NCBI RefSeq assembly: GCF_017312725.1
Contig: NZ_BOPO01000007.1
Location: forward strand, 45,599-109,598
Direction: 5' to 3'
From: Actinocatenispora comari
GTDB lineage: Bacteria > Actinomycetota > Actinomycetes > Mycobacteriales > Micromonosporaceae
Length of the DNA stretch: 64,000 nucleotides
The translations under genes were made by a program, and so were the position numbers. How positions within the stretch are numbered: position 1 is the first letter of the stretch; each line of letters begins with the position of its first letter. Shown in pieces: positions 1 through 64,000 of this stretch. Below the pieces are notes generated by a model. The model did no database searches, was not told the DNA's origin, and saw only the letters and a program-made list of their open reading frames with translations.

Positions 1-42
1 ACCGACCGCCAAGCACCGACCGCCAAGCACCGACCGCCAAGC
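1..42. repeat. 14-bp tandem repeat, three perfect copies
   Basis: The unit ACCGACCGCCAAGC is repeated three times without a mismatch, followed by a diverged start of a fourth copy (ATCGACCACACC). The array probably continues beyond the left window edge. It lies downstream of the sensor kinase gene and its terminator, and is one of about a dozen short tandem arrays in intergenic DNA of this window. Confidence 0.85.
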
Positions 43-97
43 ATCGACCACACCGCTGACGGCCGGCCACGGCTGGCCGCCGACGACGACGAGTAGA

Positions 98-130
98 GGG
101 CCGGGTTTCGAGCCTCGGGAAACCCGGCCC
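98..130 (-). terminator. Hairpin terminator of the sensor kinase gene
   Basis: A perfect 11-bp inverted repeat (GGGCCGGGTTT and AAACCCGGCCC) with an 11-base loop sits five bases past the stop codon of the minus-strand kinase gene. Transcription reading left would end here, so the kinase is probably not co-transcribed with whatever lies further left. Confidence 0.7.
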
Positions 131-134
131 GGCA

Positions 135-2729
135 TCACTCCGGTTCGCCGGGCTGGTAGAGCTCGCCGACCCGGGCCCGCTGCAGGCCGCGGTGGTAGGA
201 CGACAGCGTGCCCCGGACCTCCTCGGCCGAACGGTGCCGGCGCACCGGCGGCGGCGCCGCCCGGCCGGTGACGCTGCCCGGTACCAGCTGCGCCTGCGGA
301 TCCCGCCGGGGCAGACCGCCGGAGGTGGGGTGGTCGGTGAAGCGCGAGGATGCCGCGGCCAGCCGCCAACCGTCGTCCGCCGGGGACTCCCAGCGGCCCG
401 TCGCCGCGGAACGCGGCGGTGCCGCGTCGCGGGTCTCCTCCTGGATGCCGACCGCCTGCTCCGGCCGGGACGCCGGGAGCTGGAACCAGGCGGACCCGGC
501 CGGGCGCGGTTCCGGCTCGGCCCGGCGGACCGGCGGGTCGGCCACCGGTGTCGCGGCGGGGCGGGGCGGCAGCCCGATGGACGGCCGTGCCGGCGCCGCC
601 GCGCGTACCGCCCGGGTCGCCTCGACCGGCTGCCGCGCCGACGCCGGATCGGGCATCGCCCGGTACCCGGGGGATTCCAGGATGTCCTGCGGGATGACGA
701 CCTCGGCCAGGGTGCCGGTCGGTGCGGAGCGCAGTTCGACGGTCGCGCCGATGTGCTTGGCCAGCCGGCTCACCACCGCGAGGCCCATGTTCCGGGACAG
801 CGACGCATCCACCGACGGCGGGTCGGCCAGCCGCCGGTTGAGTTCGGTCAGCCGCTCGGCGCGGATGCCGGTACCGGCGTCGGTGATGGTGACGTAGACG
901 CGGTTGCCGATCCAGCAGGCCTCGGCCGTGACGATGGTGTCCGGCGGCGAGAACGAGGTCGCGTTGTCCAGCAGTTCGGCGATGAGGTGGACCAGGTCGT
1001 TGACCGCGCGACCGGCCACGTCCACGCCCATGTCGACCACGCCGAGCTCGATCCGGGTGTACTGCTCCACCTGGGACTGCGCGGCGCGCAGCACGTCGCC
1101 CAGCGCCGCCGACTCGCGGCGGGCCCGGCTCACGTCGACCCCGACCAGGACCAGCAGGTTCTCGTCGTTGCGCCGCATCTGGGTGGCCAGGTGGTCGAGG
1201 TGGAACAGCTGGCCGAGCCGGTCCGGGTTCTGCTCGCCCTGCTCCATCTGGTCGATGCGCCGGATCAGCCGGTCGACCAGCAGCTGCGAGCGGCGCGCCA
1301 GGTTGACGAACATCGTCGAGACGCTGCTGCGGAGGGTGGCCTGCTCGGCCGCGATCCGGACGGTCTCCCGGTGTACCACGTTGAACGCCTCGGACACCTG
1401 CCCGATCTCGTCCTGGCTGGGTCTGGCCACCACGTCCTCGACGCCGGCGGCGAGGTCGTCGGCGGTGAGCGTGCCGAGCGTGCCCGGGTCGCGGAGCCGG
1501 GCCACCGTCTCCGGCAGCTCCTGGTACGCGACGGACAGCGCGCCGGCCTCCAACCGGTGCAGCGACCTGGCCATGGAACGGGCGGTCAGCAGCGCGATCG
1601 CGATCGCCACCAGCACCATCAGCGACACCGCCGCCGACTCGGCGACGAGCTGGCGGAGCAGGTCGTTCTCCTGCTGCTGGACGAGGGAACGGAACTGTTC
1701 CCGGAGCCGGGTCTCGACCAGGCCGCTGAGCGCCACCCGGGTACCCATCGCCCTGGTCCACTGCGCGGTACCGACGTCGCCGGAGACCGTGCCGGAGTCG
1801 CCGGCGCTGGCCCGGCTCAGGTCACCCTCGTACCGCTGGGCGGCGATGATGTCGTTCTGGGTCTGTGCGGTGGTCATGGTGTGCCGGTCGCCGGGCAGCG
1901 GGGTGTCGGTGTTCGCCCCGACGCCGCGGCCGGCGATGGTGCGTTCCATCGCGGTGACGTGGTCGCCGTCGACGGCGTCCCGGAACGCGCGCAGCGCCTC
2001 GGCCTGCCCCTCCAGGTTGGCCTGGAACGACTCGTGCTGGGCCGAGGTCACGTCGGAGGCGCCGGCCAGCATCACGATGCCGACCTCCTGCTCCTGCGAG
2101 GTCATCTCGGTGTGCGAGGCCATCGCGCTGGCGCCACGGGCCAGGTTGGCCGCCTCGTCCGAGCCCGCCACGTTCGCCAGCGTCTGCCGGTAGGCCAGCA
2201 GGTCGGCGATCAGGCTGCGGTAGCTGAACACCGCGGTGGACAGCGGGATGATGTCGCGCTTCTCGATCGTCCGGCGCAGCGGGTCGAGCTCGTCGAGCTG
2301 GGTGTCGATGCGCCCCAGCAGGTCGCTGAGGCTGCGCTCCGAGCTGTCCACGCCGGCGCGCGCCGCCCGGTACTCCCGGAGCTGCTTGTCGGCCTTGGCG
2401 ATCTGGTCCCGGTACGCGCGTGCGGCGGCGCTCTGCTTCTGCTTCGGCGTGGTGAGCAGGGTCGCGGCGAGCGTCCGCTCGGTCTGCAGCTGGGTGGTCA
2501 GCGCGGTGGCGCGGTCGGCGAGCCGGGCCTGCCGGATCGCCTGCCGGGCCTGCATCACGTCCTGACCGGTACCGACCAGCTGGACGGCGGCGACCCCGAT
2601 CAGCGCGGTGATCGGCACGATCAGGATCAGCCCGAGCTTGGTACGGATGCGCGCGTCGCGAAGGCGGGCCACCGGACCGCGGCGCCGGTCCGTGGTCGGC
2701 CGCCCTCTGGTGCTCTGCCGTTCTGTCAC
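135..2729 (-). CDS. NIT-domain sensor histidine kinase (CvnA-like)
   Basis: Membrane sensor kinase of the nitrate/nitrite-sensing type, similar in layout to the CvnA kinases of actinomycete conservons. From the proposed GTG start (864 residues): basic N-terminus, membrane helix about 32-52, a large helical extracytoplasmic domain to about 360, second helix about 365-384, HAMP linker, a dimerisation region with FHLDHLATQMRR near 509-520, and an ATPase domain with N-box ELLDNATSFSPP near 585-596 and a DAGTGI G1 box. The last 150 or so residues are rich in Pro, Ala and Arg and look disordered. GTG 2729 is chosen because GGAGGG lies seven bases upstream; ATGs at 2753 and 2795 have no such site. 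A hairpin closes the gene, and no roadblock, DUF742 or GTPase partner is visible on the left. The signal sensed is unknown. Confidence 0.85.
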   Translation of the reverse strand: MTERQSTRGRPTTDRRRGPVARLRDARIRTKLGLILIVPITALIGVAAVQLVGTGQDVMQARQAIRQARLADRATALTTQLQTERTLAATLLTTPKQKQSAAARAYRDQIAKADKQLREYRAARAGVDSSERSLSDLLGRIDTQLDELDPLRRTIEKRDIIPLSTAVFSYRSLIADLLAYRQTLANVAGSDEAANLARGASAMASHTEMTSQEQEVGIVMLAGASDVTSAQHESFQANLEGQAEALRAFRDAVDGDHVTAMERTIAGRGVGANTDTPLPGDRHTMTTAQTQNDIIAAQRYEGDLSRASAGDSGTVSGDVGTAQWTRAMGTRVALSGLVETRLREQFRSLVQQQENDLLRQLVAESAAVSLMVLVAIAIALLTARSMARSLHRLEAGALSVAYQELPETVARLRDPGTLGTLTADDLAAGVEDVVARPSQDEIGQVSEAFNVVHRETVRIAAEQATLRSSVSTMFVNLARRSQLLVDRLIRRIDQMEQGEQNPDRLGQLFHLDHLATQMRRNDENLLVLVGVDVSRARRESAALGDVLRAAQSQVEQYTRIELGVVDMGVDVAGRAVNDLVHLIAELLDNATSFSPPDTIVTAEACWIGNRVYVTITDAGTGIRAERLTELNRRLADPPSVDASLSRNMGLAVVSRLAKHIGATVELRSAPTGTLAEVVIPQDILESPGYRAMPDPASARQPVEATRAVRAAAPARPSIGLPPRPAATPVADPPVRRAEPEPRPAGSAWFQLPASRPEQAVGIQEETRDAAPPRSAATGRWESPADDGWRLAAASSRFTDHPTSGGLPRRDPQAQLVPGSVTGRAAPPPVRRHRSAEEVRGTLSSYHRGLQRARVGELYQPGEPE

Positions 2730-2886
2730 CGGCCAACCCTCCGAGACGGACATACAACGCAGGCAACGATGAATGCTGTGATGCGGAGCCAACATCGCAA
2801 GAGCGATGAACCGCTGGATTGCATCATGAATGTCTGGGCGAATAAAGACCGTTGTCGATCTCTTCCGGGCGTTGCCCGCTGTTTCG

Positions 2887-4515
2887 TTACGAATCCGGTG
2901 GGTACATGGCGTCGATCTCCTCCCGGTAGCGCGAGTTCACCGTCTCGCGTCGGACCTTCAGCGACGCGGTGAGCTCGCCGCCCGACACGGTCAGCTCGCC
3001 GTCCAGGATGCGGAAGGCCCGGATCGACTCGGCGCGGGACACCGCCGCGTTCGCCGCGGTCACCGCGGCCTGGACCTCCGCCCGCAGCGCCGGATCCCGG
3101 TCGAACGGGCCGTCCGGCCGGCCGCGCTCGCGCAGCACCGCCGGGTCCAGGGTGACCAGGCAGGACACGAACGGCCGCCGGTCGCCGACCACCACCGCCT
3201 GGCTGATCAGCGGGTGCGCCCGCAGCCGGCTCTCCAGCGTCGTCACGTCGACGTTCTTGCCGCCGGCGGTGATCACCAGATCCTTCTTGCGCCCGGTCAG
3301 GGACAGGAAGCCGTCGTCGTCCAGCACCCCGAGGTCGCCGGTGTGCAGCCAGCCGTCCACCAGGGCGCTGGCCGTCGCCGCCGGGTTACGGTGGTAGCCA
3401 CCGAACACGCAGTCCCCGCGGACCAGCACCTCGCCGTCGGCGGCGATGCGGACCGAGACCCCGGCCAGCGGCCGGCCCACCGTACCCAGGCGCGTCGCGT
3501 CCGGGCCGTTGATGGTGGCCGGGCCGGCGACCTCGGTCAGCCCGTACCCCTCGTAGACGGCGATGCCGGCGGACCGGTAGAAGTGGCCGATCCGCTCGTC
3601 GTGCGGGGCGCCCCCGACCACGATCGCGCCGCACCGGCCGCCGAGCACCGCCGCGGCGTCGCCGTCCGGTGCCGCGTCGCGCAACTTCTCCATGTACCGG
3701 GGGACCAGCGGAAGCACCGTCGGCCGCACCGCGGCGAGGCCCGCCACGAGCTCCGCGGTACGGGGCAGGTGGGTGATGCGGACCCGGCGCAGCACCGCGG
3801 CGCACTGCATCGTGCGGGTGAAGATGTGCGCGAGCGGCAGGAACAGCACGATCGCGCCGCCGGGCGAGAACACCGGGCCGAGCCGGTCGAGGAACCCGTC
3901 CAGGTTGGACAGGAAGTTGTCGTGCGTGATCGCCACGCCCTTGGCCGGGCCGGTGGTCCCGCTGGTGTAGATGACCGTCGCGACCGAGTCCGGCGGTACC
4001 TTCCGGCGCTGCTCGAACACCTCGGCGTCGACCTCCGCCGCCCGCTCCGCGAGCCGGTCCAGTACGCCGTCGTCGAGTCGCAGCAGTCGCGGCGCCGGGC
4101 CGTCGACCGCCCGGGCCGCCGCCTCGACGACGCGCGCCTCGTCGGCGTTGCCGACGAAGCACCAGCCGGCACCGGAGTCACGCAGGATCCAGGCGACCTG
4201 CTCGACGCTCGCGGTGTCGTACACCGGCACGCTGACCGCGCCGATCGACCAGAGCGCGTAGTCGCAGACCGCCCACTCGTACCGGGTCGCGGACAGCAGG
4301 CCGATCCGGTCGCCGGCGCGGACGCCCGCGGCGATCAGCCCCTTGCCGACGGCGGTCACCCGGTCGGCGAACTCGGCCGCGGTGACCCGGCCGGCACCCT
4401 GCGACGGTGCGAACGCGACCGCGGCCGGCTGCTCGACCGCGTTGCGGTACACCGGATCGGCCATGCTGGACAGGCCGCTCGCGGCCGACACGGCAGGCGT
4501 CTGGTACTCGCGCAT
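2887..4515 (-). CDS. AMP-forming acyl-CoA synthetase (FadD-like)
   Basis: Adenylates a carboxylic acid, probably a long-chain fatty acid, and transfers it to CoA. The ANL-superfamily motifs are all present: P-loop YTSGTTGPAKG at 183-193, YGLTE at 324-328, GWLHTGDLG near 388-396, the hinge/A8 loop GRKKDLVITAGGKNV at 408-422, and a C-terminal Lys in the ASLKVRR stretch that fits the catalytic lysine. At 542 residues it is a little shorter than the ~600 usual for the long-chain (FadD15-like) group. The ATG overlaps the stop codon of the upstream methyltransferase by one base (TGATG), so the two are translationally coupled. Substrate length cannot be read from the sequence. Confidence 0.88.
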   Translation of the reverse strand: MREYQTPAVSAASGLSSMADPVYRNAVEQPAAVAFAPSQGAGRVTAAEFADRVTAVGKGLIAAGVRAGDRIGLLSATRYEWAVCDYALWSIGAVSVPVYDTASVEQVAWILRDSGAGWCFVGNADEARVVEAAARAVDGPAPRLLRLDDGVLDRLAERAAEVDAEVFEQRRKVPPDSVATVIYTSGTTGPAKGVAITHDNFLSNLDGFLDRLGPVFSPGGAIVLFLPLAHIFTRTMQCAAVLRRVRITHLPRTAELVAGLAAVRPTVLPLVPRYMEKLRDAAPDGDAAAVLGGRCGAIVVGGAPHDERIGHFYRSAGIAVYEGYGLTEVAGPATINGPDATRLGTVGRPLAGVSVRIAADGEVLVRGDCVFGGYHRNPAATASALVDGWLHTGDLGVLDDDGFLSLTGRKKDLVITAGGKNVDVTTLESRLRAHPLISQAVVVGDRRPFVSCLVTLDPAVLRERGRPDGPFDRDPALRAEVQAAVTAANAAVSRAESIRAFRILDGELTVSGGELTASLKVRRETVNSRYREEIDAMYPPDS

Positions 4516-5327
4516 CAGCGCTCACCCCGACCCGGGTCGCCGCCCGGACGCCGCCCCACCGTGGTGTGCATCAGCCAGGCCGAGATCACGAAGCCGGGAT
4601 CGTCGAGCAGTCGGTGCAGCGTGCCGAGCTGCTCGTCGGTCATCCCGTCGGCGCGCAGCGTCGGCTCGATCTGGTACGCCAACGCCTGGTACAGGCCGCA
4701 TCCCGCGCTGCCGCCCGGCCAGGAACGGCCGAACACGACCGTACGCTCGGGCGCCAGCCCCGCGGTGCGCATCGCGGCGTAGGCGTACCTGGTCCAGCCG
4801 AGGTCCGCGCCGTTGCGCCGGCCGACGCTCCGGATGATGTCGTTGAACAGCTCGAACGTCTTCGCATCGGCGGGATCCGGGACCGCGAGGACGGGATCGC
4901 GCTCCCGGCAGTCGCAGTCCGACAGCACGATCAGCCCGCCCGGGCGCAGCGCGGAGACCAGCCGGCCCAGCACCTCGTTCCGGTTCGGCAGGTGCACGAA
5001 CACCATCCGGGCGTGGATCAGGTCGTACTCGCCCGCCGGGACCGGATCGCGGCGGACGTCGTGCCGCAGCACCGTCAGGTTGTCGCGCTCGGTGAGGTAC
5101 CGCGGATCGACGTCGGTGGCGGTGACGTGCCCCTCCGGGCCGACCCGGTCGGCGAGCCAGCCCGCGATCGAGCCGGCGCCGGCACCGATGTCCAGGCACC
5201 GCCAGCCGCGGCCCACCCCGTACTCGGTGAGGATCGACGTGGTGTGGCCGTCGAACGCCTCGCCGAGCTGATCGAGCTGTCTCGCGCCGGCCGGGCCGGC
5301 GTTGTCGAAGCTGTATCCGGTAGGCAT
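4515..5327 (-). CDS. Class I SAM-dependent methyltransferase
   Basis: 270-residue Rossmann-fold methyltransferase. SAM motif I is CLDIGAGAGSIAGWLADRV near residues 44-62; an acidic residue at the end of strand 2 (TATDVDPRYL), a motif-II-like EYDLIHARMVFVHL and a post-II LRPGGLIVLSD follow in normal order. It belongs to the UbiE/COQ5-like general group, and the acceptor cannot be inferred. It is the upstream partner of the acyl-CoA synthetase (one-base stop/start overlap). The neighbouring thioesterase gene in the same direction, 144 bp upstream, makes a lipid or polyketide-like acyl substrate conceivable but unproven. Confidence 0.82.
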   Translation of the reverse strand: MPTGYSFDNAGPAGARQLDQLGEAFDGHTTSILTEYGVGRGWRCLDIGAGAGSIAGWLADRVGPEGHVTATDVDPRYLTERDNLTVLRHDVRRDPVPAGEYDLIHARMVFVHLPNRNEVLGRLVSALRPGGLIVLSDCDCRERDPVLAVPDPADAKTFELFNDIIRSVGRRNGADLGWTRYAYAAMRTAGLAPERTVVFGRSWPGGSAGCGLYQALAYQIEPTLRADGMTDEQLGTLHRLLDDPGFVISAWLMHTTVGRRPGGDPGRGER

Positions 5328-5471
5328 CTGGGCGGCTCCAGTCCGAACGTTCCCTTCGGGAAGTGGATACGCGTACCTGCCGCCTCGCGCGCTATGCGGT
5401 GGATGCGCTCGGAGCCGGGATTTGCAATGTTTGACCAGCGGTACCCCGTCCGCAACCCTCGCCGGCGCCCG

Positions 5472-5924
5472 TTACCGCGCCGAGATCTCGTCCCCGCGGG
5501 CCACCGTCGAAGGTCTAGGGAGATCCCGGATCAGACAGGTCAGTCGGGCCGTGCAGACCGTCCGGCCGTCGTCGTCGGTGAGCACGATCCGGTACGTGGC
5601 CAGCGTGTCGCCGCGATGCACCGGGGTCGCGGTCCCGGTGATGGTGCCGCGCACCGCGGGCCGGTGGTGCGTGGCGTTGATCTCGACGCCGACCGCGCGC
5701 CGCGTCGGCCCTGCATGCAGGGCCGCAGCCATGGTGCCGAGCGTCTCGGCCAGCACGCAGGACACGCCGCCGTGCAGCATCCCGTACGACTGGGTGTTGC
5801 CGGCGACGGGCATGCTGCCGACCACGCGGTCGGGGTCGGCCTGCCGGATCTCGATGCCGGTGCGTTCGACGGCCGGACCGAGCGGGCCGATGCCGGCGAT
5901 GGCGTTCGGATCGAACGGCTGCAC
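5472..5924 (-). CDS. PaaI-family hotdog thioesterase
   Basis: 150-residue single hotdog domain acyl-CoA thioesterase. The signature MLHGGVSCVLAETLG (HGG followed by the catalytic acidic residue on the long helix) and the strand pattern ending LTCLIRDLPRP match the PaaI/YbdB-like group. The GTG start at 5924 is preferred over any upstream codon because AAGGAGG lies eight bases before it. It reads in the same direction as the methyltransferase and acyl-CoA synthetase genes, so it may hydrolyse or proofread products of that ligase. Divergent from the alpha/beta hydrolase at 6124, with a 199-bp shared promoter region that includes AT-richer patches. Confidence 0.85.
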   Translation of the reverse strand: MQPFDPNAIAGIGPLGPAVERTGIEIRQADPDRVVGSMPVAGNTQSYGMLHGGVSCVLAETLGTMAAALHAGPTRRAVGVEINATHHRPAVRGTITGTATPVHRGDTLATYRIVLTDDDGRTVCTARLTCLIRDLPRPSTVARGDEISAR

Positions 5925-6123
5925 GGGCGGTCCTCCTTCGATATTTTCCCCTCGTGATCGCCGCGCCGCGCGACGGAGTTTCGCCGGGGGTCTTTCGGGG
6001 ACGACGTGGCGTAGGCAAAATAGGCGCTCGCCAGGAACCGTGCAAAAGCATCGTCTGGGATTCCCGACGCGACCGCGGTTCGTATCTCGCAACCGGCCCG
6101 AGAACGCACGGAAGGCGAAGAGC

Positions 6124-6852
6124 ATGACAAGCAACGACAACACGACGGTGGTCCTGGTACACGGCGCCTGGCACAGCCCGTGGTGCTGGAACCCGGTGGT
6201 CGCCGAGCTCGACCAGTACGGCATCCACAGCGTCACCGTCGACCTGCCGAGCTGCCGCACCGTCGACGGTGCGCCGGCCGGCGACATGCACGCCGACGCC
6301 GCCGAGATCCGGAACACCCTGGACCGCTACGAGGACGTGGTGCTGGTGGCGCACTCGTACGGGGGGATCCCGGCGACCGAGGGGGCGGCCGGCCATCCGG
6401 CGGTGCGGCACCTGGTCTACGTCGCCGCGTACAACGCCGACGAGGGCGAGTCGCTCGGCGGCTACGCGGTGCCGAACCCGGGGCCGGACGTGCTCAACCC
6501 GCCGGCCGACCTGACGATGGGCGAGAACGGCATGATGGGCGTCCGGACGGACCGGGCCGCGACGCTGTTCTACAACGGCATGCCGGCGGAGGCCGCCGAG
6601 GCGGCGGTGGCGCAGCTGCGGCCGATGTCCGCCGCGGTGCTGTCTCAGACCCCGACCGCGATCGCGTGGCGCGACATCCCGTCGACCTACGTGCTGACCG
6701 GCCAGGACAACGCGACGCCGACCGTGGTGCAGCGCGAGCTGTGCAAGCGGGCGGGCACCGTGATCGAGCTCGGTGACTCCTGCCACTCGCCGATGCTGGC
6801 CGCGCCGAAGCGGATCGCCGACATCATCGGCTCGGTGGTCGCCGGGCGGTAA
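6124..6852 (+). CDS. Alpha/beta hydrolase (esterase-like)
   Basis: 242-residue cytoplasmic alpha/beta hydrolase. It opens with the oxyanion-hole strand VVLVHGAWHSPWCWNPV near 9-25; the nucleophile elbow is AHSYGG near 78-83, and DSCHSPM near the C-terminus supplies the likely catalytic histidine. The HGAW..W pattern and short cap resemble the group containing plant-type salicylate esterases and hydroxynitrile lyases, and bacterial homologues of unknown substrate. There is no signal peptide. The start is ATG 6124, preceded by GGAAGGCGAAG. A strong hairpin follows the stop, so it is probably monocistronic. Confidence 0.8.
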   Translation: MTSNDNTTVVLVHGAWHSPWCWNPVVAELDQYGIHSVTVDLPSCRTVDGAPAGDMHADAAEIRNTLDRYEDVVLVAHSYGGIPATEGAAGHPAVRHLVYVAAYNADEGESLGGYAVPNPGPDVLNPPADLTMGENGMMGVRTDRAATLFYNGMPAEAAEAAVAQLRPMSAAVLSQTPTAIAWRDIPSTYVLTGQDNATPTVVQRELCKRAGTVIELGDSCHSPMLAAPKRIADIIGSVVAGR

Positions 6853-6870
6853 CAGTCCACAGTGGAGAGA

Positions 6871-6897
6871 ACGGGTCGGCCACGGTGGCCGGCCCGT
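6871..6897 (+). terminator. Hairpin terminator after the alpha/beta hydrolase
   Basis: Arms ACGGGTCGGCCAC and GTGGCCGGCCCGT (one G-T wobble) around a single central G, 18 bases past the stop. It separates the hydrolase from the binding-protein operon that starts at 6929. Confidence 0.6.
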
Positions 6898-6928
6898 GGC
6901 AACGTCGTGCCTGTCGGAGGGAAGCGTC

Positions 6929-8134
6929 TTGGGCGTCAGGAGAGTGCTGACCGGACTCGCGGTACCAGGTGTGCTGCTGCTCCTGGCGGCCGGCTGCACC
7001 AGCGACGGCGGCAAGAGCGTGTCGGCCGCCCCGATCAGGATCGGCTTCATCGCCGACATGTCCGGGAACCAGAAGGGCATCGGCCGGTCCATGCGCGACG
7101 GTCTCGACCTCTACCTCAAGCTGCACGGCGGGCGGCTCGGTGGACGGCGGGTGCAGGTCGTGCAGCGCGACGCCGGCGACGACCCCACCAGTACCAAGGC
7201 GGCCAAGGCGGAGCAGAGCCTGCTGAACCAGCGGGATCTGCTCGCCATCACCGGCATCAGCGACGTGCGCACCGTGCTCGCCATGCAGAAGCCGGTCACC
7301 GAGCGCAAGCTGCCGCTGGTCAGCACGCTGGCCTGCACCGACCAGGTACCCGACCTCACCTACCTGTGGTGCGCTTCCAACCTCACCTCCGATCCGCCGG
7401 AGGCGCTCGGCGCGTACGTCGCCAAGCACGCGGGCGGGCGGGTCTACGTCCTCGGTACCGATCTCGGCCCCGCCAAGGGCGACACCACGCAGACGTTCGT
7501 CCGCACCTTCAAGGCCGCCGGCGGCAAGCTCGCCAACCCCGACGGGCAGCCCACCTACGCGCCGTACAGCGACAAGGCCAGTTACCGGTCCTACCTGACC
7601 GAGGCGCAACAGAACGGCGCCAAGGCCATCTACGTCTGGGCGACCGGGATGCAGGCGGTCCAGTTCGTCAAGGAGTACCAGAAGCTCGACCTCAAGTCGC
7701 AGGGCATCAAGGTGTACGCCTCGGGGCCGCTCACCTGTTGCGACCTGCTGCAGGTCGAGGGCAGTGCGGCGCTGGGCATCTACAGCTCGCTGGACTACAC
7801 GCCGACGCTGGACAACGACGCGAACCGGGAGTTCGTGGTCGCCTACCAGCACGCGTACGGGACCGCGCCGAACGAGCCCGCGGCGTACGGCTACAGCGCG
7901 GCGTCCATTCTCGACCAGGCGATCTCGTCGGTGACCGCGGACGGCCGGGCGTTGACCGGCAAGGCGGTGAACACCGCGATCGCCAACCTCGGGATCCAGA
8001 ACGATCCGCGCGGGAGCTGGCAGTTCAGCAAGAAGCACGCGCCGGTGCAGAAGTTCTACCTGCGCCAGGTGCGGATGGACGGTTCCGTGCTGTCCAACGT
8101 CCTCGTCAACGAGCTACCCACGATCGGGGAGTGA
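6929..8134 (+). CDS. Substrate-binding lipoprotein (branched-chain amino acid ABC type)
   Basis: 401-residue type I periplasmic-binding protein of the LivJ/UrtA-like family (Peripla_BP_6). The signal peptide RRVLTGLAVPGVLLLLAAGC ends in a lipobox with Cys23, so the mature protein is anchored to the outer face of the membrane. The fold starts at IRIGFIADMSGNQKGIG, and the two-lobe pattern runs to the end. TTG 6929 is taken as the start because GGAGGGAAG lies about five bases upstream and no ATG or GTG is better placed. No permease or ATPase genes are near, so it is an orphan binding protein. Seven bases separate it from the PrnB-like gene, which implies one transcript and possibly uptake or sensing of that enzyme's substrate. 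The ligand is unknown. Confidence 0.82.
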   Translation: MGVRRVLTGLAVPGVLLLLAAGCTSDGGKSVSAAPIRIGFIADMSGNQKGIGRSMRDGLDLYLKLHGGRLGGRRVQVVQRDAGDDPTSTKAAKAEQSLLNQRDLLAITGISDVRTVLAMQKPVTERKLPLVSTLACTDQVPDLTYLWCASNLTSDPPEALGAYVAKHAGGRVYVLGTDLGPAKGDTTQTFVRTFKAAGGKLANPDGQPTYAPYSDKASYRSYLTEAQQNGAKAIYVWATGMQAVQFVKEYQKLDLKSQGIKVYASGPLTCCDLLQVEGSAALGIYSSLDYTPTLDNDANREFVVAYQHAYGTAPNEPAAYGYSAASILDQAISSVTADGRALTGKAVNTAIANLGIQNDPRGSWQFSKKHAPVQKFYLRQVRMDGSVLSNVLVNELPTIGE

Positions 8135-8141
8135 CGCCGCG

Positions 8142-9257
8142 ATGTCCGGGCCGGGCAACCATCGCGACAGCAGGCTGGTGCGCGAGCTCGATCCGCTCGA
8201 CGCGGACGAGACGTACCGCCGGCTACCCGAGATGAACGCCGCCGCCGACGTGCCCGCACTGGTCGGTGCGTTGCGCCGGCTGGCCGGCAACGCCGCGGCG
8301 GTGACCGACGGCTCGCCGTACGAGTGCCGCGCCGCGATGCGCGATCTCGGCCTGCTGCTCGGTTCGGTCAAGCGGCACGGCGTGGAGCCGGTGACGGCGG
8401 TACCGGAGGCCGAGCCGGTGCTGCTGCGCCTCGCGGCCCGCGGCGACGTGGTGCCCCGGGACACCGTGCATCACTACAGCGTCTGGAACCCGTACGGCGA
8501 GCGGCAACGGAGCTACACTGGATCGTCGCAGGAGACCGCGCTGATCGACTCGGTCCGGCTCAGCCTGCCCCGGCTGTCGCAGGCGGTCGAGCTGTGCGAT
8601 CCGCTGACGCGGGCCGAGCTGACCGATCCGGAGTTCCTCACCGCGATGGGCAGCTTCCGCGCCCACCTGGCCTCCCTGGACGAGGCGATCGAACTGGTGA
8701 TCGGCCGGGTGACGCCGGCGTTCTTCGCGAACGAGCTGCGGCCGTACTTCGACGAGGTGACCGTCGACGGTCGGGTCTGGCGCGGCGGGGCCGGCGCCGG
8801 GCTGCCGATGCCGTTGCTGGATCTGACGCTGTGGGCGGCCGACCACGATCCGGACGACGAGGACTCCGTGGGTTACGCGGAGTTCTGGGCCGGTGGAGTC
8901 GCCTACGCCCTGCCGGAATGGCGGCGCCGGTACGCCCAGCTGGCCGGGGTGCCGTCGCTCGTCGCGCGGGTGACCGCGGCCCTGGACGAGGTCGGCGACG
9001 GCCCGATGGACGACCGGCTGTGGGCCGCCGCCACCGCGGTCGAGCAGTCGTTGCGCGCCCTGCTCTCGTTTCGTGCCAAGCATCTCACCGTCGCCCGCAA
9101 GTCCTACCAGGAGGACGTCCGGCTGTTCCCGGTGGGCAGCAGCGGGGGCAGCGTGGAGTTGCTGGCCAGCATCGTGCGGCTGACCCGGGACAACGCCCGG
9201 GTGGTCCGGCCGCGGCGGGCCGAGCGAGCCGATCCGGAGCGGATGTCTCGTGCCTGA
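8142..9257 (+). CDS. PrnB-like haem enzyme (tryptophan-rearranging family)
   Basis: 371-residue member of the family of PrnB, the pyrrolnitrin enzyme that converts 7-chlorotryptophan to monodechloroaminopyrrolnitrin and has a tryptophan-2,3-dioxygenase-like haem fold. Visible family blocks are AAMRDLGLLLGSVKRHGVEP (64-83), EAEPVLLRLA, VWNPYGERQRSYTG (114-127) and SFRAKHLTVA, where His314 fits the proximal haem ligand (His313 in PrnB as I recall). It follows the binding lipoprotein by seven bases and overlaps the flavin monooxygenase by eight, so all three are coupled. No flavin halogenase is in the window, so the natural substrate is more likely an unchlorinated tryptophan or relative. Family assignment is fairly secure; the reaction is inference. 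Confidence 0.82.
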   Translation: MSGPGNHRDSRLVRELDPLDADETYRRLPEMNAAADVPALVGALRRLAGNAAAVTDGSPYECRAAMRDLGLLLGSVKRHGVEPVTAVPEAEPVLLRLAARGDVVPRDTVHHYSVWNPYGERQRSYTGSSQETALIDSVRLSLPRLSQAVELCDPLTRAELTDPEFLTAMGSFRAHLASLDEAIELVIGRVTPAFFANELRPYFDEVTVDGRVWRGGAGAGLPMPLLDLTLWAADHDPDDEDSVGYAEFWAGGVAYALPEWRRRYAQLAGVPSLVARVTAALDEVGDGPMDDRLWAAATAVEQSLRALLSFRAKHLTVARKSYQEDVRLFPVGSSGGSVELLASIVRLTRDNARVVRPRRAERADPERMSRA

Positions 9258-10416
9258 CGCCGTCGTGGTCGGCGCCGGCTGTGCCGGCGCGCCGACGGCG
9301 ATGCTGCTGGCGCGGGCCGGTTACGACGTCACCCTGGTCGATCGGGCCCGGTTCCCGCGGGACACCCTGTCCACGCACTACCTGCAGCAGCCCGCGGTCG
9401 CGCTGCTGCGCGACTGGGGGCTGCTGGACGCCGTGCTCGGCACCGGTTGCCCGCCCATCGCGCAACTGCGGTACCGGGTGGCCGACGTCGCCATCGACGG
9501 TCCGATGTGGACGTTCGAGGGCATCGGCTACGCGCTCGGCCCGCGCCGGTACCTGCTGGACCAGCTGCTGGTGGACGCCGCGGTGGCCGCCGGGGTGGAC
9601 TTCCGCCCCGGTCACCGGGTCACCGACCTGATCGTCGAGGACGACCGCGTGGTCGGGGTACGGCTGCGCACCGAGGGCGGCCCGTACGAGCTGCGCGCGC
9701 CGCTGGTCGTCGGCGCGGACGGGATGCGCTCGGTGGTGGCGTCCCGGGTGGGTGCCGCCGTGCACGTCACCGACCCGCCCCGGACCTGCGTCTACTACAG
9801 CTACTGGCCCGGTGTCTCGGACCGGTTCGAGATCCACGAGGCACCCGGCAGCTGGATCGGCGTGGTGCCCAGCAACGACGGCCTGACCCTGGTCGCCGCG
9901 TACTTCCCGCAGTCCGCGTACCGGGGGGTGCGGCTCGACGCCGGCGCCGTGTACCTGGCCGCGGTGCGCGACACGGCGCCGGACGTGCACGCCCGCATGG
10001 TGGCGGTGCGGCGCGCCGAACGGATCTACGGCACCGGCGCGCAGCTCAACTTCTTCCGGCAACCGGCCGGCCCCGGCTGGGTACTGGTCGGCGATGCCGG
10101 CCACCACAAGGACTCGCTGACCGCGCGCGGCATCACCGACGCGTTCCACCAGGCGAGGTTGCTCGCCGACAGCGTCGGTTCCGGTCTGGACCTGCACGAT
10201 CCGGACCGGCTGTGCGCCGCGCTGCGGCGGTTCGAGCGCGGTCGCGACGAGCTGCTGACCGACGAGTACCGGCACACCCTGAAGCTCGCCCGGTTGGCCC
10301 CGTCGGCCCGCCGGCTCGCGTCGTTGCGGGCCGCCGCCGAGGATCCGGAGCAGGCGGCCGGCTTCTTCCGTTCGCTGTGCGGGCACCCGTTCCAGGACCG
10401 GATGGCCCCACCGTGA
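9250..10416 (+). CDS. FAD-dependent monooxygenase/oxidoreductase
   Basis: 388-residue group A flavoprotein. FAD-binding GAGCAGAPTAMLLA is at 8-21, followed by the acidic strand end TLVDRARFPRDTLSTHY, the DG motif VGADGMRSVVA near 156-166, and the GD motif LVGDAGHHKDSLTARGITDAF near 278-298. It most resembles the geranylgeranyl-reductase/PHBH-like branch. The WxWxIP motif of flavin-dependent tryptophan halogenases is absent. The start is GTG 9250, inside the end of the PrnB-like gene, which points to translational coupling and a shared pathway. It ends seven bases before the 3' end of the convergent paaA-like gene. Confidence 0.8.
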   Translation: MPDAVVVGAGCAGAPTAMLLARAGYDVTLVDRARFPRDTLSTHYLQQPAVALLRDWGLLDAVLGTGCPPIAQLRYRVADVAIDGPMWTFEGIGYALGPRRYLLDQLLVDAAVAAGVDFRPGHRVTDLIVEDDRVVGVRLRTEGGPYELRAPLVVGADGMRSVVASRVGAAVHVTDPPRTCVYYSYWPGVSDRFEIHEAPGSWIGVVPSNDGLTLVAAYFPQSAYRGVRLDAGAVYLAAVRDTAPDVHARMVAVRRAERIYGTGAQLNFFRQPAGPGWVLVGDAGHHKDSLTARGITDAFHQARLLADSVGSGLDLHDPDRLCAALRRFERGRDELLTDEYRHTLKLARLAPSARRLASLRAAAEDPEQAAGFFRSLCGHPFQDRMAPP

Positions 10417-10423
10417 CGACCGG

Positions 10424-11473
10424 TCAGCCGGCGCGGCGGCGGCGCTGCTTCTCCGCGTGCGCCAGCGCGGACTCCCGCACCCAGGCGCCCTCGTCGTGGG
10501 TGCGCCGGCGGCGCTCCATCCGTTGCCGGTTGCACGGCCCGTACCCCTTGAGCACGGTGGTGAGCGCATCGAAGTCGGGCAGGGTGAAGTCCCAGTGGCC
10601 GCGTTCGGCGTCGTACCGCAGCGCCTGGTCCGGCAGCGTCAGGCCGAGCGAGCCCACCTGCTCGGCGATCACGTCGACGAACTTCTGCCGTACCTCGTCG
10701 TTGGTCAGCCGCTTGATCTTCCACGCCATCGAGCGGGACGTGTTGCGCGACGCGCGGTCGGGCAGGCCGAACAGCGCCAGCGCCCGGTACCACCAGCGAT
10801 CGACGGCCTGCTGCGCCATCCGGTGCTGTGCCGGGGTGCCGCCGGACAGCGTGTGCAGGATCGAGTAGCCCTGCCGCTGGTGGAACGACTCCTCCTTGCA
10901 GATCCGGACCATCGCCCGCGCGTACGGCCCGTACGAGCAGCGGCACAGCGGCACCTGGTTGGCGATCGCCGCGCCGTCCAGCAGCCAGCCGATCGCGCCG
11001 ATGTCCGCCCAGCTCGCGGCCGGGAAGTTGAACACGACGCTGTAGTGCTGCCGGCCGTCGTGCAACTGGTCGAGCAGTTCGCGGCGGGTCACCCCGAGCG
11101 TCTCGGCCGCCGCGTACAGGTACATCGCGTGGCCGGCCTCGTCCTGCACCTTGGCCAGCAGCGCCGTCTTGCGCCGCAGGCTCGGCGCCCGGCTCAGCCA
11201 GTTCGACTCCGGCTGCATGCCCATCAGCTCGGAGTGCGCGTGCTGGGCGATCTGCCGGATCATCATCGACCGGTACGCGTCGGGCATCCAGTCGCGGGGC
11301 TCGATCTTCGCGTCGGCGGCGACCATGTCCTCGAAGTACCGCTGCAGCACGGCCTCGTCCGCACCGGCCGCAACGTCCGGCGAACCGGCGCGGCCGGCCT
11401 GCTCCCGGCTCGCCTCGGCCGGACCGACCAGCCGGAGCCGTTCACCGCCCGCGTCGTGGGGACCCTGTGGCAT
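10424..11473 (-). CDS. paaA: Orphan PaaA: phenylacetyl-CoA epoxidase catalytic subunit
   Basis: 349-residue ferritin-like diiron protein matching PaaA, the catalytic subunit of the ring 1,2-epoxidase of phenylacetyl-CoA. Typical blocks are [37 protein letters not shown] (Glu82), [11 protein letters not shown] (Glu112, His115), [12 protein letters not shown] (Glu195, His198) and [11 protein letters not shown]. These supply the carboxylate and histidine iron ligands. It carries about 40 extra N-terminal residues compared with E. coli PaaA. Normally paaB, C, D and E follow directly; here the gene ends seven bases from a convergent gene and none of the partners is in the window. Either they are elsewhere or this copy has a different partner. 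The start ATG 11473 has a weak GGGGAGAG site upstream. Confidence 0.88.
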
Positions 11474-11779
11474 GGCTTCTCTCCCCGGCGGCGATGCAGG
11501 AACAACGTGACCGACGTGATGTTTCTAACCGAACCGCCCATCCCTGTCAACGAACCGACAGGGACCTGCCACGCCTCGCCGCCACCCCACCCGGTACCGA
11601 GGTCCGAAGTGGACGGTCGCGGGACCGGATGGCCGGCTCGGTGACCCGGCTGGTCCACACGTCGGCGTCCGCCCCGCGGTCGGCGCGTGCAGGGCTCCGT
11701 CCCACGTGATGCGATGCGCGGGCCGGGAGTCGGTGGGATGTGCGAGGGTGCTGGCGTGGCGACGGAGAGGCGGGGGCGA
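11474..11779. other. Divergent intergenic region (paaA / ThiO-like)
   Basis: 306 bases without a gene, holding the promoters of two divergent genes. Near the paaA end are TAACCGAACCG, which looks like one half of a TetR-type operator, and the 8-bp inverted repeat listed separately. The right half (11600-11779) contains nothing I can name beyond a possible alternative GTG start at 11756 for the oxidase. Confidence 0.5.
11541..11564. promoter_or_regulatory. Perfect 8-8-8 inverted repeat upstream of paaA
   Basis: TCCCTGTC and GACAGGGA face each other across the 8-base spacer AACGAACC, about 70 bases before the paaA start. The symmetry and place fit a dimeric repressor site. The regulator is not known, and no regulator gene is adjacent. 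Confidence 0.45.
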
Positions 11780-12940
11780 ATGGGCGACGTCGTGGTGGTC
11801 GGTGGTGGGCTGGTGGGGCTGGCGGCGGCGTGGCGGATCGCCGGCCGCGGCGGCCGGGTCACCGTGGTCGAGCGGGACGCGCCGGTACGGTTCACCTCCC
11901 GCGCCGCGGCGGCGATGATCGCGCCGGTCGGGTACCGCGAGCCGGCCGACGACGCGTTCCTGCACCTGCGGCTGGACGCGCAACGCGAGTGGGCGCCGTT
12001 CGCCGCCGAGCTGGTCGAGCAGACCGGGATCGACCCCGCGTACCGGCGGATCGGGTCGCTGGTCGCGGCCACCGACGAGGACGGGCTGGCGCGGGTGGCG
12101 GCGCTGCGCGAGTTCCACGCCGAGCTGGGGATCGAGTCGTCGCTGGTGGATGCGACGGCGGCCGCGGCACTCGAACCCGAGCTGCGCGGTGCGCTCGGTG
12201 GGCTGCACGTACCGGGGGAGGGTTGTGTCGACCCGGAGGCGGCCGGCCGGGCGCTGGTCGCCGGGATCCACGCCCGCGGCGGTACGGTCTGGTCCGGCGC
12301 GCCGGTCGCCGAGCTGTGCGGTGACGCGGCCCGGATCAGCGGGGTGCGGCTGGTCGACGGCTCGGTGCTCGCCGCCGACGTGGTCCTGGTGGCCGCCGGC
12401 GCGGCGAGCTGCGCGCTGCCGGGAGTGCCGGCGGCGGCGCGGTTTCCGCTCCGCGCGGTGAAGGGGCAGTCGGTCCTGGTGCGGGACCGACCCGGGAACC
12501 CGTTGGTACGCACCGTGTTGCGCGCCGGGATCAACGTGGTGCCGCGCGGCGACGGGCGGCTGATGATCGCCGGCACGGTCGAGGACGACGCGGCGCCGGG
12601 GGACCGCAACACCGTGCTCGGCACGTACCAGGTGGTGCAGCGGGCGGTCGAGGCGGTGCCGGCGTTGGCGGGCTGCGAGGTGGACGCCTGGTGTGTCGGG
12701 CAGCGGCCGGTGGCGCCGGACGACGCGCCGGTGCTGGGGCCGAGCGGGGTTCCCGGGCTGTGGTGGTCGACCGGCCACTCGTACTACGGGATCCTGTTGT
12801 CGGCGTTGACCGGGCGGCTGGTGGCCGACGCGCTCGCCGGCGACGCCGCGGCCACCGACCGGATCGGACGGTTCACCGTGGACCGGTTCGCCGCCGGTTC
12901 GCCCCGCTACACCGCACTGGACCACGACCGGCACGCGTAG
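11780..12940 (+). CDS. ThiO-like FAD-dependent glycine/amino-acid oxidase
   Basis: 386-residue DAO-family flavoenzyme. The dinucleotide fold GDVVVVGGGLVGLAAAWRIA starts at residue 2, followed by RAAAAMIAPVGY (the ThiO-like AAGML-type region), VKGQSVLVR and, near the end, GQRPVAPDDAPVLG and TGHSYYGILLS, the substrate/FAD-proximal segment of glycine oxidases. ThiO makes the imine for thiazole synthesis, but no thiS, thiG or thiE is nearby and I see no TPP riboswitch upstream, so a thiamine role is only possible. ATG 11780 follows GGAGAGGCGGGGGCGA; GTG 11756 is an alternative that would add eight residues. Confidence 0.78.
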   Translation: MGDVVVVGGGLVGLAAAWRIAGRGGRVTVVERDAPVRFTSRAAAAMIAPVGYREPADDAFLHLRLDAQREWAPFAAELVEQTGIDPAYRRIGSLVAATDEDGLARVAALREFHAELGIESSLVDATAAAALEPELRGALGGLHVPGEGCVDPEAAGRALVAGIHARGGTVWSGAPVAELCGDAARISGVRLVDGSVLAADVVLVAAGAASCALPGVPAAARFPLRAVKGQSVLVRDRPGNPLVRTVLRAGINVVPRGDGRLMIAGTVEDDAAPGDRNTVLGTYQVVQRAVEAVPALAGCEVDAWCVGQRPVAPDDAPVLGPSGVPGLWWSTGHSYYGILLSALTGRLVADALAGDAAATDRIGRFTVDRFAAGSPRYTALDHDRHA

Positions 12941-13060
12941 GGGTGGTGTCCGCCAGGCCGGTCACCCGGCTGTGCCGGGCCGTTCGCCGTGTCGTTCTGT
13001 GCCGGGCTCGCTCGTCGCGTCGTTCCCCAGGAATTCCGGGCGAACGGAGCTGTCGGCGTC

Positions 13061-13894
13061 TCAGCGGCGGGCGATGGTGACGATCTCCCGGCTGGCCGGG
13101 GTGATCGGACCGCGCTGCCAGTCGCCGTACTGCGCCTCGACGGTGAAACCGGCGTCGGCCAGGAAACGGTGGAGCGGCGGCACGTCGAGGAAGCGCAGCC
13201 GGGCCCGGTCGACCCGCAGTACGGTGCCGTCCTGGTCGGCAGTCGTCTCGGTGAAGGTGACGACGCCGGCCTCGACGGACTCGACGTCGTGCCAGGTGCG
13301 CAGCGTCCGACCCGCGGCGTCGACCACGTCCCCGGCGTTGGCGGGAATCCAGTCGCGCCAGGCGCGGGCCTGCGGATGCCGGGTCTCGAAGGCGAACCGG
13401 CCGCCCGGCGCCAGCGCCGCGTGGATCGCCGTCAGCGAGGCGCGGAGGTCCTCGTCGGTGACCAGCACCTGGAACGCGTGGCCGGTCATCACGGCGAGGT
13501 CGAACCCGCACCCGGTACGCGCGTCGGCCTCGGCGGCAGTGGCCTGGAGCCACTCGATGTCGGTACGGCGCCGGGCGCGGTCGAGCGCGGCGCGGTCCGG
13601 GTCCAGGCCGACGAGCCGGCCGCGATGGCCGTGCTCGCGGGCGTAGGCGAGCATCGAGCCGGTACCGCAGCCGACGTCGAGCACCGACGCGGCGGCCATC
13701 ACCAGTTCGTGGTGGAAGGCGTCCCCGCGGTAGGTGCCGGGGTCCCAGGGGTTGACCAGGTCGTAGAGGGCGGCGGCGTCCGCGTCGGAGTACACGCGGG
13801 CAGTGTCGAGGCCGGCCCGGTGCGGCGGCAACCGCTTTCCGGCGGTTATCGGGGTGTTGACAGGATTTGTCCGATGCGCCTTACTGGATGACAT
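13061..13894 (-). CDS. Class I SAM-dependent methyltransferase
   Basis: Up to 277 residues. The methyltransferase core starts with VLDVGCGTGSMLAYAREHG; GLDPDRAALDRARR, FDLAVMTGHAFQVL and LAPGGRFAFETRHPQARAW follow in the order of small-molecule SAM methyltransferases. The C-terminal beta-rich part (TLRTWHDVESVEAGVVTFTET) is typical of this common actinobacterial group whose acceptor is unknown. The exact start is uncertain: ATG 13894 would leave only 33 bases to the divergent protease gene and would place that gene's apparent -35 box inside this coding region, so the GTG of VYSDADAAALYDL, further in, may be the true start. It converges on the ThiO-like gene. Confidence 0.75.
   Translation of the reverse strand: MSSSKAHRTNPVNTPITAGKRLPPHRAGLDTARVYSDADAAALYDLVNPWDPGTYRGDAFHHELVMAAASVLDVGCGTGSMLAYAREHGHRGRLVGLDPDRAALDRARRRTDIEWLQATAAEADARTGCGFDLAVMTGHAFQVLVTDEDLRASLTAIHAALAPGGRFAFETRHPQARAWRDWIPANAGDVVDAAGRTLRTWHDVESVEAGVVTFTETTADQDGTVLRVDRARLRFLDVPPLHRFLADAGFTVEAQYGDWQRGPITPASREIVTIARR
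13857..13886 (+). promoter_or_regulatory. Candidate promoter of the secreted protease
   Basis: A perfect -35 hexamer TTGACA (13857-13862) is followed after 18 bases by TTACTG (13881-13886), a weak -10. The protease ATG is 41 bases further on. It lies within the longest possible reading of the divergent methyltransferase gene. Confidence 0.4.
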
Positions 13895-13927
13895 CGTTGT
13901 CACCACACCCCCTCGAAGGTGATCGAC

Positions 13928-15001
13928 ATGAGACAGATCCCCCGCCTCCTGCTCGCCGTCGGCCTCGCCGCCGCCGCGGTGGCGCCCGCCACGACCGTCG
14001 CGCACGCTGCCCCGCCCGCCGGGCCGACCACCTCGGTTCGGCAGCACTCGGCGCAGATCGACGTGGCCGACCAGCGGGCCGCGCGCGCGTTCTGGACCCC
14101 GGCCCGCCTCGCCGCGGCCGTCGACCTGGACGCGCTGCCCACCTCGGGTGCCGCCCGAGATGCCATGCCTGCCCCGGGCATCGGCCGGGACGCGCTGCCC
14201 ACCGCCGCCTCGCCCGGCCGTACCGGAACGCGACCCGCGGCCACCGGCACCCCGTCCGCGGTACCCCCGGCGTTGCCGGCCACCGGGGCGCCGGCGACCG
14301 GTGGGGTACGTCCGCAGGCCACCTCGCCGCAGCACTGGACCGGCGGCGGGCTCGTCTCCAGTACCGCCGGGAAGGTCTTCTTCTCCAACTCGTCCGGCAC
14401 GTACGCCTGCTCCGGCGACGCGGTCAACAGCGGCAACAAGTCGATCGTCGCCACCGCCGGGCACTGCGTGGTCGACGCGAACACCGGTGAGGTGTACCAG
14501 AACTGGGTGTTCATCCCCGGTTACGACCACGGCAACCGTCCACATGGGACGTTCACGGCCAGCTCGCTGCACTGGATGTCGCAGCGCATCGGCGACCCCG
14601 ATCCCACCTGGGACGCCGCGTTCGCCACGATGAGCCCGCTGAACGGCACGAAGCTCGTGGACGCGGTCGGCGGCGAGGGCATCGGCTTCGACCAGGCCCC
14701 CGGTCAGTACGTCTACTCGTTCGGTTACGGCGGCTCCGACGCCGAGGGCAACGGCGAGCAGCTCAACTGGTGCGCCGGTACCGAGTTCTTCGAGAGCGGA
14801 CACCCCGGCGGCGGCATCTGGGGCATCGACTGCGTGCAGACCGGCGGCTCGTCCGGCGGTCCGTTCCTGCAGAACTTCGACACCTCGACCGGTATCGGTA
14901 CCCAGATCGGCAACATCAGCGTCAGTAGCGGCGACAACGAGTGGCATCCGTACTACGGGTCCGAGGCGCACGCCGCCTACAACGCCGCCGACGCGGCCTG
15001 A
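13928..15001 (+). CDS. Secreted trypsin-like serine protease (V8/glutamyl endopeptidase-like)
   Basis: 357-residue exported S1-fold protease. A Sec signal peptide runs to about residue 27 (ATTVAHA). A long Ala/Pro/Thr-rich propeptide to about 130 contains a partly repeated RDAMPAPGIGRDALP stretch. The catalytic domain carries TAGHC (His179), WDAAFATM (Asp229) and GGSSGGPF (Ser309). Cys161/Cys180 and Cys282/Cys302 are placed as disulfide pairs. ATG 13928 is used because GAAGGTG lies just upstream; an in-frame GTG nine bases earlier is less likely. The last codons start a 25-bp tandem repeat that runs past the stop. The protease probably serves extracellular protein degradation, like the chitinase next door. 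Confidence 0.87.
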   Translation: MRQIPRLLLAVGLAAAAVAPATTVAHAAPPAGPTTSVRQHSAQIDVADQRAARAFWTPARLAAAVDLDALPTSGAARDAMPAPGIGRDALPTAASPGRTGTRPAATGTPSAVPPALPATGAPATGGVRPQATSPQHWTGGGLVSSTAGKVFFSNSSGTYACSGDAVNSGNKSIVATAGHCVVDANTGEVYQNWVFIPGYDHGNRPHGTFTASSLHWMSQRIGDPDPTWDAAFATMSPLNGTKLVDAVGGEGIGFDQAPGQYVYSFGYGGSDAEGNGEQLNWCAGTEFFESGHPGGGIWGIDCVQTGGSSGGPFLQNFDTSTGIGTQIGNISVSSGDNEWHPYYGSEAHAAYNAADAA

Positions 15002-15073
15002 CCGCCACGCCGCCGACGCGGCCTGACCGCCACGCCGCCGACGCGGCCTGACCGCCACGCCGCCGACGCGGCG
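14982..15073 (+). repeat. 25-bp tandem repeat starting inside the protease 3' end
   Basis: The unit ACGCCGCCGACGCGGCCTGA plus CCGCC recurs at 14982, 15007, 15032 and, in part, 15057. The first copy encodes the last protease codons and its stop (TGA 14999-15001), so the array is a tandem expansion of the gene's own terminus. Downstream (15096-15154) a 10-bp inverted repeat CCGACCGCCG/CGGCGGTCGG with a long loop may act as terminator. Confidence 0.85.
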
Positions 15074-15191
15074 ACGGCGCCGCCCGCGGGGCGGTCCGAC
15101 CGCCGCCCGATCACCCGGTCGTGCGGCGGCCCGGGCGGTGCGGCCGGCGGTCGGGTCGGGGCGGGGCTGGCGGGTTGCCGCCACCCGATTA

Positions 15192-15215
15192 CGTTTAAGA
15201 ATCTTTACTGTTAAT
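15192..15215. promoter_or_regulatory. AT-rich imperfect palindrome before the chitinase gene
   Basis: CGTTTAAGAATCTTTACTG followed by TTAATC is an island of A and T in very GC-rich DNA, with opposed GTTTAAGA and TCTTTAC arms, about 40 bases upstream of the chitinase start. It could be the core promoter or the site of a carbon-responsive regulator. It does not match the DasR consensus I remember. Confidence 0.35.
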
Positions 15216-15253
15216 CTCACGGCCTGTCCACTCCGTACCGGTTTGGAGAAGCC

Positions 15254-16603
15254 ATGAGAGCTCGACGTTCGGTGATCGTCGTGGTGCTCGGCGCGGCCCT
15301 GGTGCTGGCCGCGGCGTTGTTGGTGGGATCGGCGGGCGGCCCGGCGATGGCCGACACCCCGCAGCTGGCCTGTCCGGCGGCGACCTGGTCGGAGGGCACC
15401 GCGTACGCGGTCGGTGACCAGGTGAGCTACCACGGCCGGGCGTACCGGGCGCTGGTCGCGCACACCGCGCCCGCCGGCGCCGGGTGGAACCCGGCCGCGA
15501 CCCCGTCGCTGTGGACCGACCTCGGCCCCTGCGACGGCACGAGCAGCCCCTCGCCGACCGGTACCGCGTCCCCGTCGCCGACCGGCAGCACGTCACCCAC
15601 CGCGGCACCGACCCCGACGTCGCCCACCCCGACGCCCACCACCGGTACCGAGACCTGCCCGGTGAAGTCGCGGCCGGCCGGCCGGGTGCTCCAGGGGTAC
15701 TGGGAGAACTGGGACGGCGCGGTCAACGGTGTGCACCCGCCGATGGGCTGGATCCCGATCACCGACTCGCGGATCGGCGCGCACGGCTACAACGTGCTCA
15801 ACGCGGCGTTCCCGGTGATCCAGTCGGATGGCACGGTGCTGTGGCAGGACGGCATGGACTCGACCGTCAAGGTCCCGACGCCGGCGGAGATGTGCGCGGC
15901 GAAGGCGTCCGGCGCGACGATCCTGATGTCGATCGGCGGCGCGGCCGCCGGCATCGACCTGGGCTCCGCGCAGGTGGCGGACCGGTTCGTCGACACGATC
16001 GTGCCGATCCTCAAGCAGTACAACTTCGACGGCATCGACATCGACATCGAGACCGGCCTGACCGGCAGCGGCGACATCGACACGCTGTCCACCTCGCAGG
16101 CGAACCTGGAGCGCATCATCGACGGGATCCTGGCGCAGATGCCCGCCAACTTCGGGCTCACCATGGCGCCGGAGACCGCGTACGTCACCGGTGGCAGCGT
16201 CACCTACGGCTCGATCTGGGGCGCGTACCTGCCGATCGTCAAGAAGTACGTGGACAACGGCCGGTTGTGGTGGCTCAACATGCAGTACTACAACGGCAGC
16301 ATGTACGGCTGCTCCGGCGACTCGTACCAGGCGGGCACGGTCGAGGGCTTCACCAAGCAGACCGACTGCCTGAACGCCGGGCTCACCGTGCAGGGCACCA
16401 CGATCCGCGTCCCGTACGACAAGCAGGTGCCGGGACTGCCCGCGCAGCCGGGCGCGGGCGGCGGGTACATGTCACCGTCGCTGGTCTCCTCGGCGTGGCA
16501 GGCAGACAGCTCGCTGAAGGGCCTGATGACCTGGTCGATCAACTGGGACGGCGCGAAGGGCTGGACCTTCGGCGACAACGTCAAGGCGATCGAGGGCCGC
16601 TGA
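15254..16603 (+). CDS. Secreted GH18 chitinase with carbohydrate-binding module
   Basis: 449-residue exported chitinase. Order: Sec signal peptide to about 33; a CBM5/12-like module about 37-93 with the aromatic pattern ATWSEGTAYAVGDQVSYHGRAY and SLWTDLGPC; a Ser/Thr/Pro linker about 95-132; and a GH18 barrel with LMSIGG near 224-229 and the catalytic DGIDIDIE at 259-266, Glu266 being the proton donor. MQYYN and LMTWSINWD match later barrel strands. It releases chito-oligosaccharides outside the cell. GGAGAAGCC precedes the ATG. It resembles Streptomyces ChiC/ChiD-type endochitinases in size. Confidence 0.93.
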   Translation: MRARRSVIVVVLGAALVLAAALLVGSAGGPAMADTPQLACPAATWSEGTAYAVGDQVSYHGRAYRALVAHTAPAGAGWNPAATPSLWTDLGPCDGTSSPSPTGTASPSPTGSTSPTAAPTPTSPTPTPTTGTETCPVKSRPAGRVLQGYWENWDGAVNGVHPPMGWIPITDSRIGAHGYNVLNAAFPVIQSDGTVLWQDGMDSTVKVPTPAEMCAAKASGATILMSIGGAAAGIDLGSAQVADRFVDTIVPILKQYNFDGIDIDIETGLTGSGDIDTLSTSQANLERIIDGILAQMPANFGLTMAPETAYVTGGSVTYGSIWGAYLPIVKKYVDNGRLWWLNMQYYNGSMYGCSGDSYQAGTVEGFTKQTDCLNAGLTVQGTTIRVPYDKQVPGLPAQPGAGGGYMSPSLVSSAWQADSSLKGLMTWSINWDGAKGWTFGDNVKAIEGR

Positions 16604-16652
16604 CCCGGCCGCGGGCACGACCGCCCGACGTGCGCCCTTTCTGCCAGACCTC

Positions 16653-17309
16653 TCAGGACGTCGGTACCGGCGGCAGCGGTGTGGCGTGCACCCGGAACCC
16701 GCCGTCCAGGACCGGCGCAAACGGTGCGGGCGCCAGGCAGGTACCGGCCGACGGCTGGATCGGGTTGCCCGCGTCGTCGGTGTCGACGTTGACGATGTCC
16801 CAGGAGAAGCCCATCCGGTCCGGTACCCGGCCGCGCCCGTCGGTGACGCTGAACCCGCGGCGGGTGCCGACCCAGTCCGACACCTGCGGATCGGCGCGGG
16901 TGATCACCGCGGTGAACGTGGCGGTCCGGCCGCCTGTGACGAGGCAGTCGACCCGCCCCTCGGCGGTCACGGTGACGTTCTGCGCGGCCACGTGGTGCGA
17001 GATCCGCACCGTACCGGTCGCGTCGGTCGGCAGGCCGCCCGGCAGCCCGGGCATCGGCCGGCTGAACGGCTTCGCCGTGGCGTCGAACGCGAACCGGATG
17101 GTGTCGTTCGGTGAGTACGCGTAGAAGACCCGTGCCGAGCCGTCCACGCTGGCCGGCTGCCGGTCGTGCGTCGCACGGTGCCGGTCCGGCGCCGCGTCCG
17201 GGTGCGCGGGCGCGGCGCCCGCCGCGCCCGCCGACACCAGACCCGCCGCCAGTGCGGCGGCGACGGTCACGCCGATCGCGGTACGCAGTCGAGTTCCGTT
17301 GCGGTGCAT
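16653..17309 (-). CDS. Secreted protein of unknown function
   Basis: 218 residues. RLRTAIGVTVAAALAAGLVSAGAAGAAPA is a standard Sec signal peptide, ending about residue 32. The mature part has beta-rich stretches (VFYAYSPNDTIRFAFDATAKP, GTVRISHHVAAQNVTVTAEGRVDCLVTGGRTATFTAVI) and a Cys pair. I do not recognise the family, though proteins of this look are common in actinomycetes. ATG 17309 follows GGGAG by six bases. It converges on the chitinase gene with 49 bases between the stops. Confidence 0.7.
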   Translation of the reverse strand: MHRNGTRLRTAIGVTVAAALAAGLVSAGAAGAAPAHPDAAPDRHRATHDRQPASVDGSARVFYAYSPNDTIRFAFDATAKPFSRPMPGLPGGLPTDATGTVRISHHVAAQNVTVTAEGRVDCLVTGGRTATFTAVITRADPQVSDWVGTRRGFSVTDGRGRVPDRMGFSWDIVNVDTDDAGNPIQPSAGTCLAPAPFAPVLDGGFRVHATPLPPVPTS

Positions 17310-17532
17310 GGAGACTCCCGAAGATCTCGTGATGGTTGGGGGCGGTTCGAGCATGTCCGACGGCACCGGTTCGCGCCTCCCGCTGCGGAGGGGGCGCCGG
17401 CTCCTGCCTCCCGCCGCGGAGGGCACCGCCGCTCCCTCCCGGGTGGGAGCCCGCGCGGCGCCGTCGCCGGAGCTTTCCGGCACCCCGGCCGGTCCCGCGC
17501 ACGATCCGGGCCCGGTGTGGTGAGCTGAGCAG

Positions 17533-18450
17533 ATGGCGAAGGTGGAAACGCTCGGACTGGTGCTGCACCCCACCCGGGACGTGACGTCGGTGGTGTCGGC
17601 GGTCCTCGGCTGGTCGGCCGACCATGGCGTCGCGGTACGGGTCGGCGCCGCGGACGCCGACCGCGCCGCCGGTGCGCGGGCGGTACCGGAAGACGAACTC
17701 GCCGGCAGCGACGCGATCCTCAGCATCGGCGGCGACGGAACGATGCTCGGCGCGCTGCGGCTGGTGTCCGACGACCCCCGACCGGTACTCGGGGTCAACA
17801 TGGGCAAGCTCGGCTTCCTCGTCGAGATCGAACCGCCGGAGCTCGTCACCGCGCTGGACCGGCTCGCGGCCGGTGACGTGACCCTCGAACATCACAGCTG
17901 CCTGCGCGTCACCTCCGGGGACTCCTCCCGGATGGCGTTCAACGACCTGGCGCTGTCCCGCCGCCCCGGTGACGGCACGGTCAACGCGATCCTCACCATC
18001 GACGACCAGCAGTACGGGTACTTCCGGGCCGACGCGGTGATCATGGCCACGGCGACCGGCTCCACCGCGCACAGCTACTCGGCCGGCGGGCCGCTGCTGT
18101 CCCCGGTGACCGACGCGGTGGTGATCACCCCGGTCGCGCCGATGTCCGGGATCAGCCGTCCGCTGGTGCTCGGCGCCGGCGAGCGGGTCGAGTTCTCCCT
18201 GCTCTCCGACGTGGGGAGGCCGGTGATCGAGGCAGACGGCCAGGTGCTGGGCGAGCTGGAACCCGGCCGGACGGTACGGGCCGAGCTGCGCCGGGACGCC
18301 GGCCTGGTGGTGCGGCTGGACGTCCGCCGGCACCGGCAGCGCAGCCAGGCGAAGCTGAGCCTGCTCGACCTGCCGTTGCTGCCCGACCAGCTGCGCGAAC
18401 TGCTGCCCCCGCAGGTCCGGGACCAGCTGGCGCGCCGCGAGTCACCGTGA
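17533..18450 (+). CDS. nadK: NAD kinase
   Basis: Phosphorylates NAD+ to NADP+ in the cytoplasm. The 305-residue protein shows the GGDGT motif (ILSIGGDGTMLGALR), NMGKLGFLVEIEP, FNDLALSR in place of the usual NE/D motif, and the conserved ATATGSTAHSYSAGGPLLSP. A C-terminal tail (LPLLPDQLRELLPPQVRDQL) extends beyond the core. The start is ATG 17533, with no clear ribosome binding site. The 223-base upstream gap holds three GC-rich hairpins (CCTCCCGCTGCGGAGG at 17376-17391, a near copy at 17407-17422, and CTCCC...GGGAG at 17433-17448). Confidence 0.9.
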   Translation: MAKVETLGLVLHPTRDVTSVVSAVLGWSADHGVAVRVGAADADRAAGARAVPEDELAGSDAILSIGGDGTMLGALRLVSDDPRPVLGVNMGKLGFLVEIEPPELVTALDRLAAGDVTLEHHSCLRVTSGDSSRMAFNDLALSRRPGDGTVNAILTIDDQQYGYFRADAVIMATATGSTAHSYSAGGPLLSPVTDAVVITPVAPMSGISRPLVLGAGERVEFSLLSDVGRPVIEADGQVLGELEPGRTVRAELRRDAGLVVRLDVRRHRQRSQAKLSLLDLPLLPDQLRELLPPQVRDQLARRESP

Positions 18451-18548
18451 CCGTCGCCCCGCGTACCGCCCGTTCGGGCCGTCGTGACGGGCCGTGGGCG
18501 GGGGCGTGATCCGCGCCCCGGTGCAGCGGTGACCGGTGCGGCGACGCG

Positions 18549-18554
18549 TACCCT
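18549..18554 (+). promoter_or_regulatory. Leaderless-type -10 box of mqnC
   Basis: TACCCT lies seven bases before the GTG start, with no ribosome binding site between. This is the arrangement expected if transcription starts at the start codon, a common situation in actinobacteria. Confidence 0.4.
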
Positions 18555-18561
18555 CGGGGTC

Positions 18562-19749
18562 GTGACTGAGCACCGGGAGATCGACGAGATTCTGCAGCGT
18601 GCGGCGGACGGCGGGCGGATCACGCCCGAGGAGGCGCTGCTGCTCTACACCGACGCGCCGTTCCACGCGCTGGGCTCGGCGGCCGACACCGTGCGGCGCC
18701 GGCGCTACCCGGACGACATCGTCACGTACATCATCGAGCGCAACATCAACTACACGAACGTCTGCCTCACCGCGTGCAAGTTCTGCGCGTTCTACCGGGC
18801 GCCGAAGCACGCCGAGGGCTGGGTGCGCAGCCTCGACGACATCCTGGCCCGCTGCGCCGAGACCGTGGAGCTGGGCGGCACCCAGATCATGTTCCAGGGC
18901 GGCCACCACCCGGACTTCGGCGTGGAGTACTACGAGGAGCACTTCGCCGCGATCAAGAAGCACTACCCGCAGCTGGTGATCCACTCGCTCGGGGCCAGCG
19001 AGATCGTGCACATGGCGAAGATCTCCGGGGTGTCCACCGAGGAGGCGCTGCGCCGCATCCACGCCGCCGGGCTCGACTCGCTCGCCGGCGCCGGCGCGGA
19101 GATCCTTCCGGCCCGGCCGCGTACCGCGATCGCGCCGCTCAAGGAGTCCGGCGAGCGGTGGCTCGAGGTGATGGAGCAGGCGCACCGGCAGGGCATCGAG
19201 TCGACCGTGACCATGCTGATGGGTACCGGGGAGACGAACGCGGAGCGGATCGAGCACCTGCGGATGATCCGGGAGGTACAGGACCGGACCGGTGGTTTCC
19301 GGTCGTTCATCCCGTACACGTACCAGCCGGAGAACAACCACCTGAAGGGCCGCACCCAGGCGACCAACCTGGAATACCTGCGGCTGCTCGCGGTGGCCCG
19401 GCTGTTCCTGGACAACGTGCCGCACCTGCAGTCGTCCTGGCTGACCACCGGCAAGGACGTCGGCCAGCTGTCGCTGCACATGGGCGTCGACGACCTCGGC
19501 TCGATCATGCTGGAGGAGAACGTCATCTCCTCCGCCGGCGCCCGGCACCGCTCCAACCTGCTGCAACTGGTGTGGATGATCCGCGACGCGGACCGGATCC
19601 CGGCCCAGCGCGACACGCTGTACCGGCACCTGCGGGTGCACCGCACCCCGGCGGACGACCCGACCGACGAGCGGGTGCACTCGCACGTCTCGTCGATCGC
19701 GCTGGACCCGGGCGAGCGCACCAGCCTCGACCTCGCCGACGCCACCTGA
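18562..19749 (+). CDS. mqnC: Cyclic dehypoxanthinyl futalosine synthase
   Basis: Radical SAM enzyme of the futalosine menaquinone pathway, which cyclises dehypoxanthinyl futalosine. The 395 residues carry the radical SAM triad Cys68-x3-Cys72-x2-Cys75 (CLTACKFC) after the family's NINYTN; GGTQIMFQGGHHPDFG, EILPARPRTAIAPLK and PYTYQPENNHL are characteristic of MqnC rather than MqnE. The GTG 18562 start gives the normal family length. Other mqn genes are not in the window, but menG, menJ and a polyprenyl synthase lie within 27 kb, so the quinone is menaquinone made by the futalosine route. Confidence 0.93.
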   Translation: MTEHREIDEILQRAADGGRITPEEALLLYTDAPFHALGSAADTVRRRRYPDDIVTYIIERNINYTNVCLTACKFCAFYRAPKHAEGWVRSLDDILARCAETVELGGTQIMFQGGHHPDFGVEYYEEHFAAIKKHYPQLVIHSLGASEIVHMAKISGVSTEEALRRIHAAGLDSLAGAGAEILPARPRTAIAPLKESGERWLEVMEQAHRQGIESTVTMLMGTGETNAERIEHLRMIREVQDRTGGFRSFIPYTYQPENNHLKGRTQATNLEYLRLLAVARLFLDNVPHLQSSWLTTGKDVGQLSLHMGVDDLGSIMLEENVISSAGARHRSNLLQLVWMIRDADRIPAQRDTLYRHLRVHRTPADDPTDERVHSHVSSIALDPGERTSLDLADAT

Positions 19750-19753
19750 TCCA

Positions 19754-19787
19754 CCGTCCACAGGGTTGTCCACAGGCGTTGTCCACA
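19754..19787. other. Cluster of DnaA-box-like sequences
   Basis: Two perfect TTGTCCACA 9-mers (19766-19774 and 19779-19787) and a related CCGTCCACA (19754-19762) sit in direct orientation at 12-13 base intervals between mqnC and the GH15-like gene. TTGTCCACA is the preferred DnaA box of high-GC actinomycetes. No dnaA, dnaN or gyr gene is near, so this is not a standard oriC and may be a DnaA-binding or titration site, or a regulatory site for the gene downstream. Confidence 0.6.
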
Positions 19788-19871
19788 GGTTGGGCGGCGT
19801 CCTTCCCAGATCGCCGATCCGTCGCTAGGTTTCCTCCTGCCCGTGCTGTCCGTGCCCGGAAGGTGGAAACG

Positions 19872-21749
19872 ATGGCTGCTGGCTGGCGACGTCGTGAGGT
19901 CGTGTCCGGGCTTGCCGCGGCCCTGGTGACGGTGGGGTCCGGGGTCGTGGTGGGGTCCGGGGTGGCCCATGCCGCCGGCGGGCACGACCGGCAGCTCGCG
20001 TACGACGCGGCGCTCTACCTGATCGGCGCCCCCGACCACGCCGGCGCGCAGGAGTTCGACACCGACGCCGGCGAGCTGACCTCGGTCAGCGTGTTCCTGG
20101 TCAGCAACGCCTCGGTCGGCTCCGTCGACGTCTCGGTGCGCACCGCGGTGGACGATCCGGGCAGTGCCGTCGGCGCCGGCCACGTCGACCTCGCCGAGCT
20201 CGGCGGTTCCGGCATGGGCTGGGTGCGCGTGCCGGTGTCCGCCACCGTCGCCGCCGGGCAGACCTACTACCTGGTCGTTTCGGTGTCCGGTGCGGACGAC
20301 AAGGTCGTCTGGCAGGGCACCCGGTCCGCCGCCGGTGGCGCGCTGCCCAGCTGGAACTACGACGAGCCGTACTGGGGCGGCTGGCACCGGGAGACCGGCC
20401 GGCACCTGGCGTTCGGCGTGAACGACGCGGTCGACTGCGCCGCCGACAACACCTGCTACAAGCACTTGCCGGCGAGCGAGTTGTCGGTCACCACCGCCGG
20501 CCTGCTCGGCAACGCCGACCACGTGGTCGCGCTCAGCCCGCTGGAAGCGGCCGGCGCGTCGTACGTGCCGGGCAGCTCCGTGCTGCGGCTGCCGGACGGC
20601 CGGCTGCGCTACCTGCCGACCGGCGCCACCGCCCCGGCCACCGTGCCCGCGAACGATCCCGGTGCCGCGGCGGCGATCCGGGAGAGCCGGGCCTGGCTCG
20701 CCGCCGGTACGGTGCCGGGCCGCACCCCGCAGCAGCGCGAGATGTCCGCCCGCGCGCTGCTCGACATGCGGCTGCTGACCCAGCGCAACGGTGCCGTCGC
20801 CGCCGCGTGGTACGGCGCCTGGACCTACTCCTGGCCGCGCGACTCCAGCTTCGTCGCCGCCGCGCTGCTGCGCACCGGGCACCTCGCCGAGGCGTACCGG
20901 ATCCTGGCCTTCGACGCGGCCACCCAGCGGGCCGACGGCACCTGGGAGGCGCGTACCACGCTGGACGGCGCCGGCCCGCCGGACGGCCGGCAGTGGCAGC
21001 TGGACGCGAACGGCTGGGTGCCGTGGGCGGTCTGGCAGTGGCTGCGCGCCGGCGGCGACCCGCACCGCACGAAGGCGCTCTACCCGGCCGTGGGCAAGGC
21101 GGCCGATTACGCCGCGGCCAGCCTGGACGCGAACGGCCTGCCGCCGGCGAGCCCCGACTACTGGGAGATCGGTACCGACGCGCCCAACCTCGGCACCGCG
21201 GCGCCGCTGCTCGCCGGGCTGCGCGCGGCGACCGACCTGGCGCGCCGGTTCGGTCAGGCCGGCGACGCCCGGCGCTGGCAGCGCGCCGCCGACCGGCTGA
21301 CCGACGGCATCGCGGCCACCTTCGGCCGCAACGGCTACCAGCGCACGGTCACCGACGGCAGCGGCGCCGACTCGGCGATCGCGTTCCTCGCCCCGCCGTT
21401 CTCGATCGCCCCGGCCGGGCTGGGCCCGGCCCTGCAACACAGCTTCGACCTGCTGCGCCGGCCCAACGGCGGCGTCGTACCGGGCGAGTCGTGGACCGGT
21501 GCGACCACCTGGACGCCGGAGACGATGTTCTTCGCGCTGGCCTGGGCCAGCACCGGGGAGCGGGCCAGGGCCGCCGACCTGGTCGACTGGCTGGCCGACC
21601 ACCGCACCGGGCTCGGCGCGTTCCCGGAGCAGCTGACCGCCGCCGGCTACCCGGCCTCGGTCGCCCCGTTGGCCTGGACCGACTCGCTCGCCGTGCTCAC
21701 CCTGGCCCAGCTGGACGGCCACCGCATGCCGGTCCCGCCGCACCGCTGA
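19872..21749 (+). CDS. Secreted GH15-like (glucoamylase-type) hydrolase
   Basis: 625-residue exported protein. The N-terminus WRRREVVSGLAAALVTVGSG has a twin-arginine look, followed by a beta-rich region to about 190. The C-terminal half is an (alpha/alpha)6 barrel of the GH15 type: GAWTYSWPRDSSFVAAAL near 314-331, QLDANGWVPWAVWQWL, DYWEIGTDAPNLGTAAPLLAG with Glu432 as the likely general acid, and AFPEQL with Glu586 as the likely base. It probably hydrolyses alpha-linked glucans or a related polysaccharide outside the cell; exact linkage is unknown. ATG 19872 follows GGAAGGTGGAAAC. The final codons begin a tandem repeat that continues past the stop. Confidence 0.78.
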   Translation: MAAGWRRREVVSGLAAALVTVGSGVVVGSGVAHAAGGHDRQLAYDAALYLIGAPDHAGAQEFDTDAGELTSVSVFLVSNASVGSVDVSVRTAVDDPGSAVGAGHVDLAELGGSGMGWVRVPVSATVAAGQTYYLVVSVSGADDKVVWQGTRSAAGGALPSWNYDEPYWGGWHRETGRHLAFGVNDAVDCAADNTCYKHLPASELSVTTAGLLGNADHVVALSPLEAAGASYVPGSSVLRLPDGRLRYLPTGATAPATVPANDPGAAAAIRESRAWLAAGTVPGRTPQQREMSARALLDMRLLTQRNGAVAAAWYGAWTYSWPRDSSFVAAALLRTGHLAEAYRILAFDAATQRADGTWEARTTLDGAGPPDGRQWQLDANGWVPWAVWQWLRAGGDPHRTKALYPAVGKAADYAAASLDANGLPPASPDYWEIGTDAPNLGTAAPLLAGLRAATDLARRFGQAGDARRWQRAADRLTDGIAATFGRNGYQRTVTDGSGADSAIAFLAPPFSIAPAGLGPALQHSFDLLRRPNGGVVPGESWTGATTWTPETMFFALAWASTGERARAADLVDWLADHRTGLGAFPEQLTAAGYPASVAPLAWTDSLAVLTLAQLDGHRMPVPPHR

Positions 21750-21838
21750 CGCGCCACCCGGCCCCGCATGCCGGTCCCGCCACCGCGGACGCGCCATCGG
21801 GCCCCCACGCCAGTCCCGCCGCACCGCTGACGCGGCGG
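21726..21838 (+). repeat. About 42-bp tandem repeat starting inside the GH15 gene 3' end
   Basis: ATGCCGGTCCCGCCGCACCG occurs at 21726 inside the last codons, and related copies start at 21768 and 21807 (spacings 42 and 39). The repeat includes the GH15 stop codon region (21747-21749), so the gene's terminus has been copied downstream, as at the protease gene. Confidence 0.75.
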
Positions 21839-21892
21839 GCCGGACCGCTCGGCCGGGATGTGGGCGAGCACCGGTTGCCGCGGTCGGTGGGT

Positions 21893-22069
21893 TAGGTTGT
21901 GCCGATGACTACCGGGACGGCGTCACGCCACGCACGGATCGGTGACCCGGTGCCGTTCTGAGCGCCGGCCGGGCCGGCGCCGGCCCGCCGTTCGATCCGG
22001 GATCCCGCGCGGCCGCGCGGGCTCCGCCTCCGTCGTGTTGATCACGGGCTCACCATCAACCACGACAGG
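21893..22069 (+). promoter_or_regulatory. Structured leader before the dienelactone hydrolase gene
   Basis: A possible -10 TAGGTT (21893-21898) is followed six bases later by an ATG opening an 18-codon frame (21905-21961). Ten bases after its stop is the perfect palindrome GGGCCGGCGCCGGCCC (21971-21986), then CCGCGCGGCCGCGCGG (22005-22020), then a hairpin with arms GTCGTGTTGAT and ATCAACCACGAC (22032-22066) that ends at the AGGAG of the hydrolase gene. The layout recalls attenuation or a structured 5' UTR. I do not recognise a named riboswitch. Confidence 0.4.
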
Positions 22070-22076
22070 AGAATCC

Positions 22077-22811
22077 ATGCCCAGCACGATGTTGCAGATT
22101 CCCACCGAGGACGGCGTGGCCGACGCGTTCGCCGCCGTCCCCGACCACGGCGGGCCGCACCCGGGGGTGCTGATGTACCCGGACGGCTTCGGCATCCGGC
22201 CGGTGGTGCGCGAGCTGGCCGGCGAGCTGGCCGGTCACGGGTACCACGTGCTCGTGCCCCACTTCCTCTACCGGCACGGCCCGACCCCGGTGATCGACCT
22301 GCCCGAGCACATCGATGCGGATGCGCGGGCTCGGGTCATGGGGCAGCTGATGCCGTTGCTCGGTACGCACACCGCTGACCGCTCGCGCCGGGACGCCGCC
22401 GCCTACCTCGCGTTCCTCACCGCGCAGCCCGGGGTCGCCGCCGGCCCGGTCGCCGTCACGGGGTACTGCATCGGGGGACTGCTGGCGATGCGCACCGCGG
22501 CGGCGCACCCGGACCGGGTGGCGGCGGTGGCCGCGTTCCACGGCCCGGTGGGTGCCGACGGGCCCGACCTGTTCGCGCCGCTCACCGCCGAGGTGCTGCT
22601 CGGCCACGCCGAGAGCGACCTGACCCCGGACGCGCTGGACGAGCTCAACGGGGCGCTGGGCGCTGCGGGCGTCAGCTACGTCTCCGAGATCTACCCCGGT
22701 ACCGTCCACGGCTTCACGATGTCGGACACCGACGCCTTCAGCGCCAGCGGGCTGCGCCGCCACTGGGACCGCCTGATCCCGTTCCTGCACCGCACCGTCG
22801 GCACCGGCTGA
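22077..22811 (+). CDS. Dienelactone hydrolase family protein
   Basis: 244-residue alpha/beta hydrolase of the dienelactone hydrolase family. The nucleophile is Cys131 in VTGYCIGGLLAMR, the hallmark of the family; ESDLTPDALDEL and YPGTVHGFTMSD hold the expected Asp and His. Classical members open dienelactones in chloroaromatic breakdown, but most actinobacterial copies are uncharacterised. No other aromatic-catabolism gene is adjacent. ATG 22077 has AGGAG seven bases upstream and a run of hairpins before that. Confidence 0.85.
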   Translation: MPSTMLQIPTEDGVADAFAAVPDHGGPHPGVLMYPDGFGIRPVVRELAGELAGHGYHVLVPHFLYRHGPTPVIDLPEHIDADARARVMGQLMPLLGTHTADRSRRDAAAYLAFLTAQPGVAAGPVAVTGYCIGGLLAMRTAAAHPDRVAAVAAFHGPVGADGPDLFAPLTAEVLLGHAESDLTPDALDELNGALGAAGVSYVSEIYPGTVHGFTMSDTDAFSASGLRRHWDRLIPFLHRTVGTG

Positions 22812-22857
22812 CCCGGCCGGCGCGGCCCCCACCCGGCCGAGGACCGGCGCAGCCCGT

Positions 22858-23045
22858 GACGCCGGCGGCCGAAGCGGGCCACCATGCGGGCGGCCGAAGC
22901 GGGCCGCGGACGCCGGCGGTCGAAGCGGGCCACCATGCGGGCGGCCGAAGCGGGCCGCGGACGCCTACGGCCGAAGCGGGCCACCATGCCGGCGGTCGAT
23001 GCGGGCCGCGGACGCCGGCGGCCGATGCGGGCCGAGGACGCCGAG
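22858..23045. repeat. 51-bp tandem repeat, three copies plus a partial copy
   Basis: The unit begins GACGCCGGCGGCCGAAGCGG and recurs at 22858, 22909 and 22960, with a shortened fourth copy. Each unit is itself made of two related halves built on GGCGGCCGAAGCGGGCC. It fills most of the 348-base gap between the dienelactone hydrolase and the first SGNH hydrolase. Because 51 is a multiple of three, several frames stay open through it (for example 17-residue repeats of EAGHHAGGRSGPR), but there is no start or codon pattern to support a gene. Confidence 0.85.
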
Positions 23046-23159
23046 GGTCGCGGTCCCGGCACGCCGGTAGCTGGCCTCTCGATCTGGACATCGGACCGCC
23101 GGCAGGACAGTATCGGGCGGTGTCGGCGAAGTTCGCGTAGCGGGCGAAGGAGGACGGCC

Positions 23160-24482
23160 GTGGCTGGACGGTTCGCGTTACGGGCGGCGGCGGGCGCGGC
23201 GGTGCTCGCGGTGGCCGTCGTCGTCCCGGCGGTACCGGCGGCCGCGCAGGACGCCGCGGGTGCGCCGGGCGGCGCGGCGGGGCAGCGCGGCCCGGCGCGA
23301 CTCGCCGTGCAGGCCGGGCCGGGCGCCGTGACCAGGCACTGGGTGACCGGGTGGGCGGCGAGCTCGACCACGGCAGCGAAGGACGCCAGCGGCTGCCCGG
23401 CGTTCAGCGGGCTGCACGACCAGACCGTCCGTACCGTGACCACGGTCTCGGCCGGCGGCAACGAGGTGCGGATCGACGTGACGAACCGGTTCGGCACCGC
23501 GCCGTTGCACGTCGGCCGGGCCACCGTCGCGGTACGCGGCGCGACCGCCGACGCGGTGCCGGGCACGATGCGCCGGCTCACCTTCCACGGCCACGGTGCG
23601 GTGACCGTGCCGGCCGGCGCCAGCCTGCGCAGCGATCCGGTGCGCCTGGCGGTGCCGGCGCTGCAGCAGCTGGCGGTCAGCGTGTACCTGCCGGACGCGA
23701 CCGGGCCGGTCACGCAGCACCCGTGGGGTCGGCAGGGCGCGTACCTCGCCAGCGGTGATCGGGCCGGCGACCCGGCGGCCACCGGGTACCAGGTGCTGAG
23801 CTGCTCGATGTTCACCGACCGGGTCGAGGTGCGGGCGACCGGGCGGGTCACCGGCACCGTGGTGACGCTGGGCGACTCGATCACCGACGGCACCACCTCG
23901 GTGCGCGGCACCATCTTCAGCTGGCCGGACGAGCTGGCGCAGCGGCTGTCCGGCCGGGCCGGTCGGACGCTGTCCGTGGCCAACGCCGGGATCAGCGGCA
24001 ACGAGGTCCTCGTCGACCGGGTCCCGGTCCAGTACGGCGAGAGCGCGCTGCACCGGCTGGACCGGGACGTGTTCGGCGTGACCGGGGTGCGCACGATGAT
24101 CCTGCTGGAGGGGATCAACGACATCGGCGCGGACAGCGCGTCCGCGGCGGAGCTGATCGCCGCGGACCGGCGCATCATCGCGGCCGCGCACGCCCGCGGC
24201 ATCCGGGTCGTCGGCGCCACGCTGACCCCGTTCGTCGGCTCGAACGCGAAGTTCGGCGGCGACTACGGCACCGCGTACGGGGATGCGCAGCGGCGCGCGC
24301 TCAACGACTGGATCCGTACCGGCGGGGCGTTCGACGCGGTCGTCGACTTCGACCGGGTGGTCGCCGACCCGGCCGACCCGAGCCGGATGCTGCCGGCGTA
24401 CGACAGCGGCGACCACCTGCACCCGGGCGTCGCCGGCTACCAGGCGATGGGCGACGCCGTCGACCTCTCCCTGCTGACCTGA
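23160..24482 (+). CDS. Secreted SGNH/GDSL hydrolase, copy 1
   Basis: 440-residue exported esterase-type hydrolase. The signal peptide ends near residue 30 (VPAAAQ). After a beta-rich N-terminal domain come the SGNH blocks: block [12 protein letters not shown] (Ser nucleophile), block II ISGNE (Gly), block [12 protein letters not shown] (Asn) and block [10 protein letters not shown] (Asp and His). The substrate may be an acetylated polysaccharide or lipid. GTG 23160 is chosen because GAAGGAGG stands seven bases ahead. It is closely related to the next gene throughout, including [13 protein letters not shown] and [10 protein letters not shown], so the pair is a tandem duplication. Confidence 0.87.
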   Translation: MAGRFALRAAAGAAVLAVAVVVPAVPAAAQDAAGAPGGAAGQRGPARLAVQAGPGAVTRHWVTGWAASSTTAAKDASGCPAFSGLHDQTVRTVTTVSAGGNEVRIDVTNRFGTAPLHVGRATVAVRGATADAVPGTMRRLTFHGHGAVTVPAGASLRSDPVRLAVPALQQLAVSVYLPDATGPVTQHPWGRQGAYLASGDRAGDPAATGYQVLSCSMFTDRVEVRATGRVTGTVVTLGDSITDGTTSVRGTIFSWPDELAQRLSGRAGRTLSVANAGISGNEVLVDRVPVQYGESALHRLDRDVFGVTGVRTMILLEGINDIGADSASAAELIAADRRIIAAAHARGIRVVGATLTPFVGSNAKFGGDYGTAYGDAQRRALNDWIRTGGAFDAVVDFDRVVADPADPSRMLPAYDSGDHLHPGVAGYQAMGDAVDLSLLT

Positions 24483-24521
24483 CGGACGCTGGCGTCCGGT
24501 CGGCAGCGGGGCGCGCTCGCC

Positions 24522-24603
24522 GCGCGCCGTGCCGTCCGGGCGCTGCGCGCCGTGCCGTCCGGGCTCCGCGCGCCGTGCCGTCCGGGCGCCGCGCGCCGGG
24601 GCC
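24522..24603. repeat. 23-bp tandem repeat, three copies plus a partial copy
   Basis: GCGCGCCGTGCCGTCCGGGC with a variable three-base end starts at 24522, 24545 and 24568, with a shortened copy from 24591. It lies 40 bases after the stop of the first SGNH hydrolase and ends before the regulatory region of the second. Confidence 0.8.
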
Positions 24604-24675
24604 GCCGGGGGGCCGGTCGGTCCCGAATGCCGGCATGGATCTGGACAAGGCGTGTTCACAACGACATGATCCCTT

Positions 24676-24697
24676 GTTATCGATATCGGAAGATAAC
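24676..24697. promoter_or_regulatory. Inverted repeat GTTATC-N10-GATAAC before SGNH copy 2
   Basis: GTTATC (24676-24681) and GATAAC (24692-24697) face each other within an AT-rich patch that also contains the palindrome TATCGATA (24678-24685). It ends 14 bases before the GTG start. The patch stands out from its GC-rich surroundings and fits an operator overlapping the promoter or leader; copy 1 has no counterpart. Confidence 0.45.
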
Positions 24698-24711
24698 GAG
24701 AGGATCCCGTC

Positions 24712-25965
24712 GTGCTGCGAAGAACTGCGATCCGTACCCTGCTCGGAACCCTGGCCGTGGTCCCCGCCGTGCTGGCCCCGATCGCGGTGGCCGCGCCGGC
24801 GAACGCCGGGCCCCGACCGCACTGGGTGGCGGCCTGGGAGGCGAGTTCGACCCAGGCGTCGACCGACGCGGCCGACTGCCCCGCCCATACCGGGCTGACC
24901 GACCAGACCGTGCGCGACGTGCTGACCGCCGCCACCGGCGGCGACCGGGTCCGGATCCGGCTGACCAACGTGTTCGGCACGACGCCGTTGCACGTCGGGC
25001 GGGCCACCCTCGCGCTGCGCGGTGCCGGCGCCGACACCGTGCCCGGCACGACCCGGGGCGTCACCTTCCACGGGCGGCGCGCGGTGACGATCCCGGCCGG
25101 CGAGCGGATCGTCAGCGACCCGGTCCGGCTGTCCGTACCGGCGCTGCACCAGCTGGCGGTCAGCGTCTACCTGCCCGACGCTACCGGCCCGGCCACCCAG
25201 CACCCGCGCGGCCTGCAGGACAGCTACCTCGGCGCGGGCGACGCCACGTCGGCCGGTGCCGGCGGGTACGACACGACGATCGACTGTTCGCTGTTCCTCG
25301 ACGCGGTGGACGTGACCGCCGCGCACCGGGTCGCCGGTACCGTCGTCACGCTCGGCGACTCGATCACCGACGGCACCGCGTCCACCCGCAACACCGACAG
25401 TCGCTGGCCGAACGGCCTGGCCCGCCGGCTCGACGCCCGACCCGGCCGCACCCTGTCGGTGGCGAACGCCGGCATCAGCGGCAACGAGATCCTCCAGGAC
25501 CGGGTACCGGTGCGGTACGGGCCGAGCGCGCTGCACCGGCTGGACCGCGACGTGTTCGAGGTGGCCGGGGTGCGTGACGTGATCGTGCTGGAGGGCATCA
25601 ACGACATCGGTGCGGCGTCCGCCACCGCCGAGCAGCTGATCGCCGGGGACGAGCAGTTGATCGCCCGCGCGCACGCGCACGGGGTGCGGATCATCGGCGC
25701 CACGCTGACGCCGTTCGGCGGCTCGAACGGGCAGTACGGCGGCGACTACGGGACCGCGTTCGGCGAGCAGCAGCGGCAGGCGCTCAACCAGTGGATCCGG
25801 ACCAGCGGCGCGTTCGACGGGGTGATCGACTTCGACCGGGCCACCGCCGATCCGAGCGACCCGAGCCGGCTGCTGCCGGCGTACGACAGCGGTGACCACC
25901 TGCACCCGAGCGACGCCGGCTACCGGGCGATGGCGGACGCGATCGACCTGTCCCTGCTGCGCTGA
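24712..25965 (+). CDS. Secreted SGNH/GDSL hydrolase, copy 2
   Basis: 417-residue paralogue of the preceding gene. The signal peptide ends near residue 27 (PANAG). Catalytic blocks are [25 protein letters not shown] and YDSGDHLHP. It lacks about 25 residues of the low-complexity stretch that follows the signal peptide in copy 1. The beta-rich N-terminal domain ([20 protein letters not shown]) is retained. The GTG 24712 start has GAGAGG upstream. The separate promoter patch suggests the two copies are regulated differently. Confidence 0.87.
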
Positions 25966-26171
25966 GAGGCGGTCGGGGGGCCTTCGATCGGGCGAGCGGG
26001 TGGACGGGCCCGGCGCAGCCGATCGCGAGGTCCCCCGCAGCCCCTGCGGCCCGCCTGCCGGCGTCGACCGCGGGAGGGCACTCGGCACCGCCTTCGGTGA
26101 CCGACCGCTCCGGGTACTCGATGTTCGACCGTCCGGCGCGGGTGCCGGTGCGGTCTGCGAGAGTGGTCGAC

Positions 26172-26879
26172 GTGATCGAGTCTCCTGTGGGCCGGGCGGG
26201 CCTGGACAAGCAGCCGCACGAGGTGGCCGCGATGTTCGACGGCGTCGCCGACCGGTACGACCTGACCAACACCGTGATGACCTTCGGCATGGACCGGTGG
26301 TGGCGGCAGGCGACCCGGCGGGCGTTGCGGCTCGGGCCGGGCGACAGATGCCTCGACCTGGCGGCCGGGACCGGGGTGTCGACCGTCGAGCTGTCCCGGT
26401 CGGGCGCGACGGTGGTGGCGGCGGACTTCTCCCAGGGCATGCTGCGGACCGGCCGGCAGCGTGGCCGCTCGGTACCGATGGTGGCCGGTGACGCGATGGC
26501 GCTGCCGTTCGCCGACCACAGCTTCGACGCGGTGACCATCTCGTACGGGCTGCGCAACGTCGCCGACATCGACGCGGCGCTGGCCGAGATGGCCCGGGTG
26601 ACCCGGTCGGGCGGCCGGCTGGTGGTGGCGGAGTTCAGCCACCCCACGTTCGCTCCGTTCCGGTTGGTGTACGAGGAGTACCTGATGGCGGCGTTGCCCC
26701 GGGTCGCCCGGCGGGTCTCGTCCAATCCGGATGCGTACGTCTATCTCGCCGAGTCGATCCGGGACTGGCCGGGGCAGGCGGAGCTCGCGCACCGGATCGG
26801 TACCGCGGGTTGGGGTCAGGTCGCGTGGCGCAATCTTCTGGACGGGATCGTGACGCTGCACCGCGCGGTCCGGCCGTGA
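26172..26879 (+). CDS. menG: Demethylmenaquinone methyltransferase
   Basis: Methylates demethylmenaquinone to menaquinone with SAM. The UbiE/MenG signatures are present: [23 protein letters not shown] at the N-terminus, [15 protein letters not shown] (motif I), [25 protein letters not shown] and [12 protein letters not shown]. About 235 residues from GTG 26172, the family's usual length; GTG 26097 would add 25 residues without similarity to known MenG proteins. The 3' end is the first unit of a 40-bp duplication. It stands immediately upstream of menJ and nuo, a sensible grouping for electron transport. Confidence 0.9.
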
Positions 26880-26929
26880 CGGACCGGATGTGACGCTGCA
26901 TCGCGCGGTCCGGCCGTGACGGACCGGTG
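26850..26929 (+). repeat. 40-bp duplication of the menG 3' end
   Basis: GTGACGCTGCACCGCGCGGT and the following 20 bases, which hold the last menG codons and the TGA (26877-26879), are repeated at 26890 with few changes. This is the third case in the window of a gene terminus copied directly downstream. Confidence 0.85.
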
Positions 26930-27082
26930 TGCGACGGTGCCGGCGCGGCCGGCGGACCGTACCCGTGTGCGGGGCGGCGTCCCGGTGATGACATGGTGAG
27001 GGGGAACCGCAGGTCGCATCGACGTGGATGCGCGGTCCGCGGTTCGTGGGGGCAGGGCGGCCGCGGGCTGCTCCGGGTCGAA

Positions 27083-27098
27083 GTTAGGTAGGCCTAAC
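27083..27098. promoter_or_regulatory. Iron-box-like palindrome upstream of menJ-nuo
   Basis: GTTAGG-TAGG-CCTAAC is a perfect 6-4-6 inverted repeat built from TTAGG/CCTAA, the half-site of DtxR/IdeR iron boxes (consensus TTAGGTTAGGCTAACCTAA). It is shorter than the full 19-bp consensus, so binding is only possible. It lies just upstream of the apparent -10 box at 27123. Confidence 0.4.
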
Positions 27099-27122
27099 CG
27101 GCCGTGCTCCCGCTGTCCGTCC

Positions 27123-27128
27123 TAGACT
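27123..27128 (+). promoter_or_regulatory. Candidate -10 box of the menJ-nuo transcript
   Basis: TAGACT fits the actinobacterial TANNNT -10 pattern. It lies between the iron-box-like palindrome and the Rex-like operator, so a start near 27135 would place the Rex site over the beginning of the transcript, where a repressor would block it. Confidence 0.35.
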
Positions 27129-27141
27129 CGGCATCGGCGCT

Positions 27142-27157
27142 CGTGAAAGTCTTCACA
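27142..27157. promoter_or_regulatory. Rex (redox repressor) operator
   Basis: CGTGAAAGTCTTCACA contains the perfect inverted repeat GTGAA-N4-TTCAC and differs from the Streptomyces Rex operator TGTGAANNNNTTCACA only at the first base. Rex binds when NADH is low and is known to control nuo and cyd operons in Streptomyces. The site lies 45 bases before the menJ start and ahead of the whole nuo operon. Confidence 0.7.
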
Positions 27158-27201
27158 AGCGGCCCGATCGCCCCCATCGATCGTTCGTTTGAGAGGTCAT
27201 C

Positions 27202-28587
27202 GTGACCGACGCCGGCAGTGCCCGCCACGAGGCGGCACCGGCCGCGACCGCGGCCGACGCCGCTGCCGTGACCGCAACCGTCGCCGAGGAGAAGCCGCTC
27301 GGCTCCGCCGAGGAGACCGGCGGCTCCGCCGACGTGATCGTCGTCGGCGCCGGCCCGGGCGGCTCGGCCGCCGCCTACTACCTGGCGCAGCACGGGCTCG
27401 ACGTGCTCCAGCTGGAGAAGAGCGAGTTCCCCCGGGAGAAGGTCTGCGGCGACGGGATGACCCCCCGTTCGGTCAAGCAGCTGATCAAGATGGGCGTCGA
27501 CATCGACGCGCCGGGCTGGGTGCGCAACCGCGGCCTGCGGGTCATCGGCGGCGGCATCAAGCTGCAGCTCGACTGGCCCGACCTGGCCAGCTACCCCGAG
27601 TTCGGGCTGACCCGGACCCGGCTCGACTTCGACGAGATCCTGTCCGCCCGGGCGGTCGGCGCCGGCGTGCGGCTGCGTACCTCGACCACCGTCACCGGGC
27701 CGATCACCAACACCGCCGGCCGGGTCGTCGGGGTCACCGCGACCGTCGGCAAGGACAAGAAGCCGGTCGAGTTCCGCGCCCCGCTGGTGATCGCCGCGGA
27801 CGGGGTGTCCGGCCGGTTCGCGCTGTCGCTGGGCATCGCGAAGCGCGACGACCGGCCGATCGGCGTCGCGGTGCGGCGCTACTACGACAGCCCGTCCCGC
27901 ACCAACGACGACTACCTGGAGTCCTGGCTGGAGCTGCGGGACGGCCGGGACAGCAGCAAGGACACCCTGCTGCCCGGGTACGGGTGGATCTTCGGTCTCG
28001 GTGACGGCCGGGTCAACGTCGGCCTCGGCGTGCTCAACTCGTCGGCCAGCTTCGGCCAGGCGAACTACCGCACCATGCTGACCGACTGGCTCGCCGGCAC
28101 CCCGGACGAGTGGCAGCTCAACGACGAGCAGTACGCGACCGGGCCGGTGCGCGGCGCCGCGCTGCCGATGGGGTTCAACCGGGTGCCGCACTACACCCGC
28201 GGGGTGATGCTGATCGGCGACACCGCCGGCATGGTCAACCCGTTCAACGGCGAGGGCATCGCGTACGCGATGGAGTCCGGCGAGCTGGCCGCCGACGTCG
28301 CCGCGCAGGCGCTGTCCGCGCGGTCCGGCCCGGCCCGCGAGCGGATGCTCCGGTGGTACCCGCGCGAGCTGTCCCACCGGTACGGCGGCTACTACCGGCT
28401 GGGCGGCTGGTTCGTGAAGCTGATCGGCAACCCGGACGTGATGAAGCTCTGCACCCGGCACGGCATGCCGCACCCGATGCTGATGCGGTTCGTACTCAAA
28501 CTGCTGGCAAATCTCACCGACCCTCGTGGGGGTGACGCGATGGACCGGATCATCAACACGCTGACCCGCGTCGCGCCCGCGGTGTAG
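27202..28587 (+). CDS. menJ: Geranylgeranyl-reductase family protein (menaquinone saturase MenJ-like)
   Basis: 461-residue FAD enzyme expected to saturate one isoprene unit of the menaquinone side chain. An unusual Ala/Thr-rich extension of about 40 residues comes before the dinucleotide fold DVIVVGAGPGGSAAAYYLAQHG. The family signature FPREKVCGDGMTPRSV follows, with the DG motif VIAADGVSGRFA and the GD motif LIGDTAGMVNPFNGEGIAYAMESG. GTG 27202 has GAGAGG upstream. The order menG, menJ, then respiratory genes and a polyprenyl synthase parallels the menH-menJ-grcC1 region I recall from mycobacteria. The gap to nuoA is 135 bases, so read-through into nuo is plausible. Confidence 0.85.
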   Translation: MTDAGSARHEAAPAATAADAAAVTATVAEEKPLGSAEETGGSADVIVVGAGPGGSAAAYYLAQHGLDVLQLEKSEFPREKVCGDGMTPRSVKQLIKMGVDIDAPGWVRNRGLRVIGGGIKLQLDWPDLASYPEFGLTRTRLDFDEILSARAVGAGVRLRTSTTVTGPITNTAGRVVGVTATVGKDKKPVEFRAPLVIAADGVSGRFALSLGIAKRDDRPIGVAVRRYYDSPSRTNDDYLESWLELRDGRDSSKDTLLPGYGWIFGLGDGRVNVGLGVLNSSASFGQANYRTMLTDWLAGTPDEWQLNDEQYATGPVRGAALPMGFNRVPHYTRGVMLIGDTAGMVNPFNGEGIAYAMESGELAADVAAQALSARSGPARERMLRWYPRELSHRYGGYYRLGGWFVKLIGNPDVMKLCTRHGMPHPMLMRFVLKLLANLTDPRGGDAMDRIINTLTRVAPAV

Positions 28588-28722
28588 GGCCGGATCGCGG
28601 GCCCGGCGCACCCCCGATAGCAGGGCGGACGCCGACCCGCAATAGGGTGAGTCGGTTTTGAAGAGATCGCAATAGGTGGACGTGCGCGCCCTCGCGGTGC
28701 GCCGGGAACTGGAGACAAGGCG

Positions 28723-29082
28723 ATGTCGATCGCGCCGTACGTGCCGATTGCGGGGCTGTTCGTCCTCGGCGGCCTGTTCGCGCTCTTCTCCTGCACGATC
28801 GCGCCGTTCGTCGGCCCGAAGCGTTACAACCGGGCGAAGATGGAGGCCTACGAGTGCGGGATCGAGCCCGCTCCCGCGCCGACCGGCCGGTTCCCGGTCA
28901 AGTACTACATCACGGCGATGCTGTTCATCGTCTTCGACATCGAAATCATCTTCCTGTACCCGTGGGCCGTGTCGTACGACATGCTCGGCTTCTTCGGCTT
29001 CGTGGAGATGGTGCTGTTCATCGTCACGGTGTTCATCGCGTACGCCTACGTGTGGCGACGCGGTGGGCTGGACTGGGACTGA
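28723..29082 (+). CDS. nuoA: NADH-quinone oxidoreductase subunit A
   Basis: 119-residue membrane subunit with three helices. [12 protein letters not shown] and [13 protein letters not shown] are the conserved loop segments of NuoA/ND3 near the quinone channel. GGAGACAAGG precedes the ATG. It is the first gene of a complete 14-gene nuo operon (28723-44822). Two TAGG-containing patches just upstream (TAGGGT 28643, TAGGTG 28673) could be a nuo-proximal promoter in addition to the one before menJ. Confidence 0.95.
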
Positions 29083-29096
29083 GGGGGCGTGACGAC

Positions 29097-29780
29097 ATGG
29101 GCCTAGAAGAGAACCTGCCCGGCATCCTGCTGGTCTCGGTCGAGAAGCTGGTGAACGTCGTACGCCGGTCGTCGATGTGGCCGGCGCAGTTCGGCCTGGC
29201 CTGCTGCGCGATCGAGATGATGACCACCGGCGCGGCCCGCTACGACACCGGCCGCTGGGGCATGGAGGTGTTCCGCGCCTCGCCGCGGCAGGCCGACCTG
29301 ATGATCGTCGCCGGCCGGGTGAGCCAGAAGATGGCCCCGGTGCTGCGCCGCATCTACGACCAGATGGCCGACCCGAAATGGGTGCTGTCGATGGGCGTGT
29401 GCGCGAGCTCCGGCGGCATGTTCAACAACTACGCCATCGTGCAGGGTGTGGACCACGTCGTACCGGTGGACATGTACCTGCCGGGCTGCCCGCCGCGGCC
29501 GGAGATGCTGCTCGACGCGATCCTCAAGCTGCACGAGAAGATCATGCACGAGCCGCTGGGCGAGAAGCGCCGGCTGGAGCTGGCGGAGAAGGCGCTGACC
29601 GAGCCGGCGCCCGCGGTGCGGCCCGGCACGATGCCGTCGAGCTACCGGTACAACAAGGCGAAGCGCCGGCAGTGGACCGCCGCCGCGGCCGAGGGCCGCG
29701 AGGAGCAGCTGCGGATCGAGAACTGGATGCACGAGAACGACGACAAGGCGCCGGTGGCGCGCGACCGGTGGAAGGGATAG
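29097..29780 (+). CDS. nuoB: NADH-quinone oxidoreductase subunit B
   Basis: 227-residue peripheral-arm subunit that holds the terminal [4Fe-4S] cluster N2. Ligands are the adjacent Cys36-Cys37 (GLACCAIEM), Cys102 (GVCASSGG) and Cys131 (PGCPPRPE). A charged C-terminal tail of about 50 residues ([20 protein letters not shown]) is longer than in E. coli, as is usual in actinomycetes. ATG 29097 lies 14 bases after the nuoA stop. Confidence 0.95.
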
Positions 29781-29782
29781 TC

Positions 29783-30667
29783 GTGGCCGACGAGAAGCTT
29801 CCGCATCCTGCGGAGGACAAGCCGTCCGCCGACGCCAAGCCCGCCGGCGAGCGGATGCCGCAGAGCACGGACGTGTCCGAGGGCCCGGCCGACGAGAAGG
29901 TCTACCCGGGCCACGCGGCGGCCGGCGAGCCGGATCCGTTGCCGGTCAAGCACCCGACCGACAGCATCGACCGGCTGCAGGCCACCGACGACCTGGACGA
30001 GATGGTCTCCGGTGGCGGCGCGCCGACCAGCAATCCGGTGCAGCACGGCATGTTCGGCGTGATCGGCTCCGGCGACACCTCCGGGATGGGCGGGCTGGTG
30101 CGCCGCCGCCCGACCGCGGCACCGGCGGAGCGGCCGTACGGGTCCTACTTCGACGAGACGGTCGACGCGCTCGCCGCGGCGTTCCCGCAGTTCGACGCCG
30201 CGGTCGAGGCGGTCACCGTGGACCGCGACGAGCTGACCATCCACATCCGGCCCGAGTTCATCGCGCAGGTCTGCCAGACCATGCGGGACGACCCGGCCCT
30301 GCGGTACGAGTTCTGCTCCGACGTGTCCGGCACCGACTACCTGGGTGAGGCGCGGCGGCTGCACGTCACGTACCACCTGCTGTCGATGACGTTCCGGCGC
30401 CGGGTGCGGCTGGAGGTCGCGGTGAGCGTCGACGACCCGCACGTGCCGTCGGTGACGAAGGTGTACCCGACCGCCGACTGGCAGGAGCGGGAGACCTACG
30501 ACATGTACGGCGTGATCTTCGACGGCCATCCCAACCTGACCCGGATCCTGATGCCGGACGACTGGGAGGGCCACCCGCAGCGCAAGGACTACCCGCTGGG
30601 CGGGGTTCCGGTGGAGTACAAGGGCGCCGAGATCCCACCGCCGGACGAGCGGAGGCAGTACAAGTGA
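29783..30667 (+). CDS. nuoC: NADH-quinone oxidoreductase subunit C
   Basis: 294-residue 30-kDa-type subunit. The first 110 or so residues are an acidic, low-complexity extension ([18 protein letters not shown] and so on); the conserved domain begins near [12 protein letters not shown] and ends with the signature [18 protein letters not shown] and RKDYPLGG. NuoC is separate from NuoD here, unlike the E. coli fusion. GTG 29783 has GGAAGGG upstream and starts two bases after nuoB. Its stop overlaps the nuoD start (GTGA). Confidence 0.94.
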
Positions 30668-32016
30668 CCGAGCATTCAACGTCGAGCCGGGCTTCGGCCA
30701 AGGACCCGTTCGCGGCGACCGCGCGGGACACCACCGAGGGCAAGGTCTACACCGTCACCGGCGGCGACTGGGACACCATCGTCGGCTCCGACGACCCGCT
30801 GCACCACGAGAAGCTGGTCATCAACATGGGCCCGCAGCACCCGTCCACGCACGGCGTGCTGCGGCTGGTGCTGGAGATGGAGGGGGAGACGGTCACCGAC
30901 GTTCGTCCGGTGATCGGCTACCTGCACACCGGCATCGAGAAGAACATGGAGTACCGCACCTGGACGCAGGGCTCCACGTTCGTCACCCGCGCCGACTACC
31001 TGTCGCCGGTGGCCAACGAGACCGTGTACTGCCTGGCGGTCGAGAAGCTGCTCGGGGTCGAGATCACCGAGCGGGCCCGGCTGATCCGGGTGCTGATGCT
31101 GGAGCTCAACCGGATCGCCTCGCACCTGGTCTGGTTCGCCACCACCGGCATGGAGCTCGGCGCCACCACGATGATGATCATCGGGTTCCGTGAGCGCGAG
31201 ATGATCCTGGAGATCTTCGAGCTGATCACCGGGCTGCGGATGAACATGGCGTACGTGCGGCCCGGCGGCGTCGCGCAGGACGTCACCCAGGACGCGATCG
31301 ACGCGATCCGCGAGTTCCTCAAGGTGATGCCGAAGCGGCTCAAGCAGTACGAGAACCTGATGAACGGCCAGCCGGTGCTGCACGCCCGTACCAAGGGCGT
31401 CGCCTACCTGGACGTGTCGGGCTGTCTCGCGCTGGGCGTCACCGGCCCGGTGCTGCGCTCCGCCGGTCTGCCGTGGGACCTGCGCAAGACCATGCCCTAC
31501 CTGGGCTACGACGAGTTCGACTTCGAGGTGCCGACCGAGACCACCTGCGACGTGTACGGGCGCTGGATGGTCCGGTGGCACGAGTGCCAGGAGTCGCTGA
31601 AGATCGTCCAGCAGGTGCTGGACCGGCTGGAGCCGGGCCCGGTGATGGTCGAGGACAAGAAGATCGCGTGGCCGGCGCAGCTCGCGATCGGTACCGACGG
31701 GATGGGCAACTCGCTGTCCCACGTCGCGAAGATCATGGGCCAGTCGATGGAGGCCCTGATCCACCACTTCAAGCTGGTCACCGAGGGCTTCCGGGTACCG
31801 GCCGGCCAGGTGTACACGTCGATCGAGTCGCCGCGCGGCGAGATCGGCTGCCACGCCGTGTCCGACGGCGGCACCCGGCCCTACCGCGTACACGTGCGCG
31901 AACCCAGCTTCGTGAACCTGCAGGCGCTGCCCGCGATCTCCGAGGGCGGCCTGCTCGCCGACGTGGTCGCCGGTGGCGCCTCTCTGGACCCGGTCATGGG
32001 TGGGGTTGATCGTTGA
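30664..32016 (+). CDS. nuoD: NADH-quinone oxidoreductase subunit D
   Basis: 450-residue 49-kDa subunit that forms much of the quinone-binding site with NuoB. The signatures [64 protein letters not shown] and [16 protein letters not shown] are all intact. An N-terminal extension of about 45 residues precedes the core. It starts in a four-base overlap with nuoC and ends in a one-base overlap with nuoE. Confidence 0.95.
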
Positions 32017-32717
32017 TGTCGTACGAAGAGCTGGACACCGAGGAGAACCGGGGTCGCGCGGCCGAGATCAGGGCGCGCTTCCCGGAGGGGCGGGAGCGCT
32101 CCGCGCTGCTGCCGCTGCTGCATCTGGTGCAGTCGGTGGAAGGCAAGGTGACGCCGGACGGCATCCGGTTCTGCGCCGAGCAGCTCGGCATCACCCGGGC
32201 CCAGGTCGGCGCCGTGGCCACCTTCTACACCATGTACAAGCGTGGCCGGACCGGCAACCACCTGGTCAGCGTCTGCACCAACACGCTGTGCGGGATGATG
32301 GGCGGCGACAAGACCTACCAGGCGTTGTCGAAGCACCTCGGGGTGGGGCACGAGGAGACCACCGAGGACGGCACGATCACGCTGGAGCACGCCGAGTGCC
32401 TGGCCGCCTGCGACTACGCGCCGGTGCTGACCGTCGACTACGAGTTCTACAACAACGTCGACGAGGCCAAGGGGCTGGAGATCGTGCAGCGGCTGCAGGC
32501 CGGCGAGGTGCCGCACCCGGACCGGGGTGCGGAGCCGGCCGGGCTGGCCGGCATCGGCGAGCAGCTCGCCGGGTACGGCGACGGCCGGCCCGGTGCGGTC
32601 GCCGACAACGCGACCGGCGAGCCGACGCTGCGCGGCATCCGGCTGGCCGCCGACAACGACATCTCGGTGCCGGGCTTCGACCCGAACACACCGATCCCCT
32701 CGAAGGAGGGTAAGTAG
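32016..32717 (+). CDS. nuoE: NADH-quinone oxidoreductase subunit E
   Basis: 233-residue 24-kDa-type subunit with the N1a [2Fe-2S] cluster: Cys87, Cys92 (VCTNTLCGMMGG), Cys128 and Cys132 (AECLAACDYAP). A C-terminal extension of about 65 residues ending DPNTPIPSKEGK goes beyond the thioredoxin-like core and is typical of high-GC Gram-positives. ATG 32016 overlaps the nuoD stop (TGATG). Confidence 0.95.
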   Translation: MSYEELDTEENRGRAAEIRARFPEGRERSALLPLLHLVQSVEGKVTPDGIRFCAEQLGITRAQVGAVATFYTMYKRGRTGNHLVSVCTNTLCGMMGGDKTYQALSKHLGVGHEETTEDGTITLEHAECLAACDYAPVLTVDYEFYNNVDEAKGLEIVQRLQAGEVPHPDRGAEPAGLAGIGEQLAGYGDGRPGAVADNATGEPTLRGIRLAADNDISVPGFDPNTPIPSKEGK

Positions 32718-32719
32718 GC

Positions 32720-34033
<1,314 letters not shown>

Positions 34034-34034
34034 C

Positions 34035-36629
34035 ATGACCGTCACGCAGCAGAAGGACGGCGAGATCGTCGAGACGGTCACGCTCACCATCGACGGCATC
34101 GAGACCACCGTGCCCAAGGGCACCCTGGTGATCCGGGCCGCCGAGGCGCTGGGCATCGCGATCCCGCGGTTCTGCGACCACCCGCTGCTCGACCCGGCCG
34201 GCGCCTGCCGGCAGTGCCTGGTCGAGGTGGAGGGCCAGCGCAAGCCGATGACCTCCTGCACCACCACCTGCACCGACGGCATGGTGGTGAAGACGCAGTT
34301 GACCTCTCCGGTGGCCAGGAAGGCCCAGGAGGGGATCATGGAGTTCCTGCTGATCAACCACCCGCTGGACTGCCCGATCTGCGACAAGGGCGGCGAGTGC
34401 CCGCTGCAGAACCAGGCGATGTCCAACGGCCGGTCGGACTCCCGGTTCGTGGAGGAGAAGCGGAAGTACCCGACGCCGCTCGCGATCTCCACCCAGGTGC
34501 TGCTCGACCGGGAGCGTTGCGTGCTGTGCCAGCGCTGCACCCGGTTCTCCGAGGAGATCGCCGGCGACCCGTTCATCGACCTGATGGAGCGCGGCGCCGC
34601 CGAGCAGATCGGCGTCTTCTCCGACACGCCGTACCTCGAGGGCGACCACGCCGCGACGAACACCTCCGGCGACCCGTTCAACTCGTACTACTCCGGCAAC
34701 ACCATCCAGATCTGCCCGGTCGGCGCGCTGACCGGCTCGGACTACCGGTTCCACTCCCGGCCGTTCGACCTGGTGAGCACGCCGTCGATCAACGAGCACG
34801 ACGCCGGCGGCGACGCGATCCGGGTCGACCACCGGCGCGGCAGCGTGATGCGCCGGCTGTCCGGTGAGGACAGCGCGGTCAATGAGGAGTGGATCAGCGA
34901 CAAGACCCGGTTCGCCTTCCGGTACGCCAACGGCAGCGACCGGCTGGTCTACCCGCGGGTCCGGGACGAGGACGGCACGCTGCGCGAGACCAGCTGGTCC
35001 GAGGCGCTGCTGGTGGCGGCCGAGGGGCTCGCCGCCGCCCGGGACAACGGCGGGGTCGGGGTGCTGACCGGCGGCCGGGTCACCGTCGAGGACGCCTACG
35101 CGTACGCGAAGTTCGCCCGGGTGGCGCTTGCCACCAACGACGTGGACTTCCGGGTGCGACCGCACTCGGCCGAGGAGACCGCGTTCCTGGCCGACTACGC
35201 GGCCGGGGTCAGCCCGAACAACGGCGGCGTGACCTACACCGACGTCGAGCAGGCGCCGGCGGTGCTGCTGGTCGGCCTGGAGGCCGAGGAGGAGGCGCCG
35301 TCGCTGTTCCTGCGGCTGCGCAAGGGAAACCGCAAGCACGGCCTGCGCCTGTTCTCGGTGCAGCCGTTCGCGAGCCCGGGCGTGACCAAGGCGAACGGCA
35401 CCCTGCTGCCGGTCGTACCGGGCGGCGAGGCGGAGCTGCTGACCGCGCTGGCCGGCGACGCGATCGGGCCGTCCGCGGAGGCCGAGCAGGCCCGTTCCGC
35501 GGTGCGTACCGACGGGGCGATCATCCTGGTCGGCGAGCGGCTGGCGGCGGTGCCCGGCGGGCTGTCCGCGGCGGCGCTGCTGGCCGACACCACCGGCGCC
35601 CGGCTGGCCTGGGTGCCGCGCCGGGCCGGTGACCGCGGCGCGGTGGACGCCGGCTGCCTGCCGACGCTGCTGCCGGGCGCGCGGCCGGTCTCGGATCTGA
35701 GCGGCCGGGTCGAGCTCGCCTCGTACTGGGGGGTCGACTCGCTGCCGTCCGCGCCGGGCCGCGACACCGCGGAGATGCTGGTCGCGGCGGCCACCGGGCA
35801 GCTGGCCGGGCTGGTCGTCGGCGGCGTCGACCCGGGCGACCTGCCCGACCCGGCCGCCGCCGAGCAGGCGATGGAGGCGGTCGGCTTCCTGGTCTCGCTG
35901 GAACTGCGGGACGGCTGGGTGCCGCAGCACGCGAACGTGGTGTTGCCGGTGGCGCCGGTCGTCGAGAAGGCCGGTTCGTTCCTGAACTGGGAGGGCCGGC
36001 TGCGGATCTTCGACACGGTGCTGTCCACCGGCGCGATGACCGACGCCCGGGTGCTGAACTCGATCGCCGACGAGATGGGCATCGCCCTCGGCACCGGCGA
36101 CCCGCGGCGGATCCGGGCCGAGCTGGCCGGGCTGCCGGCGCACGAGGTGCGGCCGACGCCGCCGAGCTACCCGGCCGCCGAGCTGCCGAAGCCCGACGCC
36201 GGGCAGGCCGTGCTGGCCAGCTGGCACCACCTGCTCGACCTGGGCAGCCTGCAGGACAACGCGGAGTTCCTGGCCGGTACGGCCCGGCCCGCGGTGGTGC
36301 GGCTGTCCGCGGCGACCGCGGCGGAGATCGGCGCGCAGGACGGCGCGCAGGTCACCGTCTCGACCGAGCGCGGCGCGATCACGCTGCCGCTGCGGATCAG
36401 CGCGATGCCCGACCGGGTGGTGTGGCTGCCGACGAACTCGGCCGGCAGCACCGTCCGCCGCACCCTCGGCACCGACGCGGGCGCGGTGGTGTCGATCCGT
36501 ACCGACGGCGGTGCCCGGCAGGCCGGCGACGGCGCGGGGCACGGCACCGGTGACGGCGCGGGGCACAGTACCGCCGACGGCGCAGGGCACGGAGCCCGGC
36601 ACGCGCAGTCCACAGAGGAGGACCAGTGA
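34035..36629 (+). CDS. nuoG: NADH-quinone oxidoreductase subunit G
   Basis: 864-residue iron-sulfur subunit. The N-terminal ferredoxin domain has Cys47, Cys58, Cys61 and Cys75 for [2Fe-2S] N1b, followed by [13 protein letters not shown] and [14 protein letters not shown] for [4Fe-4S] clusters. The rest is a molybdopterin-oxidoreductase-like fold that carries no cofactor in complex I. The C-terminal 30 or so residues are a Gly/Ala/His/Asp tail made by a 24-bp repeat, which is unusual and probably dispensable. It starts one base after nuoF, and the stop overlaps nuoH (GTGA). Confidence 0.95.
36528..36599 (+). repeat. 24-bp in-frame repeat at the nuoG 3' end
   Basis: GACGGCGCGGGGCACGGCAC and its four-base remainder recur at 36528, 36552 and 36576, encoding [16 protein letters not shown] and DGAGHGAR. 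Here the terminal expansion stays in frame, so it lengthens the protein; elsewhere in the window the array lies mostly past the stop. Confidence 0.85.
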
Positions 36630-38011
36630 ACACCTCCGGCCTCGTACGGCTGGCCGAGGCGGGGCAGCCCGCTGGGTTCGGGCACGACGTCTGGTGGATC
36701 GTCCTGATCAAGGTCGTCGCCGCGTTCGTGCTGCTGTTGCTGCTGACCCTGTTCGCGGTCGTGTTCGAGCGCAAGGTGATCGGCGCGTTCCAGGTGCGTC
36801 CCGGGCCGAACCGGAAGGCGCGCGGCTTCGGCTGGCTGCAGTCGCTGTTCGACGGGTTGAAGCTGGCGTTCAAGGAAGAGATCATTCCCGCGCTGGCCGA
36901 CAAGCCGGTCTACTTCATCGCGCCGGTCATCTCCGGCGCGGTCGCGTTCATCTCGTTCGCGGTGATCCCGATCGGCGCGCAGGTCAGCCTGTTCGGGCAC
37001 ACGACCATGCTGCAGGTCGGCGACGTGCCGGTGGCGGTACTGGTGGTGCTCGCCGCGTCGTCGATGGCGGTGTACGGCACGGTGCTCGCCGGCTGGGCCT
37101 CCGGCACCAGCTGGCCGCTGCTCGGCGGGATGCGCGCCGCGGCGCAGATGATCTCGTACGAGGTCGCGATGGGGCTGTCGATGGTCGCGGTGTTCATGAC
37201 CGCGCACTCGATGTCCACCTCGGAGATCGTCAACGGCCAGATCAAGACCTGGTACTTCATCCCGCTGCTGCCGAGCTTCATCATCTACTTCATCTCGGCG
37301 CTCGGTGAGGGCAACCGGACCCCGTTCGACCTGCCGGAAGGCGAGTCGGAGCTGACCGGTGGCTACCTCACCGAGTACTCGTCGTTCAAGTTCGCGATGT
37401 TCTACCTGGCCGAGTACATCGCGATGGTGACGATCTCCGCGCTGTGCGTGACGCTGTTCTTCGGTGGCTGGCGCGCCCCGTGGCCGATCTCGCTGTGGGA
37501 CGGCGCGAACTCCGGCTGGATCACCATCGTCTGGTTCCTGGCCAAGACGATCATCTTCATGGGCGTACTGGTGTGGATCCGGGCGACGCTGCCCCGGGTG
37601 CGCTACGACCAGCTGATGTCGCTGGGCTGGAAGGTCCTCATGCCGGTCAACCTGGTGTGGATCCTGATCCTCGCCGGGCTGCGGCTGACCGCACGCAACT
37701 ACGACCAGACCCGCTGGCTGGTGCTGGCCGGGATCGTGGTCACGTTGCTGCTGCTGGTGCTGCTCTGGCCGGAGAAGGAGAAGGACGAGAAGACCCAGGC
37801 CAAACGCAGGGTCGACACCGGCGTCGGCGGGTATCCGACCCCACCGGTCGACCTGGTCGTGCCGCCGAACCCGCACCTCAAGCGGATCGAGGCACAGCGC
37901 GAGGCGGCCACCGTCGGCGCGCCCAGCGGTACCAGCGAATCGCCCGGTGCGGCCGGCGGCAGTGGCTCGGCCGGTACGGGCTCGGCCGGTACGTCCGGCA
38001 AGGAGGAATGA
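36626..38011 (+). CDS. nuoH: NADH-quinone oxidoreductase subunit H
   Basis: 461-residue membrane subunit that couples the quinone site to the proton-pumping arm. [34 protein letters not shown] and [26 protein letters not shown] are the hallmark loops. The last 80 or so residues after the final helix are cytoplasmic and end in a Gly/Ser/Ala/Thr-rich stretch, longer than in E. coli NuoH. It starts inside the nuoG stop (GTGA overlap). Confidence 0.95.
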
Positions 38012-38014
38012 GTC

Positions 38015-38599
38015 GTGTTCGAACCCATCAAGGGTTTCGGGGTCTCCCTCGCGAACATGTTCAAGCCGCATGTGACCGAGAAGTACCCGGAGAAGATGCG
38101 GCCGACGGCACCCCGGTACCACGGCCGGCACATCCTGAACCGGCACCCGGACGGGCTGGAGAAGTGCGTCGGCTGCGAGCTGTGCGCGTGGGCCTGCCCG
38201 GCCGACGCGATCTACGTCGAGGGTGCCGACAACACCGACGAGGAGCGCTACTCGCCCGGTGAGCGGTACGCCGGGACGTACCAGATCAACTACCTGCGCT
38301 GCATCTTCTGCGGCCTGTGCATCGAGGCCTGCCCGACCCGTTCGCTGACCATGAGCAACGAGTACGAGCTGGCCAACGACAGCCGGCAGGACCTGATCTT
38401 CACCAAGGAGCAGTTGCTGGCGCCGCTGCTGCCGGGCATGGAGCAGCCGCCGCACCCGCTGCGGCTGGGCGACGACGAGCAGGACTACTACGTCGGCGCC
38501 ATGCAGAACCCGGGCGCCTCGGCCGGCGCGGAGTACTCGCCGCAGCAGGAGAGCGCCCGCGAGACCGCCGCGAAGCAGGGCAACGGAGGTGCGGCATGA
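38015..38599 (+). CDS. nuoI: NADH-quinone oxidoreductase subunit I
   Basis: 194-residue TYKY-type subunit with two [4Fe-4S] clusters (N6a, N6b): Cys51-Cys54-Cys57-Cys61 in [16 protein letters not shown] and Cys96-Cys99-Cys102-Cys106 in [16 protein letters not shown]. An Ala/Glu/Gln-rich tail follows the second cluster. GTG 38015 follows the AAGGAGG at the nuoH end. The stop overlaps nuoJ (ATGA). Confidence 0.95.
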
Positions 38600-39408
38600 C
38601 GCACGTGCTCGCCCACCCGCTGGCCACCCACCTGCTCGCGGTCGCCAGCCCGGGCGCCATGGGTACCGGCGAGAAGGTGTCGTTCTGGGTGCTCGGGATC
38701 ATCGCGCTGGGCTGCGCGATCGGCATGGTCGCCGCCCGCAACGCGATGCACTCGGCGTTGTTCCTCGTGGTGACCATGTTCTGCCTGGGGATCTTCTACA
38801 TCATCCAGGCCGGACCGTTCATCGGCATGGCGCAGATCATCGTGTACACCGGCGCCATCATGATGCTGTTCCTGTTCGTGCTGATGCTGATCGGACGGGA
38901 CGTCTCCGACTCGCTGATCGAGACGCTGCGCGGGCAACGTACCGCCGGCATCCTGATCGGCCTGGGGCTGGCGCTGCTGCTCGGCTCCGGCCTGGCCCGC
39001 GGCCTCGGCGCGGTCGACGCCCGTGGTCTGGAGACGGCGAACAACGCGAACGGCGGCAACGTGCCGGGCCTCGCCGCGCTGGTGTTCACCCGGTACGTGT
39101 TCGCGTTCGAGGTCACCTCGGCGCTGCTGATCACCGCCGCGGTCGGCGCGATGGTGCTGGCGCACGTCCAGCGCCGGGGCGAGAAGAAGACGCAGAAGGA
39201 ACTGTCCCGGGAGCGGTTCGCCGAGGGCAGCTACCCGGCGCCGAAGACCGGCCCCGGCGTGTTCGCGCACAGCAACTCGGTGGCCACCCCGGCGATCCTG
39301 CCGGACGGTACGAAGTCGGCGCGGAGCATCTCGCCGCTGGTGCCGCCGCGCGAGCTGACCGCCGAGGACACCCGGCCCAAGGACACCCTCACCGGAGGCG
39401 ACCAGTGA
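38596..39408 (+). CDS. nuoJ: NADH-quinone oxidoreductase subunit J
   Basis: 270-residue membrane subunit with five predicted helices. [23 protein letters not shown] and [24 protein letters not shown] are conserved ND6-like segments. The final 75 residues ([20 protein letters not shown] onward) form a soluble tail not found in E. coli. It is coupled by four-base overlaps to nuoI upstream and nuoK downstream. Confidence 0.94.
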
Positions 39409-39704
39409 CCCCGACCTACTACCTGGTGCTCTCCGCGGCGCTGTTCTGCATCGGCGCCGTCGGCGTGCTGATCCGCCGCAACGCCATCGTGGTGTTCATG
39501 TGCATCGAGCTGATGCTGAACGCGGGCAACCTGTCGCTGGTCACGTTCGCCCGGATCAACGGCAGCCTGGACGGTCAGATCATGGCGTTCTTCGTGATGG
39601 TGGTGGCCGCCGCGGAGGTCGTGGTCGGGCTTGCGATCATCATGTCGATCTTCCGGACCAGGCGCTCCGCCTCCGTCGACGACGCCAACCTGCTGAAGTA
39701 CTGA
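39405..39704 (+). CDS. nuoK: NADH-quinone oxidoreductase subunit K
   Basis: 99-residue, three-helix membrane subunit. The two conserved membrane glutamates of the proton path are in [14 protein letters not shown] and [13 protein letters not shown]. Starts with GTG in a four-base overlap with nuoJ; GGAGG in the end of nuoJ serves as ribosome binding site. Confidence 0.95.
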
Positions 39705-39713
39705 GGAATTTCG

Positions 39714-41645
39714 ATGACTGAGCCGGCACTGGCTGAACAGGTGCATTACGCGACGGCGAGCGGTGCGCTGTCGAGCGTGTGGCTGCTGATCGCCATCCCG
39801 TTGGCGAGCGCCGTGGTGTTGCTGCTGGCCGGACGCAGGTCCGACCGGTGGGGGCACATCCTCGGCTGCGCCAGCATCGGCGCCTCGTTCGTCCTCGCGG
39901 TCTGGTACTTCTTCGCGCTGCGCGGGCTGGGACACAAGGCGGTGTCCGAGCACCTCGGCAGCTTCATCCAGGTCGGCGGCTACAAGGTCGACTGGGGCAT
40001 CCTGTACGACCCGCTGTCCGCGACCTTCGCGCTGCTGATCACCGGCGTGGGCTTCCTGATCCACGTGTACGCGATCGGCTACATGAAGGAGGACCCGGGC
40101 CGGCGCCGCTTCTTCGGGTACTTCAACCTGTTCGCCGCGGCGATGCTGCTGCTGGTGCTCGGCAACAACTTCCTGATGACGTTCATCGGATGGGAGGGCG
40201 TCGGCGTCGCGTCGTACCTGCTGATCTCCTGGTACCAGGACCGGCCGAGCGCGGCGACCGCCGGCAAGAAGGCGTTCCTGATGAACCGGGTCGGTGACGC
40301 CGCCTTCCTGGTCGCGATGTTCCTGATGTTCGGCTACCTGGGCAGCACCGACTTCGCCACCGTGTTCAACGGGGTGGGCGCGCTGCCGCACGGGGTGACC
40401 CTGGCGATCGCGCTCTGCCTGCTCGGCGGTGCCTGCGGCAAGTCCGGCCAGTTCCCGCTGCAGGCCTGGCTGCCGGACGCGATGGAGGGCCCGACCCCGG
40501 TGTCGGCGCTGATCCACGCCGCGACGATGGTCACCGCCGGCGTCTACCTGATCGCCCGCGCGCACCCGATCTTCGACGCCACCACGATCGGCTCCACCAT
40601 CGTGGTCGCGGTCGGCGCGTTCACCCTGCTGCTCGGGTGCATCATCGGTTGCGCGAAGGACGACATCAAGCGCGTCCTGGCGTACTCGACGGTCAGCCAG
40701 ATCGGCTACATGTTCCTCGCCGTCGGCCTCGGCGGCGGCGCCTACGCGCTGGGCATCCTGCACCTGCTGGCCCACGGCTTCTTCAAGGCCGGCCTGTTCC
40801 TCGGTGCCGGCTCGGTGATGCACGGGATGAAGGACCAGACCGACATGCGCCGCTTCGGCGGCCTGTGGAAGTACATGAAGGTCACCTGGATCACCGTCGG
40901 CCTCGGCTTCCTGGCCATCATCGGCATCCCGCCGCTGTCCGGCTTCTTCTCCAAGGACCCGATCATCGAGGCGGCGTTCGCCCGCGGCGGCTGGCAGGGC
41001 TGGGTGTTCGGCCTGGCCGCCCTGCTCGGCGCCGGGCTGACCGCGTTCTACATGACCCGGTTGTTCGTGCTGACGTTCCACGGCAAGAAGCGGTGGACCG
41101 ACGACATCGAGCACCCACACGAGTCGCCGGCGGTCATGCAGGTACCGATGATCCTGCTCGCGATCGGTTCGGTCGCGGCCGGCGGCCTGCTGGTGTACGG
41201 GGGGTTCACCGACTGGCTGGAGCCGGTGTTCGGCACCACCGAGGTGCCGGAGGCGGTGCACTACAGCAAGGCGCTGATGACCGGCATCAGCATCGTCGTG
41301 GTGCTGCTCGGCGTCGTGATCTCCTGGCTGCTGTTCCGCCGCGGTACCGCGGAGACCGAGCAGCCGGCCCGGACCGCGATCGTCCGCGCCGCCCGGGAGA
41401 ACCTGTACGGGGACGTCCTCAACGAGACGCTCTTCGAACTGCCCGGCAAGCTGCTGACCCGGGCGGCGGTCTTCATGGACGGCAAGGGCGTGGACGGCAT
41501 CGTCACCGGCCTGGCCGCGATCGTGGGCGGCAGCTCCAGCCGGCTGCGCCGGCTCCAGACCGGTTTCGTCCGGTCGTACGCATTGACGATCCTCGGAGGT
41601 GCGCTCGTCGTGGTGGCAGCGCTGATGGCGGTGAAGCTCGGGTGA
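39714..41645 (+). CDS. nuoL: NADH-quinone oxidoreductase subunit L
   Basis: 643-residue antiporter-like proton-pumping subunit at the distal end of the membrane arm. FIGWEGVGVASYLLISWY, AWLPDAMEGPTPVSALIHAATMVTAGVYLIAR and DDIKRVLAYSTVSQIGYMF are characteristic, and the long lateral helix and final helix are present. It is followed by 52 noncoding bases with two GAGCGAAGCGAG-type words before nuoM, the only real gap inside the operon after nuoB. Confidence 0.96.
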   Translation: MTEPALAEQVHYATASGALSSVWLLIAIPLASAVVLLLAGRRSDRWGHILGCASIGASFVLAVWYFFALRGLGHKAVSEHLGSFIQVGGYKVDWGILYDPLSATFALLITGVGFLIHVYAIGYMKEDPGRRRFFGYFNLFAAAMLLLVLGNNFLMTFIGWEGVGVASYLLISWYQDRPSAATAGKKAFLMNRVGDAAFLVAMFLMFGYLGSTDFATVFNGVGALPHGVTLAIALCLLGGACGKSGQFPLQAWLPDAMEGPTPVSALIHAATMVTAGVYLIARAHPIFDATTIGSTIVVAVGAFTLLLGCIIGCAKDDIKRVLAYSTVSQIGYMFLAVGLGGGAYALGILHLLAHGFFKAGLFLGAGSVMHGMKDQTDMRRFGGLWKYMKVTWITVGLGFLAIIGIPPLSGFFSKDPIIEAAFARGGWQGWVFGLAALLGAGLTAFYMTRLFVLTFHGKKRWTDDIEHPHESPAVMQVPMILLAIGSVAAGGLLVYGGFTDWLEPVFGTTEVPEAVHYSKALMTGISIVVVLLGVVISWLLFRRGTAETEQPARTAIVRAARENLYGDVLNETLFELPGKLLTRAAVFMDGKGVDGIVTGLAAIVGGSSSRLRRLQTGFVRSYALTILGGALVVVAALMAVKLG

Positions 41646-41697
41646 GCGAGCAGAAGCGAACAACCCGTGTGACATCCGAGCGAAGCGAGGCGCGGTC

Positions 41698-43257
41698 GTG
41701 AACAACTTCCCGTTCCTGTCGGTGCTGACCGTGGCGCCGGCGGTGGGCGCGTTGGTGGTGGCGTTGCTGCCGCGCAGCAACCCGCGGCTGGCCAAGATCG
41801 TGGCGCTGGTCTGGTCGCTGGCGTTGCTGGCGATCACGGCGGTCATGTGCGTGACGTTCAAGGCGAACGGCCCGCGGTTCCAGTTCCGCGAGTCGTACCC
41901 GTGGATTCCGGCCTGGGGCATCCGGCTCACCGTGCAGGCGGACGGCATCGCGCTGGTGATGCTGGGCCTGGTCGCGGTGCTGGTGCCGATCGTGATCGCG
42001 GCGAGCTGGCACGACGCGGACAAGACCAAGCGCTCGGTGAACAACTACTTCGCCCTGCTGCTCGCGCTGGACGCGACGATGATCGGCGTGTTCGCCGCCG
42101 CGGACGTGTTCCTGTTCTACGCGTTCTTCGAGGTCATGCTCATCCCGATGTACTTCCTCATCGGGTCGTTCGGTGGCGCCCGACGGCAGTACGCGGCGGT
42201 CAAGTTCTTCCTGTACTCGCTGTTCGGCGGGCTGTTCATGCTGGCCGCGGTGATCGGGCTGTGGGTCGTCGGCGGGCACACCCTGGACTGGAACGCGCTG
42301 AGTCACATCTCCATGTCCACCAGTACGGGCAGGTGGCTGTTCCTCGGGTTCTTCCTGGCGTTCGCGATCAAGGCGCCGTTCTTCCCGTTCCACACCTGGC
42401 TGCCGGACGCCGGTGGTGCCGCCCCCGCCGGGGCCGCGGCGCTGCTGGTCGGCGTGCTGGACAAGGTCGGCACGTACGGGATCCTGCGGTTCTGCTTCTC
42501 GCTGTTCCCGGAGGCGACCCGGTTCTTCGCGCCGCTCGGGCTGGCGCTCGCGGTGGTCGGCATCATCTACGGCTCGCTGCTCGCGGTGGGCCAGAACGAC
42601 CTGAAGCGGCTCGTCGCGTACACCTCGATCGCGCACTTCGGTTTCATCGGCATCGGGATCTTCGCGTTCACCAGCCAGGCCGGGACCGGCGCCGTGCTCT
42701 ACATGCTCAACCACGGCCTGTCCACCGGTGCGCTGTTCCTGATCGTCGGGATGCTGGTGCAGCGGCGCGGCTCGGCCAACATCCGTGACTTCGGCGGCGC
42801 GGCCAAGCTGGTACCGGTGCTCGCCGGCTGCTTCCTGGTCGTCGGGTTCTCGTCGCTGGCGCTGCCGGGCACCTCGCCGTTCGTCAGCGAGTTCCTGGTG
42901 CTGCTCGGCACGTTCAGCACGCACAAGGCGTTGGCGATCGTGGCCACCTCGGGCGTGATCCTGGCCGCCGGCTACATCCTCTGGATGTACCAGCGGACCA
43001 TGCAGGGCAACCTGAACCCGGAGCTGTCCACCTCGTCCGGCTTCAAGCACGACCTGACCGGCCGGGAGAAGTGGGTGGTGGCGCCGCTGATCGCGCTGAT
43101 CTTCATCCTCGGCGTCTACCCGAAGCCGGTGATCGACGTGATCAGCCCGGCGGTCGCGGCAACCATGCACGACGTCGGCAAGAGCGACCCGGTGCCGGCG
43201 ACCCGCGCCGTGGACAACGGGTCCGGCGGCTCTAGCGCGGTAGGAGACAACAAGTGA
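41698..43257 (+). CDS. nuoM: NADH-quinone oxidoreductase subunit M
   Basis: 519-residue antiporter-like subunit. FFEVMLIPMYFLIGSFGG contains the conserved proton-path Glu, PFFPFHTWLPDAGGAAPAGAAALL and QNDLKRLVAYTSIAHFGFI match the core helices. The GTG start has GAGG in the 52-base spacer upstream. The C-terminus overlaps nuoN by four bases (GTGA). Confidence 0.95.
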   Translation: MNNFPFLSVLTVAPAVGALVVALLPRSNPRLAKIVALVWSLALLAITAVMCVTFKANGPRFQFRESYPWIPAWGIRLTVQADGIALVMLGLVAVLVPIVIAASWHDADKTKRSVNNYFALLLALDATMIGVFAAADVFLFYAFFEVMLIPMYFLIGSFGGARRQYAAVKFFLYSLFGGLFMLAAVIGLWVVGGHTLDWNALSHISMSTSTGRWLFLGFFLAFAIKAPFFPFHTWLPDAGGAAPAGAAALLVGVLDKVGTYGILRFCFSLFPEATRFFAPLGLALAVVGIIYGSLLAVGQNDLKRLVAYTSIAHFGFIGIGIFAFTSQAGTGAVLYMLNHGLSTGALFLIVGMLVQRRGSANIRDFGGAAKLVPVLAGCFLVVGFSSLALPGTSPFVSEFLVLLGTFSTHKALAIVATSGVILAAGYILWMYQRTMQGNLNPELSTSSGFKHDLTGREKWVVAPLIALIFILGVYPKPVIDVISPAVAATMHDVGKSDPVPATRAVDNGSGGSSAVGDNK

Positions 43258-44822
43258 GCACCGGCGACGTGCTGGCGGCGCAGATCTCGGCGCCGCATAT
43301 CAACTACGGTGCGATCGCGCCGCTGCTGATCGTGCTGGGTGTCGGCGCGCTCGGCGTCCTCGCCGAGGCGGCCCTGCCGCGCGCCTACCGCTACCTGGTG
43401 CAGGTGCTGCTGACCCTGGCGGCGCAGGTCGCGGCGCTGGTCATCGTGATCGTCGAGGGCGTCCGGCACTACGCGTCGAACCCGACGCTGACCGCCAACG
43501 ACGCGCTCGCGGTGGACGGCCCGGCGCTGTTCCTGCAGGGTTCGATCCTGATCCTGGGCATCCTCGCCACGCTGCTGATCGCCGACCGGCGGCTGGAGCG
43601 GGGCGGCGCGTTCGTCGCCGAGGCGGCGGTCGTCGCCGGCACCGAGGCGGACGCCAAGCAGGCCCGGCACCAGCCGAGCCAGACCGAGGTGTTCCCGCTG
43701 ACGCTGTTCGCGCTCGGCGGCATGATGCTGTTCTGCTCGGCGAACGACCTGCTCACCATGTTCGTCGCGCTGGAGGTTCTGTCCCTCCCGCTGTACCTGG
43801 CCTGCGGGCTGGCCCGCCGGCGCCGGCTGCTGTCCCAGGAGGCGGCGGTCAAGTACTTCCTGCTCGGCGCGTTCGCCTCGGCCTTCTTCGTGTACGGCAT
43901 GGCCATGCTCTACGGCTTCGCCGGCACGGTGGAGCTGCACGGCATCGCGACCGCCGCGCTGTCGTCGAACAAGAGCGACCTGCTGATGTTCGTCGGCCTG
44001 GCGATGCTCGCGATCGGCCTGCTGTTCAAGGCCGCCGCGGTCCCGTTCCACGTGTGGACCCCGGACGTGTACCAGGGCGCCCCGACGCCGATCACCGCGC
44101 TGATGGCGTCCTGCACCAAGATCGCCGCGTTCGGCGGCATCCTGCGGGTGCTGTACGTGGCGTTCCTGGACAGCCGGTGGGACTGGCGCCCGGTGCTCGC
44201 GGTGATCGCGGTCGCGACGATGCTCATCGGCGCGGTCCTCGCGGTGACCCAGACCGACATCAAGCGGCTGCTGGCGTACTCGTCGGTGGCCAACGCCGGG
44301 TACGTGCTGACCGGCGTGCTGTCGATGCAGAAGTCCGGCATCACCAGCTCGCTGTTCTACCTGGTCGCGTACGGGTTCACGGTGGTGGCGGCGTTCGGCC
44401 TGCTGACCCTGGTCCGGGACGCGGACGGGGAGGCGACCCACCTGTCCCGCTGGGCCGGGCTCGGGCGCAAGTCGCCGCTGCTCGCCGGGACGTTCGCCTT
44501 CCTGATGCTCTCCTTCGCCGGTATCCCGCTGACCAGCGGGTTCACCACGAAGTTCGCGGTGTTCGGCGCGGCCCTGGACGGCGGCCAGACCGCCCTGGTG
44601 ATCTTCGGTGTGATCTCCAGCGTGCTGCTCGCCTTCCCGTACCTGCGCGTCATCGTGCTGATGTACCTGCAGGAACCGGCCGAGGACGCGCCCACCGTGG
44701 CGGTGCCGGGCGCGATGACCGCGACCGCGCTGGCCCTCGGTACCGTCGCGACCCTGGTGTTCGGCCTGGCGCCGAGCCTGGTGCTGCACGTGGCGCAGGG
44801 CGCGGCGACGTTCGTCGGTTGA
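43254..44822 (+). CDS. nuoN: NADH-quinone oxidoreductase subunit N
   Basis: 522-residue antiporter-like subunit, the last of the operon. VALEVLSLPLYLACGLARR, AAVKYFLLGAFASAFFVYGMAMLYG, VPFHVWTPDVYQGAPTPITALMA and TDIKRLLAYSSVANAGYVL are NuoN signatures. A large palindrome four bases past the stop ends the operon. Confidence 0.95.
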   Translation: MSTGDVLAAQISAPHINYGAIAPLLIVLGVGALGVLAEAALPRAYRYLVQVLLTLAAQVAALVIVIVEGVRHYASNPTLTANDALAVDGPALFLQGSILILGILATLLIADRRLERGGAFVAEAAVVAGTEADAKQARHQPSQTEVFPLTLFALGGMMLFCSANDLLTMFVALEVLSLPLYLACGLARRRRLLSQEAAVKYFLLGAFASAFFVYGMAMLYGFAGTVELHGIATAALSSNKSDLLMFVGLAMLAIGLLFKAAAVPFHVWTPDVYQGAPTPITALMASCTKIAAFGGILRVLYVAFLDSRWDWRPVLAVIAVATMLIGAVLAVTQTDIKRLLAYSSVANAGYVLTGVLSMQKSGITSSLFYLVAYGFTVVAAFGLLTLVRDADGEATHLSRWAGLGRKSPLLAGTFAFLMLSFAGIPLTSGFTTKFAVFGAALDGGQTALVIFGVISSVLLAFPYLRVIVLMYLQEPAEDAPTVAVPGAMTATALALGTVATLVFGLAPSLVLHVAQGAATFVG

Positions 44823-44825
44823 TCC

Positions 44826-44857
44826 GGCGGCCACCGGCGGGCCCGCCGGTGGCCGCC
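44826..44857 (+). terminator. Perfect 32-bp palindrome ending the nuo operon
   Basis: GGCGGCCACCGGCGGG meets its exact reverse complement with no loop bases, starting four bases after the nuoN stop. A second smaller inverted repeat (GGCGCCC/GGGCGCC) follows about 30 bases later. There is no T-run, as usual for such genomes. Confidence 0.65.
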
Positions 44858-45094
44858 TCGGCCGCTGCCGCCACCCGCGGCCCGCGGCCAGGCGCCCGTT
44901 CCGTACGGGGCGCCGAGGCTGTTGGGCCCTCGTGATCGGCTCGCTCGATCCGAGGCCCGACGGCCTCTTTGCGTGTGTGTGCTGGACGGCTTCCGACGGG
45001 CTCCACCGTTCGGGCAGTGAGGCGGTGTGGCATCGTGGGTGCCGTGGCGAGGACGACGCAGGCAGACCGTGTGGTCGCCGGTACGGAGGCGACG

Positions 45095-46081
45095 ATGGCC
45101 GCTGCCGAGCTGGACTTCGACGACGCCGAGCTGAGCTCCGCGTTGACCACCGGGCTGGGCGAGGTGGAGCAGGCGCTGCTGGCCGCCGTGTCCGGCGCCG
45201 ACCCGTACGTCACGGAGATGGCCCGGCACCTCACCTACGCCGGCGGCAAGCGCACCCGGCCGCTGCTGGTGCTGCTCGGTGCGCACTTCGGCAAGCCGGA
45301 CGTGCCCGAGGTGCTGCAGGCCGCCGTCGTCGTCGAGCTGACCCACCTGGCCACGCTCTACCACGACGACGTGATGGACGAGGCGTCGGTGCGCCGCGGC
45401 GCGCAGAGCGCCAACGCCCGGTTCGGCAACAGCGTCGCCATCCTGACCGGCGACTACCTGTTCGCCCGCGCCTCCGACATCGTCTCCGAGCTGGGGCCGG
45501 AGGCGGTGCGGATCCAGGCCCGCACCTTCGCCCGACTGGTACACGGCCAGATCCGCGAGACGGCCGGCCCGCGCGGCGCCGATCCGGTGCAGCACTACCT
45601 GGACGTGCTGGCGGAGAAGACCGGCGCGCTGATCGCCACCTCGGCCCGGTTCGGTGCCATGTTCGGTGGCGCCGACCCGGCGATGGTGGCCGCGATCGCC
45701 GAGTTCGGCGAGACGTTCGGGATGGCGTTCCAGCTGTCCGACGACCTGCTCGACATCGCCTCGGACACCGACCAGTCCGGCAAGACCCCCGGTACCGACC
45801 TGCGCGAGGGCGTGCTGACTCTCCCGGTGCTGTACGCGCTGGGGTCCGACGACCCGGACAGTCGCCGGCTCGCCGAGATCGTCCAGGGTCCGGTCACCGA
45901 CGACGAACTGCACGCCGAGGCGTTGACGCTGCTGCGCGACTCGGTCGGGATGGACCGCGCCCGCGCCACCGTCCGCGACTACGCCGACCGCGCCCGCGCC
46001 CAGCTGGAGGCGCTGCCGGACGTTCCCGCCCGAGCCGCTCTCGACCATCTCTGCTCCCACGTCGCCGCTCGCACCCGCTGA
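45095..46081 (+). CDS. Long-chain polyprenyl diphosphate synthase
   Basis: 328-residue trans-prenyltransferase. The two Asp-rich motifs are LYHDDVMDEASVRRG (first) and FQLSDDLLDIASDTDQSGK (second); GGKRTRPLLVLL binds the allylic and IPP phosphates. Small residues upstream of the first motif (ELTHLATLYHDD) suit long products, consistent with the menaquinone side chain. ATG 45095 has TACGGAGGCGACG upstream; GTG 45044 is an alternative. Its place after nuo, with menG and menJ before, supports the quinone role over carotenoids. Confidence 0.9.
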   Translation: MAAAELDFDDAELSSALTTGLGEVEQALLAAVSGADPYVTEMARHLTYAGGKRTRPLLVLLGAHFGKPDVPEVLQAAVVVELTHLATLYHDDVMDEASVRRGAQSANARFGNSVAILTGDYLFARASDIVSELGPEAVRIQARTFARLVHGQIRETAGPRGADPVQHYLDVLAEKTGALIATSARFGAMFGGADPAMVAAIAEFGETFGMAFQLSDDLLDIASDTDQSGKTPGTDLREGVLTLPVLYALGSDDPDSRRLAEIVQGPVTDDELHAEALTLLRDSVGMDRARATVRDYADRARAQLEALPDVPARAALDHLCSHVAARTR

Positions 46082-46122
46082 CCTGCCGTCTCGGCCTGCG
46101 GTGGCCGGGGTGTCCGCGGTCT

Positions 46123-46136
46123 GGCAAGCGCTTGCC
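46123..46136. promoter_or_regulatory. Perfect 14-bp palindrome GGCAAGCGCTTGCC
   Basis: A loop-free palindrome with a central CG, the shape of LacI-family operators, but it lies between the 3' ends of two convergent genes. It could instead mark a short bidirectional hairpin. No LacI-type gene is near. Confidence 0.3.
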
Positions 46137-46154
46137 GCCCGGACGGTTCGATGA

Positions 46155-46940
46155 TCAACGGGGCGGGTTGAGCCAGATGCGCAGAGCGGTCAGCGGGGTG
46201 CAGCCGGCGCGGACGGCGGCGGCGAGGTCGTCGCCGTGCTCGTACCCGACGACAGGAAGCGGCTCGAAGACCCGGTACGCGGTGGCGACGGCGCCGCGCC
46301 AGACGTCGGCGGGATCGCCGGTCGACGCGTACAGGTTGCTGATGCCGACGCTGCCCGCGCTGCGGTTCGCCACCGCACCGCCGGTCACCGTGTCGCCGTC
46401 GTAGCGGGCGAGTACCGCGACGTCCGGGTCGGCGAGCAGCTCGGGCCGGAAGATCCCGGCGCCACCACCCCACGAAGCGACCCAGGCGGCCAAGGCGCCG
46501 GCATCGTCGATACGACGCCACCGCAGCTCATCCGCGGGGCGCGACACCGCGCCGTCCGCTGGGCGCCGAGCCGGATCGTCGGCGCGGTGCCGCTCCGGCC
46601 CGTCCGCGGGGCGGTGCGCTGGTTCGTCCGTGCCGGCGGCGGTGGCGCCGACCTCCCGGTACAACCAGGTCGCCTCGATGATCGGCACGAAGCCAGCGGG
46701 GGACAGGTCGAGCGTGCCGAAACTGTCCTTGACCGAGCAGCCGGGCCCGGCGTCGATGCCGGCCAGCACCTCGTCCGCGGTGACCTCCGGGCGCAGCGTC
46801 ACGGCGTCCGGATAGTACGGCGGGGTGCGCTCCCCGCAGCTCCACACCACGTCGGAGTCGTGGCTGGTCAGGCCGTGCGCGCGGCACATCGCTCGGCACC
46901 AGTCGGCGTTGTTGCGCGCCGCGAGCAGCGTTCTGTTCAC
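46155..46940 (-). CDS. Hypothetical protein, possible GNAT-type acetyltransferase
   Basis: About 261 residues from GTG 46940. The N-terminal part (ADWCRAMCRAHGLTSHDSDVVWSC) and the C-terminal part (VAVLARYDGDTVTGGAVANRSAGSVGISNLYA, then VVGYEHGDDLAAAVRAGCTPLTALRIWL) have the strand order of a GNAT fold but lack a clear R/QxxGxG acetyl-CoA loop. The middle is a low-complexity His/Arg/Pro/Asp linker (DEPAHRPADGPERHRADDPA). No close family recognised. Divergent from the alpha/beta hydrolase at 47047. Confidence 0.6.
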   Translation of the reverse strand: MNRTLLAARNNADWCRAMCRAHGLTSHDSDVVWSCGERTPPYYPDAVTLRPEVTADEVLAGIDAGPGCSVKDSFGTLDLSPAGFVPIIEATWLYREVGATAAGTDEPAHRPADGPERHRADDPARRPADGAVSRPADELRWRRIDDAGALAAWVASWGGGAGIFRPELLADPDVAVLARYDGDTVTGGAVANRSAGSVGISNLYASTGDPADVWRGAVATAYRVFEPLPVVGYEHGDDLAAAVRAGCTPLTALRIWLNPPR

Positions 46941-47046
46941 CGCGCCATGTTCCCAGGCGCCCAGCCTGGACTCACCGCCTTTTCGGGCCCGGGCGGCTAC
47001 AGTTGCCGGCCGGGGCGCGGCTTCGTTCCCGGAGAGGGGTCCGCGG

Positions 47047-47730
47047 ATGCAGCTGATCGACGTCGACGGAACGCGGCTGGCGCTGTCGGTGTGGGGTGAG
47101 CCGGCGGCCCCGCCGGTGGTGCTGCTGCACGGTGGCGGGTCCACCCGGTCCGCCTGGGACGCCACCGCACCGACGCTCGGCCGGTCGCATCGGGTGTACG
47201 CGGTCGACCTGCGGGGCTACGGCGACAGCGACCGACCCGGGTCGTACTCGCTGGAGCTGATGCGCGACGACGTGGCCGGACTGATGGCCGAGCTGGGCGC
47301 GAGCCGGTTCTCGGTGGTGGGGCACTCCCTGGGCGGCACCGTGGCGTGGCTGCTGGCCCAGCGTCAACCCGACCGCGTCTCACACCTGGTGGTCGTCGAC
47401 AGCGCGCCGCCCAGGGAACCGTTCGTCGTCGACCCCGGGCCGCGTCCCGACCCCGAGCCGCCGTACGACTGGGCTGCCACGGTGGCGGTGCTCGCCCAGC
47501 TGGCCGATCCGGATCCGGCCTGGTGGGCGGGGCTGGGCACGGTCACGGCGAGGACGCTGATCCTGGCCGGCGGCCCGAGCAGCCATGTGCCGCAACAGGT
47601 ACTGGTCGACGCGCACGCCGCGGTGCCCGGCTCCCGGCTGGTCGAGATTCCCGTCGGCCACGACATCCACCGGGAGGCGCCGGACCGGTTCCTCTCCGAG
47701 GTCGTCCCCTGGCTGACGTCCCGGCGGTGA
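47047..47730 (+). CDS. Alpha/beta hydrolase
   Basis: 227-residue cytoplasmic hydrolase. VVLLHGGGSTRSAWD is the oxyanion-hole strand, VVGHSLGGTVAWLLA the nucleophile elbow, and VGHDIHREAP holds the catalytic His. A short cap (PFVVDPGPRPDPEPPYDW) separates the halves. Substrate unknown. GGAGAGGGG precedes ATG 47047, and a TACAGT -10-like box is about 45 bases upstream. Confidence 0.8.
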   Translation: MQLIDVDGTRLALSVWGEPAAPPVVLLHGGGSTRSAWDATAPTLGRSHRVYAVDLRGYGDSDRPGSYSLELMRDDVAGLMAELGASRFSVVGHSLGGTVAWLLAQRQPDRVSHLVVVDSAPPREPFVVDPGPRPDPEPPYDWAATVAVLAQLADPDPAWWAGLGTVTARTLILAGGPSSHVPQQVLVDAHAAVPGSRLVEIPVGHDIHREAPDRFLSEVVPWLTSRR

Positions 47731-47810
47731 CCTCGACGCGCGCCCCCGGGTCCGGTCGTCGTTCGCACGGCGGAGGTCCGGGTAGGTACCGGCGTCGGGT
47801 GCGCCCTGCC

Positions 47811-48040
47811 GGGGCCGCTCGCCGGGGCGTGGCCGGCTCGCGGGCTCGACCGGCAGCGCGCCGAACGTGGCCCGGCGCAGCCGTGCTGGGGCCGCTCGCC
47901 GGGACGTGGCCGGCTCGCGGGCTCGACCGGCAGCGCGCCGAACGTGGCCCGGCGCAGCCGTGCAGGGGCCGCTCGCCGGGACGTGGCCGGCTCACGGGCT
48001 CGACCAGCAGCGCGGCGAACGTGGCCCGGCGCAGCCGTGC
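47811..48040. repeat. 77-bp tandem repeat, three copies
   Basis: GGGCCGCTCGCCGGGACGTG begins each unit at 47812, 47889 and 47966; copies differ by only a few bases. The period is not a multiple of three, so it is not coding. It fills the 338-base gap after the alpha/beta hydrolase and stops 17 bases before the -10 box of the DUF2127 gene. Confidence 0.9.
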
Positions 48041-48056
48041 GTTCGCCTGCGGCGCA

Positions 48057-48062
48057 TATTGT
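48057..48062 (+). promoter_or_regulatory. Leaderless-type -10 box of the DUF2127 gene
   Basis: TATTGT six bases before the ATG at 48069, with no ribosome binding site, predicts transcription starting at or next to the start codon. Confidence 0.45.
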
Positions 48063-48068
48063 GCCGGC

Positions 48069-48818
48069 ATGGACTGGAACCTGCGTTCCTGCGCCCGGCA
48101 CGGGCACGTCACGTACGCGCCGGACGAGGCGGAGCTGCGCGACCGGCTGCACGCCACGACGCCGCAGGGCGAGGCGTGGCGGTGCCTGCGCTGCGGCACG
48201 TACGCGATCGGGGCGGCCGCCGGCGCCGGACCGGCCGACCACGCCCCGCTGATCCCGCGCGGCGGCGCGATCCGGGACCGGCTGATCATCCGGATCCTCG
48301 CGGTGGAACGGTTCGTCCGCGGGCTGCTGATCGCCGCGGCAGCCGTGGCGGTCTGGTGGTTCCGCGACTCGCAGGCCAACCTGAGCCGGGTGTTCGAGTC
48401 GGACCTGCCGCTGGTGCGCCCGCTCGCCGACAAGTTCGGGTACGACCTGACCGACTCGCCGATCGTCGACGAGATCCGGAAAAGCTTCACGCTCAGCCAC
48501 ACCGTGCTGATCGTCATCGCCGCCGCCCTGCTGGCGTACGCGCTGATCGAGCTCGTCGAGGGCATCGGGCTGTGGCTGGTGAAGCGGTGGGCCGAGTACT
48601 TCACCGTGGTGGCCACGGCGGCGTTCCTGCCGCTGGAGATCTACGAGCTGACCGAGAAGGTCACCTGGCTGCGGATCGGCGCGCTGCTGTTCAACATCGC
48701 CGCGGTGATCTACCTGCTGATCACCAAGCGACTGTTCGGCCTGCGCGGCGGCGCCAAGGCCGCGCACGCCGCCCTCCTCGGCGACTCCCTCCTGGAGGTG
48801 GAACGCGCCGCAGTCTGA
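48069..48818 (+). CDS. DUF2127 membrane protein
   Basis: 249-residue integral membrane protein. A soluble N-terminus of about 75 residues contains CxxH/CLRCG-type cysteines (RSCARHGHVTY, WRCLRCGTYAIG) that could bind a metal. Membrane helices are near FVRGLLIAAAAVAVWWF, HTVLIVIAAALLAYALIELVEGIGLWL, EYFTVVATAAFLPLEIYEL and IGALLFNIAAVIYLLITKRLFGLRGG. The VEGIGLW and FLPLEIYEL segments match the DUF2127 family, whose role is unknown. Confidence 0.8.
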   Translation: MDWNLRSCARHGHVTYAPDEAELRDRLHATTPQGEAWRCLRCGTYAIGAAAGAGPADHAPLIPRGGAIRDRLIIRILAVERFVRGLLIAAAAVAVWWFRDSQANLSRVFESDLPLVRPLADKFGYDLTDSPIVDEIRKSFTLSHTVLIVIAAALLAYALIELVEGIGLWLVKRWAEYFTVVATAAFLPLEIYELTEKVTWLRIGALLFNIAAVIYLLITKRLFGLRGGAKAAHAALLGDSLLEVERAAV

Positions 48819-48840
48819 CCCCCGCCGATCTCCTCCCTGC

Positions 48841-48990
48841 GGCACCATCCCGCGTCGCCCGTGAACTCGCGGCGCCAAGCTGCGTCGGTCGTGGTCTTGG
48901 TGCGCCAAGCTGGGTCGATCGGGGTCTTGAGGCGCCGAGCTGCGCCGATCGTGGACTTGGGGCGCCAAGCTGTGTCGAGCTGCGTCGAGT
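48841..48990. repeat. 30-bp tandem repeat, about five copies
   Basis: Units of exactly 30 bases, GCGCCAAGCTGCGTCGGTCG plus a tail ending in CTTGG, start at 48871, 48901, 48931 and 48961, with a degenerate copy before at 48841. It occupies most of the 270-base gap between two convergent genes. There are no spacers, so it is not a CRISPR array. Confidence 0.85.
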
Positions 48991-49088
48991 TGCGACTTGC
49001 GGTCGGCGGTTCCTTGCCGACACGCCGAGACGACTCCATGATCGACGGGGCGGGCGCTGCGCCTCGATCGACGGTGCACCCGGCGCCG

Positions 49089-49481
49089 TTACGGCTGGTG
49101 CGTCGGCGGCAGCGGCTGCGCGATGAGGAAGCGGTAGCCCTCGATCTCGGCGTCGAACGCGGTCTCGCCCCAGGCCCGCTCGCTCAGCGGCGCGGTGACC
49201 ACCCCGGCGTCCGCATGCCGGGCGTGGACCGGCTCGATCGGCTCGCTGACCGGCAGCCGCAGGTACACGGTGACGCCGGCGCCCCGGTGCGACCGGGACG
49301 CGGCCGGCAGGAACTGCTCGTCCGCGGTGCCGAGCAGCACCTCGGCATCGCCGAGCCCGACGCACGCGAGCCGGTCGTCCGAGTCGGGTGGTGTGGCGAA
49401 CAACAGCCGCCAGCCGAGCCGCGTCGTGAACAGCTCGGCCGACCGGTACGGGTCGTCGCAGGCGAGAAAGACCGACAGCAT
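49089..49481 (-). CDS. VOC (glyoxalase/bleomycin-resistance fold) protein
   Basis: 130 residues with the paired beta-alpha-beta-beta-beta modules of the vicinal-oxygen-chelate fold: SVFLACDDPYRSAELFTTRLGWRLLF in the first half and VTVYLRLPVSEPIEPVHARHADAGVV with AEIEGYRFLIAQP in the second. Metal ligands are not obvious, as in many antibiotic-binding or non-enzymatic members. Short, single gene; no functional context. Confidence 0.78.
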   Translation of the reverse strand: MLSVFLACDDPYRSAELFTTRLGWRLLFATPPDSDDRLACVGLGDAEVLLGTADEQFLPAASRSHRGAGVTVYLRLPVSEPIEPVHARHADAGVVTAPLSERAWGETAFDAEIEGYRFLIAQPLPPTHQP

Positions 49482-49558
49482 GCCGCGACCCTAGACCGGG
49501 GCACCGACGATCCGGCCTCCCGCCGAACGCGACTGGGCGGCCACTCGGGTACGGGCGA

Positions 49559-50488
49559 TCAGAGTTCGGCGGTCTCGGCGGCCTGGACGGTGACGGGCGT
49601 CAGGCGGCTGCGCCGGGCCTGGTGCACCAGGTCGGCGGTGAAGACCGCCAGCGCGATCCACACCAGGACGAAGCCGATCAGCTCCGGCGCCGGCATCGGC
49701 TCGCCGTACAGGATCAGGCCGCAGCACAGCTGCATCGTCGGCGTCAGGTACTGCAGGACTCCGATCGCCGTCAGCGGCAGCCGGTTCGCCGCGGACGCGA
49801 ACGACAGCAGCGGCACCATCGTGACCAGCCCGCCGCCCACCAGCAGCAGCGTGTGCCCGACCGAGATCGTGCCGAACGTGCCGGTACCGGTCGCGGACAG
49901 GTAGACCAGGTAACCGGCGGCGGGCAGCGCCAGTAGCGCCGACTCGGCGAACAGGCCGCGCGCCGCCGGCAGCCGCAACGTCTTCTTCGTCAACCCGTAC
50001 AGCCCGAACGACGCGGCCAGGGTCAGCGCGATCCACGGCGGCCGGCCGTAGTCGACGGTGATCACCACGACCGCGGCCAGCCCGAACACGATCGCCACCC
50101 ACTGCAGCCGCCGCAACCGCTCCCGCAGGATCGCGACGCCGAGCAGGATCGACACCAGCGGATTGATGAAGTACCCGAGCGCGGTCTCGACCACGTGCCC
50201 CGAGTTGACGCCGTAGATGTACGTGCCCCAGTTGACCGCGATCAGCCCCGCCGCCGCGACCAGCTTCGCCACGGTACGCGGACGGCGCAGCACCCCGGCG
50301 ATCCACCGCCACTGCCGCAGGATCACCAGCAGCAGCGCGCAGCAGACCGCCGACCACAGGATCCGGTTCGCCAGGATCTCGACCGCGCCGGCCGGTCGCA
50401 GCAGCTTCCAGTAGATCGGGAACAGCCCCCACAACCCGTACGCGACCAGCCCGTACAGGTATCCGCGCCGCGTCTCGTCCACGCGCAC
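49559..50488 (-). CDS. rarD: EamA-family permease RarD
   Basis: 309-residue ten-helix transporter of the drug/metabolite superfamily. GYLYGLVAYGLWGLFPIYWKLLRPAGAVEILANRILWS is the distinctive N-terminus of RarD; NWGTYIYGVNSGHVVETALGYFINPLVSILLG and GVLQYLTPTMQLCCGLILYGEPM are the inner repeat signatures. Function of RarD is still unclear (originally linked to chloramphenicol sensitivity). GTG start at 50488, or at 50482. Confidence 0.9.
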   Translation of the reverse strand: MRVDETRRGYLYGLVAYGLWGLFPIYWKLLRPAGAVEILANRILWSAVCCALLLVILRQWRWIAGVLRRPRTVAKLVAAAGLIAVNWGTYIYGVNSGHVVETALGYFINPLVSILLGVAILRERLRRLQWVAIVFGLAAVVVITVDYGRPPWIALTLAASFGLYGLTKKTLRLPAARGLFAESALLALPAAGYLVYLSATGTGTFGTISVGHTLLLVGGGLVTMVPLLSFASAANRLPLTAIGVLQYLTPTMQLCCGLILYGEPMPAPELIGFVLVWIALAVFTADLVHQARRSRLTPVTVQAAETAEL

Positions 50489-50608
50489 ACCGTAAGCACC
50501 ACAACGCTTCCCGGCCCTGACCGTGTGCCCGACCTCACCCGCCCCGTACCACCCCTCGGGACGAGCCTCAGCGGTCCTGACAGGAAGGCGCCGGATGGCC
50601 GTCGAGGC

Positions 50609-52090
50609 TCACGGCTCACGCCACCGAATCTCGTACTGCCCCGGCGGCCCCTCCAGCCCACTCGGCTGACCCGGCTGGGCCGGCTGCGTGGAGCCTGTCG
50701 CCGGCGGCGCGCCGGTCAGCGGCGTGGCCTGCACCGGACGAGCAGGTACGCCCGGTGGACCGTTCGACGGCTGTCCGGGAGACGCCGCTGCGCTGCCGTC
50801 CAGGCTTGCGCTCGGCGTCTGGCCTGGTCCGCGCGTGGGCTGACTGCCGGGCTGCCAGCCATCCTGCGCGACGGCCTTGCGGCGGCGGGCGCGGACGGCG
50901 AGCACGATGATCAGGACGATGATGATCGCCAGTACGGCGGCACCGACCGCGATCCAGACACCGACGTTGCCGCTGCTGCTTGTCTCGGCGGGTGCCGCGG
51001 CCGCCTTCGACGAACTGCTGCCGGCGGCCGGCGCGTCGAGCTGCCCCAGCGGATTGCTCTTCACCGGGTCGACGTGCGCGGTGAGCGCCTTGACCGGATC
51101 GACGATCCCGTACCCGTACTGCGGGTTCCGCCCCGGCGCTCCCTTGTGATCGGCGGTCTTGATCAGCCGGTTGATCACGTTCGCCGCATCCAACGTCGGA
51201 TACTTCGCCCGCACCAACGCCGCCGCCCCCGATACCAGCGCCGTCGCACTACTTGTACCGCCAGCCGTCTTGTACCCGGTTGTATCGCGCGGTCCCTTCT
51301 CCGGGTCCTCGACGGTTTTCGTGTCGGTGGTGAGTAGGTTCTCAGCCGGTGCAGTCAACGCTATTTCGGTACCCGGAACCGAACCCTTCCAATGTGCGCC
51401 TGACTGAGTCGATCCACCGACTGCGACCACGCCGGGTAAACGTGCAGGGCTTGGTGTCTTTTCATCCTGACCCGTGTTGCCTGCCGCTGCGACGACCACG
51501 ACATCGTGGTGTTCGGCATACGAGATCGCGGCATGCAGTTTCGCGACGGTGCCACGGTCGGCGCGAGATTCATCGGCGCCGAGTGACAGATTGATGACTT
51601 TGGCGCCGTGATCGACCGCATAACGGATAGCAGGGGTGATGTCTTTGAATAGAGTGTTGTCGGTTACGTTTTCCCCGCTCACGCACAGTGGCATCAGCTT
51701 AGCGCCAGGTGCGACGCCGAGGATATGGCGAGGGTCCTTCCCGTTACCCGCGATCAAACCGGCCATGGCGGTGCCATGCCCATTTGGGTCCCACGTTGGT
51801 TCGATGTCTTGAGCAGTGCCGAAGCATTTGCCCGCGACCAGCTGATCCTTCAATGCGGGACGGCTGCTGTCGATGCCAGAGTCGATGACTGCGATCGTGA
51901 CGCCAGTGCCGGTGCTGATCCTCTGAGCCTGATGTGCCTGCAAGGCTTCGAGGTACCACTGCCCGTCCGGCGCCGCGTTCGCTGGCATGGCGCTGCCGAG
52001 GGCCACCAAGCAGCCAACGCTCGTGGCTGCCAACGCGGCGCGACGTCGGTACGCCTTGCCCGGGGGGGTGTGTGCGAACACGTCCGCCAC
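50609..52090 (-). CDS. mycP: Type VII secretion-associated serine protease (mycosin)
   Basis: Membrane-anchored subtilisin-like protease of ESX systems. From GTG 52090 (493 residues): signal peptide RRRAALAATSVGCLVALGSAMPANA, catalytic Asp70 (AVIDSGID), His105 (NGHGTAMAG) and Ser280 (AGGTSSATA), a Ser/Ala-rich linker, a membrane helix VGVWIAVGAAVLAIIIVLIIVLAV, then an unusually long Pro/Gly/Gln-rich cytoplasmic tail of about 90 residues. The start is placed one base after the stop of the effector gene upstream, so it is coupled to it. Genes for EccB, C, D and E are not in the window. Wobble-position G+C is lower than in nearby genes in the first half. Confidence 0.9.
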   Translation of the reverse strand: MADVFAHTPPGKAYRRRAALAATSVGCLVALGSAMPANAAPDGQWYLEALQAHQAQRISTGTGVTIAVIDSGIDSSRPALKDQLVAGKCFGTAQDIEPTWDPNGHGTAMAGLIAGNGKDPRHILGVAPGAKLMPLCVSGENVTDNTLFKDITPAIRYAVDHGAKVINLSLGADESRADRGTVAKLHAAISYAEHHDVVVVAAAGNTGQDEKTPSPARLPGVVAVGGSTQSGAHWKGSVPGTEIALTAPAENLLTTDTKTVEDPEKGPRDTTGYKTAGGTSSATALVSGAAALVRAKYPTLDAANVINRLIKTADHKGAPGRNPQYGYGIVDPVKALTAHVDPVKSNPLGQLDAPAAGSSSSKAAAAPAETSSSGNVGVWIAVGAAVLAIIIVLIIVLAVRARRRKAVAQDGWQPGSQPTRGPGQTPSASLDGSAAASPGQPSNGPPGVPARPVQATPLTGAPPATGSTQPAQPGQPSGLEGPPGQYEIRWREP

Positions 52091-52091
52091 C

Positions 52092-53456
52092 CTATTCGAT
52101 GAGGCCGGGGGTGGCCGGTTTCGCCCGGAAGATATCCTCATCGTCCTCGGTCAGCCACGTCTGGCGCTCATCACGCTGGCGGCTGGTTCCGTTGCCGCCG
52201 TGCGGCATCATCCCGACGCCGTTGCTTCCGCTCGCTCCGGTGGCGCCCGGCCGCGCAGCCGCCAACTTCGCTGTCGGAGTCGGAGCGGCTGGCCCTACCG
52301 GGCCGGCGGAAGGGCGGTTCCACCAGCCATCCTCTGGCACTGCGGTTGCCGGCACACTGGAGCCTCCGAACCCACCGCCGGTGCCAACCGCGCCGAAGCC
52401 CCCTGCCCCGCCAGAGCCGCCTGCGGTCGACCATGAGATGGGGAGCCGCGACCCATTGCCGCCAGATAGGCTGCTGCCGCCGACTGACCCCGCGCTGCTC
52501 GGATCCCCGTCGCCGGCCAATCGGATTCCGTCGGTGACTGAGGATGGCGGCGATGGCATTGCTACATGCCTCGTCGCTGGCAGTGTGGCGTGGACGGCGC
52601 TCGCGCCCAAACCGGCGCCGCCCACCGCACCGAATGATCCAGCTCCATAACTCAGGTCAGAACCATCGCCACCACCCCCGGGATGTTGGCCGTCTCCGGT
52701 ATGCTTTCCATCTCCGTCCGAACCGGTTGGATCGTGAAATTTCCCATACGGCTTCGGCAAGTCCTGAATCAGGACGGTGTAGTCCGTCGCTAGTTTGTCG
52801 TGGGCTTTGCTGGCGGTCTGTTGGTTCTTGTTGTACCAGTCTTCGATGGCGGCGTTGCGGACTGCTTCGTCGTGGGCAGAATAGTTCTTGTCGTCGTTGC
52901 GTTGCGTGCTGTAGCCGCTCGCCTTGGAGTATGTCCGCTCGCCGCTCGGGTTGACATGCTCCTCAAGTGCCTTGTTCAGGAAAGCGTAATCCGCATAGCC
53001 GCCGCGGTAGTTTTGGTAGTCGTCGTAGAGCATGTTTCCGTCGACGTTTGCTCCGTCGCCGCCGGTTCCGTTCTCGCCAGGAAGGCTATTGCCGGTGAAA
53101 ACCGGTATCGGGATGGTGTGCGTTGCTTCCCTGATGGCGACACCGGTTGAGGTCAGCTTGTCGGCCATGACGTCATAGTTTTCCCGGAAGCCCGAAATCT
53201 CCTGCTGCAGCGTTGCCCAGTATCGATGGCAAGCCTCCGCCGCGTCGCCCTTCCAGTTTTTGTCGAGGACCTTGTCCCAGATATCGCCGAGCTGGGTGCG
53301 GCAGTCGTCGAGCGCCTCCATGTACTTCTTCCATGGATGTGCCATGTCGTCCAGGACGTCAGCCCTGGCAGCGAGGGTGATCTGGCGGATCGGACGTTCC
53401 CATGGCAGATACTCGCCGGTTGGCCCGGCGCCGCCGTCGGTCGCGGCTGCTTCCAT
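52092..53456 (-). CDS. WXG-type secretion substrate with Gly-rich tail
   Basis: 454-residue putative type VII secretion effector. The N-terminal helical hairpin contains the WXG-type turn DKNWKGDAAEACHRYW (Trp68 to Gly70), as in PPE/EspB-like proteins. The middle is helical (AHDEAVRNAAIEDWYNKNQQTA), and the last 230 residues are Gly/Ser/Ala-rich and disordered, closing with the acidic motif WLTEDDEDIFRAKPATPGLIE, seen at the end of many actinomycete ESX-associated proteins. AGGAGGG precedes the ATG. G+C is clearly lower than in flanking genes (58% over 52801-52920). Confidence 0.75.
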   Translation of the reverse strand: MEAAATDGGAGPTGEYLPWERPIRQITLAARADVLDDMAHPWKKYMEALDDCRTQLGDIWDKVLDKNWKGDAAEACHRYWATLQQEISGFRENYDVMADKLTSTGVAIREATHTIPIPVFTGNSLPGENGTGGDGANVDGNMLYDDYQNYRGGYADYAFLNKALEEHVNPSGERTYSKASGYSTQRNDDKNYSAHDEAVRNAAIEDWYNKNQQTASKAHDKLATDYTVLIQDLPKPYGKFHDPTGSDGDGKHTGDGQHPGGGGDGSDLSYGAGSFGAVGGAGLGASAVHATLPATRHVAMPSPPSSVTDGIRLAGDGDPSSAGSVGGSSLSGGNGSRLPISWSTAGGSGGAGGFGAVGTGGGFGGSSVPATAVPEDGWWNRPSAGPVGPAAPTPTAKLAAARPGATGASGSNGVGMMPHGGNGTSRQRDERQTWLTEDDEDIFRAKPATPGLIE

Positions 53457-53467
53457 GACAGGCCCTC

Positions 53468-53941
53468 CTACGCCTTCGTACTGGCAGTGCCGGTGAGGAG
53501 TTGTTGCATCATCTTCTTGGACAGGGCGGAGTTCTTGCCCTCGTTCTGCTCATAGAAGTCGGCCGCTCTGTCGAGCGCGCCGGACAGCCGCTTCAGCGCG
53601 TCGGCCAGCGACTTGCCGTCGTTGAGGGCCGACTGGTGTACGTCGTCGACGTGGTACTGCAGACGGTCTGCCTCGGTGAAGCGGCCGAACGGGTTGAGCC
53701 AGTCGGACGTCGCGCCCGAATGCTGCAACCCGTCCTGCTCCGCGATCGACTTGTCGTAGTCCTCGCCGCGGATGCGTTTACCGCGTTCGGTCGTCACCTT
53801 GTCGATGGTGGCCATCGAGTAGTTACGCATCCCGTCCCGAAACTCGTCCATACCGCTGGTGAGATGCTTGATCGCGGTGCGGACCTGTTCCGCGGCTCGC
53901 CGCAGGTCCGCCGGGTAGACCTGTTGTGCGCCGTCGCCCAC
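53468..53941 (-). CDS. Small helical protein of the type VII island
   Basis: 157 residues, almost entirely helical: YPADLRRAAEQVRTAIKHLTSGMDEFRDGMR and SLADALKRLSGALDRAADFYEQNE. It has no clear WXG turn but the size and gene place, directly before the WXG-type effector (11 bases apart), suggest a partner or chaperone in secretion. GGGAGG lies seven bases before the GTG start. Family not firmly recognised. Confidence 0.65.
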   Translation of the reverse strand: MGDGAQQVYPADLRRAAEQVRTAIKHLTSGMDEFRDGMRNYSMATIDKVTTERGKRIRGEDYDKSIAEQDGLQHSGATSDWLNPFGRFTEADRLQYHVDDVHQSALNDGKSLADALKRLSGALDRAADFYEQNEGKNSALSKKMMQQLLTGTASTKA

Positions 53942-54034
53942 TGGAAACCTCCCGAAACCGTCAGGCCGAGCCGGAAGGCAACGTATCGCACTCGCACAAC
54001 CACGCGCCGCGGCCCGGCTCGAACGAAGTGATCG

Positions 54035-55534
54035 CTAGGACCCTGAGGACAACAGGCTGACGAGGACGCCGAAGAGCCCCATGCCGGCGACGACGATCAG
54101 CAGGCCGAGGCCGATGTTGCGCACTTCTCGCCGCCGATTCGCACGCTGTACGTCGAGGGCCCACCAGGAAGGGAGCCGAGGCGTGTCCTTGTGGGGTGCT
54201 CGTGGCGGCCCACTGGGAGCCCGTTTGGCAGGTACCTGCTGCTCCGGAGAGCCGTCGCCCGACAGCGCAGCCGGCCATGGTGCAGGTTCGCCCCGAGCCG
54301 CGAGGGCACGGAGGGGCGGCGAGGGCATCGTTTCGAGTCTGGCGTTCGATGGCACACCGGATGTGCCACCGAAGACGGGCGCGGCGTTCGGGGACGTGCT
54401 GGGGAACGTAGTTGGCGGGGGGAGGGTGCCGAGGCTGGGCGCGGCGACGACGGTGTTGGTAATCGGGGCGATCGGGGTGAGGGCGCCGGTGGCTACTACC
54501 AGTTCGGGGCGGTCGAGGGCGGTGGGGTTGACGTGGGTGGCGCGGAGCAGGGTCGTTGCCACCAACGGGATGCGGGAGGCGCCGCCTACCAGGAACAGCC
54601 CGGTGCCGTACGGGCCGATGCCGGCGCGGCGCATCAGCTCGGCGGTGAGCGTGGCCGCTTCGGTGAGGCGGGGCCGAGCCTTGGTTTCCAGCTCGCCGCG
54701 GGTGACGTGCACGTCGCGGTCGAGCAGCGGTACCTGCACCGGTGCGGTGGCCTGTCGGGACAGCATCTCCTTGGCCGTACGGGCGTCCTCCCACAACATG
54801 CGGGCCGCGCGGCGCTGCTGAGGGGTGCTCGGTGCCACCAGTTGCTGCCACGCGTCCTGCACGTCGTGTGGCAGCCCGTCGGCGATGCACTCGACGACCA
54901 TCGCGTCGATGTCGAGGCCGCCCAGGTCGTCGCGCCCGTCGACGGCGACGACGTCGAATCCGTTGGGGCTACGGGCGACGATTGCGACGTCGAGCGTGCC
55001 GCCGCCGAAGTCGAACACCACGATGTGGCAGCTGGGGTTGATCGGGCTCTGCAGTACCTGGGTGTAGTAGATGGCGGCGGCGACCGGTTCAGCGACCAGT
55101 TCGGGCGTCGGGAGGCAAGCCTTGCCCGCGGCGTCGAGCAGCACCTGCTTGCGTACCGAGCTCCACTGCGCCGGGTGCGTCATGCGCAGCCGGTCCGGCG
55201 GCGCGCCTGCGGTGCGGACCGCCTCGGCGGACACCCGGGACAGCACCGCAGTGATGGCGTCCACGACCGGTACCTCGGTCGAGCCGAGCAGCAGCACCTG
55301 CTCGTCGACGCGGCGCTTCGGGTTCGGCTCGAACCGGGTCGGATCGAGCCGTGCCGTGTGCAATGAGTCCCGGCCGGTCAGCAGGCGGCCGGCGTCGTCC
55401 AACCACACCGCGGACGGCAGCAGCGGCGTCCCGTCGAACAGCAACGGTTCGGCCCGGCCGCTGCCGACCTGCACCACGGCGACCGTGTTGGAGGTGCCGT
55501 AGTCGACGCTCAGAATCACTTCACCGGCAGACAC
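54035..55534 (-). CDS. Hsp70-family protein with C-terminal membrane anchor
   Basis: 499 residues. The actin-like ATPase domain is complete: phosphate 1 loop VDYGTSNTVAVV, connect 1, phosphate 2 VFDFGGGTLDVAIV and the adenosine motif FLVGGASRIPLVA. There is no peptide-binding domain of DnaK type; instead a Pro/Ser/Thr-rich linker (about 345-460) leads to a membrane helix IGLGLLIVVAGMGLFGVLVSLL at the very end. Such membrane-tethered Hsp70-like ATPases are found beside ESX genes in actinomycetes, and it begins the same-direction series ending in mycosin. GTG start; a leaderless-type -10 TAGGAT lies eight bases upstream. Confidence 0.85.
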   Translation of the reverse strand: MSAGEVILSVDYGTSNTVAVVQVGSGRAEPLLFDGTPLLPSAVWLDDAGRLLTGRDSLHTARLDPTRFEPNPKRRVDEQVLLLGSTEVPVVDAITAVLSRVSAEAVRTAGAPPDRLRMTHPAQWSSVRKQVLLDAAGKACLPTPELVAEPVAAAIYYTQVLQSPINPSCHIVVFDFGGGTLDVAIVARSPNGFDVVAVDGRDDLGGLDIDAMVVECIADGLPHDVQDAWQQLVAPSTPQQRRAARMLWEDARTAKEMLSRQATAPVQVPLLDRDVHVTRGELETKARPRLTEAATLTAELMRRAGIGPYGTGLFLVGGASRIPLVATTLLRATHVNPTALDRPELVVATGALTPIAPITNTVVAAPSLGTLPPPTTFPSTSPNAAPVFGGTSGVPSNARLETMPSPPLRALAARGEPAPWPAALSGDGSPEQQVPAKRAPSGPPRAPHKDTPRLPSWWALDVQRANRRREVRNIGLGLLIVVAGMGLFGVLVSLLSSGS

Positions 55535-55542
55535 GATCCCGC

Positions 55543-55548
55543 ATCCTA
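55543..55548 (-). promoter_or_regulatory. Leaderless-type -10 box of the Hsp70-like gene
   Basis: On the minus strand TAGGAT stands eight bases before the GTG start and no ribosome binding site is present, so the type VII island probably has its main promoter here. Confidence 0.4.
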
Positions 55549-55643
55549 GGGCGCAACCACAACAACGCAGAGCGTCGCCATCGCCGGGCGGTCACCCGAC
55601 ACGGCCGCACGTCCCGGTCACGAACCGGTTTCGGCGGCGCTTC

Positions 55644-55907
55644 TCAGGCCAGGGTGTCGCACCTCATCGCGGCGGTGAAGGCGGCCCACGCCGACGGCCC
55701 GACCACGAGCACGGAGCCATCAGGGTCCTTGGAGTCCCGCACCGCGACGGCGGTCCCCGCATCCGCCACCTCGACGCAGTTGCCGCCCGTCTGAGAGCGA
55801 GCGCTCTTGCGCCATGCCACCGGAACCGTCGAGACCTCGACGCAGTTGCCGCCGTTCTGAGATCGGCTGCTCTTCCGCCATCTGGCGTTGCTGAGGTCCG
55901 GGATCAT
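55644..55907 (-). CDS. DUF397 protein with internally duplicated motif
   Basis: 87 residues. DUF397 proteins are the small partners of DUF5753 helix-turn-helix regulators in actinomycetes. The usual motif occurs twice, WRKSSRSQNGGNCVEV and then WRKSARSQTGGNCVEV, before the normal ending VRDSKDPDGSVLVVGPSAWAAF; normal members have it once. AGGAG lies nine bases before the ATG. It follows the truncated DUF5753 gene by 16 bases, the usual order for the pair. Confidence 0.88.
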   Translation of the reverse strand: MIPDLSNARWRKSSRSQNGGNCVEVSTVPVAWRKSARSQTGGNCVEVADAGTAVAVRDSKDPDGSVLVVGPSAWAAFTAAMRCDTLA

Positions 55908-55923
55908 TGTGGGCGGCTCCTAG

Positions 55924-56178
55924 TCACTCGCGGTGCCGGGCAACCTCCTTGAGGAGAGCAACGGACTTCTGCCGGCTCAGCGCGGCGCCAAGGAGGTGTT
56001 GAAAGCTCAGGCTACAACGACGGAGATCGTTGCTCTTCTCCAAGTAGAGGTTGCCGCCCTGTCCCTCGATGTAGACGACGGGGCTGTGCAGATCTTCTGG
56101 GAATTCGAAGATCACGAACGAACCGCGGGTCCCGGGGTAGCCGCCGTGCTCGAACGGGACGATCTGAATGAGGCGCAC
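55924..56178 (-). pseudogene. 3' remnant of a DUF5753 XRE-type regulator
   Basis: 84 codons that match only the C-terminal end of DUF5753 regulators: IQIVPFEHGGYPGTRGSFVIFEFPEDLHSPVVYIEGQGG, LYLEKSNDLRR and LGAALSRQKSVALLKEVARHR. Complete proteins are about 280 residues with an N-terminal helix-turn-helix. Upstream of 56178 no frame continues the domain, so the 5' two thirds are missing. The intact DUF397 partner follows. The upstream border (about 56180) is probably a recombination point. Confidence 0.75.
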
Positions 56179-56315
56179 TGGACCGCTGGTCGATGCTCTG
56201 CCCGCTGCGCCTCACCTGGCTGTGAGCGCGCCCGTCCGGCGAGCCTGTCGGCGCCTCGGCGCTGGTGGAGCGGGGCGCGGCGATGGAGTTGGTAGCCCGT
56301 GCCGCGCCCCGCGGT

Positions 56316-56344
56316 GCCGCCCGGCCTTGGAGATACCGGGCGGC
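56316..56344 (-). terminator. Hairpin terminator of the XRE regulator gene
   Basis: Arms GCCGCCCGG and CCGGGCGGC with an 11-base loop, 57 bases past the regulator's stop on the minus strand; a second inverted repeat (GGCGCGGC/GCCGCGCC) is just beyond. Confidence 0.5.
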
Positions 56345-56400
56345 GCCGTGACCGAGGCTACCCGCCGGTGTACCGCGGAACCCGGTCGATGGTGGGCTGG

Positions 56401-57198
56401 TCAGCGGTTGCGGAGGTAGGTGGCGGTGGGGTCGTCGGCGGGGTAGAAGGACTCGATGGCGAGTTCGGCGACGGTGACGTCGAGCGGGGTGCCGAAGACC
56501 GCGGTGGTGGAGAAGAAGGACAGCTCGACGTCGCGGTAGCGGTAGCGCAGCGGGACGACGACGCTGCCCGGCCCGGCCATGTCGATCTCCGGTTCCGGGT
56601 CGGCGCAGGGGTAGTCGGCGAGTTCGCGGTACAGCTCGGCGAGGGCGACGTCGGCGGTGGCCTCGGCCTGGTGCCGGAGCCGGCCGAGCAGGTGGGCGCG
56701 CCACTGGCCGAGGTTCGCGATGCGCGGCGCCATCCCGTCCGGGTGCAGCGTGAGCCGCAGCGCGTTGGCGGGCGGTTCCAGCAGGTGCGCGGCGACGCCG
56801 TCGGTGAAGATCTCGATCGCCGGGTTGGCGTCGATCAGCGTCCAGGTCCGGTCGACGACGACCGCCGGGTACGGCCGGTGTCCGGCCAGCACCTGCCGCA
56901 GCGCCGAGCACACCGAACCGAGGTCCGGCGAGTTCAGGTCGTGCTCCGGGTACGCGGGGGCGTAGCCGCCGGCGAGCAGCAGCGCGTTGCGCTCGCGCAG
57001 CGGTACCTCCAGCCGTTCGGCCAGTTTGAGGATCATCTGGCTGGTCGGCCGGGACCGGCCGGTCTCCACGTAGCTGAGGTGGCGGGTCGAGACGTCGGCG
57101 GACAGCGACAGTTCCAGCTGGCTGAGCCGGCGGCGTTGCCGCCACTCGCGCAGCAGGCTGCCGACCGGCGCCGGCCGGTCTAGGACGTTCGTGGTCAT
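56401..57198 (-). CDS. XRE-family regulator with MmyB-like ligand domain
   Basis: 265 residues. The helix-turn-helix is at about 13-70 (LREWRQRRRLSQLELSLSADVSTRHLSYVETGRSRPTSQMILKLAERL), followed by the MmyB-like (PAS-type) ligand domain with YPAVVVDRTWTLIDANPAIEIF and LRLTLHPDGMAPRIANL. Regulators of this group usually control a divergent oxidoreductase or hydrolase and may sense fatty acids. Here the divergent gene is the alpha/beta hydrolase at 57414, with a perfect 17-bp palindrome between. The start ATG 57198 has no ribosome binding site but a leaderless-type -10. Confidence 0.88.
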   Translation of the reverse strand: MTTNVLDRPAPVGSLLREWRQRRRLSQLELSLSADVSTRHLSYVETGRSRPTSQMILKLAERLEVPLRERNALLLAGGYAPAYPEHDLNSPDLGSVCSALRQVLAGHRPYPAVVVDRTWTLIDANPAIEIFTDGVAAHLLEPPANALRLTLHPDGMAPRIANLGQWRAHLLGRLRHQAEATADVALAELYRELADYPCADPEPEIDMAGPGSVVVPLRYRYRDVELSFFSTTAVFGTPLDVTVAELAIESFYPADDPTATYLRNR

Positions 57199-57205
57199 GG
57201 CCGCC

Positions 57206-57211
57206 ACGGTA
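57206..57211 (-). promoter_or_regulatory. Leaderless-type -10 box of the XRE regulator
   Basis: On the minus strand TACCGT is seven bases before the ATG with no ribosome binding site, the same spacing seen at mqnC. Confidence 0.45.
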
Positions 57212-57316
57212 GGCGAGGCGTCGTCGCGCCCGCCATGTCCGCGGAGATCGACGGCTCGCGTCGCAGCGCATCGCCACGCCGTGCCGGAGCGATGCGAGCG
57301 GTGGTGGCGCGGGGAC

Positions 57317-57333
57317 ATGACCTCGGAGGTCAT
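57317..57333. promoter_or_regulatory. Perfect palindrome ATGACCTC-G-GAGGTCAT (likely operator)
   Basis: A 17-bp perfect inverted repeat in the 215-base gap between the XRE/MmyB-like regulator and the alpha/beta hydrolase, 81 bases before the hydrolase start. Position and symmetry fit the operator of the adjacent dimeric regulator. Confidence 0.6.
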
Positions 57334-57413
57334 CGACGTCATGCGGCGGCTCGACCACAGTGGTGGCAGCACCGAGCCGGAACCACCGGCCGGTCCGATC
57401 CGAGGAGTACGAG

Positions 57414-58235
57414 ATGGCTTCCGTGACCGCCACCGACGGCACCCGCCTCGCCTACGAGGAGTACGGCGTGGGCGCGCCGATCGTGTTCATCGCCGGCTGG
57501 TCGCTGTCGGCCGACATGTGGGAGCACCAGGTGCCGCGGTTCGTCGCCGAGGGGTACCGCTGCGTCATGCTGGATCGCCGCGGCCACGCCCGGTCCGAGC
57601 GGCCGTCCGGCGGGTACGACCTGGACACGCTCTCCGACGACATCCACAGCCTGCTCACCGAGCTGGATCTGCGGGACGTGACGATCGTCGGGCACTCGTT
57701 CGGCGGTGTCGAGGTGGCGCACTACCTGGCCCGGCACGGCTCGGACCGGATCGCCCGGGCGGTGTTGCTGGCCGCCTGCCTGCCGTCGCTGAAGCGCAGC
57801 GCCGCGAACCCGGAGGGGGTTCCGCCGGAGGCGGTCGAGCTGACCATGGCGGAGCTGCGGGCCGACCGGCCGAAGTGGCTGTCCAAGAGCGCGCAGGCGT
57901 ACTTCGCGACGCACCTGTTCAACGACGTGTCGACGGCGTTGATCGACGACACGATCCGGCAGTGCCTGAACGTGGCGCCGATGGCGGCGTTCGCGGTCCA
58001 GGAGGAGTGCCTGAACGCGGCGCACGAGGACACCCTGCCGAACATCGACGTGCCGGTACTGGTGCTGCACGGCGCGGCGGACACGTCGGCGCCGGTGCAC
58101 TTCACCGGTCGGCGCACCGCCGCGGCGATCCCCGGCTGCGTCTACCACGAGTACCCGACCGCCGGCCACGGCCTCTACGTCACGCACGCGGACGTCGTGA
58201 ACACCGACATCCTCGACTTCGTCAAGGCCTCCTGA
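57414..58235 (+). CDS. Alpha/beta hydrolase (chloroperoxidase/esterase-like)
   Basis: 273 residues. TDGTRLAYEEYGVGAPIVFIAGWSLSADMWE, DRRGHARSERP, the nucleophile elbow IVGHSFGGVEVAHYL, a catalytic Asp near VLVLHGAADTSAPVH and His in PTAGHGLYVTHAD form the triad and oxyanion hole of cofactor-free haloperoxidase-like esterases. ATG 57414 follows GAGGAG by six bases. The divergent regulator probably controls it. The DUF1330 gene 103 bases downstream may share the transcript. Confidence 0.85.
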   Translation: MASVTATDGTRLAYEEYGVGAPIVFIAGWSLSADMWEHQVPRFVAEGYRCVMLDRRGHARSERPSGGYDLDTLSDDIHSLLTELDLRDVTIVGHSFGGVEVAHYLARHGSDRIARAVLLAACLPSLKRSAANPEGVPPEAVELTMAELRADRPKWLSKSAQAYFATHLFNDVSTALIDDTIRQCLNVAPMAAFAVQEECLNAAHEDTLPNIDVPVLVLHGAADTSAPVHFTGRRTAAAIPGCVYHEYPTAGHGLYVTHADVVNTDILDFVKAS

Positions 58236-58246
58236 CCCGCCGCACC

Positions 58247-58327
58247 TCGAGCACCGGTCGTATCTCGAGCACCCGGCCTCTCTCGAGCACTGGTCCTACT
58301 TCGAGGACCGGTCCTCTCTCGAACGAA
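58247..58327 (+). repeat. 18-bp tandem repeat leading into the DUF1330 ribosome binding site
   Basis: CTCGAGCACCGGTCGTAT and variants start at 58247, 58265, 58283 and 58301, with a partial unit (CTCGAACGA) at 58319 that merges into the GAAGGAG of the next gene. The array fills the gap between hydrolase and DUF1330 genes, so it is probably transcribed. Confidence 0.85.
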
Positions 58328-58338
58328 GGAGCACGATC

Positions 58339-58683
58339 ATGACCGGCTACGTGCTGGCCCGGCTGAACACTCCGGGGAAACTGCAGCCCGAGGTGTTCGA
58401 GTACCTGGAGCGCATCCAGGGCACGCTCGACCCGTACGGCGGGCGGTTCCTGATCCATGGCGGCAGGGCCGAGGTGAAGGAGGGCGGCTGGTCCGGCGAC
58501 GTGATCCTGCTCGGTTTCCCGACCGCGCAGCACGCCCGCGACTGGTACGACTCCCCGGCGTACCAGCAGATCAAGCACCTGCGCAGCGACCACATCGGCG
58601 GTGACGTCCTGATCATCGAGGGCGAACCGGCCGACCACGACTCCGCCGCCATGGCCGCGGCCCTCCGCGCCGCCCGCTCCTGA
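58339..58683 (+). CDS. DUF1330 family protein
   Basis: 114 residues with the dimeric alpha/beta-barrel (ferredoxin-like) fold of DUF1330: YVLARLNTPGKLQPEVFEYLERIQ, YGGRFLIHGGRAEVKEG and LLGFPTAQHARDWYDSPAYQQI. The conserved His of GGRFLIHGG and the WYDSP segment are intact. Function of the family is unknown. GAAGGAG precedes the ATG. Confidence 0.85.
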   Translation: MTGYVLARLNTPGKLQPEVFEYLERIQGTLDPYGGRFLIHGGRAEVKEGGWSGDVILLGFPTAQHARDWYDSPAYQQIKHLRSDHIGGDVLIIEGEPADHDSAAMAAALRAARS

Positions 58684-58717
58684 GCGGCAGCCGCGACATC
58701 CGACCCGGTCAGCACGG

Positions 58718-58797
58718 CCAACATCCGGCCCGGCCAACATCCGGCCCGGCCAACATCCGGCCCTGCCAAGCTCCGGCCCGGCGACATCCGGCCCGGT
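58718..58797. repeat. 16-bp tandem repeat, five copies
   Basis: CCAACATCCGGCCCGG or close variants start at 58718, 58734, 58750, 58766 and 58782; looser copies flank both sides (from about 58694 to 58810). Located in the 273-base gap between the DUF1330 gene and the Lnt-like gene. Confidence 0.85.
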
Positions 58798-58956
58798 CGT
58801 CATGGCCGACATGCGGTCCGGTCGTCACGGCCGGGGCGAGTGTGGTTGTCCGCAGTGCCCTTCGGTGGTGTTCCGCGCCTGGCCGGCGGTTTGCCGCAGT
58901 GACTCTGGGTTCGTCGGCTTCTAGCGTCGTTCGGGTCGGACGAGATCGAGGGGACC

Positions 58957-60495
58957 ATGACGACGAACACCATCACCCGGATGACCAGCGGATGGCCGAT
59001 GCTCGCGGTCGGCGGCGCGCTGTCGCTGTTCGCGCTGCACGCGACGGGGGATCTGGCCCCGGCCGCGTGGCTGTACGGGATCGCGCTGATCCGGTTCTGC
59101 CGCACCGTACGGGTTCGCCGGGCCGTGCTCGGGGTGGCCGCGGTGACCGCGCTGGACGCCGCCTACTGGATGTACCAGGCCGACCTCGCCGCCTCGCCGG
59201 TCGTGCTGCTGGCGTTGGCGTTCGTGCCGCCGCTGACCGCGCCGTTCGTCGCCGACCGGCTGCTCGCCCGCCGGTTGCCGCCGCTGGCGGGGACCCTGGT
59301 GTATCCGGCGACGAAGGTGGCCTGCGAGTTCCTGGTCGCGTCGGTCACGCCGCTGGGCACGCTGTTCGGCGTGCTCGGCACCACCCAGCATGCGAACCTG
59401 CCGCTGCTGCAACTCGCCAGCGTCACCGGGGTGTACGGGATCAGCTTCGTCGTCGCCTGGGCGGCCCCGGTGGCGAACCTGCTGCTCGAACGGCGCGGAC
59501 CGCGGCCGGTCGTGGCGTACTCGGCGGTCCTGGCGGTGGTGCTCGGCGCCGGTGCGGTACGCCTCGCGTACGCCCCGGTCGACGGGCCCACCGTCCGGGT
59601 CGCCGGGGTCACCGCGTCGCGTGACGCGGTCGCCCGGCTCGGTGACCGGATCCGCCGGTACGACTCGGTGTCGGAGATGCTCGCCGAGGACCCGGCCACG
59701 ATGCGAACGGCCTTCGAACCTGTCAACGCCGACCTGCTGGCGGCGACGGCGCGCGAGGCGCGGGCCGGTGCCCGGATCGTGGTCTGGCCGGAGTCCGGGG
59801 CGCTGGCGGTCGACGACGGGGCCGGTCCGCTGCTCGACCGGGTCCGCCGGGTCGCCGTCAGCCATCGGGTGTACGTGCAGGTCGGCCTCACGACCTACTT
59901 CGCGGCGGCCCCGCAGGTGCGCAACCAGACGGTGTTGATCACCCCGACCGGGGGCACGGCCTGGACCTACGACAAGAGCCACCCGGTGCCGGTGCTGGAG
60001 CCGTACCGGGCGGGGCCGGGGGTGCTGCCGACCACGGACACGAGGTACGGCCGGTTGTCCAGCCTGATCTGCTACGACGCCGACTTCCCCGACCTGGCCA
60101 GGCAGGGTGGCCGGGACGGTGTGGACATCATGCTGATCTCGGCGAACACCTGGGCGGGCATCAAGCGGTTGCACGCGGAGAACGCGATCTTCCGCGCCGT
60201 GGAGAACGGGTACACCATCGTCCGGCAGGCCAGCCGGGGCCAGGCGAACATCGTCGATCGGCAGGGACACACCCTTGCCCTGGACGACTACTTCGACGCC
60301 GACCAGCAGACGGTCGTCGCGTCCGTGCCCGTCTCCGGTGTCCGCACCGTGTACGGGACGGTCGGTGACCTGTTCGCCTGGCTCGCCGTCGTCGTCGCGC
60401 TGGGTCTGCCGGTGTTCGCCGTGGCGCGGCGGCGCCGGGCGGGCCGGGGGCGACACGCCACCGCGGCCGGCTCGGCGGCGGTCGTACACCTCTGA
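58957..60495 (+). CDS. Lnt-like membrane nitrilase (apolipoprotein N-acyltransferase family)
   Basis: 512 residues: about six N-terminal membrane helices to ~195, a carbon-nitrogen hydrolase domain, and a final helix LFAWLAVVVALGLPVFAVA. The triad is complete: Glu279 (VVWPESG), Lys340 (TYDKSHPVP) and Cys372 (SLICYDADFP). Lnt acylates the N-terminal cysteine of lipoproteins, and actinomycetes often have several paralogues, some of unknown substrate. GAGGGG stands directly before the ATG; a TAGCGT -10-like box is at 58922. Followed by a strong bidirectional terminator. Confidence 0.85.
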   Translation: MTTNTITRMTSGWPMLAVGGALSLFALHATGDLAPAAWLYGIALIRFCRTVRVRRAVLGVAAVTALDAAYWMYQADLAASPVVLLALAFVPPLTAPFVADRLLARRLPPLAGTLVYPATKVACEFLVASVTPLGTLFGVLGTTQHANLPLLQLASVTGVYGISFVVAWAAPVANLLLERRGPRPVVAYSAVLAVVLGAGAVRLAYAPVDGPTVRVAGVTASRDAVARLGDRIRRYDSVSEMLAEDPATMRTAFEPVNADLLAATAREARAGARIVVWPESGALAVDDGAGPLLDRVRRVAVSHRVYVQVGLTTYFAAAPQVRNQTVLITPTGGTAWTYDKSHPVPVLEPYRAGPGVLPTTDTRYGRLSSLICYDADFPDLARQGGRDGVDIMLISANTWAGIKRLHAENAIFRAVENGYTIVRQASRGQANIVDRQGHTLALDDYFDADQQTVVASVPVSGVRTVYGTVGDLFAWLAVVVALGLPVFAVARRRRAGRGRHATAAGSAAVVHL

Positions 60496-60532
60496 TCGGC
60501 CGGGGTCGGCCGGAACCGGGGGCCTCCGAAGA

Positions 60533-60565
60533 CGTCCGCACAGCCACCTGGTGGCTGTGCGGACG
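60533..60565. terminator. Perfect 33-bp bidirectional hairpin
   Basis: CGTCCGCACAGCCACC and its exact complement face each other around one T between the convergent Lnt-like and holin-fold genes, close enough to the end of both to terminate either. Confidence 0.75.
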
Positions 60566-60570
60566 CTGCG

Positions 60571-60957
60571 TCAGTCGTCGTTCTTGCCTTCGAGGCGGTC
60601 CGGGATCAGCAGGCTGAGCAGGAAGCTGACGATGGCGACGATCAGCGCGCCCCAGAATCCGGCCCAGAACCCGGAGACGTGGAAGGTGAGTCCGAGCTTG
60701 TCCGACAGGTAGCCGGCGAGCAGGAACAGCAGCGCGTTGACCACGAGTGAGATCAGGCCGAGGGTCAGGATGTACAGCCCGCAGCCGATCACCTTGATGA
60801 TGGGTTTGAGCACCGCGTTGATGATCCCGAAGATCACCGCAACGGCGAGCAGGGAGCCGACCTTGTGCCAGGTCGACCCGGTCAGCGAGATGCCGGGCAG
60901 CAGCGTCGACACCCACAGCGCCACGGCGTTGATGATGATCCTGATCAGTATGCGCAC
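60571..60957 (-). CDS. Phage-holin-fold (PF04020-like) membrane protein
   Basis: 128 residues with four membrane helices. INAVALWVSTLLPGISLTG, VAVIFGIINAVLKPIIKVIGCGLYILTLGLISLVVNALLFLLAGYL is the hallmark of the family once named phage_holin_4_2, which is chromosomal and widespread in bacteria. Nothing else phage-like is near. GTG start at 60957. Confidence 0.88.
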   Translation of the reverse strand: MRILIRIIINAVALWVSTLLPGISLTGSTWHKVGSLLAVAVIFGIINAVLKPIIKVIGCGLYILTLGLISLVVNALLFLLAGYLSDKLGLTFHVSGFWAGFWGALIVAIVSFLLSLLIPDRLEGKNDD

Positions 60958-61297
60958 GTCCTGATCGTCGCATGCCGCGACCAGCGTCGCCGGACAACCG
61001 TGTGGCGTCCGTCATACCGGCCGCCGGAATCATCGTCCGGCCCGGGCCGTTGTGATGAGCGGTCGGTGTGGTTCGAGTCCCCGGGCCTCACCTATTGCCT
61101 TCGCGGAATACCGCACCTTCGGGTGGCTGGAGCCCCGTTGTGCCACTCGCCGAGAGGCGACCGCCATGCCGACCACCCAGGCCGCCCCGGTCCACCAGGA
61201 CCGGGGCGGCCTTGTGTCGGCGGGCCGGTGTCCGGGTGGCCTCGTGCCCGGCGCAATGTCGGTTGTCGGCGGTGCGTGCGGCAGGCACGATGGGGCG
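60958..61297 (+). ncRNA. Candidate structured RNA in a geneless 340-base gap
   Basis: No protein gene is supported here, but structure is dense between 61039 and 61212. There is a GGCCCGG/CCGGGCC pairing (61039-61045 with 61081-61087), a tRNA T-arm-like GGTTCGAGTCC (61070-61080), two TTCG tetraloop-like hairpin tips (61100, 61118; CACC-TTCG-GGTG is clean), a TCGCC-GAGA-GGCGA hairpin with a GNRA loop (61147-61160), and then a 15-bp terminator. A full tRNA cannot be drawn: there is no D or anticodon arm and no matching acceptor. The strand is inferred from the terminator lying on the right. Confidence 0.35.
61179..61212 (+). terminator. 15-bp-stem hairpin terminator
   Basis: AGGCCGCCCCGGTCC and GGACCGGGGCGGCCT with a four-base loop ACCA, followed by TGTG. 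It has no protein gene upstream on the plus strand, so it probably ends the candidate RNA. Terminators of this exact shape often follow stable RNA genes in actinomycetes. Confidence 0.65.
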
Positions 61298-61807
61298 GTG
61301 CTGGAGGTACGGGTACTGACCGGGGACGACTGGCCGCAGTGGCGCGAGGTCCGGCTCGCCGCGCTGTCCGAGGCGCCGTACGCGTACGGCTCCACCTACG
61401 CCGACTGGGTCGACGCGGACGAGCGGCAGTGGCGTGACCGGCTCGACGGCCCCGGCTTCCACAACGTGCTGGTGCTGCTCGACGGTGCACCGGCGGGCAT
61501 CGCCACCGGCATCCCGAGCGGGGAGCCCGGCGTCGCCGAGCTGATCTCGATGTACGTCTGCCCGGCCGCCCGTGGTCACGGCGTCGGCGACCGGCTGATC
61601 GACGAGGTCGCCGCCGCGGCGGCCGCGGCCGGCGCGCACACCCTGCGGCTCAACGTGACGCAGGGCAACGCGCACGCCGGGAACCTGTACGCGCGCAACG
61701 GTTTCCACGACGTCACCCCGAACCCCGATCCGGGCCGGAACGGCGTCCAGTACGAACGCACGATGGTGCGCCGGCTCGACCGGGCGCCCCGTTCGACCCT
61801 GGCCTGA
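61298..61807 (+). CDS. GNAT-family N-acetyltransferase
   Basis: 169 residues with a complete GNAT fold: VRVLTGDDWPQWREVRLAALSEAPYAYGST (strand 1 and helices 1-2), ELISMYVCPAARGHGVGDRLIDEV (strand 4, acetyl-CoA loop RGHGVG) and LRLNVTQGNAHAGNLYARNGFHDV (motif B). The EAPYAYGSTYADW start is common in a group acetylating small amines or ribosomal proteins; substrate unknown. GTG 61298 lacks a ribosome binding site; CACGAT six bases before could make it leaderless. Confidence 0.85.
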   Translation: MLEVRVLTGDDWPQWREVRLAALSEAPYAYGSTYADWVDADERQWRDRLDGPGFHNVLVLLDGAPAGIATGIPSGEPGVAELISMYVCPAARGHGVGDRLIDEVAAAAAAAGAHTLRLNVTQGNAHAGNLYARNGFHDVTPNPDPGRNGVQYERTMVRRLDRAPRSTLA

Positions 61808-61843
61808 CCGCCAGCACGCCGCGCCACCGCCGGCGCGGCCGGT

Positions 61844-62395
61844 TCAGCCGGCCGGGTGCAGGGCGCGGAGAGCGGCGGACACCAGGGCGGCGCGGGTGAC
61901 CGGGGACAGTTCCGCGGTACCGAGGTCGGTGACGGCGGCGAGCGTGCCGTGCTTGGCCGCGGCGTACGCGGCGTGGGCCCGCAGCCGCGCGTCCGCGTCG
62001 CCGGGTGGCGGAACCAGCGCCGCGGTGAGCGCCTCGTTGATGTCCCGGGACCGGTCGAGCAACCGTTCGCGCTGTGCCGCCTGTACCGACGGGTCGCCGT
62101 CGAGCATGCCGGCCATCGCGGACAGTTCGGCGGTCAGGTCGACCACCCGGCCCAGCAACTGCTCGGCGGTCAGCTCGGGTGCCTGCGTCACCAGCTCGTC
62201 GAAGCGCCGGGTCGGCGCGTCGAGCAGCGCCGCGAGGATCTCGTTCTTCGATCGGAAGTGGTGGTAGAGGGCGGCCTTGCTGGTGCCGAGCCGGCCGGCG
62301 AGGTCGGCCACCGAGGTGCCGGCGAATCCGCGCTCGGTGAACAGCTCCAGCGCGCTGTCGAGGATGCGCTGCCGGGTCTGCGCCGCGTCCGCCAT
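61844..62395 (-). CDS. TetR-family transcriptional regulator
   Basis: 183 residues. The DNA-binding domain (RQRILDSALELFTERGFAGTSVADLAGRLGTSKAALYHHFRSKNEIL, about 8-54) is a full TetR helix-turn-helix; the ligand domain is unrelated to a known group. It is divergent from the SnoaL-like gene, and two palindromic sites lie in the 91-base gap, so it probably represses both itself and that gene. Confidence 0.9.
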   Translation of the reverse strand: MADAAQTRQRILDSALELFTERGFAGTSVADLAGRLGTSKAALYHHFRSKNEILAALLDAPTRRFDELVTQAPELTAEQLLGRVVDLTAELSAMAGMLDGDPSVQAAQRERLLDRSRDINEALTAALVPPPGDADARLRAHAAYAAAKHGTLAAVTDLGTAELSPVTRAALVSAALRALHPAG

Positions 62396-62415
62396 GCCGG
62401 GCAGCCTACTTGACG

Positions 62416-62466
62416 ACCGTTCGGTAGGTCCGGCAGAGTAGGCGACCTACCGAACGGTCGGTAGGT
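62416..62466. promoter_or_regulatory. Paired TetR operators
   Basis: ACCGTTCGGTAGGT (62416-62429) is repeated in inverted form as ACCTACCGAACGGT (62445-62458), a 14-bp-arm inverted repeat. The right site extends into its own palindrome CTACCGA-ACGG-TCGGTAG (62447-62464). Both sit between the divergent TetR and SnoaL-like genes, the right one overlapping the ribosome-proximal region of the latter. Confidence 0.7.
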
Positions 62467-62486
62467 AAGCATCGGAGGCGCACGAC

Positions 62487-62831
62487 ATGGACCGGGACGA
62501 GATGATCGGGCTCGCCCGCCGGATGTACGCGGCGGCGAACCAGCACGACCTGGCAGCGGTGGACGAGATCTTCGCGGCGGACTTCCGCGGGGTCGGCATC
62601 ACCGGGCCCGACCAGGTGAAACGGGCCTGGTCCGCGATGATCGAGCGGTGCCCGGACTTCCACGTCGAGCTGGTGGACGCGCTGGTGGACGGGGACCGGA
62701 TGGCACTGCGCGCCACCGTCACCGGCGCCGAACTCGCCACCGGTACCGACGGCTACCTCACCGAATGGGTCCGCGTCGCCGACGGCAGGATCGCCGACCT
62801 CTGGGGCGTCACCAACGTCGCCCTCCGCTGA
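62487..62831 (+). CDS. SnoaL-like (NTF2-fold) protein
   Basis: 114 residues with the SnoaL/ester-cyclase pattern: ARRMYAAANQHDLAAVDEIFAADFRG, WSAMIERCPDFHVELVDALVDGDRMALRATVTG and LTEWVRVADGRIADLWGVTN. It could be an isomerase, cyclase or small-ligand binder; no polyketide genes are near. GGAGG stands before the ATG. Probably controlled by the divergent TetR protein. Confidence 0.85.
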   Translation: MDRDEMIGLARRMYAAANQHDLAAVDEIFAADFRGVGITGPDQVKRAWSAMIERCPDFHVELVDALVDGDRMALRATVTGAELATGTDGYLTEWVRVADGRIADLWGVTNVALR

Positions 62832-62877
62832 TCTGCCGCAGCGGTAGCGACCGACCTGTCGCGGCGGCGACGACACG

Positions 62878-62949
62878 GGCCGGCACCGTGGAACTGGCCG
62901 GCACCGTGGAACTGGCCGGCACCGCGGAACTGGCCGGCACCGTGCTGCC
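62878..62949. repeat. 18-bp tandem repeat, four copies
   Basis: GGCCGGCACCGTGGAACT starts at 62878, 62896, 62914 and 62932 with one or two changes in later copies. It lies between the SnoaL-like gene and the terminator of the convergent ferredoxin oxidoreductase gene. Confidence 0.9.
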
Positions 62950-62973
62950 GGGCCGGCGGCGGCCGCGGACATG

Positions 62974-63010
62974 CGACGGGCCGGTCACCGCAGCGGTGAC
63001 CGGCCCGTCG
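62974..63010 (-). terminator. 18-bp-stem hairpin terminator
   Basis: CGACGGGCCGGTCACCGC and its exact complement around one A, 13 bases beyond the stop of the minus-strand oxidoreductase gene. Confidence 0.75.
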
Positions 63011-63023
63011 TTCGTCCGTCGGA

Positions 63024-64000
63024 TCAGACGATGGCCCAGGTGTCGCCGGAGTAGAGCAGCGAGTCGAGCTCGTCGTCCAGGCTCTTCCCGGTACGGGCCG
63101 CGTCCAGCTGGCCGCGCACGATCTCGTCGTACGACGGGCGGGGCACGTCACGCAGCACGCCCATCGGCGTGTGCAGCAGGTTCTCGCCGGGCAGCCGGGA
63201 CAGCGCGAACGCGTACGACGGGTCGGGGTCGTGCGCGTCGTGCACCACGATGTCGGCCGGGTCGACCTCGGCGGTCTTCGCCACCGCGAGGCCGAAGCCG
63301 CGGCGCACCACGCAGTGCGCCCCGTCCGGCCCGAACGTGATCGGCTCGCCGTGCTCGACCCGGACCACCGCCTCGTCCCGGGTCTCCGGGTTCTTCAGCA
63401 CCTCGAAGGCGTCGTCGTTGAAGATCGGGCAGTTCTGGTAGATCTCGATGAACGCGCTGCCCTGGTGCTCGGCCGCCGCGGACAGCACCGAGGTGAGGTG
63501 CTTGCGGTCGGAGTCGAGGGTGCGGGCGACGAACGACGCCTCCGCGCCGAGCGCCAGCGACACCGGGTTGAACGGTGCGTCGGCCGAGCCGACCGGCGTC
63601 GACTTGGTGACCTTGCCCAGCTCCGAGGTCGGCGAGTACTGCCCCTTGGTCAGGCCGTAGATCCGGTTGTTGAACAGCAGGATCTTGATGTTGACGTTGC
63701 GCCGCAGGGCGTGGATCAGGTGGTTGCCGCCGATCGAGAGGGCGTCGCCGTCACCGGTGATCATCCACACCGACAGGTCGGGCCGGGTGGTGGCGAGGCC
63801 GCTCGCGATCGCCGGCGCCCGACCGTGGATCGAGTGCATCCCGTAGGTGTTCAGGTAGTACGGGAAGCGGGACGAGCAGCCGATGCCGGAGACCACGACG
63901 GTGTTCTCCTGCCGGATGCCCAGCGTCGGCAGGAAGCTCTGGAACGCGGCCAGGATCGCGTAGTCACCGCAGCCCGGGCACCAGCGCACCTCCTGGTCGC
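63024..64000 (-). CDS. korB: 2-oxoacid:ferredoxin oxidoreductase beta subunit (5' end cut off)
   Basis: At least 325 residues; the start lies beyond the right window edge. The beta subunit binds thiamine diphosphate and a [4Fe-4S] cluster and, with the alpha subunit, oxidises 2-oxoglutarate (or pyruvate) with ferredoxin. Seen here: WCPGCGDYAIL (cluster cysteines), SGIGCSSRFPYYLNTYGMHSIHGRAPAIASG, the ThDP motif GDGDALSIGGNHLIHALRRN..ILLFNNRIYGLTKGQYSPTS, and IYQNCPIFNDDAFE. The alpha subunit gene is expected just to the right. 2-oxoglutarate is the likelier substrate in actinomycetes. Confidence 0.92.
   Translation of the reverse strand, partial: DQEVRWCPGCGDYAILAAFQSFLPTLGIRQENTVVVSGIGCSSRFPYYLNTYGMHSIHGRAPAIASGLATTRPDLSVWMITGDGDALSIGGNHLIHALRRNVNIKILLFNNRIYGLTKGQYSPTSELGKVTKSTPVGSADAPFNPVSLALGAEASFVARTLDSDRKHLTSVLSAAAEHQGSAFIEIYQNCPIFNDDAFEVLKNPETRDEAVVRVEHGEPITFGPDGAHCVVRRGFGLAVAKTAEVDPADIVVHDAHDPDPSYAFALSRLPGENLLHTPMGVLRDVPRPSYDEIVRGQLDAARTGKSLDDELDSLLYSGDTWAIV

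Follow-up and report, generated by a model that had tools for sequence, protein, structure and literature searches.

A PrnB-type haem enzyme and its flavoprotein partner, devoid of the halogenase motif, in Actinocatenispora comari: a candidate route from tryptophan

What is a relative of the pyrrolnitrin enzyme PrnB doing beside a flavoprotein and a binding lipoprotein, with no evident halogenase to supply it? The question is posed by a 64,000-nucleotide stretch of the Actinocatenispora comari genome (the window), in which three forward-strand genes stand in close order: a lipoprotein gene (6929-8134; 401 aa, with a TTG start and an LAAGC lipobox), a gene for a PrnB-clade, His-ligated haem enzyme (8142-9257; 371 aa) and a gene for an FAD monooxygenase of a halogenase-like group, in which the halogenase motif is not conserved (9250-10416; 388 aa), the second gene of the enzyme pair. 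All three open reading frames lie where a sequence-only reading of this DNA had placed them, and its measurements of their spacing hold: 7 bases (8135-8141) separate the lipoprotein gene from the prnB-like gene, which in turn overlaps the flavoprotein gene by 8 (9250-9257). Gap and overlap are unchanged in the two other Actinocatenispora members that have the unit, and in these three species its genes appear, from their codon substitutions, to be under purifying selection (dN/dS 0.14-0.30). The genes may well be co-transcribed; a scan for promoters and terminators found none.

The haem enzyme

Is the protein encoded at 8142-9257 a PrnB in more than name? Filing it by its Pfam match (PF08933, 124 bits against a cut-off of 27) was rejected because the family covers two far-apart clades: 10 of the 39 PF08933 sequences surveyed form the other clade, and they score above 260 bits to the same model yet are only 16.5-19.2% identical to the window protein. 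The remaining 29 constitute the PrnB clade (23 in an actinobacterial clade, 6 outside it), and family membership, claimed by the earlier reading, is established by homology together with position in this clade. The window protein matches crystallised PrnB (2v7i) at E = 1.7e-57 and 9dfg at 1.9e-48; it is about 35% identical to the PrnBs of two prnABCD clusters, those of Burkholderia pyrrocinia and Azotobacter salinestris, and both share with it the 100/100 clade of 29.

His314, proposed from the outset as the haem ligand, aligns to residue 313 of 2v7i, the number of the axial ligand in PfPrnB (His313), and is invariant in all 29 members of the clade. So are Arg200, Pro222 and Ser333, the last being the equivalent of FbPrnB Ser319 (through the chain numbering of 9dfg) and present in just one of the ten sequences of the other clade. 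Tyr112 (FbPrnB Tyr104) is kept in 27 of 29; the columns of FbPrnB Gly210/211, at the carboxylate site, read Gly218-Ala219 here and Ala-Val in Burkholderia PrnB. The haem-histidine pocket, whose loss would have spoken against the assignment, is thus retained as far as alignment can predict, and the enzyme has its axial histidine and carboxylate-binding serine in common with the pyrrolnitrin PrnBs of Pseudomonas, Burkholderia and Azotobacter. In one published account (PMC11791213), the carboxylate of the substrate is bound in FbPrnB by a serine on a loop, Ser319; L-Trp is reported as an alternative PrnB substrate, and purified PrnB alone yielded no product in vitro.

The flavoprotein and its counterparts at other prnB loci

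Pyrrolnitrin clusters have the halogenases PrnA and PrnC; the window's prnB-like gene adjoins neither, having the lipoprotein gene upstream and the FAD monooxygenase gene downstream. Could the latter be a halogenase in disguise? The best solved relatives of the 9250-10416 protein are in fact FADH2-dependent halogenases such as 3e1t (CndH; 2.4e-16). The motif of flavin-dependent halogenases is WxWxIP: 3e1t has GWFWYIP, and the window protein has SWIGVVP at the aligned position. Halogenase identity was rejected on the missing motif, with some doubt left by a weak and narrow match to Trp_halogenase PF04820 (22.8 bits, where 21 is the cut-off; for scale, a Glycomyces halogenase scores 540). The match to FAD_binding_3 PF01494 is a clear one (84.2 bits, cut-off 22). 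Apart from that weak match, nine neighbouring proteins scanned include no PrnA/PrnC halogenase and no PrnD Rieske N-oxygenase, and the best halogenase match genome-wide reaches only 48 bits. The claim that prnB is here coupled to a non-halogenase flavoprotein, with no halogenase of PrnA grade, therefore stands.

The link between PrnB and a flavoprotein, judged from gene neighbourhoods, is broader than had been supposed, though differently constituted. An FAD monooxygenase gene lies directly 3' of the prnB-like gene in 18 of the 23 actinobacterial loci (among them those of the Streptomyces NBC_01717 plasmid and Glycomyces artemisiae) and in none of the six outside; the other five actinobacterial members have none alongside. 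(The 23 loci hold 23 FAD monooxygenase genes among 393 gene calls.) In two pyrrolnitrin clusters, nevertheless, the gene that follows prnB is prnC, itself a flavin-dependent halogenase, so that a flavoenzyme in this position is less special than none in six suggests. Homologues never accompanied by a flavoprotein would have told against the earlier reading; they do have one, although the downstream monooxygenase is PhzS-type in 15 of the 18 and of the unrelated, halogenase-like kind in three, exclusively in Actinocatenispora. The two families split at 100/100; the slot, in other words, has been filled twice. Ten of the 15 PrnB/PhzS-type pairs overlap by 4 bases in our own gene calls.

The window-type monooxygenase also leads a life apart from PrnB: its homologues (1e-30 or better) occur in 71 of 160 genomes of the family, three of them Actinocatenispora members, and in ten neighbourhoods examined elsewhere it has no PrnB beside it, so that its own link to PrnB rests on a single genus. 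The PhzS-type clusters have ketosynthase, KASIII or DoxX genes nearby, and the window has none of these. Ketosynthase-type genes occur in 11 of the 23 loci, all 11 among the 20 outside Actinocatenispora, and KASIII in six; the product of the window pair may accordingly differ. Three of the 23 loci have a halogenase among the prnB neighbours; the Glycomyces cluster combines a halogenase with PrnB, a PhzS-type monooxygenase and a ketosynthase. Three have tryptophan synthesis genes: trpA/B/C/D at L060, trpA/B at L047, and TrpC-, TrpD-, TrpE- and TrpG-like genes at L053.

A proposed pathway

The reading that we prefer, and rate as evenly balanced between right and wrong, is PrnB-type chemistry on unchlorinated L-tryptophan followed by hydroxylation. 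The gene pair 8142-10416 would be the core of the pathway: the haem enzyme would take L-tryptophan by its amino group and carboxylate and rearrange it oxidatively, the likeliest outcome being a compound of the 3-(2-aminophenyl)pyrrole type, which the single-component FAD monooxygenase, translated from its overlapping start, would then hydroxylate. This would be a halogenase-free, actinobacterial version of the PrnB pathway, in which the usual PhzS-type slot has, in Actinocatenispora, been taken by an unrelated monooxygenase whose family is otherwise found near adenylation enzymes and ketosynthases. A wider generalization is offered more tentatively, as something short of an even bet: that the actinobacterial PrnB clade as a whole marks an undescribed group of pathways to tryptophan-derived natural products, in which rearrangement is followed by flavoprotein hydroxylation rather than chlorination and unrelated families have supplied the flavoprotein on two or more occasions. 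The window would then hold the most compact form, in which two enzymes suffice to make a hydroxylated arylpyrrole.

The suggestion that the route is undescribed agrees with the open-access papers searched on PrnB, PrnB-like enzymes and other homologues, haem-dependent aromatic oxygenases, actinomycete pyrrolnitrin clusters and the combination of PrnB with PhzS, in which nothing like it was found. This small operon, and the similar pair that related bacteria often keep, point to unexplored tryptophan-derived natural products; the actinobacterial relatives, with their recurrent flavoprotein partner and in some cases their own tryptophan synthesis genes, represent new, testable enzymes, and their loci are a probable source of new arylpyrrole-type metabolites. 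With just two enzyme genes, the window version should be easy to test heterologously.

The lipoprotein and the rival explanations

The lipoprotein, originally suggested as a possible means of capturing the precursor, might capture tryptophan, or the product, for the PrnB pathway. Its 7-base distance from prnB, identical in three species, and its dN/dS of 0.14-0.16, the lowest of the three genes, favor that idea; its company elsewhere does not. It accompanies PrnB in just 3 of the 23 clade loci, all in Actinocatenispora and nowhere else in the clade (none is annotated beside the plasmid prnB locus, whose gene table may be incomplete), while all eight neighbourhoods read for relatives of the lipoprotein have a NIT-domain kinase and/or a methyltransferase but no PrnB, and the relative in the Actinocatenispora member that lacks PrnB has such company too. 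The window copy likewise adjoins genes for a NIT-domain sensor histidine kinase (135-2672, minus strand), a possible partner, and a SAM methyltransferase (4515-5327, minus). It is an orphan, as had been noted: no importer permease or ATPase gene was seen by eye in the gene lists around it, and none of the genome's 16 BPD_transp_2 matches lies on its contig. Dedicated capture is, on this showing, unsupported and quite unlikely; despite its operon-like spacing, the lipoprotein (Peripla_BP_6, 203 bits) is best read, from the neighbourhoods of its relatives, as a member of the adjoining sensor/transport module. Its closest solved relatives, 4ey3 (1.4e-30) and 4evq (1.8e-27), are aromatic-acid binders.

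These same relatives lend something to the notion that the unit belongs to an island for degrading aromatic acids or tryptophan, along with an acyl-CoA-ligase-type AMP-binding enzyme (2887-4515, minus), a hotdog thioesterase (5472-5924, minus) and a second, orphan PaaA paralogue (10424-11473, minus), which is convergent to the unit and 69% identical to the genome's own paaA. All three share a genus-level stretch with the unit; about 0.35 kb ahead of the window's start comes the end of a paaABCDE operon, in which PaaA and PaaC were identified by Pfam and the remaining genes by eye; and ligase, second PaaA and PrnB alike lack a clear orthologue in the stretches compared of genome G012, where matches are scattered over different contigs, the paa operon meets a contig end and no empty site was seen. 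Elsewhere, however, the clade adjoins ketosynthases, ACP-like genes, a halogenase and tryptophan biosynthesis genes, and kin of the window's monooxygenase lie beside AMP-binding enzymes in nine of ten neighbourhoods and ketosynthases in five: biosynthetic company, which argues for making rather than degrading and leaves the island unlikely. A more serious rival, though still rather doubtful, keeps the pair and changes the chemistry: the haem enzyme would be a simple oxygenase or hydroxylase of tryptophan (or peptidyl-tryptophan), with the flavoprotein adding a second oxidation. Other His-ligated haem enzymes, TyrH, SfmD and MarE, oxygenate aromatics (PMC11791213), Luz15 is a Trp 5-hydroxylase, and PdnC, a PrnB homologue, is a predicted Trp hydroxylase (PMC13036774). 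Against simple hydroxylation, the window protein keeps the substrate-loop serine and groups with genuine PrnB, apart from the other PF08933 clade, in the tree of the PF08933 sequences surveyed. Are the three genes, finally, chance neighbours with no joint function? The window-type monooxygenase is common enough in the family to allow it, but the fixed gap and overlap, the purifying selection and the recurrence of a monooxygenase in the same slot make chance extremely improbable.

Of the flanking genes, which the earlier reading does not mention, the kinase gene and the divergent ligase-methyltransferase-thioesterase run lie beside the unit. A conserved neighbourhood suggested by ligase and methyltransferase similarity at L061 and L063-L066 was rejected, the identities being 30-34%. 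An alpha/beta hydrolase gene (6124-6852, plus strand) lies on the same strand, 76 bases 5' of the lipoprotein gene; it is split into two frames in genome G050, and is therefore possibly dispensable for the unit.

A PrnB-family haem enzyme in a tightly spaced unit

The haem enzyme encoded at 8142..9257 (+) belongs to an established family: it matches Pfam PF08933 with 124 bits and the crystallised PrnB chains 2v7i and 9dfg at 1.7e-57 and 1.9e-48, respectively. Surveys with PF08933 found matches in 3 of 4 genomes of the genus, 20 of 250 of the family, 23 of 397 of the order and 2 of 396 of the phylum; these sets overlap, and the distinct matching genomes, the window's own counted in, number 35. 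Neighbourhoods were taken from the remaining 34, from four of six plasmid records and from one Glycomyces contig; the PF08933 tree has 39 rows (a Glycomyces duplicate, L043, being left out). A single clade (support 100/100) takes up 29 of these rows and holds the window protein together with the PrnBs encoded in two prnABCD clusters, one from Burkholderia pyrrocinia and one from Azotobacter salinestris. His314, Ser333, Gly332, Gly335, Arg123, Arg200, Asn116, Asp68, Ser75 and Pro222 are invariant in the alignment of all 29; Tyr112 is present in 27, the Burkholderia PrnB having Val in that column. His314 aligns to residue 313 of the 2v7i chain and, given a chain-numbering offset of 20, Ser333 and Tyr112 consistently correspond to FbPrnB Ser319 and Tyr104, whose roles are described in PMC11791213. 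The family membership and the retained haem-ligand histidine claimed in the sequence-only reading are thus upheld.

The other ten rows form a distant clade, also named PrnB by Pfam, which phmmer connects to the 29 with at most about 36 bits. The substrate-loop serine is missing in nine of the ten, and in four loci (L070, 9400-11696; L037; L038; L039) a class-V aminotransferase-type PLP enzyme comes next; the one tested, that of L070, is kynureninase-like, under its NCBIfam cut-off. Possibly the shared name misleads, and this clade oxidises tryptophan by a different route.

The reading frames of the lipoprotein (6929..8134 (+)), the haem enzyme and the FAD monooxygenase (FMO; 9250..10416 (+)) lie where the sequence-only reading had placed them; the 7-base gap between the first two and the 8-base overlap between the last two are as it claimed, and unchanged in genus members G050 and G070. 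Across the three genes, dN/dS is 0.14-0.30 within the genus. The lipoprotein gene has a TTG start at 6929 and an LAAGC lipobox; heuristic gene calling put the start later, at 6971, and the translation from 6929 aligns from residue 1 with both genus relatives. The hydrolase gene 5' of the lipoprotein in G050 (L050, 7341-8065) is broken across two frames; the frames of the three-gene unit are open despite this.

A flavoprotein partner that changes between lineages

What stands behind prnB? Inside the clade of 29 lies an actinobacterial clade of 23 rows (support 98/97). An FMO from either of two families is found directly 3', on the same strand, of 18 of these 23 prnB-like genes, and in the same slot of none of the six clade members outside the 23. 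Two of the six come from the pyrrolnitrin clusters, though, and there prnB is followed by prnC, whose own product is a flavin-dependent halogenase. FMO genes of both families number 23 among the 393 gene calls of the 23 loci, so that only five lie elsewhere. Fifteen of the 18 slot FMOs belong to one family. The slot FMO of the Glycomyces artemisiae neighbourhood L002 has as its nearest solved relatives the PhzS structures 2rgj and 3c96 (about 2e-84) and passes NCBIfam PRK07538 with 518 bits against a cut-off of 400. The PhzS-type slot FMO is about 710 residues long in four loci: in L046 (7402-9552) the FMO directly after PrnB is fused to an LCM-type methyltransferase (by Pfam, in L046 only), and L048, L051 and L054 have a post-PrnB FMO of about the same length.

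The slot FMO of the window's genus is of the other family, split from the PhzS type at 100/100: identity is 85-92% inside the genus and at best 54% outside it, among 160 genomes searched. The earlier expectation that PrnB-like homologues occur with a flavoprotein therefore stands in 18 of 23 loci, with the proviso that in 15 of the 18 its family is not the window's. Among the gene calls of ten neighbourhoods of outside kin of the window-type FMO there is no PrnB match; nine contain AMP-binding enzymes and five ketosynthases, the ketosynthase in two being 49-51% identical to a PrnB-cluster ketosynthase, and a PhyH enzyme in three being 60% identical to the PhyH of PrnB locus L063. The window FMO thus stems from a family whose usual setting is biosynthetic clusters of similar kind, but its recruitment was separate. 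Two points speak against a plain monooxygenase: the solved proteins closest to it are halogenases, and its score exceeds the Trp_halogenase cut-off by a narrow margin. It does not keep the halogenase motif.

The PrnB enzyme family is known; the open-access literature searched describes neither its pairing with a flavoprotein in the absence of a halogenase nor the swapping of that flavoprotein between lineages. The prnB/FMO pair is genuine, conserved and open to experiment.

Substrate and chemistry

The absence of a halogenase, noted from the sequence, is borne out: a genome-wide search finds no strong halogenase, the best match scoring 48 bits, and a match so weak means little, since the same search gives matches in 5 of 14 control genomes. 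In 3 of the 23 loci the 20-kb stretch includes genes for tryptophan synthesis: trpC, trpB, trpA and trpD in L060, trpB and trpA in L047, and TrpC-, TrpD-, TrpE- and TrpG-like genes in L053 (where TrpC and TrpD are named from their likeness to the L060 genes, and TrpE scores under its NCBIfam cut-off). Of the 23 loci, 11 have KS-type genes, 6 have KASIII and 3 have a tryptophan halogenase. The cluster in L002 (8277-17491) reads halogenase, PrnB, PhzS-type FMO, flavin reductase-like, DoxX, KS, KASIII, ACP-like and antiporter-like (the "-like" labels assigned by eye); its tryptophan halogenase scores 540 bits with PF04820 and has no NCBIfam match at 1e-20. Halogenase, FMO, DoxX, KS and KASIII recur in L044 and L045, from two more genomes of the same group, and the L002 cluster is a candidate for a chlorinated tryptophan-derived product. 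A Streptomyces plasmid has the order, as annotated, DoxX, PrnB, flavin-dependent oxidoreductase, ketosynthase.

In the window, the substrate is most likely L-Trp that has not been chlorinated. PMC11791213 reports L-Trp as accepted by PrnB, and PMC11112847 a putative product of prnB obtained in vivo in Corynebacterium glutamicum. The haem enzyme would carry out a PrnB-type rearrangement of L-Trp and the FMO would hydroxylate afterwards. A plain tryptophan hydroxylase is a rival reading of the haem enzyme: other haem aromatic oxygenases oxygenate their own substrates, and PMC13036774 gives Trp hydroxylation as the predicted reaction of PdnC. The unit might instead be part of an aromatic degradation island, with paa genes, a second PaaA (10424..11473 (-)), a ligase (2887..4515 (-)) and a thioesterase (5472..5924 (-)) close by; elsewhere, however, the PrnB-like clade adjoins biosynthetic genes.

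The lipoprotein and its surroundings

The lipoprotein matches Peripla_BP_6, and its best relatives outside the genus are 42-43% identical. Eight neighbourhoods of relatives were examined (7 of 27 listed outside-genus loci, and that of G012, the fourth genus member). BLAST finds homologues of the window's NIT kinase in six and of its methyltransferase in six, with at least one of the two in all eight; Pfam confirms a further NIT kinase, missed by BLAST, in L153. Branched-chain-type permeases are Pfam-confirmed in L153 and L158; L154, L156 and L159 have genes that look the same by eye, and L155, L157 and L160 none that caught the eye. Since the relatives adjoin one or both of these families, the window holds both (kinase, 135-2672; methyltransferase, 4515-5327), and none of the genome's 16 permease matches is on the window's contig, the best reading places the lipoprotein in a kinase/methyltransferase module, as a putative sensor or a transporter part acting in trans. 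It is spaced as an operon gene ahead of PrnB, which speaks against this; the proposal that ties it to the PrnB route is nonetheless disfavoured by the company its relatives keep.

G012 has no PrnB match, and no FMO match at 1e-30. Its partial DNA is 36-43% identical to the window's kinase, ligase, methyltransferase and lipoprotein and 63% to the thioesterase, with no match to the hydrolase (6124..6852 (+)); PaaA2 finds only the ordinary paaA, at 69%. Among flanking genes, identity is 85% for ordinary paaA, 88% for paaB and 68% for the oxidase and methyltransferase 3' of the unit. These figures hint at an accessory block, some 11 kb long (135-11473), beside the paa operon, whose end lies about 0.35 kb before the window start. 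The block stays a suggestion, its junction unseen, because only part of the G012 DNA was compared, identity is no more than 68% for some likely orthologues, and the paa operon of G012 ends at a contig edge. The orphan PaaA2 shares 69% identity with the paaA of its own genome and occurs in all three genomes with the PrnB unit; the partial G012 DNA shows ordinary paaA only. The unit seems to belong to the core part of the chromosome rather than to a large biosynthetic cluster. By eye, 28723-44822 is an NADH dehydrogenase (nuo) operon.
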